64,000 bases of DNA from positions 50,947,229 through 51,011,228 of the forward strand of contig CM047426.1 of NCBI GenBank assembly GCA_026168455.1, read 5' to 3'. Positions 1 to 64,000 of the stretch are shown piece by piece. This DNA comes from Theocolax elegans (lineage: Eukaryota; Arthropoda; Insecta; Hymenoptera; Cerocephalidae). Within the stretch, counting starts at the first letter, position 1. The number at the start of each line of letters is the position of its first letter. The notes beneath the pieces are model-generated. The model had not been told where the DNA came from and ran no database searches. It worked only from the letters and a program-made list of their open reading frames with translations. A program made the position numbers and the translations under genes.

Positions 1-1
1 A

Positions 2-750
2 CAAATCAAAGCGTTGATAGCATCTGCGCCTATCCTCCATCGGCCATCTTTCGAGCATCAGTTCGTTATTCAGACTGACGCTAGCGACACTGGCTTAGGA
101 GCGGTTTTAACGCAAACTATCGACGGAGAAGAGCGAGTACTTAGTTTCGCCAGTCGTACGTTAAACGCGGCGGAACGTAACTACTCGGTTACCGAACGAG
201 AGTGCTTAGCTGTATTATGGGCCGTGGAAAAATTCAGCTCATATGTAGAAGGTTATCGCTTTAAGGTTATAACAGACCATAGCAGTTTAAAATGGCTGTG
301 CAACTTGCGTAACCCTACTGGACGCTTAGCGCGTTGGGCACTTAAGCTCCCAAGCTATGATTATGAGATCGAGCACCGCAAAGGATCTCTTAATGTCGTG
401 CCTGATGCCCTCTCTCGCGCATTTGAAAATGACTCGGATTGCGACATCGCTACAGTGAGTTTGCCGTACGACACTCAAGATGAGTGGTATACGCAAAAAC
501 TTGCAAATGTCAGCGGAAATCCGGAAAAATACCAAGACTGGAAGGTGCTTGGAGGTAGATTATATCATTATAAGCCTGACCCTTCCATAGATGACTATTT
601 TGAAGACGAAGACGCTTGGAAACTGGCGGTACCGCAGGAGAAACGTCAACAAGTTCTCTGCGAGAATCATGATGAGCCAACTGCTGGACATCTTGGCCGA
701 AACAAAACGTATCAGCGAATAGCGCGATACTATTATTGTACTATTATTGC
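2..750 (+). pseudogene. Pol fragment: RNase H and start of integrase zinc domain (Gypsy element 1)
   Basis: The reading frame is open from the first bases, so the start is outside the window. RNase H (Ty3/Gypsy type) degrades the RNA strand of the RNA/DNA hybrid during reverse transcription. Acidic residues are visible in TDASDTG (about residue 22), ERECLAV (about 62), ITDHSSL (about 87) and VPDALSR (about 130). After a linker, the histidines of the integrase HHCC domain appear in NHDEPTAGHLG. The frame then goes out of register near 735; the matching Cys-x2-Cys is found in the next frame just downstream. The spacing from the second His to the Cys pair is shorter than usual, suggesting a small deletion. 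This is a broken copy. Confidence 0.85.
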
Positions 751-2028
751 TCTATTTGCCAGCAATGTAAAGTGCCACAGCAGGCTCCTGCAGATTTCAT
801 GGGAAAACGTGTTATTTTGCGTCCATGGGAAATTGTTGCAGGTGATATCATGGGACCGTTTCCGCGTTCTTCGCATGGGTTTGAATATCTTTTAATATTC
901 ATGGACTTATTCACTCGTTGGATAGAGTGTATCCCTATACGGAAAGCGAACTCGCATACCATTCGGCGCGAGCTGAATGAGCGCATTTTCTTTCATTTCG
1001 GCGTGCCTGATGTTTTTCATTCCGACAATGGCACGGAGTTTAAGAATGCTGCTATGGAGCAATTCTTAGCTGAACACGGCGTGGTTCATACTACGATTCC
1101 GCCTTACCATGCACAGGCGAATCCTGTAGAGCGTGTTAATCGCACGATAAAAACGATGATTACTTCGTTTATCGAGGCGAACCATAAAACATGGGATGCT
1201 CATATCTCTGAGCTCATGTTTGCGTACAATACCGCCGTGCAAGATTCTACCGGCGCAAGTCCTGCTTTCCTAAATATGGGAAGAAACCCTGTTCCGCCGA
1301 AAAGCTTGCGGAAAACAGAAGATCAAGCTGTCGCTGATAGCGAAGCCGCAGCAGCTGTTCAAAATTGGCAACAGCGTATGCAAACGTTGCCAGAGCTGCA
1401 AGCTCAAGCTGCTGAACGAGCAACATGCGCACAAGCCCATCAGGCCGAATATTATAATTCAAAACGCCGCGATGTACTATTTGCCGTGGGACAAAAAGTT
1501 TCTAAGCGGAATCGTATACTTTCGTCCGCTGCCCAAGGCATAGCTGCTAAGCTAGCTCCGAAGTACATCGGACCTTTTATCGTTTCGGCGTTACTCGGCT
1601 CACACGTGGTAGAGCTCATCGACAATGATGGAAACGAAGCAGGTAAATGCCACATCAGTGATATTAAGCCATTCTACGAAGACCAGACGGACGTATCTGT
1701 GGAGAGTAGATTAAATCGAGAGGATGCGTAGAGGGACAGCGAGGGATTAAACGCAGAGCGAAGAGCTAGCGACGAGTCCAACGATAATGATCCTGTGAGC
1801 GCGAACGCACTGCGTAAGCGACGTAGGCCGCGCAAAACTCGTGTAATTGTTAATCGTATGACTGCGGTAGATCGTGCCCCTTCTAACGAGCGATTAAACG
1901 CGAATACTGTTGTATACGCGAATCCTCCGACGACGGAAATTAGGCGCGGAAGGCCGAAGGGTTCAAAGAACAAGCCCGTATCCCCGGTGGAAACGATCGA
2001 ACTACGCACTCGGTCGCAGAAACTGTAA
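736..2028 (+). pseudogene. Integrase with AT-hook-like C-terminal tail (Gypsy element 1)
   Basis: This frame begins with the Cys pair of the zinc domain (CSICQQCK) and continues into the catalytic core that joins element DNA to the genome. The DDE triad is visible: AGDIMGPF, HSDNGTEF and NPVERVNR. A TAG at 1729-1731 interrupts the frame, and the same frame then runs open to 2028. The part after the stop carries two basic stretches, RKRRRPRKTR and RRGRPKGSKNK; the second has the Gly-Arg-Pro core of an AT-hook. The natural protein therefore probably ended with a basic DNA-binding tail, and the TAG is a later lesion. Domains are family knowledge; the role of the tail is inference. Confidence 0.8.
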
Positions 2029-2304
2029 ATGTTCCTTTGAGCTATTGATGTATCTACGCGTACCTTTTCTCCGGTTTTGTAATTTTCGTAAGGCGTATCG
2101 CTCTTAATTGTTGTTATAATAAAGAGAGAAATCCTTTATATGTTGGCCTGCTAAACATTTTATTTGTCTAATGTTTTGCTTTCAAATCAATTTATTTTAT
2201 TTATTTATAAATATTATTTATGTTAATTACCTTTTTCATTTTGTCTTCTGGCCTAGAGAGAGAGTAGAAATGCAGAGCTGGTACGTCTTCGGCTACCCAG
2301 CGTC

Positions 2305-2316
2305 TGGAAGGGGGGA
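2305..2316 (+). other. Polypurine tract of Gypsy element 1
   Basis: A run of purines (tggaaggggggag) lies directly before TGTAACG, where the 3' LTR begins. This is the normal plus-strand primer position in LTR retrotransposons. Confidence 0.75.
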
Positions 2317-2317
2317 G

Positions 2318-3087
2318 TGTAACGAATCAATGTAATATTTGATTATATTACATTGCTCGTTACATTCTCTCTCTCTGTCTAGCCTGTGTATTAATCTTTA
2401 CAGATGTTACGGGTCGACGTTCGTAAAGGTAAAAGTAGGGAAAGAGAGAGAGAGTTTTCGGTTCGTAAGTGCGAGAGCACTTAGACTAATCTCAACTGTC
2501 GAGAGATTGACTTCAACCGTGTGATTAATCTCAACCGTTGTGAGAAACCTTGTTGTTTATTCTCTCTCCATATTTTGATCGCCCCGTGCTTGTGATCCTG
2601 GTGCTGTGCTGGTGATCCAGTGGAGTTAGACTAGTTTGCTTGGTGACGACGCAGCCCAGGAAGCTAAAGAGTAGCGACTACGCAGACTTCGCCTGGTTGT
2701 TTAATCATCGATCGCGGCTCACGCACTGTAAGTGCCAGTTTTGTAGTCTCTCTCTCTCTCTTTCTCTCTTTATTTATTTCGCGTATATATCGACCTGCGT
2801 TTCGCGCGCTGCGACGCGCCTGTATTACTTTTTTCCCGAATACATTTATTTTTGTTATTAATTGAATATTGCATTGTTGCTTATTTAGTTGTTTACCCCT
2901 TTTTCTCGCGTTTCGCTAAATAAAGATTACCGCCGCCTCCGCCTATACGGCTTATTATAGTCGTATTAATACTGAGCGGCAGATCGCGTAAATGAGACTA
3001 TTATTTTAACGGTTGTTAATTGTTATTATTAACTTTATATTATAATATTTTATTTATTGTTATCAAAAAAATAGCAAAACCGTTACA
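2318..3087 (+). repeat. 3' LTR of Gypsy element 1
   Basis: The 770-bp block begins TGTAACG directly after the polypurine tract and ends CGTTACA, giving a 7-bp terminal inverted repeat. It contains AATAAA at 2919-2924, a (TC)n tract near 2750 and GA-rich stretches. The first 47 bases form a palindrome (2318-2364). The 5' LTR is outside the window, so identity between LTRs cannot be used as proof. Confidence 0.75.
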
Positions 3088-4080
3088 GTTAATACTAAAT
3101 ATTTATTGTTATTGTTATTCAAATCAATAAATATTGGGGTATATGCAAGGGGACGTGCAAATTGTGCTAATATAATTAAAATATAAACTGGGTTAGGCAG
3201 GCAGCAAACAACAATAAACAAAAATTATGCAGTATTATTTTTATAATAACTATTATTAAGGGGAACAATGAGGGAGAAATTAAATTTTTGTTGCAATGGG
3301 TATAGCAGGTCAAGCAAAATTGATTATTATTATTTATTAAGCTAATAATAAATAAACTAGCAAAATATGTGTTTTAATTGAAAGCATTAATTGTATAATA
3401 TAGCCAAAACACAATTAAACCAGACGTCATAATAGCAATAGGAATATTAAATAGCATTAATATGTTAATATATGTCACCAAAAAAAAAAAAAAAAAAATT
3501 ATAATGCTTAAAAAAAAATTTTAATAATGCTTAAAGCAGCTTAAGTTATTATTATAACTATAAAATGCAAATTTATTACCAATTATATGTATTCCAATTT
3601 ACAAGAAAAATAATAAAAATATTATTCTCTTATAGAAGCACACACAAAAAAAAAATTTTATAAATACTTGGTTAATATAGCTGTATGGGTTAGAAGGAGA
3701 GGGAAAATGAATTATATTTATATTTAATATACATAATATTGATCAGCATACCCAAAAAAAAACAACTATACATAACCAATAATGTAAAGCAGTGCAAATA
3801 TTATTTAAAATAACAAACAAAATTATTTTTCCGTGCACGTGTTCAATTATATTAATTAATAAAAATGGCCGTTAAAATGGTCGACCGGCTTCTTCCGGTG
3901 TGTGCGAGTTAGCTTGAAGGAGAGGAAAAGGCAATATGGCCGCTTATTCGCGTCGCGCTTCGACGATTACAATATTTTTATTTCCGCTCGCTTTTAACTA
4001 TTAAGGAAACAACGAAAAACAATAATGTTTTACGCCACTTTACGCAATTTATTTTAATAAAAAGATCCCTTATAATAAGC
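3088..4080. other. AT-rich stretch without a gene
   Basis: No supported coding sequence. The DNA is AT-rich with short runs of A. If the minus-strand primer-binding site at 4081-4095 is real, the upper part (about 3.85-4.08 kb) would be the untranslated leader of a truncated minus-strand LTR element. Confidence 0.5.
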
Positions 4081-4095
4081 CACGTTGGGCGCCAA
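4081..4095 (-). other. Primer-binding-site-like sequence (minus strand)
   Basis: On the minus strand the sequence reads ...CGTTACA then TTGGCGCCCAACGTGG. TGGCGCCCAAC is the usual complement to a tRNA 3' end (tRNA-Lys type) found directly after a 5' LTR in many insect Gypsy elements. Its place right after an LTR-like ...TTACA end is what supports the call. Confidence 0.55.
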
Positions 4096-5573
4096 TGTAA
4101 CGCTGCACTGGGGATCAGGGTGCAGGTTAATGAGGGTCAGCAAGTACTTATGAATAAAATAGATATTTATTACGAAGAACATATAATAACTAAGGGTGGG
4201 CGCCAGCCGCGTTATTACGCGACAACTAATGCGATAACTCGCGGGTTATCGCTGATTACTTGGAGCTGTGCTCCGCTGTTGCTATCCCGGTTCGCTGTAG
4301 GGGAGAGGAAGGGGAAGGATGGGAAGGAACGGGATGCTCGCACGCACTTCCTAGGGTACACGGCGGTACCGTCGGCAGAGAGAGGTAATGACCACCAACC
4401 TTTTTGATAAGTCCGGGACACTTGGTCGGGAGACTGCTGCTACTCTCTCTCTCTCTCTCTCTCTTTATTTCTCTCGCTCTCTCTCACACGCAGAGACACA
4501 TACGCTATCTTTCGTCCGGTGTAGTCGAGTCGACCGTCCGTAGAGCTCTGGCTCTCGGCGTGCTCGAGAGCTCCGTGTTCGTACCGCGCGCCTGCGCAGT
4601 ACGTACTCGTGCGCGGCACCTCGATCTCGCGTCTTGCGAGCGAGTCGAGTGCCGCTGCGTTCAGGCTGTATCGGTATAACTCCGCTGTATGGTGATGAAG
4701 ACCTGGTGCTGCTGCCGTCTCGGAGACGAGAAACAACCTCTTCCCAGGTAACTAATAATTCATTCATTATTAACTGCGTTCATCAAATGGGTACGGCATG
4801 AGTTTCAGGTACGAAACTCACCCGCCGTCGCTTGCTGCTCGAGGCCGAGTCACCCCTCTCTCCTCGGCAACGTTGACCTCGCTGATGGATAGCCGCTCCG
4901 TCTACGGCTCTAGGTGGGTATTTGGTCGTGAGGTTACGCACATATGTGTATTTGTATGCGTGATTATCCGGGAGATCGGCTGTACACGTTGTTTATGTAC
5001 AGCAACCTAACCTCAATTTACCCTATGATGTTCCTTGTACAGCTGCAGTGATTATATACAGCTGTACATATATTTCCTTGTCTTTTGTCTTCTTGGCTAT
5101 GGCTATTTATCCTCTTCCTTGCTCCTTACCCTCTTACTGTGTATTTGTTCTTATTAGTATCTCTTTTACAGCTGTATCTTGCTTGACGTTGGAGGTTCTT
5201 CAGCTTCCTGCCTGGATACCACCTCATCGCCTTGACTGCTACACTGTGAGACTTCGGAGGGTCCTGAAGGCTTCCTGGTGATCGCCTCCCTTGAATATCC
5301 CGTTTGCCGTATCAGACTCGGAGAAGCCCACCTGATAATCTGAGCTCGCCCAAGGTCCTCTTCGTCAGGACCACCTCAGTGTTGTGTACTGTGCTTGGGA
5401 AAGGGTATTTAGTATGTGAGGGTAGGCAGGGCGTAGTTGATGTGCGGGTAGGTAGCTAGGGAATAGTATATGGGTAGGTAGGTGTAGCTAGGGACTCGTC
5501 TAGCTTTTACGGGTAGGTAGGTGTTCGCCAGGGGTTCTGTCGCTCGCTCTTGACATGTGTCAAGCACATTGTC
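4096..5573 (-). repeat. Candidate 5' LTR of a truncated minus-strand element
   Basis: On the minus strand this would begin TGTGACAATG (5573) and end CGTTACA (4096), next to the primer-binding site. A minus-strand AATAAA lies about 75 bases before the end. The block is rich in (TC)n and has a GGGTAGGTAG-type repeat at about 5404-5530. The outer boundary is a guess because no second LTR copy exists in the window. No protein in this block is convincing. Confidence 0.4.

Positions 5574-5575
<2 letters not shown>

Positions 5576-5612
<37 letters not shown>
5576..5612. repeat. (AT)n microsatellite
   Basis: Uninterrupted TA dinucleotides. A second, shorter tract lies at about 6065-6091. From 5613 to about 6445 I see no gene, only AT-rich DNA with two copies of a motif like GATTTCAGT..TTTCAATTGCAG (near 6145 and 6390) that also recurs near 22670. 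Confidence 0.85.
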
Positions 5613-5619
<7 letters not shown>

Positions 5620-6445
5620 CTTTTTCCAGGTTAAACCTAGTCATGTCCCAACATCACAAATTACAGTTTAAAACCGCAAAATTAATCTATTCAAAAATCC
5701 CCACTAGTTTTTACTATTTATAAAGATTAAAATGTGCATTTTATTCTTTTTATTTTCAAACTTCCAACTTTTGAGTTTAGAGTGTAGTGTGCGTTCTTTA
5801 GACTAATTAAATTTATTCCTCGTTTTTACTTCAACATTATAGTGAAATTTCATCCCCCTGGGAATTAAAAATTCATGAAAATAGGCATACAATGCAAAAA
5901 AGTGCTAAAACGTCAATTTTGACTCTGTGTAAAATGAAATAATGTCCCCGAAAAAATCTGAAAAAAATCAGGAGAATTACTGGACACCTGCAAAACATAT
6001 TCCCACAGTTATGGCAATATTCATTTTTTTCAACTTTGATTTCACAGAGAACCATTCATATAACCATATATATATATATATATATATATAAATGTTTATT
6101 TAAAATATATATTTATGGTACGATTCAAAATACTTGTCGATTTCAGTTTGATTTCAGTGCTTTCAATTGCAGAAATTTTTTATATGTAATTTTTGTAATA
6201 TAAAAAAAAATGTTTCATTAAAATTCAAAGAAATAGATAAAATAAGGGAGTTAGAATTAAAATTATTTATTTATCAGATAACAATGTCAGATTCAATTGC
6301 AGAATTTATTTATCAGATAACAATTTTCAAAGTTTGATTAGAATAACAATACGTGCGGGTTTTGACACCTTCTTGGAAGGTGTTTTTGATTTCAGTACTT
6401 TCAATTGCAGAAAACTATTATGGAATATAAGTTACATATAAAAAT

Positions 6446-7625
6446 TAATTATCCACATTATATTATAATTTTATACTGTCAAAATGACGATTTAAGTATA
6501 ATCCACATTATATTATAATTTTATACTGTCAAAATGACGATTTAAGTATAAATTATGTTATATTTTTTTAAATAGTTTGTAAAATTTATTCTTTTTTAAT
6601 TCAATATGATCGCGGCACCCAAAGGAATAATTAGACATAGTGTTTGACTTTTTTATAGGTATTTAATTAATTTTTTATTGGTTGTAAAGTTTAAGTCTGA
6701 GCGTACGTCCGTACGTCCGTACGTCCGTACATCCGTACAGGCGGCTTTTTATTTTTTAACTCTTCTTATATCTCTCTTGGATTTTCGAAAAAATGAATTT
6801 TTTTTTTAATGAAAGTGATCACGGAACCACACGGAGTAATTAGAAATAGTGTTTAACATTTTTATGGGTGTTTAAGTACTTTTTTATTTACTTATTTTAC
6901 TTTTTTATAGTCGATTAGTTATAACTGAAGATAACATTAAGGACTGGACATCATCAACAAATATATGGGAATATTTAATATATAAGGGAATATTTTTTTT
7001 TTAATTTCGAAATATGGGTTCCAGTAGACGATGCACCGTCGACCTATGGGTAACAGTAGGGACCTAGACATCTTCTACAGGAACAAAATTTTTTTTTTTT
7101 TTTACGTAATAGGTCTTTCAGTAGATATTTCCCCGATGACCTGGAGGTAACGTTATCGACCTGGACATCTTCTACAGGAAGAAAAAGTTTTTTTTTTTGG
7201 TTTCGTAATATGCCTTCCAGTAGATGATGCCCCGTCGACCTATGGGTAACAGTAGGGACCTAGACATCTTCTACCGGAAGAAAAATTTTTTTTTTTACGT
7301 AATAGGTTTTTCAGTAGACATTTCCCCGATGACCTGGAGGGAACATTACCGACCTGGACATCTACAGGAAGAAAAATTTTTTTTTTATTTCGTAATAAGT
7401 CTTTCTCTAAATGTTGCCCCGATAACCTGGAGGTAACATTACCGACCTCGACATCTTCTACAGGAAGAAAATTTTTTTTTTTTGGTTTCGTAATAGGCCT
7501 TACAGTAGATGATGCCCCGTCGACCTATGGGTAACAGTAAGGACCTGGACATCATCTACAGGAAGAAATTAATTTTTTTTTAATTTTATATAAGCTATCA
7601 AGTAGATGATGCCGCGATAACCTGG
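6446..7625 (+). repeat. Dispersed repeat, copy 1, ending in a tandem array of about 97-bp units
   Basis: The copy starts with a 49-50 bp direct duplication (ATCCACATTATATT... to ...GATTTAAGTATAA, 6450-6549), followed by CGTACGTC microsatellite DNA (6705-6738). From about 7012 to 7620 there are six to seven units of about 97 bp. Each holds a GACCTGGACATCTTCTACAGG-like segment (20-21 bp), a poly-T run and a CAGTAGATGATGCC-like segment; two subtypes alternate (CCCCGTCGACC and CCCCGATGACC). The same repeat recurs at 8806-9465 and 9610-10205. Short reading frames across the units are translations of the repeat and not genes. Confidence 0.75.
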
Positions 7626-7630
7626 ATGAC

Positions 7631-10600
7631 CTAGCTAAAATCCTCCCTCGCTCACGATCGCTCGATGAAAAATCATTTTATAATAGATAATATTAAATTA
7701 AACTAAAAAATATTTTACTATGTAACTACTTTCAATTATTCTTTATTAAAATATACCAATATAGATTTATTATCATATGTATAATAATTAATGATTATTA
7801 TTATTATACGATGAATTAAAATGATAATATTAAAAAAATAGAAATTATGTATAAAAATAATTACTTTTGTATGAAATAGAGTTTAATTATTATTGCAATA
7901 GCAATTTTCATAAACAAATTATTATTGATTTTTTATTGTCTTGTGATATGTATACATCCTTTGCTAATAATTTATTTATTTAGTTAGCAGTACTTATTAA
8001 TTTGTGTGTTATTGGTAATTTGGTAATAGCACTTTTTATACACTGAGAAAAATATTATAATCTATATTAAAAAAATCTATATAAAATAATCTATATTAAA
8101 AATTACTATATTGTATAGGAAAAGTGTGACATCTCAGCAATATAATAATTTTTGCTATGTTATATAGTAAAATTTAGATATACTATCTTTTAATATCCAA
8201 TATCGTAATTTTTGATATTCAATATAGTAATTTTTATTATATAAGTCAGCAAATTTTATTATTCAATCTGGTATTTTTTAAATGCGAATTTAAGGAAGTA
8301 AAAATGAATTATATTTTGTTTTTAATTAATTCGAAATAGAATGTATATATTGGGGGAATTCCATTTGTCAATTAAGTACTACTGAAGCATTTAATATTTG
8401 GAGATTTAATTATATACTATTGTTACGCAGTTGATCGCAATTTTTATTCACTCGCATATATTTATTCATTACACTTATTAGTCACTAACTTAAATATTGT
8501 TTCAATCGCTATCATTGAAATACGCTGAACGGAAAATACATTTTCGCATAATACACATTTTTGAGCATTTGCGAGAAGAACTGGAAAAATAGAAAATTTT
8601 ATACACGCCACCTATTGGACGAACTGAATAATTAGAATAGCTTTAAATTAAAAAGTCGTCTCGAAACAATTGAATACTGAAAAAGAAATGAACGTATACG
8701 CGTATATAAAATATTTCTACAATACATATTATACAAATTTTAATATATGTAGTATATATATTCAAAAAAAATCAACCAAATAATTAAATATTGATCATAC
8801 ATATCCACATTATATTAAAATTTTATACTGTCAAAATGACGATTTAAGTATAAATTATGTTATATTTTTTTAAATAGTTTGTAAAAATTAATTTTTTTTT
8901 TATTCAATAGGCTCGCGGCACCCAAAGGAATAATTAGACATAGTGTTTGACTTTTTTATAGGTATTTAATTAATTTTTTATTGGTTGTAAAGTTTAATTC
9001 TGAGCGTACGTCCGTACAGTCAGACTTTTTATTTTTTAACTCTTATATTTCTCTTGCATTTTCGAAAAAATGAATTTTTTTTAATGAAAGTGATCGCGGA
9101 ATCACACGGATTAATTAAAAATAGTGTTTAACTTTTTTATAGGTGCTTAATTACTTTTTTAAATGGTTTAACCTCGATTATTTAAAGCGATTATTTATTT
9201 GTTTATCTCGATCAGTTATAACTGAAGGTAACATTAAGGACTGGACATCATCAACAGGAAGGGAATATTTTTTTTTAATTTCGTAATATGGGCTCCAGTA
9301 GATGATGCCCCGTCGACCTGGAGGTAACAGTAGGGACCTGGACATCTTCTACAGGAAGAAAATTTTTTTTTTTTGATATCGTAATAAGTCTCACAGTAGG
9401 AGTTGCCCCGATGACCTGGTGGTAACATTACGGACCTAGAAATCTTCTACAGGAAGAAAATTTTAATAAATTTATGATAATTTTGTTAATAAACTAAGAG
9501 ATATTAACAACATTACTAGAATGTAGGATGTAAGTAGTAGATCAATTCTCAGAAATTCAGGAAAATTCAGTTCATTAAGTAGACATTAAATGATATTATC
9601 CACATCCACACCATCCACATTATATTAAAATTTTATACTGTCTAAATGACGATTTAAGTATAAATCATGTTATATTTTTTTAAATAGTTTTTAAAAATTA
9701 ATTTTTTTTAATTCAATATGATCGCGGCACCCAAAGGAATAATTAGACATAGTGTTTGAATTTTTTATAGGTATTTAATTAATTTTTTAATGGTTTAAAA
9801 GTTTAAGTCTGAGCGTACGTTCGTACGTCCGTACAGGCAGACTTTTTATTTTTTAACTCTTCTTATCTCTCTTGAATTTTCGAAAAAATGAATGTTTTTT
9901 TAATGAAAGTGATCGCGGAACCACACGGATTAATTAGAAATAATGCTTAACTTTTTTATAAAAAAAACTCGATTATTTATCTCGATTATTTATTTGCTTA
10001 TATTGATCAGTTATAACTAAAGGTAACATGAAGGACTGGATATCATCAACAGGAAGGGAATATTTTTTTTTTAATTTCGTAATGTTTGTTCCAGTAGATG
10101 ATACCGCGATGATCTGGAGGCAACATAAGGGACCTGGATATCATCTACAGGAAGAAATTAATTTTTTTTTAAATTTCGTAATGTGCCATCCAGTAGTTAA
10201 TAATAAAAATAATAATAAATAGTAATAAAATAATATAAATAACATAAATACCATAAATACTATAAGTACCATAATACATAATAACATAAACTACCTAATA
10301 TATAAATAAATTATAATTATATATTATAACGGGTACGGATTTTCGAGTGTCGGCGCAGGTTAGGTCCCTGAATACCCGTACCCCGTTTTAATATGTATGA
10401 TCAATATTTAATTATTTGGTTATATATATAGACAAAAATTATTAAAATATTTATACTATATTTTGTTATTTTATAAAATTTATAAAATAAAGTTTTACAA
10501 TATTTAATATGTAATGTTATAATTAATCTTACGTAAATAGCAAATTTTAATATCAAAATAACAAAAGTTCTTATAGTGAAATGTATATACTACATATATT

Positions 10601-11632
10601 AAAATGTGTATAATATGTATTGTAGAAATATTTTATATACGCGTATACGTTCATTTCTTTTTCAGTATTCAATTGTTTTGAGACGACTTTTTAATTTAAG
10701 GCTATTAAAAATTTAACGCTATATTCTAATTACTCCATTCGTCCAATAGGTGGCGTGTATAAAATTTTCTATTTTTCCAGTTCTTCTCGCAAATGCTCAA
10801 AAATGTGCCAACTAGTATATAAGAAACAACAAGATATTTAGTTATTATGCGAAAATGTATCTTCCGTTCAGCGTATTGCAATGATAGCGATTGAAATCAT
10901 TATTTAAGTTTGTGACTAATAAGTGTAATGAATAAATATATGCGAGTGAATAAAAATTGCGATCAACTGCGTAAGTATAGTATATAATTAAATCTCCAAA
11001 TATTAAATGCTTCTGTAGGACTTAATTGACAAAAGGAATTCCCCCAATATATACATTCTATTTCGAATTAATTAAATAAAATTTGCTGACTTATATAATA
11101 AAAATTACTATATTGAATATCAAAAATTATTATATTGCTGAGATGTCACACTTTTCCTATACAATATAGTAATTTTTAATATAGATTATTTTAATATTTA
11201 TTATAATATTTTTCTCTGTGTATAAAAAGTGCTATTACCAAATTACCAATAACACACAAATTAATAAGTACTGCTAAATAAATAAAATAATTATTTGCAA
11301 AGGATGTATACATATCACATGACAATAAAAAATCAATAATAATTCCTTTATGAAAAGTGCTATTGCAATAATAATTAAACTCTATTTCATACAAAAATAA
11401 TTATTTTTATAGATAATTTCTATTTTTTTAATATTATCATTTTAATTCATCGTATAATAATAATAAATTCATTAATTATTATACATATGATAATAAATCT
11501 ATATGGGTACAATTTAATAAATAATAATTGAATGTAGTTAAATAATAAAATATTTTTTAGTTTAATTTAATATTATCTATTAGATAATGATTTTTCAGCG
11601 AGCGAGCGTGAGCGAGTGAGGATTTTAGCTAG
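7631..11632. mobile_element. Foldback element with inverted arms of about 1.2 kb
   Basis: The left arm (7631 to about 8805) begins CTAGCTAAAATCCTC and the right arm (about 10392 to 11632) ends in its reverse complement GAGGATTTTAGCTAG. The arms stay alignable along their length, for example the crown CGCTCACG near 7650 against CGTGAGCG near 11608. The spacer holds two further copies of the dispersed repeat (8806-9465 and 9610-10205). No transposase is visible, so this is non-autonomous. A target duplication is not obvious. Short frames inside the arms are AT-rich and unsupported. Confidence 0.7.
8806..10205 (+). repeat. Dispersed repeat copies 2 and 3 in the foldback spacer
   Basis: Two copies (8806-9465 and 9610-10205) in the same orientation as the copy at 6446. 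Each has the TTTTATACTGTC..AATGACG start, the GCACCCAAAGGAATAATTAG segment, a CGTACGTCCGTAC core and one or two of the 97-bp units. A short GGGTACGG...CCGTACCC inverted repeat lies at about 10330-10387. Confidence 0.7.
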
Positions 11633-11639
11633 TACATTA

Positions 11640-11918
11640 TATTATTATTTTATTTTGAAGAGTTTGATAAATATATATAAAAGGGGTCCGTTTCAACGGT
11701 TTCAGCGAGACAAGGATCCTCCCAACCAATGATATTTAGCCGCTCGAATATCATTGGACAATTTTAATACTTTTCTTAACTATTAAAAAATTAAGCACGA
11801 ATTGATAAAATAATTAAATAAATAAGAAAAGGAGAAAAAAATTAACGACGTTTGCGAGTTTTTTTGGTTTGTTGTTCGCACAACGGAACGTGGTTTCGCA
11901 AACGTCACAGTTAAATTT
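11640..11918 (+). promoter_or_regulatory. 5' LTR/leader remnant with TATA box and two strong hairpins
   Basis: TATATAAAA lies at 11674-11682, a plausible core promoter. An 11-bp perfect hairpin (CCAATGATATT, 10-nt loop, AATATCATTGG) occupies 11726-11757. A second, GACGTTTGCGA...TCGCAAACGTC, spans 11847-11906 and ends about 12 bases before the primer-binding site. The LTR start is not found; the right arm of the foldback element ends at 11632. Confidence 0.55.
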
Positions 11919-11938
11919 TGGTGACAGCGGTGGGATCG
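11919..11938 (+). other. tRNA primer-binding site
   Basis: TGGTGACAGCGGTGGGATCG follows the leader hairpin. TGG followed by a tRNA-acceptor-like complement, with GGTGGGATC, matches the pattern of insect Gypsy elements primed by tRNA-Ser or a similar tRNA. The tRNA identity is not certain. Confidence 0.65.
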
Positions 11939-12249
11939 CTTTTTTCAGAAAACCCTTTTATTTTAACAAACTCTTTTATTATTAATTAGTTGCATGCGCT
12001 TTTATACTAACAATTAAACAATTACGTGATATTCTACATATGAGTGACGTACAATTTCTTTTCTAAGAAATAATTTATGATACCACCTGATTGTTTAAAA
12101 TTTTTTTTTTGCTAAAAACTATAGGTTACTCAAAAATTTCTATATTGTCTACCGAAAAGAAAATATATATATTTAATAAAATAACATCTTCGTATTAAAG
12201 CGGTATTAAATTTTCCCTTTACAATTTTTTCCCTTTTTCTCGTGATTAA

Positions 12250-12606
12250 ATGAGTCCCTCTCCATTCTTTAACGACCAATTGAATTATTCTTCGGAAGAC
12301 AGAATACACGCAATCGAAGCAACATTAATAAATATCGGTCGTTTTCAAAACCACCTTTTTGAATTAATCTTGAAAAATAGAAAAGATATCGAATTCTTGC
12401 AATACGCCGACAGAACCATCGGTGGTCACAAGGCCGAAGCTCACCTTAAAAACGCGGCACTCCAAAACGAAGTTAAAATTTTAAAAGGCTTATTGACTAG
12501 CGTAACCAAAGCAACCTTACACTTATTTAAAAATTCTGAACCCAATAATATTGACATTGAAATAAATAAATTAGAAAAGGCACTCTCAAAATTAAAAATT
12601 CAATAG
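12250..12606 (+). CDS. Small ORF upstream of gag (118 aa), function unknown
   Basis: An intact ORF between the primer-binding site and gag, in the same frame as gag and ending at a TAG 51 bases before the gag ATG. The protein looks mostly helical, with a charged C-terminus (IDIEINKLEKALSKLKIQ) that could form a coiled coil. I recognise no domain. It could be an independent small protein, or an N-terminal Gag region now separated by a stop. Retroelement context is certain; function is unknown. Confidence 0.5.
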   Translation: MSPSPFFNDQLNYSSEDRIHAIEATLINIGRFQNHLFELILKNRKDIEFLQYADRTIGGHKAEAHLKNAALQNEVKILKGLLTSVTKATLHLFKNSEPNNIDIEINKLEKALSKLKIQ

Positions 12607-12657
12607 AATAACAAATAATTTGTGTTTGTAACAGAAAACGTAAATAAACAAAAAAAA

Positions 12658-14853
12658 ATGGACGCTGATCAGACAAGACAATTTGTAACATCAATGCATA
12701 ATATGTCATTAAGTATGACAATGCAATCAGCAACAATGCATATACCCTTTTTCGATGAAAAAAATATGCCACTAAAAACCTTCATTCAAGATGTTGAAAA
12801 TGGTAGCGCCATCGCCGGTGATCAAGAAGCAGTATTCATTAGTGCTGTAAAATCTAAGCTTAGAGGACTGGCACGAGATTGTCTTGATGGAGTGCGAATA
12901 AACACTGTCGCAGAATTGACGAACGAATTAAAAAAATTTTTCGCCCCTCGTCGCAAGTATACAGACTTTTGCACCGAGTTACAAAATGTTAGAATGCACC
13001 GATCCGAAACGGTGACAGAATTTTACTTACGTGTGAAAAAACTGCAGGGATCGACAGAAGCAGCACTGATAAACGAATATGGCGTCGAGAATAATACGAA
13101 CTCACCTATAGTCAGAGATATGGCTATAAAAGGTTTTTCTAAGGGTCTAAGAGACAAGTTCAGTTACGGAGTCACTCTCACGAATCCAGAAACACTGCAA
13201 GCCGCGTATAACTTAGTCAAATCGACATCATTAAGATACAATACAGAAATAGAATACCAAGACACAATAAATCTTTTCGGAATATCGGGTAGCAAAGTCT
13301 TCACCCTTGGGTCTTGCGAGCTCCACATACAGGGAAAACCCGCTATTTTTCATTTAAGCGGCAGCTTCCTCCCAGATAATTGCGATGGAATTCTTGGAAT
13401 TGAATTTTTAACAAAAGAAAGAGCAGAAATTTCGTTTCATAACCAAACTCTTGTTACTGCAACCTCGCCAATCACACCAATACCATTTATTATTCAATAT
13501 GAGAGGAACGATGAAAAAGAAAGTATCTCTGGACGATATTACACCATCAAAGCTCGCTCAAGACAAGTAATCTCTATCCCAGTAACAAATAATCTTACCG
13601 AAGGATACATTGAACGAGTCGAACTACCAGAAGGAATATACCTAGGTAACGCAGCTGTTAGAAATCAAGGAGGAGAATGCTACGCATTCATAATTAACAC
13701 TCATAACCGGAACACCAGAGTTTATATCCCTCCTCAAACTTTAGAACCATTTGAAACTAATGACATTATTGATGACTTTAGAGATTTTCCATTCCCTTCA
13801 AATTCGAATAAAAATCCTCACAACCGTTTCGAAGAATTAGAAAATAACCTGCATATAGAACATCTAACTTCAGAGGAAATTAATAGTATAATGACTTTAA
13901 TCAAAGAATACCAAGATATTTTCCATTTACCTAGTGAAACGCTACCAGCTACAAATATTTGTACTCATAAAATCCCCACTATAGACGAGCAACCAATAAA
14001 CATCCGCCAATATCGATATCCACCAATACATAAAGAAGAAATTAACAAACAAATTAACCAAATGCTTGAACAAGGAATTATTCAGCCGTCTAGCTCTCCA
14101 TACAATTCACCGCTATGGATAGTCCCCAAGAAACCGGATTCCAAAGGTAACAAGCGATGGAGACTTGTTATAGATTTTAGGAAATTAAACGAAAAAACAA
14201 TAGGAGACGCCTACCCTCTCCCTAATATAAACGAAATATTAGATCGCCTAGGAGCAGCAAAATACTTTAGTATTTTCGATTTATCTAGCGGATTTCATCA
14301 GATTTTAATGGACGAAAAAGACAGGTGCAAAACTGCATTTAGCACACCTGGAGGACATTACGAATATGTTCGGATGCCCTTTGGTTTAAAAAACGCACCC
14401 GCACAATTTCAACGTGCGATGGAAATTGCACTCTCTGGCCTCGTGGAAATAGAAGTATTTATTTACATAGATGATATTGTAGTTTATGCTAGTTCTTTAC
14501 AAGAACATCAAAATAAATTACGAAAATTGTTCAAACTAATAAGATCAGCAAATCTAAGATTGCAACCCGACAAGTGCGAATTTTTACGTAAGGAAGTCTG
14601 TTATGTAGGACATATAATAACAGATAAAGGAGTCAAACCTAACCCGGAAAAAGTTAACGACGTTGAAAACTTCCCTAGACCTAAAACACAAAAAAATATT
14701 AGAGAATTCCTTGGATTGGCCGGTTATTATCGACGATTCATTGAAAATTTTTCAAAACGAGCCAAACCCCTATCCGACTTATTAAAAAAAGATACAGAAT
14801 TTACTTGGGAACAGGCACAAGAGCTTTCAAGATTTAAAAAGAACTCTTTGTAA
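12658..14853 (+). pseudogene. Gag-Pol fusion: capsid, protease remnant, reverse transcriptase (element 2)
   Basis: Translation most likely begins at ATG 12658 (MDADQTRQF). Residues about 1-195 form the Gag capsid region, which assembles the particle (LRGLARDCLDG, LKKFFAPRRKYTDF). At about 13255 it passes directly into the C-terminal part of a retroviral-type protease (CDGILGIEFL), without nucleocapsid zinc knuckles and without the protease Asp-Ser/Thr-Gly active site. This is an in-frame internal deletion. Reverse transcriptase follows from about 14000, with LVIDFRKLN and the catalytic FIYIDDIVVYA. The frame fails near 14820, before RNase H. The RT core looks intact, but the protein could not mature. 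Confidence 0.85.
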
Positions 14854-15285
14854 AGAACCAATCCTTCAATATCCCGATTTTTCAAAACCATTCGTACTCA
14901 CCACCGATTCTTCAAACGTCGCAATCGGAACAGTACTTAGCCAAGGTCCCATTGGAAAAGATTTACCAATAGCATATACCTTTCGAGTTCTTAATATTAC
15001 AGAAAGAAATTATTCCACTGCGGAGAAAGAATGTCTCGCATTTGTATATGCCGTGAACCACTTTAGACCATACCTATTTGGTAGAGAATTTACTCTTGTT
15101 ACCGACCATAGACCGCTATTATGGTTACACTCTGTGAAAGATCCCAGCTCTCGATTAGTTAGGTGGAGATTGAGATTATCCGAATATCAGTATAAAATAG
15201 TACATAAAGCCGGAAAAATTAATTTAAACGCCGACGCTTTGTCTCGCAATATACCAGAAGCAAAAGCTTATCAATTACTGAGGAA
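14822..15285 (+). pseudogene. RNase H domain in a displaced frame (element 2)
   Basis: RNase H residues are in the frame one base out from the RT: TTDSSNVAIG, AEKECLAF, TDHRPLL and NADALSR. A single extra base near 14820 moves the reading out of the RT frame, and a change near 15270-15280 returns it to the original frame, where the tether begins (TEENVAPEKRKRGRPRK). The two lesions offset one another, so only this domain is out of register. A simple indel pair is more likely than programmed frameshifting, because no slippery site is evident. Confidence 0.75.
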
Positions 15286-17646
15286 AACGTGGCTCCCGAA
15301 AAAAGGAAACGAGGAAGACCACGAAAGGATTCTCAATCAGCCAAACCACTTCAACCACCCACTACATCAACACCAATAGCTTCACGCCTTAGGTCAAAAG
15401 ACTCCCAAAAGATTAATAACCCTTCGCCACCCCAGTATAACGAAACTTCAGATGAAAGCGACGAATCGGAAGAAGAACCCGAATACAACAATGAATGCCC
15501 ACCAGCTCCATCCATCCGAAGTAGCATGTTACCAAGCTTACTTCCTCAGCCCCCTTACTTACCGACAGAAGAATTGGAAAACACTGCTACAAATAATACA
15601 GATCTCTCAACTCTGTTCCACATCGATAATAGCGATGACGACTCAGACAACGACGAGACCTCTTCAAATCTAAGAGCTATTGCTAAAAACCTACAAGCGA
15701 ATGATTCCGAACTTTCACTTTCACAACTAGGAAATGCAATAGAGAAAGTCAAATCATTAACCAACGACATAACAGATATAAATTCTAGCTTGGATGACAG
15801 TTTGAATATTTTACAAAATTTCAACACTCAAGAATCAACTATCACTGTTCCACCCGCTCCTTTTCCTCCAAACCCTGAAAATTCTGCAAATATCATAAAT
15901 CAACCACCAACCAGTCAACCTACACCATTACTACATTCGACATCTTTCCCTCACAAACCTCATCAACCTCGTTATTCTCCTTTAGATAATTTAACTATAC
16001 CTCGAGAAGAAGATTAACAAAACTACATAAGCCAAGAAGAAGATGACATCGATACAGAACAAAGGAATAATAATCACATATCCACAACGGTAGCCACTAA
16101 TGAAACTGACAACCATAATCTGTCAAAAACAATACCTGACGAAATAGAAACTTGTCAAAATAGATCAGTAGATTTTACTATTACACCTACCACCGAATCA
16201 TTAACCTTTAGGAAATCAAATTATGTTCATTTCATGTCCGCTGATTGTGAACTAACCAAACCAATACGAAAATTATTATATGAAATTAAGGCATTCGATT
16301 TAGAAGACATTAGACAAAAACACCCATCCAAAGGTCAAATAATTGTTACACAAATAGGAAAATATAAGACATTTCATATAATTTGCAAAACAAATCATTT
16401 TGAAAAAACCAATCTTAACGATATTAAAATTGGTTTAGAAAATTTACGGAAAATACTACTACAGGAAAAAATTTACCAATTTAGAATTCGTACACATGAC
16501 GAAACAGAATATCTACCCAAAAATGGATTATTAGACCTTTTAAACGAAATATTCAAGGATTGCTCATTAAAAATTACATTATGTTATGGTAACACCATTT
16601 TTGCACCAGAAACTATTAGAGAAACAATAATAAAAGAAGCCCACGACAGTTTAGTTGGTGGACACAAAGGTTGTACCAAAACCTATAAACGAATAAGAAG
16701 CAGATTTTACTGGCCGAACGTGAAATCTGAAATCACAGAATACGTTAGAAAATGCCGCAATTGCCAAACACAAAAATTAATAAGAATTAAGACAAAAATG
16801 CCGATGATGATTACAGACACTCCAATAGAAGCCTTTTCTAAAGTGGCATTAGATACCGTCGGTCCTTTACCTCTAACCCCAAATGGTAACAGACACATTT
16901 TAACTATGCAATGTTTATTAACAAAATATTGCATAGCCGTTCCAGTACCAGACATTAAAGCAACTACCATAGCACATGTTTTTACTACACATTTCATTGC
17001 TATATATGGATCTCCAGACACTATTCGAACCGATCGAGGAACTAGTTTTTTAAATAAAATATTTCGAGAGTTAGCTACGATCTTTAAAATTGATCACGTT
17101 AAAACTTCTGGCTACATGGCTCAAACTAACGGGTCGATTGAAAGAAGTCATATAGTATTAACAGAATACTTAAAAAGCAACCTTGATTACTACGAAGACT
17201 GGGATTCATTAATACCGTTTGCCATGTTTTCTTATAATACGTCTGAACACACCTCAACTAAGTTCACACCTTATGAGATGGTCTTCGGAAAAATAGCAAA
17301 ACCTCCCTCATCCATATTCATAAATAGAAATATTGAAACATACTCCGATTATGTTGCAGAATTAATAAATAGACTTAACGAAATACAGATAACGGGAGCC
17401 CAAAACTTAATTAAAGCCAAACTCATCGAAAAACGCTATTATGACCAGAATGTAAAAGAAATCAATTTAAACGAAGGCGATCAGGTCCTGGTTTTACGAG
17501 AACGACGGAAAAATAAATTTGATAGCCAGTATCATGAACCCTACACCGTTATAGAAATAACCGAAAAAAATAACGTAATATTAGAGGACGAAAATGGGAA
17601 ACGATTTCTAAAACATCCAAACAAACTCAAGTTATTCAATGAATAA
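15280..17646 (+). pseudogene. Long AT-hook/acidic tether and integrase (element 2)
   Basis: The region begins with a basic AT-hook (KRKRGRPRK), continues into a Ser/Pro/acid-rich, low-complexity stretch of about 240 residues, and is cut by a TAA at 16015-16017. The same frame resumes, and from about 16234 shows the region that precedes integrase in mdg1-like elements. The integrase HHCC domain (HDSLVGGHKG ... CRNCQTQK) and DDE core (LDTVGPLPL, RTDRGTSF, NGSIERSH) follow, then a C-terminal DNA-binding region ending at 17646. Integrase inserts the cDNA. From 16234 on it is uninterrupted (470 aa). The long tether between RNase H and integrase is unusual. Confidence 0.85.
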
Positions 17647-17734
17647 ATTTTTGCAGGAAGATCATCGATAGGAAATAAACACAATAAACCTAACAAAAAC
17701 GCTCACATGGATCGCGCTCTTCTCCCTCTTACGA

Positions 17735-19609
17735 ATGCTATCAGCACAGTCAATCATTGGTTATGACTGTGGAGGACGAGGATTAAACATATCAAAAATT
17801 TCAACCTTAAGTGTCAAGGACTGCGACATACCAACACCTAAAACCATCGTTACTCAGAAATATATTAGACTTCTACAAATTGCAAAATTCGGCGCTATAG
17901 GTGCAAAACAGTGCAAGATTGAAATATCTAGAATAATTTACCATTGTGGCATGTATTCTTATGTATCGGTAGTAACTGGTGGACAACTGGAATACATTCA
18001 AGAAGTCTCACGCGAAAGCTGCGAAGAAATGCATATTGCAGGCATAGCAAAAATAGGTTACAATACAATCATATCAGGACTACAACCCAATAGCACCACC
18101 GTCCGACCTGTTACATTAGCCGGATCATTGAAAATTGATGGTACATGCGACGGAACCCAATATTCCGAAATGCATGGAACTTGGGACGACGTCGTAGTAC
18201 AAGCGAGCGTCATAATAACTTTAACTTCACATACCGCCAGCACAAACACGAACAGTAACCAAATACGACTCCACTCTGGAACTGTTTGTAAACTGTCAAA
18301 AGAAAACTGCATGGACACCGTGGGAGGCCAAACTTTCTGGAGGAATTCACCATCAAGCAACTGCAAGTTCGAAGACTATCAAGTCTTGTACGAAGGAATG
18401 GCACATATAACCACTAACTTGGACGAACCGGTTCATAAACCTTTATTTACAGTTCTAGGTAAGGATTTTACCTTTTCATTAATCAGCACGGGAAAAACTC
18501 AAGTTTGTGGTTATGTGTTCCTGAAAACCGAACATGCACAATTATTTATATCCGAAGCAAGCGATAACGAAGCCCCTTTTGTACAAACAAAAAAATCACT
18601 ATCCGAAAATATAGATTTATTCACTTACGTAAATTCTAAGTTCGTTTATGTAGAACGTCTTATACGTTTATACCGCGATATAATTATGCAGAAATGTTTA
18701 GTAGAAAGAAGAGTACTTAAAAATTTACTTTCCTTCTCCACCATCAAACCCGACGAATTTGCCTACAACCTAATGGGAGAACCTGGTTACATAGCTGTCA
18801 TTACCGGTGAAGTAACAAGGCTCATCAAATGCCTACCAGTTCAAGTTTCCATCAGACGCACCGAAAACTGTTTCATAGAATTACCGGTTTGGAAAAGTAA
18901 TTCAACATATTTCCTCATACCAAAAACCCACATCCTCTTGAGAAAAGGAACCGAAATTCCATGCGATGCAGCAATACCATCAACCTACAAGATCAAAGAT
19001 AGTTGGTACGAATTCACGCCAAATCCGAGAAAAACTACCGCACCAGAAATACTCGAACCTAACGTAGCCTTCAATTGGACCTACGAGGACCCTGGAGCAT
19101 TAGCAACCAGTGGCATCTACACAATTAAAGAACTGGACAACCGCCAAGAGAGAATTATGTTCCCCATGGAACAACCAGCTCTCCTCAACACACTGACCAG
19201 AGGAATAACGGGACAAACAATCGAAAACCAAGGCGTTTCTCTTCATAACCTTTTAAACGAAGATAACATCAAACACATGGCCACGTCTTTCTGGTACAAA
19301 TTGTGGAACAAATTCTTCGTTTTCGGAAACGCAATGTCTGGTATCCTCGGGTTATATCTAATAATCAAATTCATCAAAGCATCAGCCGATACTATACTAC
19401 AGGGTTACGCTCTTCATCAAGCGTATGGTTGGTCGGTAAAACTGTTAGCAGCCGTATGGAATTCCTTAACCCAATTTCTGTTACACTCCGCTCACCGAAG
19501 AAATCAACGACAAGATGAGGAACAAGCAGAACCAAAAGAACTGATGGTCTTAGAAACCAAAGATATTCCCAAATCCTCTCCTCGAGCTCTATCCACCGAC
19601 ATCCCGTAA
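17735..19609 (+). CDS. Envelope-like glycoprotein (element 2)
   Basis: The 624-aa ORF in the env position is uninterrupted. The frame is open upstream to 17672, and a hydrophobic signal-like stretch (LTWIALFSLL) precedes the first ATG, so the real start may come from splicing; TTTTTGCAG at 17647-17655 is a possible acceptor but an in-frame TAG at 17669 follows it. The mature region begins with a Cys-rich segment (GYDCGG), has many cysteines, and ends with a membrane segment at about residues 530-550 (GNAMSGILGLYLIIKFI) and a short cytoplasmic tail. No baculovirus-F-type fusion protein pattern is apparent. The layout recalls glycoproteins of negative-strand RNA viruses of arthropods, such as chuviruses; this is inference. 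The role would be membrane fusion and spread. Confidence 0.7.
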   Translation: MLSAQSIIGYDCGGRGLNISKISTLSVKDCDIPTPKTIVTQKYIRLLQIAKFGAIGAKQCKIEISRIIYHCGMYSYVSVVTGGQLEYIQEVSRESCEEMHIAGIAKIGYNTIISGLQPNSTTVRPVTLAGSLKIDGTCDGTQYSEMHGTWDDVVVQASVIITLTSHTASTNTNSNQIRLHSGTVCKLSKENCMDTVGGQTFWRNSPSSNCKFEDYQVLYEGMAHITTNLDEPVHKPLFTVLGKDFTFSLISTGKTQVCGYVFLKTEHAQLFISEASDNEAPFVQTKKSLSENIDLFTYVNSKFVYVERLIRLYRDIIMQKCLVERRVLKNLLSFSTIKPDEFAYNLMGEPGYIAVITGEVTRLIKCLPVQVSIRRTENCFIELPVWKSNSTYFLIPKTHILLRKGTEIPCDAAIPSTYKIKDSWYEFTPNPRKTTAPEILEPNVAFNWTYEDPGALATSGIYTIKELDNRQERIMFPMEQPALLNTLTRGITGQTIENQGVSLHNLLNEDNIKHMATSFWYKLWNKFFVFGNAMSGILGLYLIIKFIKASADTILQGYALHQAYGWSVKLLAAVWNSLTQFLLHSAHRRNQRQDEEQAEPKELMVLETKDIPKSSPRALSTDIP

Positions 19610-19779
19610 TCAAAATGATTTTCTTCTTCTCTCATTTCTTTTTTTCAAGACTCATAACAAAGTAGCAGTAGTGTAGTTAGATTTTGTAATTAGACAAAAG
19701 TTAAGGTAATTAAAATTAGTGTTGTGTGTGTTATTTTTCCGTAGTAAATAATTTAATTTTATGCTCCATTTTAATGTTA

Positions 19780-19802
19780 TTACAGCTGCTGACCTGCTGT
19801 AA
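19780..19802 (+). ncRNA. Hairpin H17, conserved 9-nt loop, in the env retroelement
   Basis: TTACAGC / GCTGTAA form a perfect 7-bp stem around TGCTGACCT. The loop and closing GC pairs match the hairpin family of the arrays at 24057-24904 and 39918-40177. It sits between env and the lysine-rich ORF. Confidence 0.55.
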
Positions 19803-19841
19803 CGATCATATACAAAAATAGATATAGACAAGAAAAAAAAA

Positions 19842-20573
19842 TTGATGAAAATGAATCCATCACCAAATCTCGTTCTGGTTAAAGAGAACAAAAAGAAGAA
19901 AAGGCGTGGCGGTAAGAACACACGTGTTCGATGTGAACATCGACATTTTATGATGGCAGGTAATCAGTCCAAGGCTAACCTGGGGATTCAACATTTTAAA
20001 CAATTCTTGGAAGCAACTAACACCGAGTTGTCAAACAGATTCCACGTTGACACTAGCTCAAAGGTCGAATTAAATCTAAACAACTATTTTACGACACCAA
20101 AAGAAGACCCACTCTTCATAGAACCAGTGCAGGAAGAAGAAATTCCATCCCAAACTACGATCGTCGATGTTAAGGAAATCCTGAAAGGAGCAATAATAAA
20201 AAACCACCAAATGCGTGATTTAAGTTCTGTTATTTCGGAAAAGGGATTTCCAGATAATTATCGACCCCCAACACCATGTTGTTCGCCGCTACGAGAAAAT
20301 CGACTCAAATCAGAACATAAAACTGATAAACACAGACATAAATCCCACAAAAAGGAAAAGAAAAGAGAAAAAGAACGAATCAATAAAACCAAAAGAAAAA
20401 GCAGCGGAAACCATAAAGACAAGAAAACCGACAACCATTATAAAAGAAAAGAAAAAACAAATAATAAAAAGGACAAACCGCATCAATCTAAAGAACCAAA
20501 AGCGTTTAAAATTCCAAAGACTAAAGAATATAGTCCAGGACCAATCGGTCAAACCCAGGGAGGATTATTTTAA
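19842..20573 (+). CDS. Lysine-rich ORF downstream of env (243 aa), function unknown
   Basis: An intact ORF between env and the polypurine tract; most Gypsy elements have no gene here. There is a basic patch near the N-terminus (KKKKRRGGK), a central segment rich in acidic and hydrophobic residues (about 60-110), and a very lysine-rich disordered C-terminal half (KKEKKREKERINKTKRKSS). It has no recognisable domain. It might bind RNA, replacing the missing nucleocapsid basic region, or act as a nuclear accessory protein; both are guesses. Candidate ATGs are at 19842 and 19845 (Met-Met); others (for example 19851) follow in frame. It would have to come from a spliced or internally initiated transcript. 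Confidence 0.55.
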   Translation: MMKMNPSPNLVLVKENKKKKRRGGKNTRVRCEHRHFMMAGNQSKANLGIQHFKQFLEATNTELSNRFHVDTSSKVELNLNNYFTTPKEDPLFIEPVQEEEIPSQTTIVDVKEILKGAIIKNHQMRDLSSVISEKGFPDNYRPPTPCCSPLRENRLKSEHKTDKHRHKSHKKEKKREKERINKTKRKSSGNHKDKKTDNHYKRKEKTNNKKDKPHQSKEPKAFKIPKTKEYSPGPIGQTQGGLF

Positions 20574-20610
20574 TAGCGTCTTGGAAGAGTTACCGTACGG
20601 CATCTTTCCA

Positions 20611-20621
20611 AATTAGGAGGG
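20611..20621 (+). other. Polypurine tract of element 2
   Basis: AATTAGGAGGG lies about 40 bases after the last ORF. AGGAGGG directly before the 3' LTR is usual in Gypsy elements. TGTAATG starts at 20625. Confidence 0.6.
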
Positions 20622-20624
20622 TCA

Positions 20625-21504
20625 TGTAATGAACCGGTAAAATTTTTTGTCGGAAATTTAACGCGTTATTTTATTTCCATGTTTCTATTATTTCATTAAC
20701 AAATTCGTTTGGAAAATCGAATTATTTCCTTTCTATCAAAAAGAAAATAGATTAAGAGTATCGATACAAATTTTCTCAGCATTACAAGTTTACTTATAGA
20801 TAGCCCAACAAATAATGTACTCTCTTACTTTGGAAGTTCCTAAGATAAACTCCCATCTAAAAATATCATATAAGTAAGTGTTATATAATATTTTTAGTTT
20901 CAATAAATAATCATCTTATTTCAATGTACATATTTGTTTGCAATTATTTATACAGTTAAATGATAAATTATACATAAAATTTATACTTGCTATTTTAAAA
21001 ATTCGAATAAAAATTTGTATTAATCAATATTGGATAATTAAAAACAAATACTTATAATATTTTTGACCTATAAATTTTCGCAAACAGATATTATAATAAA
21101 CTAAAGATTTTATTTTACTCTATTTGTATTAAATCTCAATGTACGTTAGTTTATAAAATCTAGACTTAAGTTTAGGGAAAAATACAGAGAATTTCAAATA
21201 ATCTTTAATAAATAATTAAACATTAATATAACTTCATTTCTCCTTAAATTTAAAAACATTCACAATTAATATTAGTTCATTTCTTTTAAACATTTTCTGT
21301 CATAATTAAGATGACTTATTTTGATCGATTTTAAAAACAATTGGAGTATTTTTGTAATATAATAAAGCAATAAAATAAATAAATTTTATAATTTTTTTCT
21401 ATTATAACAAAAAGGAGAAATGAGGGCAAAAATCGAGAAAACGTATAGAAAATCATGTTATTTTTTTCCCACCATACCTGGCGAGCCCTAATCTCAGTTT
21501 CTGT
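20625..21504 (+). repeat. Possible 3' LTR U3 of element 2, not confirmed
   Basis: By position this should be the start of the 3' LTR. It is AT-rich without coding. It cannot be matched to the short leader remnant at 11640-11918, so the assignment rests on the polypurine tract only. CATTACA at 20780-20786 would pair with TGTAATG as a very short LTR, but I do not favour this. Confidence 0.3.
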
Positions 21505-21505
21505 A

Positions 21506-23682
21506 CCCCGTTGAAAAAGTTCCTATTGATTCAGTATTGATTCTGTGATGAAATCATTATGAAATTAATAAATAATAGCTACTGATATTGATCAAAATTA
21601 ATACTGACTCAGTAGTAAGTTCTCACCAAAACGCAAAACTGATTTCTTACTGAATTATTACAAAATCAGTAATGAATCAATGTTGTATCATTATGGAATC
21701 AGTACTGTATCAGTTTTGAAATTATTTAATTGAAAAAGGGCAATGTTCCCTTAAAAATTCAGTATTCAATTAATTCAGAATCAGTGTCAAATCAATACCC
21801 TGTTTAAAAAATTCACACTGATTCAGTACTGATTTCTCTAAAAAATAAATAAAATAAATTTTTTTAGATAATTCTCTAAAAAAAATTAGGTAAAAACAAA
21901 TAAAATTGTCAAAAAAACATAAAATAAATAAAAAAAAGTATTACACATTTTTCTGTTTATGTTAGTTATTCACCCATCCACTTATTAACCGCGGTCAATG
22001 CCGCTTAACTTTCATTATCTATCATTTCTCAGTCTATTCGCAATGCTACATTCACAAACAGTTACAAAGATAATAAAAACATATTTGTAGATATTTCAAA
22101 AAACCCAATTAGAATTTATTTTAATGGTATTAATTTATAGGAATAAACATATATTTAAAAATATGGACAATTTCATTCAAGTTAAAATTTTAATGTACAT
22201 ATCGGTACCATATTAGAAGAACAAATATATTGCAGCAATTTCATATTAATTGTAACTAGGCTTTTTGAAACGTCTACAAATATGTTTTCATTACCTTATT
22301 GTAACTGTTGTGAATGTAGCAGATAGAAGATAGTAAATCATGCAATAGAAAATACTAAAATCAGTATGGAAGTTAATATTCATTCATTTGTACGATATTA
22401 ATTTCTCCATAATGTATTAAAACGTAAATATCTCTATTTTATTGGTTTAAACTAAAATACAAAAAATAATTTTAAACCAATAAAAAAGAGATATTTACGT
22501 TTTTATTACATATGGAGAAATTAAAATGCACAAACGAGTATTATTATTAATATTATATTGTTTATTTATTGATGTAAGATACGCCAGGGCTAACAATTAT
22601 GAAATAAATTTTGTGTAACACTTTTTGAGTAAATGTACAGCTAAATTTTTCAGCAGAAAACTTGATGATTTCATTTTGATTTCAGTATTTTCTGTTGCAG
22701 TAAGTTTGAATAAAGTAAGATAAGAATTGCTAAAGTGTAATCGAAATTGCATCATACTTTCGAATTTTTACACCTTTGTAGAAGGTCTTTTAGATATTTA
22801 ACAATTGGATTAATGAAATATATGTACTTGAAATGTTAAATAATATAACCTTAAAGAGATGTTATTATTACTTCCATACTGATTTTAGTATTTTCTATTG
22901 CATGATTTACTATCTTCTATCTGCTACATTCACAAACAGTTACAATAAGATAATGAAAACATATTTATAAAAAGCCTAGTTACAATTAATATGAAATTGC
23001 TGCAATATATTACTAAATATATATTTGTTTAAAAATATATTTATTCCATTAAAATTAATACCATTAAAATAATTTTTAACTGGGCTTTTTGAAATGTCTA
23101 CAAATATGTTTTTATTATCTTTGTAACTGTTTGTGAATGTAGCATTGAGAATAGACTGAGAAATGATAGATAATGAAAGTTAAGCGGCATTGACCGCGGT
23201 TGATAAGTGGATGGGTGGATAACTAACATAAACAGAAAAATGTGTAATACTTTTTTTTATTTATTTTATGTTTTTTTGACAATTTTATTTGTTTTTACCT
23301 AATTTTTTTTAGAGAATTATCTAAAAAAATTTATTTTATTTATTTTTTAGAGAAATCAGTACTGAATCAGTGTGAATGTTTTAAACAGGGTATTGATTTG
23401 ACACTGATTCTGAATTAATTGAATACTGAATTTTTAAGGGAACATTGCCCTTTTTCAATTAAATAATTTCAAAACTGATACAGTACTGATTCCATAATGA
23501 TACAACATTGATTCATTACTGATTTTGTAATAATTCAGTAAGAAATCAGTTTTGCGTTTTGGTGAGAACTTACTACTGAGTCAGTATTAATTTTGATCAA
23601 TATCAGTAGCTATTATTTATTAATTTCATAATGATTTCATCACAGAATCAATACTGAATCAATAGGAACTTTTTCAACGGGG
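21506..23682. mobile_element. Foldback element with TA target duplication
   Basis: It begins CCCCGTTGAAAAAGTTCC and ends with the reverse complement, flanked by TA on both sides (21504-21505 and 23683-23684). Arms of about 850 bp (21506 to about 22370 and about 22865 to 23682) pair throughout. The outer 330 bases of each arm are full of TCAGTA/TACTGA. The centre holds a nested inverted repeat (about 22420-22505: CGTAAATATCTCTATTTT...AAAAAGAGATATTTACG). No transposase is visible; TA duplication suggests mobilisation by a Tc1/mariner-like source. Confidence 0.75.
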
Positions 23683-24056
23683 TATATAAGGACGGAGAAA
23701 ATGCCGTCTCGAGGTTGATTCATCCCTTGTCCATTGGCAGGGACGATCGCCACTTTTTAGTTGTCTCCCGTAGGAACAACATATAATTTTTTTTTATTAC
23801 CGAATGTCTCTCGATTTTTCTCTCGAACGCTTTTTCTTTTGATAGAAATTTCTTTTCTTTCAAAGTTTTTATACATTTACTTTAGTTGTCACTTATCATT
23901 TTATTGTAACGATTATTGTTATTTTACTCGAACAAAAAACGCGTGTAAAGCCGTTGTGAGCTGCGTTTTGGAGAATTGTAAGTAACACGTCAATTATAAT
24001 AATTTTACTAACACTTTAGTATTTTTCTATATTTTTCTTATTGTACCCGAACTATA
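23683..24056 (+). promoter_or_regulatory. TATA-like promoter segment before hairpin array 1
   Basis: TATATAAGGACGG (23683-23695) looks like a core promoter and overlaps the TA used by the foldback insertion. The following sequence is T-rich without coding. A degenerate relative of the array hairpins (TTGTGAGCT followed by GC, 23954-23964) lies within. This could be an LTR R/U5 region. Confidence 0.35.
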
Positions 24057-24904
24057 GAGAAATTGAAGCTTTAGTTCTGCTTTATTTCTCCATATCCAAA
24101 TTCCTTTTATAAAATAATTCGCTGTAGATCTGCGAATTATTTCTATCCTTTGTTTAAGCACCGTCAATAATAGAAAACGCTGTAGATTTGCATTTTCTAT
24201 TCGCCGCTGCTTATACGTGTCAAACACTGCGCATTTGACACTTCATTCTTTTTCTCTCTCACTCCCATTGCTTTAAGTTACAGCTTTTTCCTCGTGTTCG
24301 TAAGCATCACGTGTAAAGCAGAGCAGACGCCCCTCCTGGCGTCCCCTCTCTCTCCAGACGCGTGCCTACTGCTTGCATTGGGGAAAACCCATGCGCTGAG
24401 TACTAGCCCTTCCTGGCATACTCTCTCCCTCCCTCTCTCTCTCTCTCTCTCTCTCACTTTAATAACGTACTTACGCTGTGGATCTGCGTGTATGTTTTGG
24501 TAGCGAGTAGAAAACTTTGTAGCCTTGTAATCGTGTACATTCCATACCGACATACAGATATACATATCATTTCCTACCTTTATGGTAAATAGAAGAAGCT
24601 TTAGATCTGCTTTAACTATTTACTATAACTCCAAAAATAAATTAATTTCGCTTTAGTTCTGCGAAATTAATCATTATATTAAACTCTCCATCCTTTATTT
24701 CCATTGTCTCACCGTCGATAATAGAGAACGCTGTAGATCTGCATTTTCTATTATTTGTCGGCTAAGACGCATTAAACACGCTTTAGATCTGCGTGTTTAC
24801 CCTTCCCTTTTCCTTGGCACTAGTAGAAGACGCTGCAGACCTGCATTTTCTGCTAACTGTCAAAATCCCACGTCTCGAATACGCTTTAGCTCTGCGTTTT
24901 CGAG
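24057..24904 (+). ncRNA. Hairpin array 1: ten hairpins sharing one 9-nt loop
   Basis: Loops (all closed by GC...GC) lie at 24070 TTTAGTTCT, 24123 TGTAGATCT, 24181 TGTAGATTT, 24477 TGTGGATCT, 24600 TTTAGATCT, 24652 TTTAGTTCT, 24732 TGTAGATCT, 24782 TTTAGATCT, 24834 TGCAGACCT and 24885 TTTAGCTCT. Stems differ completely but pair: AAATAATTCGC with GCGAATTATTT (24112-24142), ATTAATTTCGC with GCGAAATTAAT (24641-24671), TAAACACGC with GCGTGTTTA (24773-24799), AGTAGAAGACGC with GCATTTTCTGCT (24822-24854). A further hairpin (24217-24241) has a 9-nt loop with another sequence. A (TC)n tract interrupts at 24421-24455. The frame is full of stops, so it is not coding. Constant loop with varying paired stem implies selection on RNA structure or repeated copying of a structured unit. 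Function unknown. Confidence 0.75.
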
Positions 24905-24929
24905 CGTTGCGAGCCTTTTCATATACATA

Positions 24930-25002
24930 TATATCATACGCACACACACACACACATATATATATACTAGGGGGGCTTCGCCCCCCTGCGCGCTTCGCGC
25001 GC
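24930..25002 (+). repeat. Microsatellite and two GC-rich TTC-triloop hairpins
   Basis: (AC)n and (AT)n tracts run to about 24966. Then GGGGGGC-TTC-GCCCCCC (24970-24986) and GCGCGC-TTC-GCGCGC (24988-25002) form two adjacent, very stable hairpins in otherwise AT-rich DNA. This may be the end of a mobile element. Confidence 0.6.
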
Positions 25003-25089
25003 CAACCCACTATTTTTAATTTCGAAAAAGGTTTTTCGTAATTAATTTATTTAAATTAATGTTTTAAATTGTATTATTTTTTCACTACC

Positions 25090-28000
25090 ATGGACACCTT
25101 AAAAATTAAACAGATTCACACAACACCTTGGAGGTATTGCTATAGTTATTATAATATATAAATAAAAGTTTACCAAAATTTAGTGTAATGAAATCAGAAT
25201 AAAAGTAATTACAAAAATAGAGACATATTAAATGTTAACTGTAAATTTTAAACTATATGAATTCTTATAAAGCTTAAATTTATATTTTAATAATTATAAA
25301 TGTTAATGAAAAATTAACTTACCAAAAATAGTAAAGTACATATACTTACTAAATTGTAGTATTTTAGTTAACAATTTATTAAAATTTTGGATTATATTAA
25401 ACGGTTATAAATAGAACTTCACCTCCTAAAATTAATTTATTTAATGACGAACGATCATCGCCAGAAATTCTATGTCATTAACATTATGTACTTTTAGAGT
25501 AATAAAACTTTCTTCTTTAATAAATAAATTTTTGTATTAATTTTAAAGAACTATTTAAAACAAATTAGCGGCATATAAATAAAAACCTGTTTCTTCCATT
25601 ATTCCCGTGATTCGTAATTTGCACCTTCCTTCAAAATTTGCGTTTTAATCCATAATTATATCCAATTTATTTTTACTATGCAGAGCCCAAATATTTATTT
25701 TGATTATTATAAACAAATTCATTTCGTAAATATCCTTCTATTTCTAATAAATACATACTTGTTTATTTAAAATATTGTGTTATATAAATATAAATTATCT
25801 ACACACTTATATATCCATACAATTTTGAAATATTAAATTAAACAATATTTAAATTAAATGCTCCTAAATTAATAGTTTTTGAAATTTATTCAAATGTAAT
25901 TCGTATTTCATACTGCCACTGTTAAAATTTGAATTTGCTTTTGCCTATACTGTTTATAATAGAATTATCTTAAAAATGCAATAATTAATATATTTAATTT
26001 TTAACCCATTGTATATATCATATGGATATTTGGAAAAGTGTATGTTATACTTGATTAATATTTATTTAATCTTCAAATAATTTTGCATCTGTATTTAAAG
26101 CATTACATTGCATTTTAGATCCGTTATTATTGTTGGGTATACGTTTAAAAATTTTATGAGTTTTATCAAGAATGAGTAGACAAATACACATTCTTTCAAG
26201 TTATGTTCACAACTTTTGTTTGCGCACGGAAAAAATACGTATATTATGTATTCTTGAAAAAACAATTTTAAAATATATATATATTATATAAATATTACGC
26301 CGCACGCACACACACCCACATACATACATACATATATATACATATATATGGTTTATTTCACGTCAAGTGGTACAATGAAAATTTTAAATCACTCCAAAAT
26401 TTGAGAACAGGCTGGAAATATCGTCCAGAACATAGAAAAAAAATTTAAGTGTTAAAAATAACTTCCTTAAGAGTTATTCGACCATAAAAAGTGGAAATTT
26501 TTTAATTTGTTAGAAAAATTTCTATTTTTAAAGCCATTTATCTCAAAATCTGTTGATTTTTTTGAAAAAACATTACAAACAACTTTTGTTTAAATTAATC
26601 TTTAGAACTTATCTACCAAGGTTACATTTCTTAATTTTAAAATCTCGAAGAGATAGAACATCCGGACATATTGAATATCAAAAAAAGGCTACCACACCAT
26701 AATCGATTTTAATCTAACACCTCTCAAAAGTTCACATTTTTCGCGAGCTTTCGAATGGCTTGGGTTAGCTTATTGGCCAAGACCGCTGTTGTAAGTTATG
26801 CCTCATAAACCTCATAAAATCACTGATTTTCACGTATTTTAGGACATAACTTACACCAAAGGTGTAATGTATATATAATATATATATGGGGTATTCCACG
26901 TGAAGTGGTCCGATCAAAATTTTAAAATGCACCAAATTTTGAGTACACTTTGCCAATTTTTTTACAGAATACAGAAAAAAATTTTAGGTACTGGAATTTA
27001 TTAGCTCAAAAGTTATTATAACCTCTTCCATAATTATATCCAATACATTTTTACTATGCAGAGCCCAAATATTTATTTTGATTATTATAAACAAATTCAT
27101 TTCTTAAATATCCTTCTGTTTCTAATAAATACATACTTGTTTATTTAAAATATTGTGTTATATAAATATAAATTATCTACACACTTATATATCCATACAA
27201 TTTTGAAATATTAATTTAAAAAATATTTAAATTAAATGCTCCTAAATTAATAGTTTTTGAAAATCTATTCTGTTAAAATTTGAATTTTCTTTTGCCTATA
27301 CTGTTTATAATAGAATTATCTTAAAAATGCAATAATTAATATATTTAATTTTTAACCCATTGTATATATCATATGGATATTTGGAAAAGTGTATGTTATA
27401 CTTGATTAATATTTATTTAATCTTCAAATAATTTTGCATCTGTATTTAAAGCAATACATTGCATTTTAGATCCGTTATTATTATTGGGTATACGTTTAAA
27501 AATTTTATGAGTTTTATCAAGAATGAGTAGACAAATACACATTCTTTCAAGTTATGTTCACAACTTTTTTTTGCCGCACGGAAAAAATACGTATATTATG
27601 TATTCTTGAAAAAACAATTTTAAAATATATATATATTATATAAATATTACGCCGCACGCACACACACCCACATACATACATACATATATATACATATATA
27701 TGGTTTATTTCACGTCAAGTGGTACAATGAAAATTTTAAATCACTCCAAAATTTGAGAACAGGCTGGAAATATCGTCCAGAACATAGAAAAAAAATTTAA
27801 GTGTTAAAAATAACTTCCTTAAGAGTTATTCGACCATAAAAAGTGGAAATTTTTAATTTGTTAGAAAAATTTCTATTTTTAAAGCCATTTATCTCAAAAT
27901 CTGTTGATTTTTTTGAAAAAAACATTACAAACAACTTTTGTTTAAATTAATCTTTAGAACTTATCTACCAAGGTTACATTTCTTAATTTTAAAATCTCGA

Positions 28001-30840
28001 AGAGATAGAACATCCGGACATATTGAATATCAAAAAAGGCTACCACACCATAATCGATTTTAATCTAACACCTCTCAAAAGTTCACATTTTTCGCGAGCT
28101 TTCGAATGGCTTGGGTTAGCTTATTGGCCAAGACCGCTGTTGTAAGTTATGCCTCATAAACCTCATAAAATCACTGATTTTCACGTATTTTAGGACATAA
28201 CTTACACCAAAGGTGTAATGTATATATAATATATATATGGGGTATTCCACGTGAAGTGGTCCGATCAAAATTTTAAAATGCACCAAATTTTGAGTACACT
28301 TTGCCAATTTTTTTACAGAATACAGAAAAAAATTTTTAGGTACTGGAATTTATTAGCTCAAAAGTTATTATAACCTCTTCCATAATTATATCCAATACAT
28401 TTTTACTATGCAGAGCCCAAATATTTATTTTGATTATTATAAACAAATTCATTTCTTAAATATCCTTCTGTTTCTAATAAATACATACTTGTTTATTTAA
28501 AATATTGTGTTATATAAATATAAATTATCTACACACTTATATATCCATACAATTTTGAAATATTAATTTAAAAAATATTTAAATTAAATGCTCCTAAATT
28601 AATAGTTTTTGAAAATCTATTCTGTTAAAATTTGAATTTTCTTTTGCCTATACTGTTTATAATAGAATTATCTTAAAAATGCAATAATTAATATATTTAA
28701 TTTTTAACCCATTGTATATATCATATGGATATTTGGAAAAGTGTATGTTATACTTGATTAATATTTATTTAATCTTCAAATAATTTTGCATCTGTATTTA
28801 AAGCAATACATTGCATTTTAGATCCGTTATTATTATTGGGTATACGTTTAAAAATTTTATGAGTTTTATCAAGAATGAGTAGACAAATACACATTCTTTC
28901 AAGTTATGTTCACAACTTTTTTTTTCCGCACGGAAAAAATACGTATATTATGTATTCTTGAAAAAACAATTTTAAAATATATATATATTATATAAATATT
29001 ACGCCGCACGCACACACACCCACATACATACATACATATATATACATATATATGGTTTATTTCACGTCAAGTGGTACAATGAAAATTTTAAATCACTCCA
29101 AAATTTGAGAACAGGCTGGAAATATCGTCCAGAACATAGAAAAAAAATATAAGTGTTAAAAATAATTTCCTTAAGAGTTATTCGACCATAAAAAGTGGAA
29201 ATTTTTTAATTTTTATAAAAATTTCTATTTTTAAAGCCATTTATCTCAAAATCTGTTGATTTTTTTGAAAAAACATTACAAACAACTTTTGTTTAAATTA
29301 ATCTTTAGAACTTATCTACCATGGTTACATTTCTTAATTTTAAAATCTCGAAGAGATAGAACACCCGGACAAAAAATTCACAAAAATTAACATGGTATTT
29401 CCCATTTAAATTTTTTAAAAAATTTGGTGTTTCTTTGAATTATCCTAACTTTTTACAGAATTGAAGGCCATAAAAATGCTACAGACCATTTGAAATGTAT
29501 TGCTCCAAACTTTTTATTAGACTTTTGGATAAAAAAATCAATTGTGGCGCACTTACACTTTTTTTAAGTTGATAGTTTAAGTAATATTGACCTTGAGATT
29601 AGAAATTCTATTCCAGAAGAATAAATTCTACACATAATTAGCAACGAATGTTACATATAATGTTGTATAGTAAAAGTTGATAGATTTTGGGTTAAATAGC
29701 GATGACCCCAGTTGGTGCTGAAAAAAACTGGAAAAAGTTCACTTTTTGAGGTTAGAATAACTTTTGAGCTAATAAATACCAGTACCTAAAAATTTTTTTC
29801 TGTATTATGAAAAACATTTGCAATGTGTACCCAAAATTTGGTGCATTTTAAAATTTTGATCGGACCACTTCACGTGGAATACCCCATATGTATGGTAATG
29901 AACAATTAACTTACCAAAAATAGTAAAGTGCATATACTTAAATGTAGTATTTAGTAAAAACCTATTAAAATTTTAGATTATTTTAAACGGATCTAAATAG
30001 AACTTTACCTCCTAAAATTAATTTATTTAAGTCATCGCCAAGAGTTCTATATGTCATTAATATTTTGTACTTTTAGAGTAATAAAACTTTCTTCTTAATT
30101 AAATTAATTTTTGTATTAGTTTTAAAGAATTATTTATAATATTTTAGCGGTATATAAATAAAAACCTGTTTCTTCCATTTCTCCCGTAATTCGTAATTTG
30201 CACCCTCTTTCAAAATTTGCGTTTTAATCCATAATTATATCCAATTTATTTTTCCCTTTAGTAACAGAGCCCATATATTTATTTTAATTATTATAAACAA
30301 AGGCATTCCTTAAATAACCTTTTGTTTCTAATAAATACATACTAGTGTATTTAGAATATTGTTTTATATAAATATACGTAATCTACTTACTTATATATCC
30401 ATACAATTTTTAAATTTGATTTGAATAATATTTAAATTAAATACTACTAAAATAATAATTTTCGAAAAACTTTTGAAATGTAATTCGTATTTTATATTGC
30501 CATTGTTAAAATTTGAATTTTCTTTTGCCATTACTGTTTATAATAGAATTATCATAGAAATGCAATAATTAATGTATTTAATTTTCAATTTATTGTATAT
30601 TTCACATATAGATATTTGGAAAAGTGTATGTTATACTTGATTAATATTTATTTTATCTTCGAAAAATTGTGCATTTTTTTAAAAACATTACATTAAATTT
30701 TAGGTCCGTTTTTATTTTATGAGTTTTATCAGGAATAAGTAAACTAATACACATTCTTTCAAGTTATATTCACAACTTTTTTTTGCGCACGGAAAAAATA
30801 CATATATTATTTATTCTTGAAAATACAAATAACACGTACA
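25090..30840 (+). repeat. Tandem array of repeat units of about 1.35 kb
   Basis: The segment CCATAATTATATCCAAT recurs at 25650, 27028, 28380 and 30229. The unit at 27028-28379 is 1352 bp and near-identical to what follows it up to about 29360; the first copy (25650-27027) is slightly more diverged. Flanks 25310-26290 and 29895-30820 are a longer, older direct repeat. Each unit ends in an AC-rich tract (CGCACGCACACACACCC). A 63-residue frame at minus 26765-26956 and 28116-28307 is identical in two units only because the DNA is duplicated. No genes are supported. Confidence 0.75.
29050..29886. mobile_element. MITE-like element with CACGT-containing terminal inverted repeats
   Basis: The left end GGTTTATTTCACGTCAAGTGG-like (written here as GGTTTATTTCACGTC) is matched in inverse by ...CACGTGGAATACC at 29870-29886, and the following bases (AAAATTTTAAA) also pair. 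Pieces of both ends recur in direct orientation inside the other tandem units (26350, 26888, 27700, 28239), showing rearranged copies. No transposase. Superfamily not assigned. Confidence 0.5.
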
Positions 30841-30841
30841 C

Positions 30842-30871
30842 ACTCACACGTACACACACACACGCACACGC

Positions 30872-30921
<50 letters not shown>
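30842..30921 (+). repeat. (AC)n microsatellite, 5' flank of the R1-clade LINE
   Basis: An (AC)n tract that equals the AC-rich segment at the end of the neighbouring repeat units. The LINE begins directly after it. Confidence 0.85.
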
Positions 30922-30923
<2 letters not shown>

Positions 30924-31070
30924 GTGCCGGGTTTGCTGGTCCCGCATCGTGACGCCTCCCCAGGTGGTGGATAGGGGAATGCTTTCCAGATATGGATGGT
31001 ACCGAAAAAATCAAATATTCGGGGCGAACCAAAACCAGATAGGGGAAGGCACCCCGAAATAAAACCAAGT

Positions 31071-32481
31071 ATGGATAGTGAGCTGAAAACAACACTACCC
31101 CAAGCGGGCATGGCAATCCTGTCAAATCCCGCCACTGATTCCGATCGGGTGAAAGCCCCGGTGGTCAGTGCTGGTCCCAAGGATTTTGGGGGGGACCAAA
31201 CTCACACCGTCAAAATGGTAAATGCTGCGGAGGTTGGTCACTCGGCCTCTGTAGCATCTAATGCTACGTGTGACCTGCCCTCGACTGGGATCTCGAGTGA
31301 CGCTGACAGAGCTTTTCTCCGTCTGCGTGAGAAGGTAGATACCCTGGTGGAGTTTGTTCTTAATAAGAACAACATCCACAAAGAGCTGAAGAGTATGGCG
31401 AGAGCAACCAGCAGAGCTCTCAATGAATACGCGCGGGTGAACAGTGCTGTGTGTTCGACAGCGCCGAAAATTAAAATGGCGGATGCGCGTAGGGATGGAA
31501 CGTGCCAAACGTCGCCCATCTTCCGCGCTGAAGAGCGTCAAAAGAGGCCGGTGGAAAGTGAAAAGCCCTCGCCACCTCAGCAACCCCCGGAGAAATGGAA
31601 GAAGGGCTCGAAGCAGCCCAATAACAAAAATGGGCCAGCAGATGCTTCGCCATCCGTTCCTAAGACGAGTGGGAACCAGTCAAAAGTCCTTGACTGGGTC
31701 ACAGTAGTGAAGAAGGGCAAGAAGAAAAAGAAGATGAAGAACAGCCAGCCGAAGCAGCATGAACAGCAGAAACGTGCCAGCAAACCGGCCAAAGGCACGG
31801 CAGAGCCTAAGACCGGAGTAAGACCCCCACGCCCAGATGCCATCAAGATCAAGACACCTAGCGGGGGCTCTTCCTACGCTGACATTCTCCGGAAGGTCAA
31901 GGCTGCACCGGAGCTAAAGGCACTAGGAGAACGGGTCACGCGTATCAGGCGCACCAGGGCTGGAGAGCTCCTCCTCGAACTGGGGCGACCCGGAACGGAA
32001 ACGGCGGAGCTGAGGACAGTGGTCTCGTCCACACTGAGTGGGTCAGCAGAGGTCCAGCTGCTGACTCACAAAGTGTCCATCACCATCAGGGACATGGACG
32101 AGTCCACGACAACAACGGAGGTGGCCGCAGTGATTGCGGCAAAGATCGGGCCAAATGTGGTATCCCCGGATAATATTAAAACCAGGGGATCCTACAGTGG
32201 CACCCTAGCTGCGACCATCCAGCTTCCGGCAGTAGCAGCCAAAAAACTGCTGCAAGACGGGAAGCTCCGGATCGGATGGGTCAATTGCAGAGTTCGACTG
32301 CGAGAGGTATCCTCGCGCTGCTACTGATGCCACGAATCGGGACACATCGCGAGGGAGTGCAAGAGCGCAGTCGACCGGTCAGCGCAATGCTATCGGTGCG
32401 GCCAAGAGGGCCACAAAGCAGTGGACTGCGAGGCCAAAGCCAAGACCTCGCATGAGGAAGGAGCACACATCAAAAATGATT
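31071..32481 (+). pseudogene. LINE ORF1 (Gag-like RNA-binding protein) with premature stop
   Basis: Open upstream to 30996, but MDSELKTT at 31071 is the better start. The N-terminal half is disordered and lysine/proline-rich (KKGKKKKKMK). The C-terminal third (about residues 290-410) is the conserved central region of R1-type Gag proteins. A TGA at 32325-32327 interrupts the first zinc knuckle; the same frame continues CHESGHIAREC and CYRCGQEGHKAVDC, ending at TAA 32479-32481. CGA to TGA decay would explain the stop. The protein binds element RNA and guides it to the target (family knowledge). Confidence 0.8.
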
Positions 32482-33537
32482 AAGGTGCTCCAAATAAACC
32501 TCAATCACTGTGCGGTGGCCCAGGACCTGCTGTCCCAGCTGGTCAGAGAGGAGAGAGCGGACGTAGCGATCATCAGCGAGGAGTTCCGGGATCTCGAGAA
32601 GTCGAACTGGGTAAGGGATGCCACGGGCAAGGCGGCCATCTGGGTATGTGGAAATATACACATCTCCAGGAAGATGGTCGCCCCCCTTCCCAGCTTCACC
32701 TGGGTGGAGGTGGCGGGGGTACGCATGTACAGCTGCTACTTCCCGCCCAGCGATTCCACCGAGGACTTTGCGAGATCTCTGGATGCAGTCGTCACCAGTG
32801 CTCGGTCCTCACGGCTACCGGTCGCAATCGGTGGGGACTTTAATGCTTGGGCGACGGACTGGGGCAGCGCCAAGACCAACGCGCGTGGTCGCGCACTTCT
32901 CGAGGCGTTCGCTCTACTGGGGCTGGAGATCGCTAACACAGGGACAACCCCGACTTTCACCAAAGCCGGCAAGTCGTCCATAGTCGACCTCACCTTCGTC
33001 GATCCAAGATTGATGGGGGGAGGGGGACTCGGCTGGAAAGTTAGCGATCGTTACACGGGTAGTGACCACCAAGCACTCGTGTACCAGCTCCAGCTGACCA
33101 GCGGGAGGACAAAGAGAGCAGGAAGAGGAGCAAGAGAGAGATGGGCACCAGCCACGTTTGATCGTGAGACGTTCCTCTGCTCCCTTGAGGGGGAAAAAGT
33201 GGAGGGAACCGCCGAAGAAAAAGCACGAGGCCTCACGAATGCCCTAACAGCGGCTTGCGATGCCTCTATGGCCGTGAAGTTTAACCCTCGCGGCCGTCCA
33301 CCGATAATCTGGTGGAGTGAGGACATCGCAGAAAAGAGACGTGAGTGCCTTCGTGCCAGAAGGCTGCACCAAAGAGCGAGGGGAACACCCGCGGTTCCAA
33401 GATCGTTCCGCAGAATACGAACAAAAACGGAGGGATCTCAAGGTGGCCATCAAGACTGGCCAAGAGAAGGTGTTGGCGGGAGCTCTGTGAGGAGGTGGAC
33501 ACACGACCCCGGGGCAGACCGTATAAAACGGTTATGA
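32476..33537 (+). pseudogene. LINE ORF2, endonuclease part
   Basis: The likely start is ATG 32476, overlapping the ORF1 stop; an in-frame ATG lies also at 32452. The apurinic-endonuclease fold is visible: INLNHC, IISEEF, GGDFNAWATDWGS (about residue 130) and SDHQAL near residue 205. It nicks the target DNA to prime reverse transcription. The frame changes near 33345, where the link to the RT domain begins, and ends at 33537. The endonuclease domain itself is uninterrupted. Confidence 0.85.
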
Positions 33538-34690
33538 ATAAGATCAACCCCGGGGGCGCTGTTGCACCCACCGACCCAGTTTTTCTGGAAGAAGTCGTCC
33601 GCCACCTGTTTCCAGAACATCGGAAAAGGGCAGCAGAGACGGGCCTGATGGCCACCATTGGTGCAGCCGAGGTCGCCAGACATTAGTGAGACCGAAAGGA
33701 AACAAACCCCCGGAGGAGCCATCATCTTACCGCCCGCTCTGTCTACTGGATATAGTCGGGAAGCTCCTGGAGCGGGTGATCTGCGCCAGGCTTGCAGAGG
33801 CCATCGGTCGGGCCGGAGACCTCTCCGACAACCAGTTCGGCTTCCGAAAGGGTCGATCGACCATGGATGCTGTAGGCAGAGTTGTTGGCATAGCCACAAA
33901 CGCCATCAATGCTGGTCGGAGTGCACGGCGGATGTGTGCCATCATCACCTTGGACATCCGGAATGCCTTCAACTCTGCCAGATGGGACGACATCATGCTG
34001 TCCCTGCAGCACTTCCAAGTGCCACTCTATCTCAGGGAGGTCACCTCGAGTTACCTGACTGACCGTACTCTGCTCTACGACACCGACGACGGTGTGCACT
34101 CCCACAACATCACGGGAGGCGTGCCGCAGGGTTCGGTCATTGGGCCCCTACTCTGGAACGTTGTCTATGACGGCCTGCTTAGGCAGCAACTTCCGGAGGG
34201 AGTCTCGATGTGGCTTTCGCGGACGACGTGGCGCTAGTGGTGGTCGCAAGGAGTGTCGAAGAGATCGAATATCTCGGAGACGTCTCTATAGAAGTGATCG
34301 TCAATTGGTTGAGAGACCACGGACTTAGTCTGGCGGCGGAAAAAACGGAGGCGGTGCTCATCTCTCGCACAAAAAAGGAGAGGACCGCCACCTTCACGGT
34401 AGGTAAAGAACGGATACGGTCGGTGAAAACGTTGAAAGTATTTAGGGGTCACAGTAGACGCGCGGCTGTCGTTCAAACACCATCTCGCGAACGCAGGCTC
34501 AAAGGCGACAAGGTGGCCCGTGCGCTGGCGGGCATCATGCCCAACATCGGGGGACCCAGCACCGCGAAGGTCTCTCCTTGCCTCGGTGTTGAGCTCCGTA
34601 ATTTTATACGGAGCTCCTATCTAGCTGATGCCCAGAACAGGCCACAAGAGCTTTGGTGCTCCGTGCCAGAGAGCCTACAGGATAGCTGCG
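33345..34690 (+). pseudogene. LINE ORF2, RT segment, duplication copy 1 (truncated)
   Basis: The linker frame (33345-33686) ends in a stop just before an RT segment (33691-34690). This copy lacks the RT N-terminal block (KAPGPDG) found in the next copy, and its catalytic region is broken by the loss of one base (gatgtggc against gatggtggc), so the FADD motif is out of frame. It is near-identical over 1 kb to 34895-35893. A further extra base occurs near 34437. Confidence 0.75.
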
Positions 34691-34699
34691 GCGCCAGAC

Positions 34700-36506
34700 A
34701 GTAGTGAAGCCGAGCTGAGGATGGCCGCTAAAGGTATTTCCGTACGTAAAGCCCCAGGGCCGGACGGAATACCTGGTCTGGCCGTCAAGACAGCGGCGAT
34801 GAGTGCTCCGGGCTTGTTCCTGGACGCATTTCAACGCATGCATAAGAGAAGGTTGCTTCCAGGCCCAGTGGAAGACGCAGAGGCTGGTACTCCTACCGAA
34901 AGGAAACAAACCCCCGGAGGAGCCATCATCTTACCGCCCGCTCTGTCTACTGGATATAGTCGGGAAGCTCCTGGAGCGGGTGATCTGCGCCAGGCTTGCA
35001 GAGGCCATCGGTCGGGCCGGAGACCTCTCCGACAACCAGTTCGGCTTCCGAAAGGGTCGATCGACCATGGATGCTGTAGGCAGAGTTGTTGGCATAGCCA
35101 CAAACGCCATCAATGCTGGTCGGAGTGCACGGCGGATGTGTGCCATCATCACCTTGGACATCCGGAATGCCTTCAACTCTGCCAGATGGGACGACATCAT
35201 GCTGTCCCTGCAGCACTTCCAAGTGCCACTCTATCTCAGGGAGGTCACCTCGAGTTACCTGACTGACCGTACTCTGCTCTACGACACCGACGACGGTGTG
35301 CACTCCCACAACATCACGGGAGGCGTGCCGCAGGGTTCGGTCATTGGGCCCCTACTCTGGAACGTTGTCTATGACGGCCTGCTTAGGCAGCAACTTCCGG
35401 AGGGAGTCTCGATGGTGGCTTTCGCGGACGACGTGGCGCTAGTGGTGGTCGCAAGGAGTGTCGAAGAGATCGAATATCTCGGAGACGTCTCTATAGAAGT
35501 GATCGTCAATTGGTTGAGAGACCACGGACTTAGTCTGGCGGCGGAAAAAACGGAGGCGGTGCTCATCTCTCGCACAAAAAAGGAGAGGACCGCCACCTTC
35601 ACGGTAGGTAAAGAACGGATACGGTCGGTGAAAACGTTGAAGTATTTAGGGGTCACAGTAGACGCGCGGCTGTCGTTCAAACACCATCTCGCGAACGCAG
35701 GCTCAAAGGCGACAAAGGTGGCCCGTGCGCTGGCGGGCATCATGCCCAACATCGGGGGACCCCAGCAACCGCGAAGGTCTCTCCTTGCCTCGGTGTTGAG
35801 CTCCGTAATTTTATACGGAGCTCCTATCTAAGCTGATGCCCAGAACAGGCACAAGAGCTTTGGTGCTCCGTGCCAGAGAGCCTACAGGATAGCTGCGCTA
35901 AGGGTGGCCCGGGCGTACCGAACCGTATCTGACATTGCGCTCTCGGTGGTCGCGGGGACCGCCCCCTTCGACCTCCTGGCAGCCGAGAGAGCTGAAAGAC
36001 ACCGTGAGGGTGGGCAACGCCTAGAAGAGAACCGCTGCCACAACCGATGGTCATTGCGGACCGTAGAGGAGTGGCAGCGGAGATGGAACTCAGCCAGAGA
36101 CGGCCGCTGGACCCACCGCATCATCCCGCGGATCCGGGAGTGGGCGAGCAGGAAACACGGCTTCGTCAGTTTCCAGCTTACCCAGGTGTTGACCGGGCAC
36201 GGATGCTTCCGTAGTTACCTATTTCGTATAGGGGTCTACGGCAGCGCAGAGTGCCCGGCTTGTCCAGGGGTGGACGAAGACGTGGAACACGTCCTCCTAC
36301 GGTGTCCTCGTTTCAGGGAGGAACGGGACCAATTTCAAATCACTTGGAGCGGTCCCCTCACCCCTGAGGGCATCGGGGCGTGCCTGCTTGACTCCCAGGA
36401 GGGATGGAACGCGGTGGTAACCCTCTGTACGTCCGTAGTGGACAGGCTGGGTCTCATCAGAAGAGAAGAGGAGAGAAGAGTTGCGATAGCAACATTAGTG
36501 GGCTAA
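34700..36506 (+). pseudogene. LINE ORF2, RT (copy 2) and C-terminal CCHC domain
   Basis: This copy has the full RT: KAPGPDGIPG (about 34750), FGFRKGRSTMDA, LDIRNAFNSARW, GGVPQGSVIGPLLW and the catalytic VAFADDVALV (near 35410). A frame break near 35830-35890 separates it from the C-terminal part (open 35904-36506), which carries Cys-x2-Cys-x7-His-x4-Cys (CPACPGVDEDVEHVLLRC), typical of R1-clade ORF2. The reverse transcriptase copies element RNA at the nicked target. Two small lesions make it inactive. Confidence 0.8.
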
Positions 36507-36671
36507 CCTAGCCGTTGCCTCCCCCCGCGAAGTAATGCCTTGCGGCGGTTTCCGCGGGGGAATAAAGGTAAGAAAAGAGGTGGAGTTTTAGTGGGTATGC
36601 CTATCGACATCCTTCGATAGGAGAGTCCTACACACGGGGAGTCTCGCATGGCTCCAGTCATGATGCATTAA
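36507..36671 (+). other. 3' UTR of the R1-clade LINE, first part
   Basis: GC-rich sequence with CCCCCCGCGAAG...CTTGCGGCGG..CCGCGGGGG pairing, an AATAAA (36561-36566) and a ATCGAC..CTTCGAT stem. It continues after the transposon at 39476 (TTAAGCATTTCTCCACC) and ends in poly-A. Confidence 0.6.
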
Positions 36672-37208
36672 GGGGTCAAGCCTGGGTTAACTGCTCAAAA
36701 AATCGATTTTTTTTTTATTAACTTTTTTTAAAGTATTTCTTACATAAAACATTATCCCAAAATTTGAAAAAAAACAAAAAATTTTTTCGCAAGTTATAAT
36801 TGAAATAAAGTAAGCATCAATAGACATTATTTCTCTAAAATTATTTTTGCAAAAAAGACATTTTATTTTAATTTAACTAAAATAATATTTGCGAGGTTTT
36901 CGACGTTTACATACAAGTATATTAAACGAAGCAACTATCAAGCGTAGAGTTTGATAAAGTAGAAATCTACTTTACCATATACGATTCAAATTTAATAGTT
37001 AATAAATAAATGATTCCTTTTACTCTAATATACTGCACAAATACGTACAGTTCTATTTGAAGTAAATATTGTCTGCATTGATAAAGTATTTACATTATTT
37101 TAGTAAATACTCAGTGGATTTTAAATTAAAAGTATATTTTTAACTTTAAATTTTATTAGTTTTAAAAAATTAATTATAAGTTTATACAAAAAAAGAGCAG
37201 TAAAAAAA

Positions 37209-37965
37209 ATGCCAGACTCAAGTAATAGAATACCTGGTACATCTGCTCATAAAAAAATTATCAACATCAGTAAGATCCAACTACGATGCACTTCCATCAA
37301 CATTGATCCAGATCAAGTAAAAAGTTAAAAACTGATACCATTGAAGAAAGTAGCACAGAAAATAGAATTATTGATATATCACTACTTTTCCCAACATTAG
37401 AAGAATTTTTAGTTTGTCAGAATTGTCATGGTACAGTTAAATTTTCTGAAGTTGATGTGAGAGGTTTGGGAAGTAAAATAACAATAACATGTACAAACTG
37501 TTTTAAGGTATTTGTTATTGATTCAAGTAGAAAAGTTGAAAAAAAAGTAACGCTTATGAAATAAATAGACGTTAGTGTACACAATGAGAACTCTTGGTCA
37601 TGGGCATGCTGGTTTAGTTACTTTTTGTGGAAATATGGATTTGCCGAGTCCAGTTTGTTACAGTAATTATGACATTATTAATACAGAGATAAAAAATGTT
37701 TGTAAAGAAGTTGGTAAACAGTCTATGAAAGCAACTGTAGAGCAAGTATATGATTCAACAAGTCAGAATTGCCATATAAGTCTATCAGGTGATGTTTCTT
37801 GGAGGAAGCGAGGATTCAATTCTCTTCAAGGTGTTGATACTGCATGAGAATAAAAAAGTAATTGACGTTCCTCCAAAGCAATCTTTTTGCAGAGCATGTG
37901 AATTGCGACCAGAAGAAGAAACAAAAGAATATAGAGAGTGGTACTTTACGGCATGAAATATACTA
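37209..37965 (+). pseudogene. Decayed Mutator/Kolobok-like transposase
   Basis: Pieces in order: an ATG at 37209 (MPDSSNRIPG) with stop after about 39 codons; a zinc-ribbon-like segment with Cys-x2-Cys twice (CQNCHG ... CTNCFK, about 37415-37505); a frame at 37575-37847 with MRTLGHGHAGLVTFCG, LPSPV and SGDVSWRKRGF; then VIDVPPKQSFCRACE up to about 37965. These match, in order, the conserved blocks of the Mutator-like transposase domain seen in insect and cnidarian elements. The C-terminal half with remaining catalytic residues is missing. Several stops and frame changes. Confidence 0.65.
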
Positions 37966-38952
37966 ATTATATTGGAGGTTTGAAACACTTTCACAAATAA
38001 GTACTCATAAAATAACTTCAACCACATAATATCGCACTAAGCACAAATACACTGAGCATAACAAAACACTTGTTTATAATTTTATCTGTATTCTGCAAAT
38101 ATTGTATATCTAAGTGTTGACACATTGGTTATGCTGAAATGGAGAAACAAAGAATCAATTTCTTGACATAAACAAAATATAAATTTAAGGTTATGCAAAT
38201 ACTTATCTGATATAATTTGTTCATGCAGTTTTATAAACCACTTGTTTTTTTTACTTATTTTATTTAGATATTATATACATATATAATATATAATTCTATT
38301 TGATATTATAATAGCTTAAAACTGAACTACAAACGTGTGGCTGGTGCACACTTCCATTAGCAGCTGTAACACTATACATGCCTCTCTCTTTCTCTATCAC
38401 GTGACAAGGCTATCCGAAAAATCAATAATCTTGTGGAAGACTTGTCATGTGAGAGAGAGAGAGAAAGAGATATTGTACACAACTGTCAAACAGTATTTGT
38501 TTTTACTGCATTCTTTACATATTTTTAATTAAATTTAATGCTTATAATAAAAATTATAATCATATATAATATAGTATATGATTTTTTATCAAAATATTTT
38601 TTAAAATCCATATAATCATGCATTAATATTCAATAATAGCAAAGTATTCTTGTAGTTTTAAAAAATTTTATTCCTCTTTTTATAAAGAAACTGATTTTTG
38701 AAGTTGATTTTCTGTTATTTTAGATAATACATGTATATTAAAAAAATATACTGAGTATTATATTAATAAAACCAGAAAAAAGGCATTATAAACCTATTAA
38801 ATATATATATTATTAAGATTATATATATATAAATTGTATAATACCTGAAGAATACAGTATTAGAATTATAAAATAAGTAAAACTTTAAATCTAATAAGTG
38901 AAACTTTAAATGCATTTATCTCATTAATGGTTTTTTAATGATTTTAGCTTAC

Positions 38953-39264
38953 TTGCCGCAGGATATTTCAGAGCCAGGTTGATGAATCACTTTGAAATTT
39001 TGGGGAAACTTTTAAAATATATATTTCTACGGACTTATGTTGCCCAATTTTCAAAAAGATAAGTTTTAGGTGAATGTTATGTACATATACGTACATAACA
39101 TTCACTATTTTTCTTATTATTATCAACTTTTATATTTAATACATTGTTATTAATTTTTTTTTCAAAAAAAGAAAAACATAAGTCTGTAAACATATGTTCC
39201 ATGAACATTTTAAGACTTATTAGACATTAAAAGATGCATTCAGTGCTTCAATATCCTGCGGCAA
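38953..39264. mobile_element. 312-bp palindromic MITE nested in the Kolobok-like element
   Basis: Ends are TTGCCGCAGGATATT and its exact reverse complement. The interior has further pairing, including GTGAATGTTATGTAC...GTACATAACATTCAC near 39072-39108. No coding. Confidence 0.6.
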
Positions 39265-39498
39265 CTGCAAAAATTGATCAATTTTTTAATATCATTAGAA
39301 GTTTAATAACCAGGATTAAAAATACATAATAAACATTTTTTATATTGATAAATATAAAGTATAATATATATATATTATGTAAAAAAAAATAAATTTATAA
39401 GAAGAATTAAAAAAAAAAATTTATTCTAATAATAATTGTTTATTTATTTATAACATTTAACCCAGGCTTGACCCCTTAAGCATTTCTCCACCTCTTCG

Positions 39499-39700
39499 GA
39501 AAAAAAAAAAAAAAAAAAAAAAAAAAACAACACACACACACACACACACACGCACGCACGCACCTACGCTCGCGCACACACATACACACTTATATCTATG
39601 ACATATATATATATATAAAACATATATATGACATATATATATAAAACATATATGTGACATATATATATAAAACATATATATATATATTGAATTATGAATT
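39499..39700 (+). repeat. Poly-A tail of the LINE, then (CA)n and TA-rich microsatellite
   Basis: A run of A (39499-39526) marks the LINE 3' end. (CA)n with GCAC variants follows to about 39590, then several CATATATATAAAACATATAT-type repeats to 39690. From 39700 to 39917 I see nothing coding. Confidence 0.8.
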
Positions 39701-39917
39701 CTTAGACACGGCGGCGGCGAAATATTTATATATCATAGAGAGATATATACAATACTTGCCTGCTTAATATCTTATATATCTATAATCGCACCTACGCGCA
39801 TATAGACATATAATAGATAGATACATATATTTTTATGACTATTAACGTATAAATATAATCGGGTTGTCGTGGATCGTAGGTTTTTCCTGAAAGTTTTCAA
39901 ACCTCCCTTCTCTACTA

Positions 39918-40177
39918 CGATTTACGCTGTTGACCTGCGAAAATCGGAGTATCCGAGTGGATGTGCTTTAGTTCTGCACCCCCATCCAAGACAACCTTAA
40001 TTCACTGATTGTTTCTCCCATGAAATTTAGAGCTGTCGATCTGCTCGATTTTAAGTTAGAAACAATTTGAAGTGAAAACTTAAATTATTGAACAAGTTGC
40101 TTTTGATCTGCAATTTGAAAAAATAGTTTAAGTTATTCCGTTTTAGTTACCTTTCAATTCGCTTTAGATTTGCGAAT
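39918..40177 (+). ncRNA. Hairpin array 2: five hairpins of the same loop family
   Basis: Loops closed by GC...GC at 39928 TGTTGACCT, 39967 TTTAGTTCT, 40034 TGTCGATCT, 40101 TTTTGATCT and 40163 TTTAGATTT. Stems: CGATTTACGC with GCGAAAATCG; TGGATGTGC with GCA(cccc)CATCCA; TTTAGAGC with GCTCGA; CAAGTTGC with GCAATTTG; ATTCGC with GCGAAT. Orientation is the same as array 1. It lies about 400 bp upstream of the gag-like region of Gypsy element 3, so it could be part of that element's leader. Function unknown. Confidence 0.7.
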
Positions 40178-40201
40178 CTTTAATTCCCGTCACACGACTT
40201 A

Positions 40202-40310
40202 CAAGGGAAGTACATGACCTCCGGGAAACGGATCTCATCCTAACTTTGGTATGTCTTTTATAATATAAAAATATGAAGAAAGCCAAGTTATTTCTGGCCA
40301 ATGGCCACTT
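40202..40310 (+). repeat. Fragment related to the palindromic MITE at 60240
   Basis: ACAAGG, GGGAAACGGATC and TAATATAAAAATATGAA..AAAGCCA occur in the same order and spacing as at 60239-60330. The rest of that MITE is not present. From 40310 to 40576 no gene is seen. Confidence 0.5.
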
Positions 40311-40576
40311 TTACGGAAATTATTCGACATCCAATAATAATAGCAGTAAAAATTACTTCCTATTCGATCGCTTATAACTCGGAAACAAATAAAGATAAAC
40401 AATCAAACCAAAAACCAGAAGAAAGTTGAGTTCAAGTAGATATGGTTTGAAAAAAAAGAAGCTCAAATTGCTTAATCTAAAGCAAAGTTATGAAGAAAAT
40501 AAGAAATTGAAGATTATTAGGCCAAAAGAAACAATAAATTTTTCATATTAAATTTTGGTTAAAATTTCTAACAGAT

Positions 40577-42003
40577 TTGTCCCTAACGCAATCAAAAAGA
40601 GAAAATATCCCCAATATCGCTATAAATACAGCTCCAGCAAGAAGTAGTAAAGCAAGACGGATGCTTTATATTCAACTGTCAACCAGTCAATCAAGAGGTC
40701 AATACCGAGATCCAATCTCCATAAGTAATGAGAAATTGTTATCATTACCAGAAATGTAATACGGAACGGAAATGCAATCGGCTGTAAGGGAAAACAGTAA
40801 CGCGAGAGAAAATATGCAACGATTAAATAACAAAAATTTAAGAATAAGCAGTGCAGCTAATCGTCCTCAAGCACAATCTATAGCATATAGATTGAGTTCA
40901 GCGTCACTAGTATGCAATAATTCGATGATGGAATTAACGCATACTATACCAAGCTTAACGACGACACAGTTAAGAAAGAGAAAAGACACAAAATAATGAC
41001 AAAGAGCCTGAAAATAAATACGATGATCAATTCAGACGATTGGAGCAGCAAATAGAGCAAATACAGCAGTTATACAGCACACTAATTGAACAAAATAGCA
41101 TTCAGTAAAGTAACCAGCAGCAAAATAGACAGCATAGCAGATCGCCAGTGCATCAGGAGAACAACGAAACGTACTCAATCCTAAATAACCCACACATACA
41201 GCGCAGCAAAGTACGTTTAATTCAGCATTCAGGTATAGCAGTTCGTATGAAACATGCTTAGAAGATGCTACCTTTATAAGGGAGAAAAGGACAGCATGCA
41301 GAACCCGAAAATAGCGACCCAAGAGAGAAGAGTCAACCAGGCAAACGAAAACAGACATAACCCCAGAAGCAGCACACAATTGAGCAGTGTACATAGGAAC
41401 ATACGGAGTGTCCATTGGGAAGACAATGGAATTGTACAACCCAACGTCCCAAGAGAAAAGATGCAAAATAACGACAAAGAGCCTGAAAATAAATACGATG
41501 GACAATTCAGACGATTGGAGCAGCAAATACAGCAAATGCAGCAGTTATACGGCAAACTAATCGAACAAAACAGCATTCAGCAAAGTAACCAGCAGCAAAA
41601 TAGACAGCATAGCAGTTCGCCAGTGCACCAGGAGAACAATGAAACGTACTGAATCCCAAATAACCCACAAATACAGCAGCAGCAAAGTACGTTTAATCCA
41701 GCATTCAGGTATAGCAGTTCGTATGAAACATGCTTAGAAGATGCTACCTTTATAAGGGAGAAAAGGACAGCACAGATATTCTCAAGCCACCATATGCAAT
41801 TTAAAGCAGCGAAAAAAAATAATCCGAAGACATTCTTATCAATTCTTGAGGACTGTAGAGGAAGTTATAGTCTCTCGACTCAGGATATATTTAAGCCTTT
41901 GCCATCAGTCTTAGATGACGAAGCATGGGAATGGTTTAGACGTGAGAAAAGCAGCTGGGAGAATTATTTTGATTTTGTAGATGCACTGAGACTCCTCCAG
42001 TAA
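40577..42003 (+). pseudogene. Gag remnants (element 3)
   Basis: Several glutamine/serine-rich frames (40577-40759, 40772-40996, 41254-41652) and a capsid-like frame (41794-42003) with LDDEAWEWFRREKSSWENYFDFVDALRLLQ-type sequence (key residues W-x-W-F-R and W..Y/F), a pattern of Gypsy Gag. Positions 40989-41296 and 41464-41772 are direct copies (offset 476), so part of gag is duplicated, and stops arise at the same codons that are sense in one copy. Gag forms the particle; this one cannot. Confidence 0.6.
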
Positions 42004-42339
42004 TTCAAAATTACAGCTTGGCAAAATATGCATATGTTGATCCTATGCAAACAAAAACCCGCAAATTAGCAGCTGTTTCATCAGAGCAAAGCGCATATAT
42101 TGTAGTACCCCCAAAGTCCATAGCACGATCATAGCCCATGGAAGCCGAACAGCCCTCAAGCAGCAAGAAATTATACAGCACCCCTTAAGCAAGAGTCTAA
42201 GCAGCAGTACAGCGAAGCTGTAAAGAATAATAAAAATAGCAGTTATTGGTAGCGAGCACAAGCCAAGGGCTGAATCACCGAAAAAGCAGGAGTTCAAGCC
42301 AAATAAATTCAGCACACTAAATTACGTAGAGCAGAAGCC

Positions 42340-42895
42340 AATTCACCCAAGAAATTTCAAAGAGCCTTGCTATATAGATGTGGGAAACTTGGGCATTGGC
42401 TAGCAGAATGTCCAGTTCCATTAAGCTGCGGAAAGCAAGGAGTCAGCTATAAAAATTGCAGCTGTAATAAGAACAGAAACCAGGGAAACTACAGCCAGAG
42501 AAAATAGAGACCCGTATTTTCTCACCCAAACACCCAGAAGGGTCAATACCATCCGAGCTAGTAGCAAGTAATTCCCTAATACAGCAAATACCCGGCATCG
42601 ATCCACGTCATTTCTTTAATATAGAGTTAAACAGACAAAAACTTACAGCTGTACTTGACGATGGGTCAGTACACTCATTCATTGGTCGAGGAAGAGTAGA
42701 GTATTACAGCATAAATTGCGGAAATCCAGTAATTCAGAAGTTAAAGTAGCAGACGATACAGCTTCACCAATACAAGGAATAATTGATGTAGTCATGGAAA
42801 TAGATGGTGAAATTATTATAATGCCCTTCCAAGTAGCAGACGGCTTGCATTATGATTGCATATTAGGCATCGACTTTAAACGTAAAGTTGTAACG
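42340..42895 (+). pseudogene. Nucleocapsid knuckle and protease remnant (element 3)
   Basis: A CCHC-type knuckle is visible as YRCGKLGHWLAEC (42370-42415) with its first Cys separated by a small insertion. The protease follows with LDDGSVHSFIG in place of the usual Asp-Thr-Gly-Ser, and the C-terminal HYDCILGIDF (42850-42880). Several frame changes. The altered active site and lesions make it non-functional. Confidence 0.6.
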
Positions 42896-44200
42896 TGGTC
42901 CTCACTTTCGTGGCCCGTAAACCACGCTACTCGATTCCACTTTATTTAATATTTGTATATGGCCTATTAATCCGGTATAGACCGTATTTATAATTTCCTG
43001 GGCGCCAGGTCTTACCTAATAACAAATAGCTTCCGGAGTAGTTCTCGGTGTGCGCGGTGAGACTATCCGGCTACGAATGACGATCGGGACTCGTAGCATC
43101 CCACTCGTCTTCGTAGTTCGTCAAAGCGCGGCGCTGATTGTCGTCTTCTTCCTTGTTTGTCTACCAATAATATCCTCTTGATTAATTAGATAGATAACTA
43201 TTACCGCCGTCCGCGCCATCTATTCCCGTAACAATCTTCTTTTCCCCAGTGACGGAATAACGAAATAACCCGTATTCCGTTGAGGAACTGACTTGCGCCT
43301 CCACCAATGCAACAGGTGTGTCTTCTTTCTCTCTCGTACACACACGCTGTAGATGGCTACTTCCCGCTCATTCCGTCGTTCCCCTTCTCGGTGCGCCGCC
43401 ATGTGCCGCGGTGTGCATACGCGAGAGCAGCGAGCGCCGCCCCCCTCTCTGAGTCCGTTGCACGCGAGTCGAATGACGTTTATTTACATGGTGGCGAATG
43501 GGTTTTCTTTTTGTGTGTGATAAGTGCGCCAGTTCCTGGGTCATCGTCTTCGTGGCCGCCTTCGTTCTTCATCACCAGGTCGTCGGGAGATGGTATTGGA
43601 TCTACGTGGGAACATGGTTGGACGCCGGTGGCGGTATGGTGCTATCGTTCCTTCTTCTTTATTAAACTCCTTCCATTTTCCAATCCTCCGATTTCCTCAA
43701 CAAATCAATAAAAACCCCATTAATTCCTTTCCTTTACATGCTTAAATATCGGTGACGAGAATGGCTCGGGCCAGGATTCGTAGCCGGTGTTTACTTCCTT
43801 CCTAACCTCTATTCCCATATCCTATATATAACTTTCCTATTGCTACTATGTTTTCCCTCTATAAATCATCCTATCCTAACCTTATATATTCTAGTTGTAC
43901 TTATTATTAACCTTTCAGGTAACAATCACTACAAAGGAGCGGACCCAGAACCACAAGGATCACCAAGGACTCATCGCCTCGAAGGGGAATGGAATAACCA
44001 TGGGCAGTATCCAGGACTCATCGCCTCTAAGGTATGGTATTCTATTATAATACTATTTCACATATATATTTCCTCTACGCTAACCTTATAACCTAACTAT
44101 ATATACTAATATCTCTTTTTCTTTTTTCAGGTATATCCCTTCGACAAGGCTTCCCTCCATTCTAGTAAATTATAAATTAATAACGGTGTGAGGTTTACCT
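42896..44200. other. 1.3-kb insert in Gypsy element 3, origin unclear
   Basis: The pol coding stops at about 42890 and resumes at about 44207. The insert is GC-richer, has CT-rich stretches and no convincing ORF. Splice-like junctions occur: TTTCAG|GTAAC near 43918, TAAG|GTATGG near 44030 and TTTTTTCAG|GTAT near 44131. A near-repeat GGACTCATCGCCTC lies at 43967 and 44014. CCTGGGCGCCAGG at about 42999 includes a TGGCGCC primer-site core. It may be an LTR/leader fragment or a gene fragment. Confidence 0.4.
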
Positions 44201-44206
44201 CACAAA

Positions 44207-46198
44207 GTGAACATGAATATATGCTACGAAAATGATACGTGGTGGACTGATAAAGGTATCATGCATCATTTTTATCCGTATGGCAAAGATCCTAGTTGCT
44301 TACCTGCCTTAACAAGCATAGGAGGATTGAAACGAGCTACCCCGGATCAAAAAAGAAAATTACAGCAGCTACTAAGTGAGATGATTCCCCCAACACCAAA
44401 AACCCTAGGTGTAACTAACCTAGATTCCCACAAAATCGATGTGCAGGGTGCCGAACCTATTCGTCAACGAAAGCCCTGTTATTCGCCGAAGATATTGCAG
44501 GCTGGATACGAAGAAATCGATAGGATGCTGAAGGAAGGTATTATAGAACCTTCAGAAAGCCCGTGGTGCAGCTGCCCAATATTAGTTCCTAGAAACGGAA
44601 AATACCGCTTTTGTATAGATTTCCGGCAGGTTAACGCTGTTACAAAGAAAATAGCGTACCCTATGCGCAATATGGACGACATTCTCAACCAGCTGAGAGA
44701 AAGCCGTTACATTAGTAAGCTTGATTTATCGCAAGCTTACAACCAAGTTCCTCTAGCACCAGAAAGCCGCGAAATTACAGCATTTTCACTTCCCGGTAAA
44801 GGATTATTTCAATTTACCCGAGTCCCCTGTGGCCTATCGAATGCACCTGCATTTTTCCAGAAAATAATGGCCAAGCTCATAAAGCCAGAATGGGAGTCAA
44901 ATGTATTCGCATATCTGGACGACACTATTATTACAGCCAAAACCTTTGAGGAACACCTAAAATTGTTAAGAATAGTACTAACCGCCCTCAAGAAGGTAAA
45001 TCTGCAAATTAACAGAGAAAAATCCGAATTCTGTTGCGCGGAAGTAACTTATCTAGGATATATTGTTAATGAAGACGGCCTCAAAACAAATATAGATAAG
45101 ATATGACCGTTACTAAACTATCTAGTCTCAACCAATTTAAAGCAACTAAGACGTTTAACTGGCTTAATTGGTTGGTATTCAAGGTTCATTGATAAATTAG
45201 CCGAATATAGAGCACCACAAAATTATTTAACACGAAAAGATGTCAGATGGCAATGGCATCAAGAGCAGCAGGATGCGTTCGAGAAAATGAAGCTAGCACT
45301 TACCCAAACCTTTGTTTTAGCCCGTCCCGATTTTTCCTTCCCTTTCACCCTCCAAACCGATGCTAGTGACTATGCTATAGCCGGAGTGTTTACTCAAGAA
45401 GTTGATGGTGAAGAACAACCTATATATTACGTCAGCCGTACAGTTAGTAAAGCGGAATGTAATTATACGGTTACAGAGAAGGAATGTTTAGTCGCCTTGT
45501 GGTCTATCGAAAGACTCAAAGGTTACCTTCAAGGCAAAGAGCTTTCCGTGTTAACAGATCACCATAGCCTTCTCTGGCTTCAAAATATCAAGGATCCGAC
45601 AAGCAGATTGGCTCGATCAAATACAATCCGGCAAAATTATAAAATTAAGTTTGTGCACAGAAAAGGAGCGTATCATGAAGTACCTGCCGCACTCTCGAGA
45701 GCATACGAAGATACAGTATTAACAGCTACAGCCACAATTAATACCAGCGATCCTTGGTACCAAATGAAAATCCAAGCAGTAATAAAATCTCCCCAAAAAT
45801 ACCCTGACTTGTGTATAAAAGACAACCTTTTATACGCACACCGACCCAAACCCCTCGTAAACCCATTAGTCCCCGACCTAGATGCTTGGAAGCTAATTCT
45901 GCCACCAGCCGATAGAGAGAAAGCTCTCTATGAAGCGCATTACACCCCACAAGCAGGTCATTTGGGAAATGACAAAACGTATGCAAGGCTAGCTACCTAC
46001 TACTACTGGCCAGGTATATACTATGACACTTGCAATTATGTTAAAGCTTGTCAAGAGTGTCAAGCCCATAAAAGTAAACAGCAGACCCTAAGTAGTAATC
46101 GACAGAAATATAGATGGGCCTTGGATAGTAGTGACAGTAGACATAATAGGTCCGAAACCACTGTCAAAGCAAGGTTTCAAATACATAATTGTCTTTGA
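44207..46198 (+). pseudogene. Reverse transcriptase and RNase H (element 3)
   Basis: One frame, broken only by TGA at 45104-45106 where an Arg codon (CGA) is expected before PLLNY. RT motifs: RFCIDFRQVN, SKLDLSQAYNQVPL, FTRVPCGLSNAPAFFQ and the catalytic YLDDTIITA (YLDD, a permitted variant). RNase H follows with QTDASDYA, TEKECLVALW and TDHHSLLW; the usual PDALSR reads PAALSR, so one acidic residue is lost. The integrase HHCC domain begins with HYTPQAGHLG and CQECQ. Copying function is lost. Confidence 0.8.
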
Positions 46199-46946
46199 AG
46201 ATTTATTTACCCGTTATGTTAAGATAAAAGCGTTAAGACGAACCGACGCAAAACGTGTACTCCAGCGTTTGATGAATGTCATTAACAGATGGGGTTGTCC
46301 CAAATATCTAATTTTGGACAATGGGACAGAACTGACGAATCGCCAGGTTGCAGAGAAATTACAACAGTACGGCATAATACAGTCATTAATTCCACCCTAA
46401 TTTGCACAGGCATATCCTATAGAAAGGGTAAATAGGAATTTAAAAGCGATGATAAACAGCTTCATTGACGAAGGTCATAGCGAGTGGGATCGACACTTAG
46501 GAGAGTTCTCTTTCGCTCTCAATATTGTAGTCCACTCTACAACTAAATACAGCCCAGCATTCTTAAATTTTGGCAGAAACCCTATCCCAACAGCCCTTAT
46601 ACGAAAGCACCTAGAGTCCTCAGACCCCCCTCCAGCACCAAATACAGCAGCATGGATCGAAAGATTACATAGACTTCCAGCAATATATGATCTTGTTAGA
46701 AGACATATAGACACGGCAGTAGCTAGACAAGCTAGACACTACAATAAAGGACGTAGACTAGTACAATACCAAGTTGGCGATCGAGTTTGTCGACGCAATA
46801 GGGTATTGTCGGCAAAAGATAATCATTTTGCAGCAAAAATGGCACCAATTAACATAGGCCCAGCAAAAGTAGTAGAAGTAGTTTCAGCAAATTATTCCCG
46901 TCCCGATAGATTACTTGTTATGGGCTTCATCTGGCGGTGTAAGTGA
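46131..46946 (+). pseudogene. Integrase core and C-terminus (element 3)
   Basis: A shift from the RT frame near 46130 leads into the integrase core: TVDIIGPKPL, LILDNGTEL, then TAA at 46398-46400 where a Tyr codon is expected, and IERVNRNL after it. The C-terminal region (GDRVCRRNRVL) ends at 46946. The DDE triad is present, but the frame lesions inactivate it. Confidence 0.75.
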
Positions 46947-47162
46947 AAAATTACAGCCGTGACGAAGTAAGGGTGCTGTCATTCGGCATTGTAGCGAGAG
47001 CTTCTTTTCTTGCAAAACAATCGGATAAAAGCCATGCGGCTTGAATTAGGGCGTTTGCAAGTATCTACAAAAAAACAAGGCCCAAGGGCTAAAAAGTAAC
47101 AGTATCAAGATTTAAAACAGAACGTGGCGAACGCGCGCATGCAATACTCACATGGCAAGAAG

Positions 47163-49850
47163 AGAGATTGATCGATTGAATGATTTACCTTTATTGGGCC
47201 TTTGGGATTGAAATCCCGTAGGCACTTACAATGATGTTACATGGAATTTGATTTTTAAGTTACATTTTGATTTACAATTTTACAATCTTTGATAAAACAT
47301 TTACTTAAGATTATTCAACGTGATTTCTAACTTTCTCGATAAAAACTGTTTGTGCAGTAACATGATAATAAATTAAAATAACAATATAAAATTAAAAATA
47401 AAAATAATAAAAATAATAATAATATTTACATATAATGAAATAAATAAATAAATAACAAACATATCGCTTACAATTTCTGAGGGACTTGCGGTGCTGTTAA
47501 ACCCTCATTTAGTATTCTCGTGGACCAGGCAGTTTTGTCGAGTCCAAACAGGTACTAAAATAATGAGTTTTTGAAATGAATGATTGATGATTTGTCGAAT
47601 GTACAGAGTGGAAATTCGTTTATGATCTTAGATGAAGTAATGATAAAGGATTTATTAAGTGCCTCTGTACGAGGAGGAAGATAATGAAGCGATTTTGATG
47701 AGTGACGAGAGGAAGTACGAGGGTTATGATGGGGGGTGTTAAGTTTGATGAAATGACTTGCCAGATAGATGGGAGAGTTATGAGTAATGATACTGTATGC
47801 AAGGGAACAAGTGCTTCAACCAGTTTTTTTCTTAGCCCTCGTGACAACGTCTTTCTATAGTAACGCAATGAGTGTTAAACCCTATGTACGCGATACGATA
47901 TCGACAGCACTTGCTTTGTCCAATCGAGAGTGGGAGAGATCGTGACCCCAAGCGATTTAACTTCATTTTCGTAATTCAGAAAGTCCGTACCCAGCTTAAC
48001 CTTCGAGGCAGTGTTCAGGTCAATACGCGATAAAAAGGCCTGGCTACCTAGAATCATAAACTTCTTTTTCCGACATTTAGTTTAAGTCCGTTTGTGCATG
48101 CTCATAAGGCTATTGCGTTAGTATCTTGAGTTACACGTTGTATCCCTACTTCGAATTGTGACGGAAAAAACGAATGATAGACCTGGGCATCATCGGCAAA
48201 TAGCATATAATTGCTATGTGTAAGAACTTTCGGCAGATTGTTAATAAATATTGAGAAAAGTACTGGACCTAGAACACTGCCCTGAGGTACCCCCTACATT
48301 GATCTCGAGCCAGTCTGACAGCTCTCTAGTTTCACTCTCCACGGCATGCATGCGTCCCACAAGATATCGATAAAACCAGGTCAGTACAGTATTGGAGCAA
48401 CCAATTTCACTCAGCTTTTGGATTAGTTTATCGTGAGGGACAGTGTCAAAGGCTTTGGAGAAGTCGAACAGGAGTAGGATCGTGATCTTTCTGGCGTCTA
48501 CGGCTCTCCTAACATTATCTAGAACACCCAGGAGTGCCGTCTTGGTACTGCGTCCCTTACAAAATCCTGCTTGTCTATCAATAAGAATATGATTTTCCTC
48601 CAGGTATTTAGAAAGCTGGTTGTGTAAAAGTCTCTCCAAGATCTTTGAGAGCTCACGAAGCTTAGCAATCGGCCTTGTATCAGAACACGATTCAATCCTG
48701 CCCAACTTCGCCAATGGAAACAGCAGTACTTTTTTCCAGCATTCGGGAAAATATCCAGCTGAGAGCATATCATTGAATAGATCGACCAGGTGCAGTGTCA
48801 ATTAAGGCTCCAACAACTTTAGCATTTCCACAGATATGCCATCAATCCCCACTGCCCTTGAGGACGCTCCCTGGATTGCGCATTGCACTCCTTTTGCGGT
48901 TATGGTGGAGAAATAAAAAGATGAAGACGAAGGTGACATAGGACATGAATTACACGATATGGACGAAAATACTTGAAGAGAGAGTGGTTGGACATGATTC
49001 GAGACAGATGCATAATGAATATTTAATTGATGAGACGTGAAAAATTTAAGCGATGTTGGATTTGTCTTTAAGCTGAGGCCCGTGTTTTTGAGATATATCC
49101 AGGATTTCTTAGGATCATTTGTACTATTAAGTTTCTTAGCCAAGAAGTGGAATTTTCTCGAGTTAATAGCATTAGAAACATGAATTCGAAGACCTTTATA
49201 TGTGTTGTTATCATCAATCGAGCCTGTCATTCGAAATTTGCTAAAAGCTGCATTTCTGTCTTTGATGTTTACTTTAATATCCTGAGAGATCCATGGCTCA
49301 TGATTGGCTTTAATGGAATGAAGTTTTAGAGGTGCTAACATGTCGAATGTAGAAAAGATTGATATACATATACATGATAATGAGGATGAAATAGCGATAT
49401 GAATGGTATTTGTTGATTGTGCTAGATGTGAGTGCGGGCTAAATAAATAATTATTTAAAAGTATATCCGTAGAAACAGACTGGTCAGGCCTAGGTTGGGT
49501 GGAGGATGGTGATGAAGAAAAAGAGGTGAAAAATGAATTGAATATGGTTGCAAGGTTATAGAGATAGATGTCTCCCAAGTTTCGTCTCCTAAATTTCTTC
49601 ACGACTGTCTGCGTGATAGCAACCTGGAGAGTAATATTTATAGCATCATGACCTGTTGCAAAGGGAGCTGTCGTATTAGCATACTCATAATCAGGTATAG
49701 GTTCACGAATAAGGAAGAGATTCATCCACGTATGAGATGGCCCGCCCGATGTCACTGCGTGATGTGTCGGCTCTGACTGAATAAGTGTAAGTCCCAACTG
49801 AATAAGATTGAATAAGAGAGAGGGAGAGAGAGAGGGAGAGAGAGAGCCGG
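47163..49850 (-). mobile_element. Minus-strand LINE A (Jockey/CR1-type), 5'-truncated
   Basis: The 3' end on the minus strand is ...GGCCCAATAAAGG then ATTCAATCGATCAATCTC, a short tandem tail; the same type of end occurs in LINE B. It contains endonuclease C-terminal sequence (49850 to about 49600), a connecting region, and RT. Several stops and frame changes. The mix of FDFSKAFDTVPHDKL RT sequence and tandem 3' tail suggests the Jockey superfamily (CR1/L2-like); the clade is not settled. Confidence 0.75.
47620..48801 (-). pseudogene. LINE A reverse transcriptase, broken
   Basis: RT from 48801 down: DLFNDMLSAGYFPECWK, SDTRPIAKLRELSKILE, RQAGFCKGRSTKTALL and LLFDFSKAFDTVPH. The frame fails before the GVPQGSVLGP block (read here as VGGTSGQCSRSS), and pieces continue in other frames at 47875-48057 (LGSQAFLSRIDL) and 47620-47868. 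The catalytic FADD region lies in 48180-48240, outside the main frame (AIICYLPMMPRS-like). Inactive. Confidence 0.7.
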
Positions 49851-50202
49851 AAATATATCTTACACAAGTATTTACTAATCGCTGGAGTTTGATATTAAGA
49901 TAGTGTAGCAAATCATCGTATACAATATTCACATAATCAAAGTGAGGCAGTATTAAGGCAGTGACTAACATCTTTCTAACAGGATGAGAAAATAAGTTAT
50001 CCTTGATTCTCAGTTTGTGGAGAGTACTATGCACTTGAGAAGTCACATTTAATACATGGGATTTCCACTGCAAATTTTCATCAATTACAAGTCGAAGATT
50101 ACGTACGGAACGAACCAGCTCGATTTTGTGGCAATGAATAATGATTGGAGGTAGCTGATCTCGATTTACAAGCCTGAGTTGCTGGGGTGAACCAATTAAC
50201 AT
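48802..50202 (-). pseudogene. Chimeric LINE frame: RT C-terminus joined to endonuclease C-terminus and RT linker
   Basis: One open frame of 466 codons. Its first 115 residues (MLIGSPQQLRLVN ... RLVNTCVRYISG) are the region after the RT of a LINE. Then, at a (GA)n tract (49802-49848), it passes into the end of an endonuclease domain (SEPTHHAVTSGGPSHTWMN) and the linker before RT (NHEPWISQDIKVNIK). The order is reversed with respect to a normal ORF2, so two element fragments are joined. Continuing frame is chance or recombination at the simple repeat. It is not a real gene. Confidence 0.65.
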
Positions 50203-50700
50203 AGCTTTAGTTTTGCTATAATTTAGATCTAAGCCATATGAGAGAGATTGATTGATTGATAGAAATTTATTAGGCTACGGGGGCCAGCCCCCAAAGTAGC
50301 ACATATTACATTGATAATAATTACATTTCTCAGTCTTATAAGTATACATTTGCTGAATTAAATTACATAAACGCAACCAATGGAACACTAGATCACAGGT
50401 AATATTCTGAATATAAATATAAATTAATTACAAATTAAAATCAAGAATCATAAAAGATAAGAATTGATCAATAACATAAAATCATAAAATCATAAAAAAA
50501 CAAAACAAAGTATAATAGTATTTACATAACTTAGTTAGTATAGCTCTAGATACATAGACATAACGCATAACTTAACATATGGATGCGTACTTAAAAATAG
50601 CGTAATTGCACTAGCCACGGCGATACACGAAACAAAAGATACAATATAATAAGATTCATTAGAATCAGAGCCGCGGCCACCAGGGCTACACATGCGGGGT

Positions 50701-52935
50701 TCACCATGACGGGACCTCAAACAGGGTAATACCCTCTTCCTCCACACGCCTACTCCACGCCTGTCGGTCAAGCCCGGTAAGGTAATCACGCAGACGATGT
50801 TGAAACGAATGAAAGCGATCAAGGTCTAAGACTAGGTTGGGAAAGTTGTTTAGGAGTCTGGAAGCAGTGATAGTGAAGGACCGATTCAGCGCCTCAGTCC
50901 TGGGTGGATGATAGGTAAGAGGCCGCCGCTGCAAACGAGAAGAAACACGGACATTTGGGCGAGAGTCAGTCTGTATGAAATGGTTACATAGATATAACGG
51001 AGATGAAGTTGAGAGGATTTTAAATGCCAGTGAGCCAATGAGATAAAGCCTCCTGTGCCCAACCGACAGCCAACCCATTTCCAACCGATAGGACGTGACA
51101 TGCGCCCGTCTGGTAATATTACCCCAGACGAAGCGCACACACGCATTAGCCAATCTTTGAAGCTTTAATTCTCGCGTCTGGTCAACGTCATTGTAAACCG
51201 CACACGCATAGTCCAGGTAAGGCCAGATCAAGCTCTCGACCAGCGCTTATAGAATCTGAGGGAGTGCAGCACACCATGTACACTCTGCGAGATCGATTGC
51301 ATGTGTTTAACCCATTCCAAAGACGGCGTAATCCACACCCCCAAACATTTAACGACACTCTCATACTGTAATGGCTCATCATTCACACACACCCTCTGAA
51401 TGTCTCCAAGATCGAATCTAGAGATATATTGTTGACTACCCAGCAGAATAACCTTCGTCTTGGAGACATTCAGTTTCAGACCATTCAAAGCCGCCCAGTC
51501 CGCAACCGGCCCCGCATCCCGCGTCATCCTTTCCACAGCCAAACTGAACTCCGCAGGGGGAAAAGAATAATATAGCTGTGTATCATCCGCAAAAATCATG
51601 TATTTCGAGTACTCCAAGACCGCAGGCAGGTCATTTATAAAAATTAAAAACAAGAGGGGTCCTAGAACACTACCCTGAGGGACGCCTGCATGAACAGCGG
51701 ACCATCCAGACCGGTCGCCCCCATCACCCTCAACAGCCTGCGTGCGGCTCCGTAAGTACGTGTAGAACCAACTAATAACCAGATCAGAGCAATCGACCGC
51801 TCGAAGCTTATGGAGGAGAGCACCGTGAGGGACCGTATCAAAAACTTTTGAGAAGTCGAATAGGACTAGCAGCGTCACCATATGCTGATCGATGCCCCTA
51901 CGGACATCCTCCACTACTCCGAGCAATGCCGATTGCGTACTATGTCCCCTGCGGAAACCAGCCTGCCTGCAAGAAAGGAGATCGTTTGTTTCCAAGTATC
52001 GCAAAAGCTGTCCATGTACTATCCGTTCAAGCAACTTCGAGCCGAGCTATAGGTCTAGTATCAGTAATACTGCTGCACACACTAGACTTAGCCAGTGGGT
52101 ACAGCAGCGCTCTCTTCCATAGCGAGGGAAAACAGCCCGTCTGAAGCGAGGCATCGAAGATGTCCGCCAAGTGACCCAATAAAGACGAGCTCGCGAGCAT
52201 AAGCATCGGAACGGAGATTCCATCAACACCCGTCGCCCGCGAGGTCACCCCGCCCAACGCCTCACCGACACTGGTGACAGTGACACGTTCGAAATTAAAA
52301 CAATTTAAAGTAGTTACTGGGGCAAAAACCAAAACATCCGTGAGCACATGGCGCGAAACCGGGTCAGATTGACACGAGATAGCAGCATAGTGCGCGTTTA
52401 ATTCGTCCAGAGGGAATAGCGCAGAAGGTGAAGGCCTCGAGTGCCTCGAAACGCCATAGCTCTTCAAGATACGCCACTTTAATTTGGCATCAACGGCCGC
52501 GTTTAACTCGCGATTTATGAAGTCAAATTTAGCCCACTCTAAGGCATACGAGGCCTCACCACGCAGGCGGCGATAGCGGGCAAAATCATTTGGATCATTG
52601 CTGCGCTTGGCGGTTCGGTACGCTCGCTTCCTCTCCTTAATCAAGCGATTAACATTAGGTGTGATCCAGGGTTTACGCTTGTTGCCCGTGGTACGTAACC
52701 TAGCCGGCGCCAGCTGGTCATACGCGCGAACGATGGCGTTGCTCAAACCTCGCACCGCAGAGTCAACAGTCAACTCGTCGCCATGAATTTGGGCACGATC
52801 ATTGGACATGGTAGGAGAGCCTAAATCCGATTCGGCGTGCAAGGTTGCGGTACGATCCGTAAGAGCAAGTTCAGGGTTAAAGCTGAAGGCCCGAGCGAAA
52901 CATTCGCCGTTAATCCCGCCCAACCTACGCGACAT
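50701..52935 (-). pseudogene. LINE B ORF2: linker, RT and C-terminus
   Basis: From 52935 down: linker (KPWITPNVNRLIKERKRAYR), RT start (SVPMLMLASSSLL, CFPSLWKRALLYPLAK), then in the next frame (52034-51228) RQAGFRRGHSTQSALLG, LFDFSKVFDTVPHG, GVPQGSVLGPLLFLIFINDL and the catalytic FADDTQLYYSF; then the C-terminal part (51231-50701; MIWPYLDYACAVYND). Overlaps of neighbouring frames show two single frameshifts (near 52030 and 51230). All core RT motifs are present; the frame breaks inactivate it. Confidence 0.8.
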
Positions 52936-53575
52936 ACCTACTCGGCTGACGCCTCGGCCTCTCTAAATTTAAGTTAATCATAATGGCATCGTACCCTGAA
53001 TCGGCCAAAAACGGTACATCGGACTTGGAAAAGTTAAAGTTAAGCATGCTATCGCGTAAAATAAAAATATCGAGCCACGTATGCAAAATATAGTCAACGC
53101 ATTGTGCATGATGCGTAGGTTCTGATGGGATTAACAGTAGATTAAGTTCGTTTAAGCACGAGAACATAAAGTCAACAGCGGCGCACGGCCGATTAAAATT
53201 GATATTAAAGTCACCCGTGATAACTATATGTTCTCAGGTGGCGCCCGGGCGCCTATACACTACACAAACTAGGACTTTGAACAGACTGTACGAGACATCC
53301 AACATGAGAAACTCTGGCGAATTATTGAAAATCGGGTCCGATTGACCCACAACCTTGATTTTATATATATTTCTGACATAAGCACCCTTCCCCCTCCTTC
53401 CCGATACGATCGTTCCTAAACAAGTTATAATGTTGCAGCTGAATAATTTCAGTTGCATCAAGTGGAGTGAGGAAGGTTTCAGAAATGGCTATGACATCAT
53501 AAGCGCGCGGGTATACCAGAGTTTCCAACGCCGCAAAATGTGGTTTAATTCTGTTAATATTTACGTGGAAAGTAC
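52925..53575 (-). pseudogene. LINE B ORF2: endonuclease, broken
   Basis: Pieces of the apurinic endonuclease in three frames: the N-terminal part (about 53570-53440: YDVIAISETFL with the catalytic Glu), a middle part (53461-53234: NSPEFLMLDVSYSLFKVLVCVVYRRPGA), and GDFN (near 53215), followed by SEPTHHAQ (53167-52925). The domain nicks target DNA. Two frameshifts and one stop are needed to read across it. Confidence 0.7.
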
Positions 53576-54426
53576 TAAACAGATTTTAATACAGACGTGC
53601 CCGAGGGGCCATCGCGATTATTACTTGTACTGATAAATGGCTCAAATTTACTAAAATCGGTATTAGTGTCCACTGGGATAAGCTGGCTATCTCTACTCGC
53701 TCTTATGAAAACCTGCAAATTGCGCACTACCGGCCTAGCGTCGTGCAAGCGATTTGTTTCGCGGAGGGCTCGGGACCAAATTGCGTGGACCGGTTTAGGC
53801 CAAATAGGTCTGATATACAGACTAGCGGTACCTCCCGCGCCAATAATTCTCTGGGCATGTTGGCCGCTCAACCTCCCGCTACGCGCCATAATGGTATCGC
53901 GAATGTCCGCTGATATTACCGTAAAAACTATACCACGAGTTTTGTTGGACGAAGAGCTTCGCGTTTCAGCCGTGTTGTCAAGAGAGTCCGTCCCTGCAAC
54001 ATTTGACGTCCCGTCACTCGCAGAATGACCCGACACGGACCGAGCGCGGCGCCGCGGCTCCCACTTACGCGTATCTGTGACCTGGTTAAATATCAGGCGC
54101 AGCCCTAACGCTCCAAGCAAAAGTTTGACGATGTCGTCGTCACCATGCGAGACCGCGTCTGGAACACCAAGCAGTAAAATTTCGCAGGGATCCGACTGAA
54201 AGCGCGAACCCGGTGTCAATTCCGAGACCATCTGAGGATTACTCGCTGATATCATACTCGCGCGCACCTCGTCAGAGAGAGAGAGAGAAAGAGAGGAAGG
54301 AAGCCATCTCGACACCTCCCATAGAGCTATACAACCGAACAATTTCTTCGAACCACGTATCAGATCAACCGGTGCATGCAAGTGGTTAGAAACCCTCGCC
54401 CTGTCTCTCTCACACGTGTGCATCAA
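53575..54426 (-). pseudogene. LINE B ORF1-like protein (283 aa)
   Basis: A long minus-strand frame directly upstream of the endonuclease. The middle (about residues 90-115) has ILLLGVPDAVSHGDDDIVKLL, and the C-terminal half (about 165-250) reads like the RRM/CTD-type region of LINE ORF1 proteins (FTVISADIRDTIMARSGRLSG). A zinc knuckle is not seen. The start at 54426 may be inside upstream DNA. Likely RNA-binding chaperone of the LINE; moderate confidence. Confidence 0.55.
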
Positions 54427-54539
54427 CTTAACGCGCCAGAGTGCTTATCACTTTGGTACCTTGATAATCGCAATTCGTGAAGCCAGGTAACTTGTATCTG
54501 TCGAACTCTCCGCCTTCCCCGAGTGGGCCTCGGACGTAT

Positions 54540-54768
54540 GTATTTTTTCACACAGAGAAAATGTGTACAAAGGTATGTACACAGTTGTAGACAGATTGGA
54601 CGACTTTGCACAAAGCTTGAAGATAGCTTTAGCCGACGGGCAACCGCGACGGGACGATCAGCTGTCTGGTAACACAGCTGATCATAATAACGCGATAATC
54701 CTGTGCATTGAGTATATGCACAGGACAAATTAAACCTTGTTGTATATTTAACGTCCAACTCTGTTGCA
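54540..54768 (+). repeat. 3' end of an LTR related to the solo LTR at 62418
   Basis: AAAATGTGTACAAAGGTATG, the GATCAGCTGT-CTGGTAAC-ACAGCTGATC hairpin (54656-54683), CCTGTGCAT-TGAGTAT-ATGCACAGG (54700-54724) and a final CTGTTGCA (54761-54768) align in order with 63320-63548. The rest of the LTR is cut off on the side of LINE B. From 54769 to 55726 I see no gene, only AT-rich DNA. Confidence 0.65.
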
Positions 54769-55726
54769 ATATTTAATATTTTACTATTATAATCTACTAA
54801 TTCGGAAAATAATTGATTTTAGATCTATTGATTCGCTTATGTTCTTGTAGAGAATTTTCGTTTAAAAAGATTTATTTTTTAAAATTTTAAATTTGGCAGA
54901 TGATATTCATTTTTGTTTCAAAAAACTAGTCATTTATTTACAATCAATGTACTACATTACCATTGGACAGTGGTACGAAAAATTAATATTCTATAATCCC
55001 CTATAGGGCAGAAATAATTTTCCATAAACTCTCATAGACAAAAAAGAAAATAAATTAATTTGATATAAGACGCTATAGGCCAAAAATAAAAAAAAATAAT
55101 TACATATACTCCGCGTCTCTTATTTATCAACTCCACGAATTTTTTCGATCTGCGATATTTACTTTTCGTCCTTCCCCCTATCCGGCTCTTCGCCCATGCA
55201 CATACGATGGATGTATATAGCAACCGCTACGTTTGAATTATCATGCCTAAGTACACATAAGGTTAGTTATCGAATCTACGTTTTTTATTCCGTCTGCGAT
55301 ATTCGACAAATAAGAAAATGATTTTTATATTCATATTTCACGTCACCAAAATTCCCCTATAAATAAGAAACATATATTCGAGCAATACTTAAAACGTGTG
55401 TGACACCAGACACCAGATACTGAACGCCGGAGAAAGGATAGACTTAATTATAATATAGAGTAAAAGATGAACCTGTAGAAGATATACATAGATATATACA
55501 GATGTGGATATAAAACAGAGTAGAAGATGTAGAAAATAACTATACATTATTATGCATGATTATTATTATTAATTACAAGAATCATTAACATTGTCTGCAA
55601 GATAAAAGATATTGTGACCTTATTCAAAATAGAACTATATTTGTTTTATCATATAAATTTTATTGTTTAATCAATGTACAAAAATGTACGTATAAACATA
55701 ATGTTAACACAGTGATTCACGTAATA

Positions 55727-56122
55727 TTATTCTTTAAGATTTTTAAGAAATCTTAATGATGTAGGTATTCCAAAACCAATAGTTGGTTCTGGTTCTGTGG
55801 GTTTTTCATTTTCTGTAGCTATTTGATACATCTTTATACCGTATTTATTATACTTTAAATCCATTTTTGGTTTTTCAACAATTGGTACTCCATTAGCTCT
55901 ATTGTAATGTATAATAAATTCTTCAAGAAGCGGAGGAAATTCCATTTTATTAGGTAAAATTCTTATAGGTCGCAGAGTAGTACTTTGACAATAAGTACTT
56001 TCTTCATACTTGTGAATCAGTAAATAATCTGTTTTATATGTAGAAGATTCCATTTGCACAAATGTTTTTTCTTTTATCCCACGAAATATTTTCTCTACTA
56101 ATGCAATAACCTTTCGTCGTTC
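55727..56122 (-). CDS. Possible terminal exon of a host gene, unrecognised
   Basis: On the minus strand a splice acceptor (CGTTTTTAG) precedes 56122, and the frame opens directly with ERRKVIALVEKIFRGIKEKTFVQ, continuing through M at 56059 to a stop at 55727, 131 codons in all. The composition is that of a real soluble protein, unlike the AT-translated frames nearby (PPLLEEFIIHYNRANG, PIVEKPKMDLKYNKYG). It joins in phase 0 to a candidate exon at 56297-56400. I cannot name the protein. It is the best candidate for a host gene here. Confidence 0.45.
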   Translation of the reverse strand, partial: ERRKVIALVEKIFRGIKEKTFVQMESSTYKTDYLLIHKYEESTYCQSTTLRPIRILPNKMEFPPLLEEFIIHYNRANGVPIVEKPKMDLKYNKYGIKMYQIATENEKPTEPEPTIGFGIPTSLRFLKNLKE

Positions 56123-56296
56123 CTAAAAACGATTATATAATTTAATAAATATTATTATTCACTTCTCTAAACGCAATTTCAAACTATGTATTTAAAAAGA
56201 AATGTGTTTTTTAAATACACTTTCGATCATTAAATTTTGCTCGAAATGGTTTTCGATTGTATTACATTGATAAATATTATAATTTAAGAAGAATAC

Positions 56297-56400
56297 TTTT
56301 GAAGTTAAATTTAAAGAACTTTGTAAATAAAAACAAAGCTCTCTTTCAAAAACAGTGTCAATTAAGAGGTATTCATTTCTTGCGAACATTTCAAGCAAAA
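56297..56400 (-). CDS. Possible upstream exon of the same host gene
   Basis: Acceptor GGGTTAG precedes 56400; donor AAAA|GTATTC follows 56297. The exon reads LLEMFARNEYLLIDTVFE and on to LNLTSK, and its phase-0 donor matches the phase-0 acceptor at 56122, giving a 174-base intron (56123-56296). Exons further upstream (above 56403) are not identified. Between 56401 and 57022 nothing else is supported. Confidence 0.35.
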
Positions 56401-57022
56401 CTAACCCATAATATTTTGATCGTATTATTAATATGAATATTTAATATTGTTACATATATACACATGGTATATGTATGGTGTATACATAAAATACATTCAT
56501 AATTATTAATAAACCTTCACTTATTAAATAATTTTCGCTTAGTTATTAGACTCTCTCAACTGGAGGTTAAATACTGACCGGAGTCAGTATACCATCTACG
56601 TGAAACAGACAGGTAAAAAAGCAAATGTATACTATTTAGATCGATTGCGAAAGGCCTGAATAATCGTTGATTTCAATATCATCTCAATTTCGGTTAACAA
56701 AGATATAAGCACCTTAAGTAAGACAAATGTTCGATTGGAAATCAATATTTAAAAAGTACTTTAATTGTTTCAAACCTAGTTTCTGTCATCAAAATAACGG
56801 GTCAGAAAAGTTGGGCACTGTTTACGCTTTACACCTTCAAAGATATCCCGTACAGCCCGATATAACAGGAAAATTATGAAGCTAGTTTTGTTCAGGATTC
56901 TATAAACTCTATGTTTACTAAAATGGTGTACACATTAGGGACAGGTAATATTTACTGTAAATTATGCTTAACAACTGATATTCAATAGTCGTTGGTTTAA
57001 TTTTATCACTCAGTGGTATTTT

Positions 57023-57116
57023 AATATTGATTGCTGGAATTTTATCGATCTTCCCGAGTGAAATAAGAAAAAGAAAGGATGTGTTAAAGATCGATAAAAA
57101 TCCCACAATCAATATT
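57023..57116. ncRNA. 30-bp stem hairpin with 34-nt loop
   Basis: Left arm 57023-57052 (AATATTGATTG..., ending ATCGATCTT) pairs with 57087-57116 (AAGATCGATAAAA..., ending CAATCAATATT) with three mismatches. Size and near-perfect pairing are similar to a precursor microRNA or a small MITE. No expression evidence can be seen. Confidence 0.4.
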
Positions 57117-57182
57117 GCTATTCAATAGGTAGCTCATTCTCTTATAGACTTTATAATATTCAGTACATCAATATGACGTTAA

Positions 57183-60100
57183 CCCATTAACGCCGAGGTG
57201 ATCAGAATTTTTACTATCTTTTCAACATGTTTATTTATTATGCTACCAAACCAAAAAAAATTTGCAATACCACTTTTCCTACGTAAAATTTAATGCTCTT
57301 CCAGAATCTAAACTCAAAATTTCGATTAAACACCGAGAAAAAAATATGGCCGATTTAAACGTAAAAAACGTGAAAATCTTGTAAAAAAAATTTTTTTTGC
57401 ATTTGTTTTCACAATGATACCGCAAAAGTATCAACTTTATACTATGATCAGAGGTGATCATGGCACATAAACATTAAGTGGAATTTTTTTCAGAAAAAAT
57501 CATCGACGCGTTTTTTCAAAATGGCGGCGAGAATGAAAACATTTATGGAAATCTTAAATCTATCGTTTTCTTAAAAACTACAAATTTTAGGAAAAAAATT
57601 CTAAGAACAAAAATGTCTTAAAATTAATCAAAGAACACTAAAATTTTTTCCAAATTTTTGAAAACTTTTTTTGATTTTCAAAAAGTTTAAAAAATTCAAT
57701 TTTTTAACAATACCAAAAAAATTTTTGAAAAAATTTGTGAGTGTTCCTTGACAATTTTGCTGATTTTATGCATATACATGGTTCTTTTCTACTCTTAGCA
57801 TTACCCAGAGACAACGGCGTGGACGTGGTAGAACTTTGTCTCCTTTGGGGTGCTTTTTATCGTGAGTCCCCTTGCCTCTCACGTTTCGGGGTGCTTTTTA
57901 TCGTGAGTCTCCTTGCGTCTCACTTTAACATTATCTTTTATCAGTGCTTTTTTGCCCAACAATTATTGCATATATATAGATAGCATTTTCCGCAATAGAT
58001 CCTTGTTCTTATTGGACATTCTTTGTTTCAACAATTTTTTAATTTGTCTCTATTAGATCGTGTATGAAATGTTTTACTTGTTTCACCTTTTAGAATATAA
58101 TATTTAGCAATCGAAATAGTTAACTATTTTATTCGAACTTTTTCTTTTCATCACGTGTAGCATTGAAAATTACGTGGGCGTTTGTAATGGATGCCTGTAT
58201 AAATTTTATAAAAACGACCCATGTCCATTTTTTGGAACGTATACTTTGAAGTACATTATTGCAGTGCCCATCATGCACGTTAACACCGCCTATAAATTTG
58301 TTGTACAAATGAAAAGCTTGCGGAAAAGGTATATCAGTTTTGGATCGAGCCTCTGAACTATATCTTCTCGAAGTTGATAGTGGAGTTACACCTGCAGCAG
58401 TTGAAGCTATTGAAACGGGCTTCGAATCCATAATAGTGATAAAATTTATGCCACTATTTTGATCATGTTTTACAATATAAGTACCTCGTGGAGCTTTCTT
58501 TTCAAGAATATTCTTTCTTTGAATCGATTGTCTCTGATGTTGCTAGTGCATTTCAAACGTAATTTTTGCAAGTGTAAAATCAAATCCATATTTGTAAAAA
58601 AATTATCAAAGTATAAATGAAATGCAGGGATTTTATTATAATTTATTAGCCGAAAAAAAGGTTCTAATAAATGCAATACTACACGTGTACCTAAAACACA
58701 TTTTGCTAATTTATTGCCGGTTTGGGAATTTTTACCGCAATATAGATCTAAATTTAGTAGATAGCCGTCTGAAGTGCATAAACCCCAAAATTTTAAACCA
58801 AACCTAATTGGTTTGCCTCGAATAAATTGTTTCAATACATAAGACTTGGCCATCATTTCATCAATACATATAGAAGTTTTCCATATTCCAAACTTTAGGA
58901 GGTTATTTTGAAAAAGTTTCAACATCAAACAAACCCGCCACCCTCTATCGTTTGGATCTTTGTCTTTAGCTTTTGAATAATTTATTTTAGATTTAATTTC
59001 TTCAAACTTATCGCGAGTCATTAGAGAAGCAACAATGTCATTAGATAAGAATGGATCAGATGACCAATAATCTCTCTGAGACTTTCTTTTATTGAATGAA
59101 CTAAAAATAACTATACCTATAAAAGTGTCAAGATCTTGCAATTTTAAATCATAATTATTCTCTTTAGACGTATCAATTATATATTGTTTCATTTCGGTGG
59201 AAAAAAAGGTTTCAAACAATTGGAAAGGCTCGCACGCCTTTATATTCATTTTTGCAGCTTCAGATAATAATATTGTTTCTTCACAAGTATTTGAATATAA
59301 CTTCTCGCCATCGATCCAAATGAATTCGTGATTTTTTTCAAGTTTATCTAAGTTTTTAGAATAACTAACACAAGCTTTTTTATAAGTAATATTCGGTAGT
59401 GTGTATTCATGTTCAGAATCTGAATCAGGTATCGAATCACAATCGGAATCAAAATCATCGGCGCCTGAATAGTCTGCATTCGGAATCAATATGCTTTCGT
59501 CGAAATCACTATCCAAATAATCTGATTCATACTCTGGATGCGGTGAAGCAGAAGATTTTCAACGTTTTCGTGACATAACAAATGTATTGAAAAAGTGAAA
59601 ACCAATATTTTTATTATATGCTTTACTTATAATTCATGTACAAATTGTATAGAACATATGTGTCCATGCACAAATGAAAAGATGTACAAATTTGTTCGTG
59701 AATTTTGTAGTGGTAGATAGAAACCAAACTTTATGTACAATTCAAGAAAAATGTTTTTCTCTAAACCCATAGACTTTACGAAAAAAATTTTTAAGAACAA
59801 GAAAGTCTTAAAATTTGTCAAGAAACACTCAAAAATTTTTTCAAAATATTTTTTGGTATTTTTAAAAAATTGGATTTTTTGAAATTTTCGAAAATCAAAA
59901 AATGTCTCGAAAAATTCTTAATGTTTACGTGCCATGATCACCTCTGACCATAGTATAAAGTTGATACTTTTGCGGCATCATTGTAAAAACAAATGCAAAA
60001 AAAATTTTTTTTACAAGATTTTCACGTTTTTTACGTTTAAATCGGCCATATTTTTTTTTCTCGGTGTTTAATCAAAAGTTTTAGTTTAGATTCTGAAAGA

Positions 60101-60214
60101 GCATTAAATATTACGTAGGAAAAGTGGTACTGCAAATTTTTTTTGGTCCGGTAGCCTAATAAATAAACACGTTGAAAAGATAATAAAAATTCTGATCACC
60201 TCGGCGTTAATGGG
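57183..60214 (-). mobile_element. piggyBac transposon, TTAA target duplication
   Basis: TTAA flanks both ends (57179-57182, 60215-60218). Ends are CCCATTAACGCCGAGG and its reverse complement; the pairing continues, with few mismatches, for about 300 bp (57183-57480 and about 59920-60214). A decayed piggyBac transposase lies inside on the minus strand. A 55-bp duplication (GTGCTTTTTATCGTGAGTC...) lies at 57848-57923. The long terminal repeats are an extended version of the usual short piggyBac TIR. Confidence 0.85.
57941..59516 (-). pseudogene. piggyBac transposase, broken
   Basis: Starts at 59516 (MDSDFDES) with an acidic N-terminus, then the catalytic domain: FIGIVIFSSFNKRKSQRDYWSSD-type DDE_Tnp_1_7 sequence, ICIDEMMAK with the first catalytic Asp (about residue 222) and LYFDNFFTNMDL with the second (about 314). 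The frame breaks at 58470; the rest (58431-58129) shows YNKFIGGVNVHDGH, where the usual Asp of GGVD is Asn. The Cys-rich C-terminal finger (YCGKCYLYICNNCWAKKH) is in a third frame ending at 57941. It would cut and paste at TTAA; this copy cannot. Confidence 0.8.
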
Positions 60215-60239
60215 TTAATTACTTAACAACATTTACTGA

Positions 60240-60843
60240 CAAGGAGACCCTCATATGTTTGGGAAACGGATCGTTCCCAGCTTGTAGTATATGTTTTCTA
60301 ATATAAAAATATGAAAAAAGCCAGAGCCGCAGACTCTAACAATCGTTTTTTCAAAAGTTATACAATGTTAAAGCAAAATTTCTAAAAAAAAGACTACTTT
60401 AAACGCTTATAACTTCTGACCTATCAAATATTAACATTTAAACTAAAGTTTACTGAAAAGCTGGGATAAAATAGATACATTTTAAAAAAAGTACGTTTAA
60501 ATTCGTTAAAATGGAGCATAGTTATTCCCGAATAAAGAATTTGAAGAAATTTAGCTTTAAAAAATCAATAAATTTTGTACTGCCCAATTTTTGTGCAAAT
60601 GTATCTATTTTATCTAAGCTTTTCAGTAAACTTTGGTTTAAATGTTAATATTTGATAGGTCAGAAGTTATAAGCGTTTAAAGTAAAGTCTCTTTTTTTTG
60701 GAAATTTTGCTTTAACAGCGTATAACTTTTGAAAAAACGATTGTTAGAGTCTGCGGCTCTGGCTTTTTTCATATTTTTATATTAGAAAACATATACTACA
60801 AGCTGGGCACGATCCGTTTCCCAAACATATGAGGGTCTCCTTG
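60240..60843. mobile_element. 604-bp palindromic MITE
   Basis: The whole element is a near-perfect inverted repeat: it starts CAAGGAGACCCTCATATG and ends with the reverse complement, and the arms pair to a centre near 60545. TGA on both sides (60237-60239, 60844-60846) may be a target duplication. A diverged fragment of the family is at 40202-40310. Confidence 0.75.
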
Positions 60844-60849
60844 TGAGTA

Positions 60850-61693
60850 CAAATTTACAAAAAAAATATATTTTATCAAAATTGGGTGAACTGTTGTCCT
60901 AGATTTTGCTGCTCGATTAGAGCACGTCACTATTTTGTAGAAAAATTAAAATAATTGCTCTTTCGATTATTAGGAAGTGAATTAAATAGACAATTATATC
61001 AGTTTTAACTAATAATATTCAAACATTTCTAAACGAAGTCCACGGAGGTCTCATCTCCGTCGGGACTTGTCTCGTCCGTGCTCGCATGCGTATTACGCTG
61101 GTATCGACATGATGCGAGCATTCGCCCGTGCGTTCGGCTATCGGTATACGTGTCCGATCGCGCTTCTTGCCGAGCTGTCAACGGGTTCATCATTGTGTTG
61201 CTGATGACAAGGTGCTTCTTCTTCAACGCTGGCTCGCTATAGGATTAACGTGGAGTTTCGGGGGCTATTTACAGGTAAGTTAGTTAGCCGTAGGAGCTTA
61301 CAGTGATTTAACTAGTTATATTACAGGTGGAAAGATTAATGTTCCTTTAACCTCTCAGTTCATATCAGCAGGCAATTGTATTCCTTTTTATACGTCCTTG
61401 CTTCCTGTTTCCCAGTATATCATTACCTAGTAGTGTGCTCCAACGGAGCCACTCAGAGTACGTATTGCTATACCCCAGACTTGGACTTGATTGAGCTCGT
61501 AGAGAATATACAGCCCTTGACGCACCTGCTGATTGGAGAAGGACCTGTTTGCCTCCTGTTTGATCAACTTATGGGCTTTTGGAGTGCTAATGCTGGTGTT
61601 CGTCCTGGTTCCTTGGGCTCGTTCCTGGTCAACGAGGCCAATAATAGCTGCTTGTCTCTTTATAGACAATGCTTCGGTGGTGGATTATAATTA
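60850..61693. other. Moderately GC-rich stretch, no supported gene
   Basis: 60850-61020 is AT-rich. 61030-61690 is more GC-rich; it has a consensus splice donor ACAG|GTAAGT at 61272 and an acceptor-like ATTACAG at 61327, a spacing of 54 bases. Open frames at 61029-61226 (minus) and 61376-61690 (plus) have no recognisable domain. It could be an exon, an LTR piece or neither. Confidence 0.3.
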
Positions 61694-62374
61694 AAAATCA
61701 ATGACTACCAACTATACAAGTGCAGTACTGTCTGCCGGGTTGCCGGCAACTCTATTATGAGTAAACAATCCTAAATTTTTTAGATTGAGATATTAAAAAT
61801 ATTTCAGTACGTAACAGCATTCATAAAAGTTTTTTGATTTAAAAAAAAAATTTGTCCAAAAGAAAAAAAGTTCTAGACAAACTAATTATAAAAAGCAAGT
61901 ACTCAATTATTATTTATAGACATCTTACACGCTATTAAATAACAGCTATCGGACTAAGGCATTATATAATTTCAGTTATTAAGTAAGATTTTTTTACGCG
62001 GGTACAATGATTACTGATTTGTAACAATTATATATATATTTCAGTCTTTAAAAATTAAACAATTTATTAAAATTTCTATCACATCATAGCGAGTAAAAAT
62101 ATTAATGACTTGTAAGTAACAAGTGCAGTTCTGTCTGCCTAATTGCCCACTCTATAATGAGTAAACAATCCAGAATTTACCGCATTAAGTCATTAAAAAT
62201 ATTTCAGTACGCAACTGCATTCATAAAAAAGTTTTATGATTATAAAAAAAATTTATGAAAAGAAAAATGTTTTAAATGAAAAAAGTACACAAAGCAATTA
62301 CAATATTATTTTTATAATTCAGTTTTCAAGTAAGACTTTTTACGCGGGCACAATGATTACTGATTCGTAACTAT
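61694..62374 (+). repeat. Two-copy direct repeat, offset about 403 bp
   Basis: AAGTGCAGT(A/T)CTGTCTGCC, TAATGAGTAAACAATCC-like, ATTAAAAATATTTCAGTACG and TTTTACGCGGG(T/C)ACAATGATTACTGA recur in order in 61694-62038 and 62098-62374. Diverged copies of an unidentified AT-rich repeat. An (AT)n tract (62376-62417) follows. Confidence 0.7.
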
Positions 62375-62377
62375 TAT

Positions 62378-62417
<40 letters not shown>

Positions 62418-62420
<3 letters not shown>

Positions 62421-63548
62421 AACGGTAAACGGTTCACGCGAGACGAAAATCGTACCGATCGCCTGAGTCTACCGTTGAAGACGCGTAAGGCGCATGCGCG
62501 AGCCCGTCGGAGAGCCGGTGTGCACGACACACCGGCAGTCAGGGTTGCCAGATGGCGATTTTTTCTCTTTGTTGCTCTTGCTTAATAAACATAAATATAA
62601 GTAAGACAGAAAAGGAAAAAAAAATCGCCAACTGGTCACTCTGCCGGCAGTATTGTTCGAGCCTTGAACGAACGCTATACCGCGAGTACCAGGAGAAAGA
62701 GAGAGAGAGAACCGAGAATCGGACGAGAGAAAGAGCCGACAGAGAGGCAACTAGGAGGAGAGGAAGGAGGAACCGAACGCCAAGAAGTAGTCAACCAGGT
62801 CGTCTCGGATTACAAGTAAGTCCTGGCCAGGCGTGCGCGAATAATTGCGAGTAGGGTAAGCGTGTTTAACGACGGGATACGCGCGGTATTCCGACGGCGA
62901 GTCAAGCGAGAGAATAACCGCTCTCGTCGCGTCTCTCTCTCTCCGCAGCTTAGACGCGTACACGGCACGCCGGAGGAGTGCTTAGCACTCCGGTATAATC
63001 CCGTCGGGTCTCAACGCGAATAGCCGCGGGCACACACACACGTATACTTGTTAACAGCCGGATAATTGTTTACTTTTGGGCCAAGGAATAGCATCGCCTT
63101 GGCCCGACCTTGTACTTTTCATAATCAGTCCTTGCACCGTTTATTTCACGTGATTGTAATCAATTTGTTTTATAATAGTACCCCGATATAGTATTTTATT
63201 GATTTCCCGACGAACCCTATCCCGAAGGCGAATACCGCCATGCCCCGCGGGTGTCGTGCATTGCACTTCGCACGACACATAGCTGAGTAGCCGAGCACGG
63301 GTATCGGCGAAAGATAACACTTGTTATCGAGGAAAAGCGTGTACTAGGTAAGTACACACGCTGTACACAGGGAAGACGTCATCGTGCGGAGCTTGAGGCT
63401 AGCTCGCACCACTCCAAGGACGGTTCTGCCGATCGGTTAGCTGTCTGGTAAAACAGCTGATCGTTATACCGAGAGTATTTACTGTGCATTGAGGATATGC
63501 ACAGGACAATCAAAAACCTCCCGACGAGTAGGAATTAACCCTGTTACA
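62418..63548 (+). repeat. Solo LTR rich in hairpins
   Basis: Begins TGTAACGG and ends CCTGTTACA; ATAT on both sides fits a 4-bp duplication but lies in an (AT)n tract. No primer-binding site or polypurine tract lies next to it, so it is a solo LTR. It contains many perfect hairpins: 63078-63105 (GGGCCAAGG, 10-nt loop), 63251-63278 (GTGTCGTGC, 10-nt loop), 63439-63458 (AGCTGT, loop CTGGTAAA), 63482-63504 (CTGTGCAT, loop TGAGGAT), and others near 62899, 62970, 63318 and 63338. A MITE interrupts it at 62540-62643. No coding. Confidence 0.75.
62540..62643. mobile_element. 104-bp hAT-type MITE with 8-bp target duplication
   Basis: Starts CAGGGTTGCCAGATGGCGAT and ends with the near reverse complement ATCGCCAACTGGTCACTCTG. 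CCGGCAGT is repeated exactly on both sides (62532-62539, 62644-62651). CAG ends and 8-bp duplications are typical of hAT elements. No coding. Confidence 0.8.
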
Positions 63549-64000
63549 ATATATATATATGTGTGTGTGTATCTATATATGGTTATCGGTTTATGCTTTG
63601 TTCCGTGTTTTTTTCTCGCGATTGCGTTTGCGTTGCAGCGCGTATGCGCCTTTAGACGCTTGCCAGTCTATGCTTGCTTAGTCCCAGGCGTAAGGTGCAT
63701 TTGATTGCATATTACGGATTCGCGGCATCCCATTTACTGGAGGCTGTGTTTTATTGTTCTATCCTCCGCTAGGTATTGTTGTTTGAAAATATCTCAAAAC
63801 TTACGATGAGGCGGTTGGTCGATGAATTAATGTTTTGATGTCTTTTAAAGTTTTGCCGGAATAAATTTTTACTATATCGATACTAACTTCACGTTATAAT
63901 TCTTCTCCTTGATTTCTGTACTTTGGGTAAATCGGTTCTATGGTGTGCATTATTACATCTGCGTAGATATATATATATGTATATAAACACCAGTATCGGT
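63549..64000. other. Unassigned end of window
   Basis: (AT)n and (GT)n simple repeat to about 63573, then ordinary AT-rich sequence with a further (AT)n near 63970. No gene is supported. Confidence 0.5.

Follow-up and report, generated by a model that had tools for sequence, protein, structure and literature searches.

The stretch of the Theocolax elegans genome analysed here (the window, 64,000 nt in full) is rich in transposable elements, and the ORFs of one of these, an endogenous retrovirus, fill 12250-20573. Its gag-pol ORFs (RT, RNase H and integrase; 12619-17646, plus strand), delimited by ORF calls, Pfam and alignment of copies, are followed by an envelope ORF (17672-19609, plus strand) for a chuvirus-like fusion glycoprotein, which matches Pfam Monjiviricetes_fusion over nearly its full length (E 6.9e-219) and has no sequence match in the PDB, and then by a last ORF at 19845-20573 on the same strand. 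RVT_1, RT_RNaseH and Integrase_H2C2 score above the Pfam cut-offs, Retrotrans_gag (22.0 bits) and rve (30.2) fall slightly under theirs, and the domain order is gag, RT, RNase H, integrase and then env. We take the three domains above cut-off to be Gypsy-type rather than BEL/Pao and, with its class read from domain content and order, the element looks like a Ty3/Gypsy-like endogenous retrovirus with an env, LTRs and a primer-binding-site-like sequence. Relative to three copies elsewhere in the genome (L024, L010 and L016), in none of which a CCHC pattern was found in any frame, the window copy is without about 0.6 kb of gag at 13210. A 118-aa ORF ahead of gag (12250-12606) has no Pfam match. 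Elsewhere in the window we observed repeats of about 98 and 196 bp together with longer duplicated blocks (6432-10202), LINE-like ORFs in two copies offset by about 1204 bp (33772-35869), and two minus-strand ORFs (58129-59558) that look like a broken piggyBac-type transposase.

Comparison with other copies revealed the LTRs. The 3' end of the 5' LTR survives at 11633-11909 (plus strand) and, as read by eye in the window and in L024, the primer-binding-site-like TGGTGACAGCGG follows it. The 3' LTR is present in three plus-strand pieces, at 20625-21505, 23682-24966 and 39735-40201. In copies aligned to the window these segments occur in the order 20625-21505, 23682-24966, 39735-40201, 11633-11909, and in L009 they make up a single unit of about 3.1 kb; five copies share a limit of homology at 20623-20625, and six share one at 11907-11910. 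Between the first two pieces sits a fold-back element (21499-23689), absent from L009 and L017, with 638-nt inverted arms that are 98% complementary, at or adjoining the TATA-like box of the LTR. Nested insertions (24967-39734), recognized by comparison with the same two copies, separate the second piece from the third. Since these insertions break the 3' LTR, the hairpins at 39926-40173 described below are the second half of one array, and both halves are contiguous in L009 and L017. No copy of 11633-11909 was found after 40201 within the window, so the 3' LTR of the window is incomplete. Two perfect TTCG-loop hairpins stand at the border of the nested insertions (24970-25002), and a 1352-bp repeat in three tandem copies occupies 25597-29371, parts of it being found near hairpins in L010, L011, L016, L018, L019 and L020.

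The LTR carries an array of hairpins. An initial annotation of this DNA had described ten hairpins with a constant 9-nt loop in about 850 bp, all loops in one orientation, and all ten are indeed present on the plus strand at 24057-24904 with the loop pattern then given. A search of the window for this motif, GC-T[GT][TC]NG[ATC][TC][TC]T-GC, returned 17 sites, all on the plus strand: one at 19785, ten at 24068-24883, five at 39926-40161 and one at 50204. The last of these has a chance-level covariance-model score (E 0.19), leaving 16 credible hairpin sites in the window, the number that had been mentioned at the outset. Covariance-model matches in the first half of the array, which is also supported by motif search and shuffles, lie on the plus strand at 24060-24088, 24113-24141, 24171-24199, 24467-24495, 24590-24618, 24642-24670, 24722-24750, 24772-24800, 24824-24852 and 24875-24903, all with 9-nt loops closed by GC/GC. 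The second half (39918-40181, plus strand), found by motif search and covariance model, comprises five hairpins at 39918-39946, 39957-39985, 40024-40052, 40091-40119 and 40153-40181. Beyond what was annotated initially, not only does the array lie in a retroelement LTR and stand split in the window, but a further hairpin, H4 (24217-24241, plus strand), has lost its loop in the window copy and keeps it in L009, L012, L013, L018 and L020; the complete array, as found in L009, consists of 16 hairpins in 1.56 kb. A free-standing non-coding RNA gene, which we had considered, was dropped as a candidate once the copies revealed the LTR. A second hairpin type with another recurring core also occurs inside the array, in the window at 24326-24343 and 24398-24423 (cores GCC-CCTCCT-GGC... 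and GCCCTTCCTGGC) and in the related family described below at 3792-3803 of L024 (GCCCATCCTGGC).

That the hairpins are far beyond chance is confirmed. The shuffled-sequence control which the initial annotation had called for gave a mean of 0.25 motif sites and a maximum of 2 in 60 dinucleotide shuffles of the window, as against the 17 real sites, and a mean of 0.008 in 500 shuffles of 23691-24967. A stem score of 8 was reached by all 17 window sites and by at most one site in shuffled windows. The array stretch folds better than 20 shuffles of itself (z -6.75), and its second half better than 100 (z -4.44). Nor does the pairing survive an exchange of arms: for 17 hairpins (the 16 of L009 and that at 19785) the own-arm total was 319.5 as compared to 155 +/- 18 for swapped arms, the best of 100,000 permutations reaching 263, and with the duplicates H8 and H10 removed (n=15) the total was 276.5 as compared to 135 +/- 17, the best being 217. 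Own arms pair and swapped arms do not. The proposal that the stems are different and nevertheless pair has therefore held, and so for most units has the argument against simple tandem duplication; plain duplication is true for H3, H8 and H10 only (units 24159, 24710 and 24812), which are copies of one another (repeat family D10; 93% and 72% identity to the reference). The C-A mismatch that recurs in these three hairpins is likewise real, but it is inherited, the three units being copies.

Covariation was examined in 27 hairpins aligned without gaps (16 from L009, one from the window, eight of the nine from L024, the ninth being excluded for its GC/GT closure, and one each from L034 and L048). 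Of the cells, 82.6% pair as compared to 55.0 +/- 2.5 in shuffled alignments, cells changed on both sides numbered 84 as compared to 35.1 +/- 4.3, and the covariation score was 0.646, where shuffling gave 0.185 +/- 0.029 and sliding no more than 0.239. Two-sided changes occur in 8 of 8 variable pairs, a count that 483 of 500 shuffles reach and that hence adds nothing to the case. The GC/GC closure and the loop letters T1, G5, C8 and T9 are invariant throughout the set. Since the hairpins were picked by their loop, the loop invariance is partly built in; this does not apply to the pairing of the stems. Position 8 is T in two credible window loops (24179 and 40161). A fixed loop on stems maintained by paired changes is thus supported. 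The suggestion that G-U wobbles betray an RNA did not stand: such an asymmetry was tested and not found, with 14 G-U as against 15 A-C cells and more G-U in swapped arms (20 +/- 3), so that the RNA nature of the array rests on orientation, loop asymmetry and position. Pairing between loops through an AGATCT palindrome was also rejected, as many loops, judged by eye, are without the palindrome.

Exact copies of the 13-mer GCTKTAGWTCTGC number 217 in the 658-Mb genome, as against 16 for the reversed control. Twenty regions were retrieved from 100 listed genome places with this sequence, and 17 of the 20 contain hairpins, either of the kinds seen in the window or belonging to a related family; in L021 and L022 an unrelated repeat has the loop with only 2 bp of stem, so the comparison of 217 with 16 overstates the number of hairpins. 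In L023 two facing loop sites with short stems, at 4710 (plus) and 4388 (minus), lie outside any LTR recognized here. The second LTR piece of the window bears a TATA-like box (23683-23691) and a donor-like GTAAGT (23978-23983), which may act as promoter and splice donor. The distance from the TATA-like box to a donor-like GTAA is 250-307 nt in the three families looked at, that GTAA having been selected from the one to five GTAA[AG] that each searched stretch contains (two to five in most), and the distance to the first hairpin is 339-509 nt. The first hairpin stands 89-91 nt after the donor-like site in the window, L009, L017, L018, L024 and L028, and farther from it in L012 and L013; no hairpin was found within 1 kb after two TATA-like sites (the second LTR piece of L009, and L015), and the L034 sequence stops short of this region. 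AATAAA is present in L024 both upstream and downstream of the array, so that the array may be in R, at both RNA ends, or in U5, at the 5' end only.

Two of the copies, L024 and L028, represent a related family (family 2) whose aligned coding parts are about 75% identical in DNA to those of the window. Each has an LTR array of nine hairpins, followed in L024 by the primer-binding site and located in L028 downstream of the last ORF, and the array of this family folds better than 20 shuffles (z -3.58). Five of its hairpins match H12-H16 by order and flanks, as judged by eye. For these positional orthologues own arms average 13.7 and 14.9 as compared to 11.3 and 9.6 for chimeras of the two families, with one chimera each of H13 and H14 attaining the native-pair score. 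The families also differ in the loop: position 7 is a pyrimidine in all 16 hairpins of L009 and a purine in eight of nine in L024 (Fisher p 8e-6, for loops that are not fully independent, some being copies). Such a concerted change is what would be expected if one trans factor reads all the loops. We note that GGTTGTCGTGGCCCGTAGG upstream of H12 and CCCGTCACACGAC after H16 (the region at about 5145-5127 on the minus strand of L009 and at 3948-3966 of L024) are identical in both families and more conserved than the stems.

The isolated hairpin of the window, H0 (19777-19805, plus strand; motif and covariance model), lies upstream of the last ORF and its 5' arm includes TTACAG (19780-19785), a splice acceptor-like sequence. 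This 5' arm reads TTACAG in seven of nine copies and TTTCAG in the other two, where it makes one stem mismatch. At E <= 0.001 the last ORF has 50 genome matches, not all of which are separate copies, some being pieces of one, and an H0-type hairpin stands upstream of it in 19 of the 20 loci returned, L033 being the exception; 13 of the 19 belong to family F (represented by L034), and further families are J (L048) and B (L030). H0 is also present in L028 of family 2. The subtype of H0 is TGCTGACCT in the window and L030, TGCTGATCT in family F, and TGCAGAACT in family 2 (L028) and J.

The protein encoded by the last ORF is basic and is our candidate for a loop-binding regulator. It has no Pfam match and no significant PDB fold match, and neither a single query at E 0.001 nor a six-sequence profile at E 0.05 found a relative in the protein database. 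The six aligned last-ORF proteins share the motifs RGG[KQ][NR]TR[LV]R.E...FM.A and GP.GQTQ. In the comparisons where it can be measured, selection on the ORF is purifying, with dN/dS values of 0.30 between the window and L030, 0.17 between family 2 and J, 0.19-0.20 between family 2 and two F copies, and 0.40 between two close F copies (dS 0.03); synonymous sites are saturated in 10 of the 15 pairs. The conserved basic segment at the start of the protein is predicted to be helical by AlphaFold2, with helices at 23-40, 47-57 and 59-64 and block pLDDT values of 82-85 across residues 21-60, in a model that is weak overall (mean 59.5). Proteins with TRLRWEYK (family 2 and J) are found with purine-7 loops, and those with TRVRCEH (window), TRVRREH (B) or TRLRREQ (F) with pyrimidine-7 loops. 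This association of loop and protein subtypes amounts to one contrast and not a test.

These findings lead us to propose, with a probability of roughly one half and on the strength of sequence comparisons, that the array acts in cis as an RNA element lying in R or U5, within the part of the LTR that is transcribed, and that it is read by the last-ORF protein of the retrovirus and serves in splicing and in export or packaging. All hairpins display one and the same 9-nt loop above a GC/GC closure, the remainder of the stem would need only to pair, and the protein would bind this loop via its basic helical N-terminus; that one protein binds all of the loops is plausible. Starting about 90 nt after the donor-like site of the leader, the array would fall inside the intron of the last-ORF mRNA and be retained in genomic RNA, and protein bound along it might hold back splicing and mark the unspliced genomic RNA for export or packaging. 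At H0, which contains the acceptor-like site of the mRNA for the protein itself, binding would block that splice and limit the amount of protein by feedback. A broader reading, to which we would give somewhat less than an even chance, is of a Gypsy-type lineage with its own Rex-like control, in which a basic protein is made from a spliced mRNA, the acceptor sits in a hairpin like those of the array, one loop is set on 16 mostly unrelated stems, and co-evolution of loop and protein has spread a change at one position through the array and H0.

Alternatively, the hairpins might be a packaging or dimerisation signal by which Gag selects genomic RNA, the last ORF having another role. Multi-copy hairpins in a leader would fit such a signal, and in the gag of L024, L010 and L016, copies in which no CCHC pattern was found in any frame, an R/Y/S-rich tail might do the RNA binding. 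However, H0 sits upstream of the last ORF, outside the leader, in 19 of 20 loci, and its loop subtype goes with the subtype of the last ORF, and on this evidence we regard a Gag signal as unlikely. It is similarly doubtful that the loop is read by a host RNA-binding protein, whether for constitutive export, translation, localisation or capture by a defence pathway. The concerted difference at position 7 between two families in one genome is not readily explained by a single host factor. In favour of a host factor are the shortness and simplicity of the loop, the repetition of the array, which recalls other docking sites for host proteins, and the fact that binding by a protein of the element is itself a proposal.

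Two further explanations would dispense with a functional RNA. That the array acts as DNA, by forming cruciforms or as the site of a DNA-binding protein in the LTR with the stems as symmetric half-sites, would fit the lack of preference for G-U wobbles over A-C; yet all of the window hairpins have one orientation, the loop is asymmetric, the stems have no shared sequence and H0 overlaps an acceptor-like site, which together make a DNA-level element very improbable. We give hardly any credence to a functionless mutational mechanism, such as template switching, that builds hairpins around a fixed seed: H3, H8 and H10 do show that units are copied, but the concerted loop change on different stems between families and the conservation of H0 across families speak against such a mechanism.

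If the array is indeed an RNA element read by the last-ORF protein, control of unspliced RNA in the style of the complex retroviruses arose in a Gypsy-type element, and its RNA code would be unusually clean, with a single fixed loop carried on stems that are free to vary. The two natural loop variants and the two matching protein variants present in one genome would make RNA-protein co-evolution directly testable, and there would be a sequence tag for finding more such elements.

With regard to known systems, in HIV Rev/RRE, HERV-K Rec/RcRE and MMTV Rem/RmRE the viral RNA contains a response element to which an accessory protein corresponds; these are systems of the Retroviridae with another RNA architecture, in contrast to the Gypsy-type element here. 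The initial annotation had recognized no known family in the array, and Rfam 15 agrees in having no match at gathering score in the window; within 23690-25000 it gave 11 weak matches, every one of which falls well short of gathering score and the best of which lie at AT/CA repeats. Searches of IMG/VR by two-hairpin patterns, env, pol or the last-ORF profile returned no relative, and there was no phage match and no tRNA. In the portions available of the open-licence literature consulted, no such array or accessory gene is described (PMC10084718, PMC6540820, PMC13172572, PMC7642597, PMC10309623, PMC6714889, PMC12440569).

Anakin, a mosquito element with a captured chuvirus glycoprotein, resembles the present element in being a retroelement with a chuvirus-type glycoprotein, according to the available part of its description; it belongs to BEL/Pao (PMC7642597), whereas the element here is read as Gypsy-type from its Pfam domains. 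If true, our reading would also document a chuvirus-like glycoprotein in a Gypsy-type element, a combination that one survey, in the portion available, did not clearly find, reporting for Hymenoptera Gypsy fragments beside chuvirus-type glycoproteins and no clear Gypsy capture (PMC10084718).

A parallel in proposed function is Cer1, a Ty3/Gypsy element of C. elegans, whose spliced mRNA encodes CERV, a protein needed for the export of genomic RNA, as stated in the accessible part of the report (PMC10309623). CERV has predicted helix-hairpin-helix, M and Rossmann-type G domains, whereas the last-ORF protein described here is small, basic and mostly unpredicted; an RNA hairpin or stem-loop was not found in the same partial text on CERV (PMC10309623). 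Another parallel may be HTLV, where, in the sections available, the RNA-binding segment of the viral regulator Rex is described as arginine-rich and N-terminal, and RxRE as a structured element in the LTR, mostly in R, that is also present in incomplete form at the 5' end of unspliced RNA (PMC6714889). The likeness would lie in the basic segment of the candidate regulator and in the structured element in the LTR, and the difference in that RxRE is one complex stem-loop structure (PMC6714889, in the same sections) as compared to the 16 separate hairpins with one loop type found here. Judged by anatomy, the element may work like HTLV Rex/RxRE, and it recalls the CERV of Cer1.
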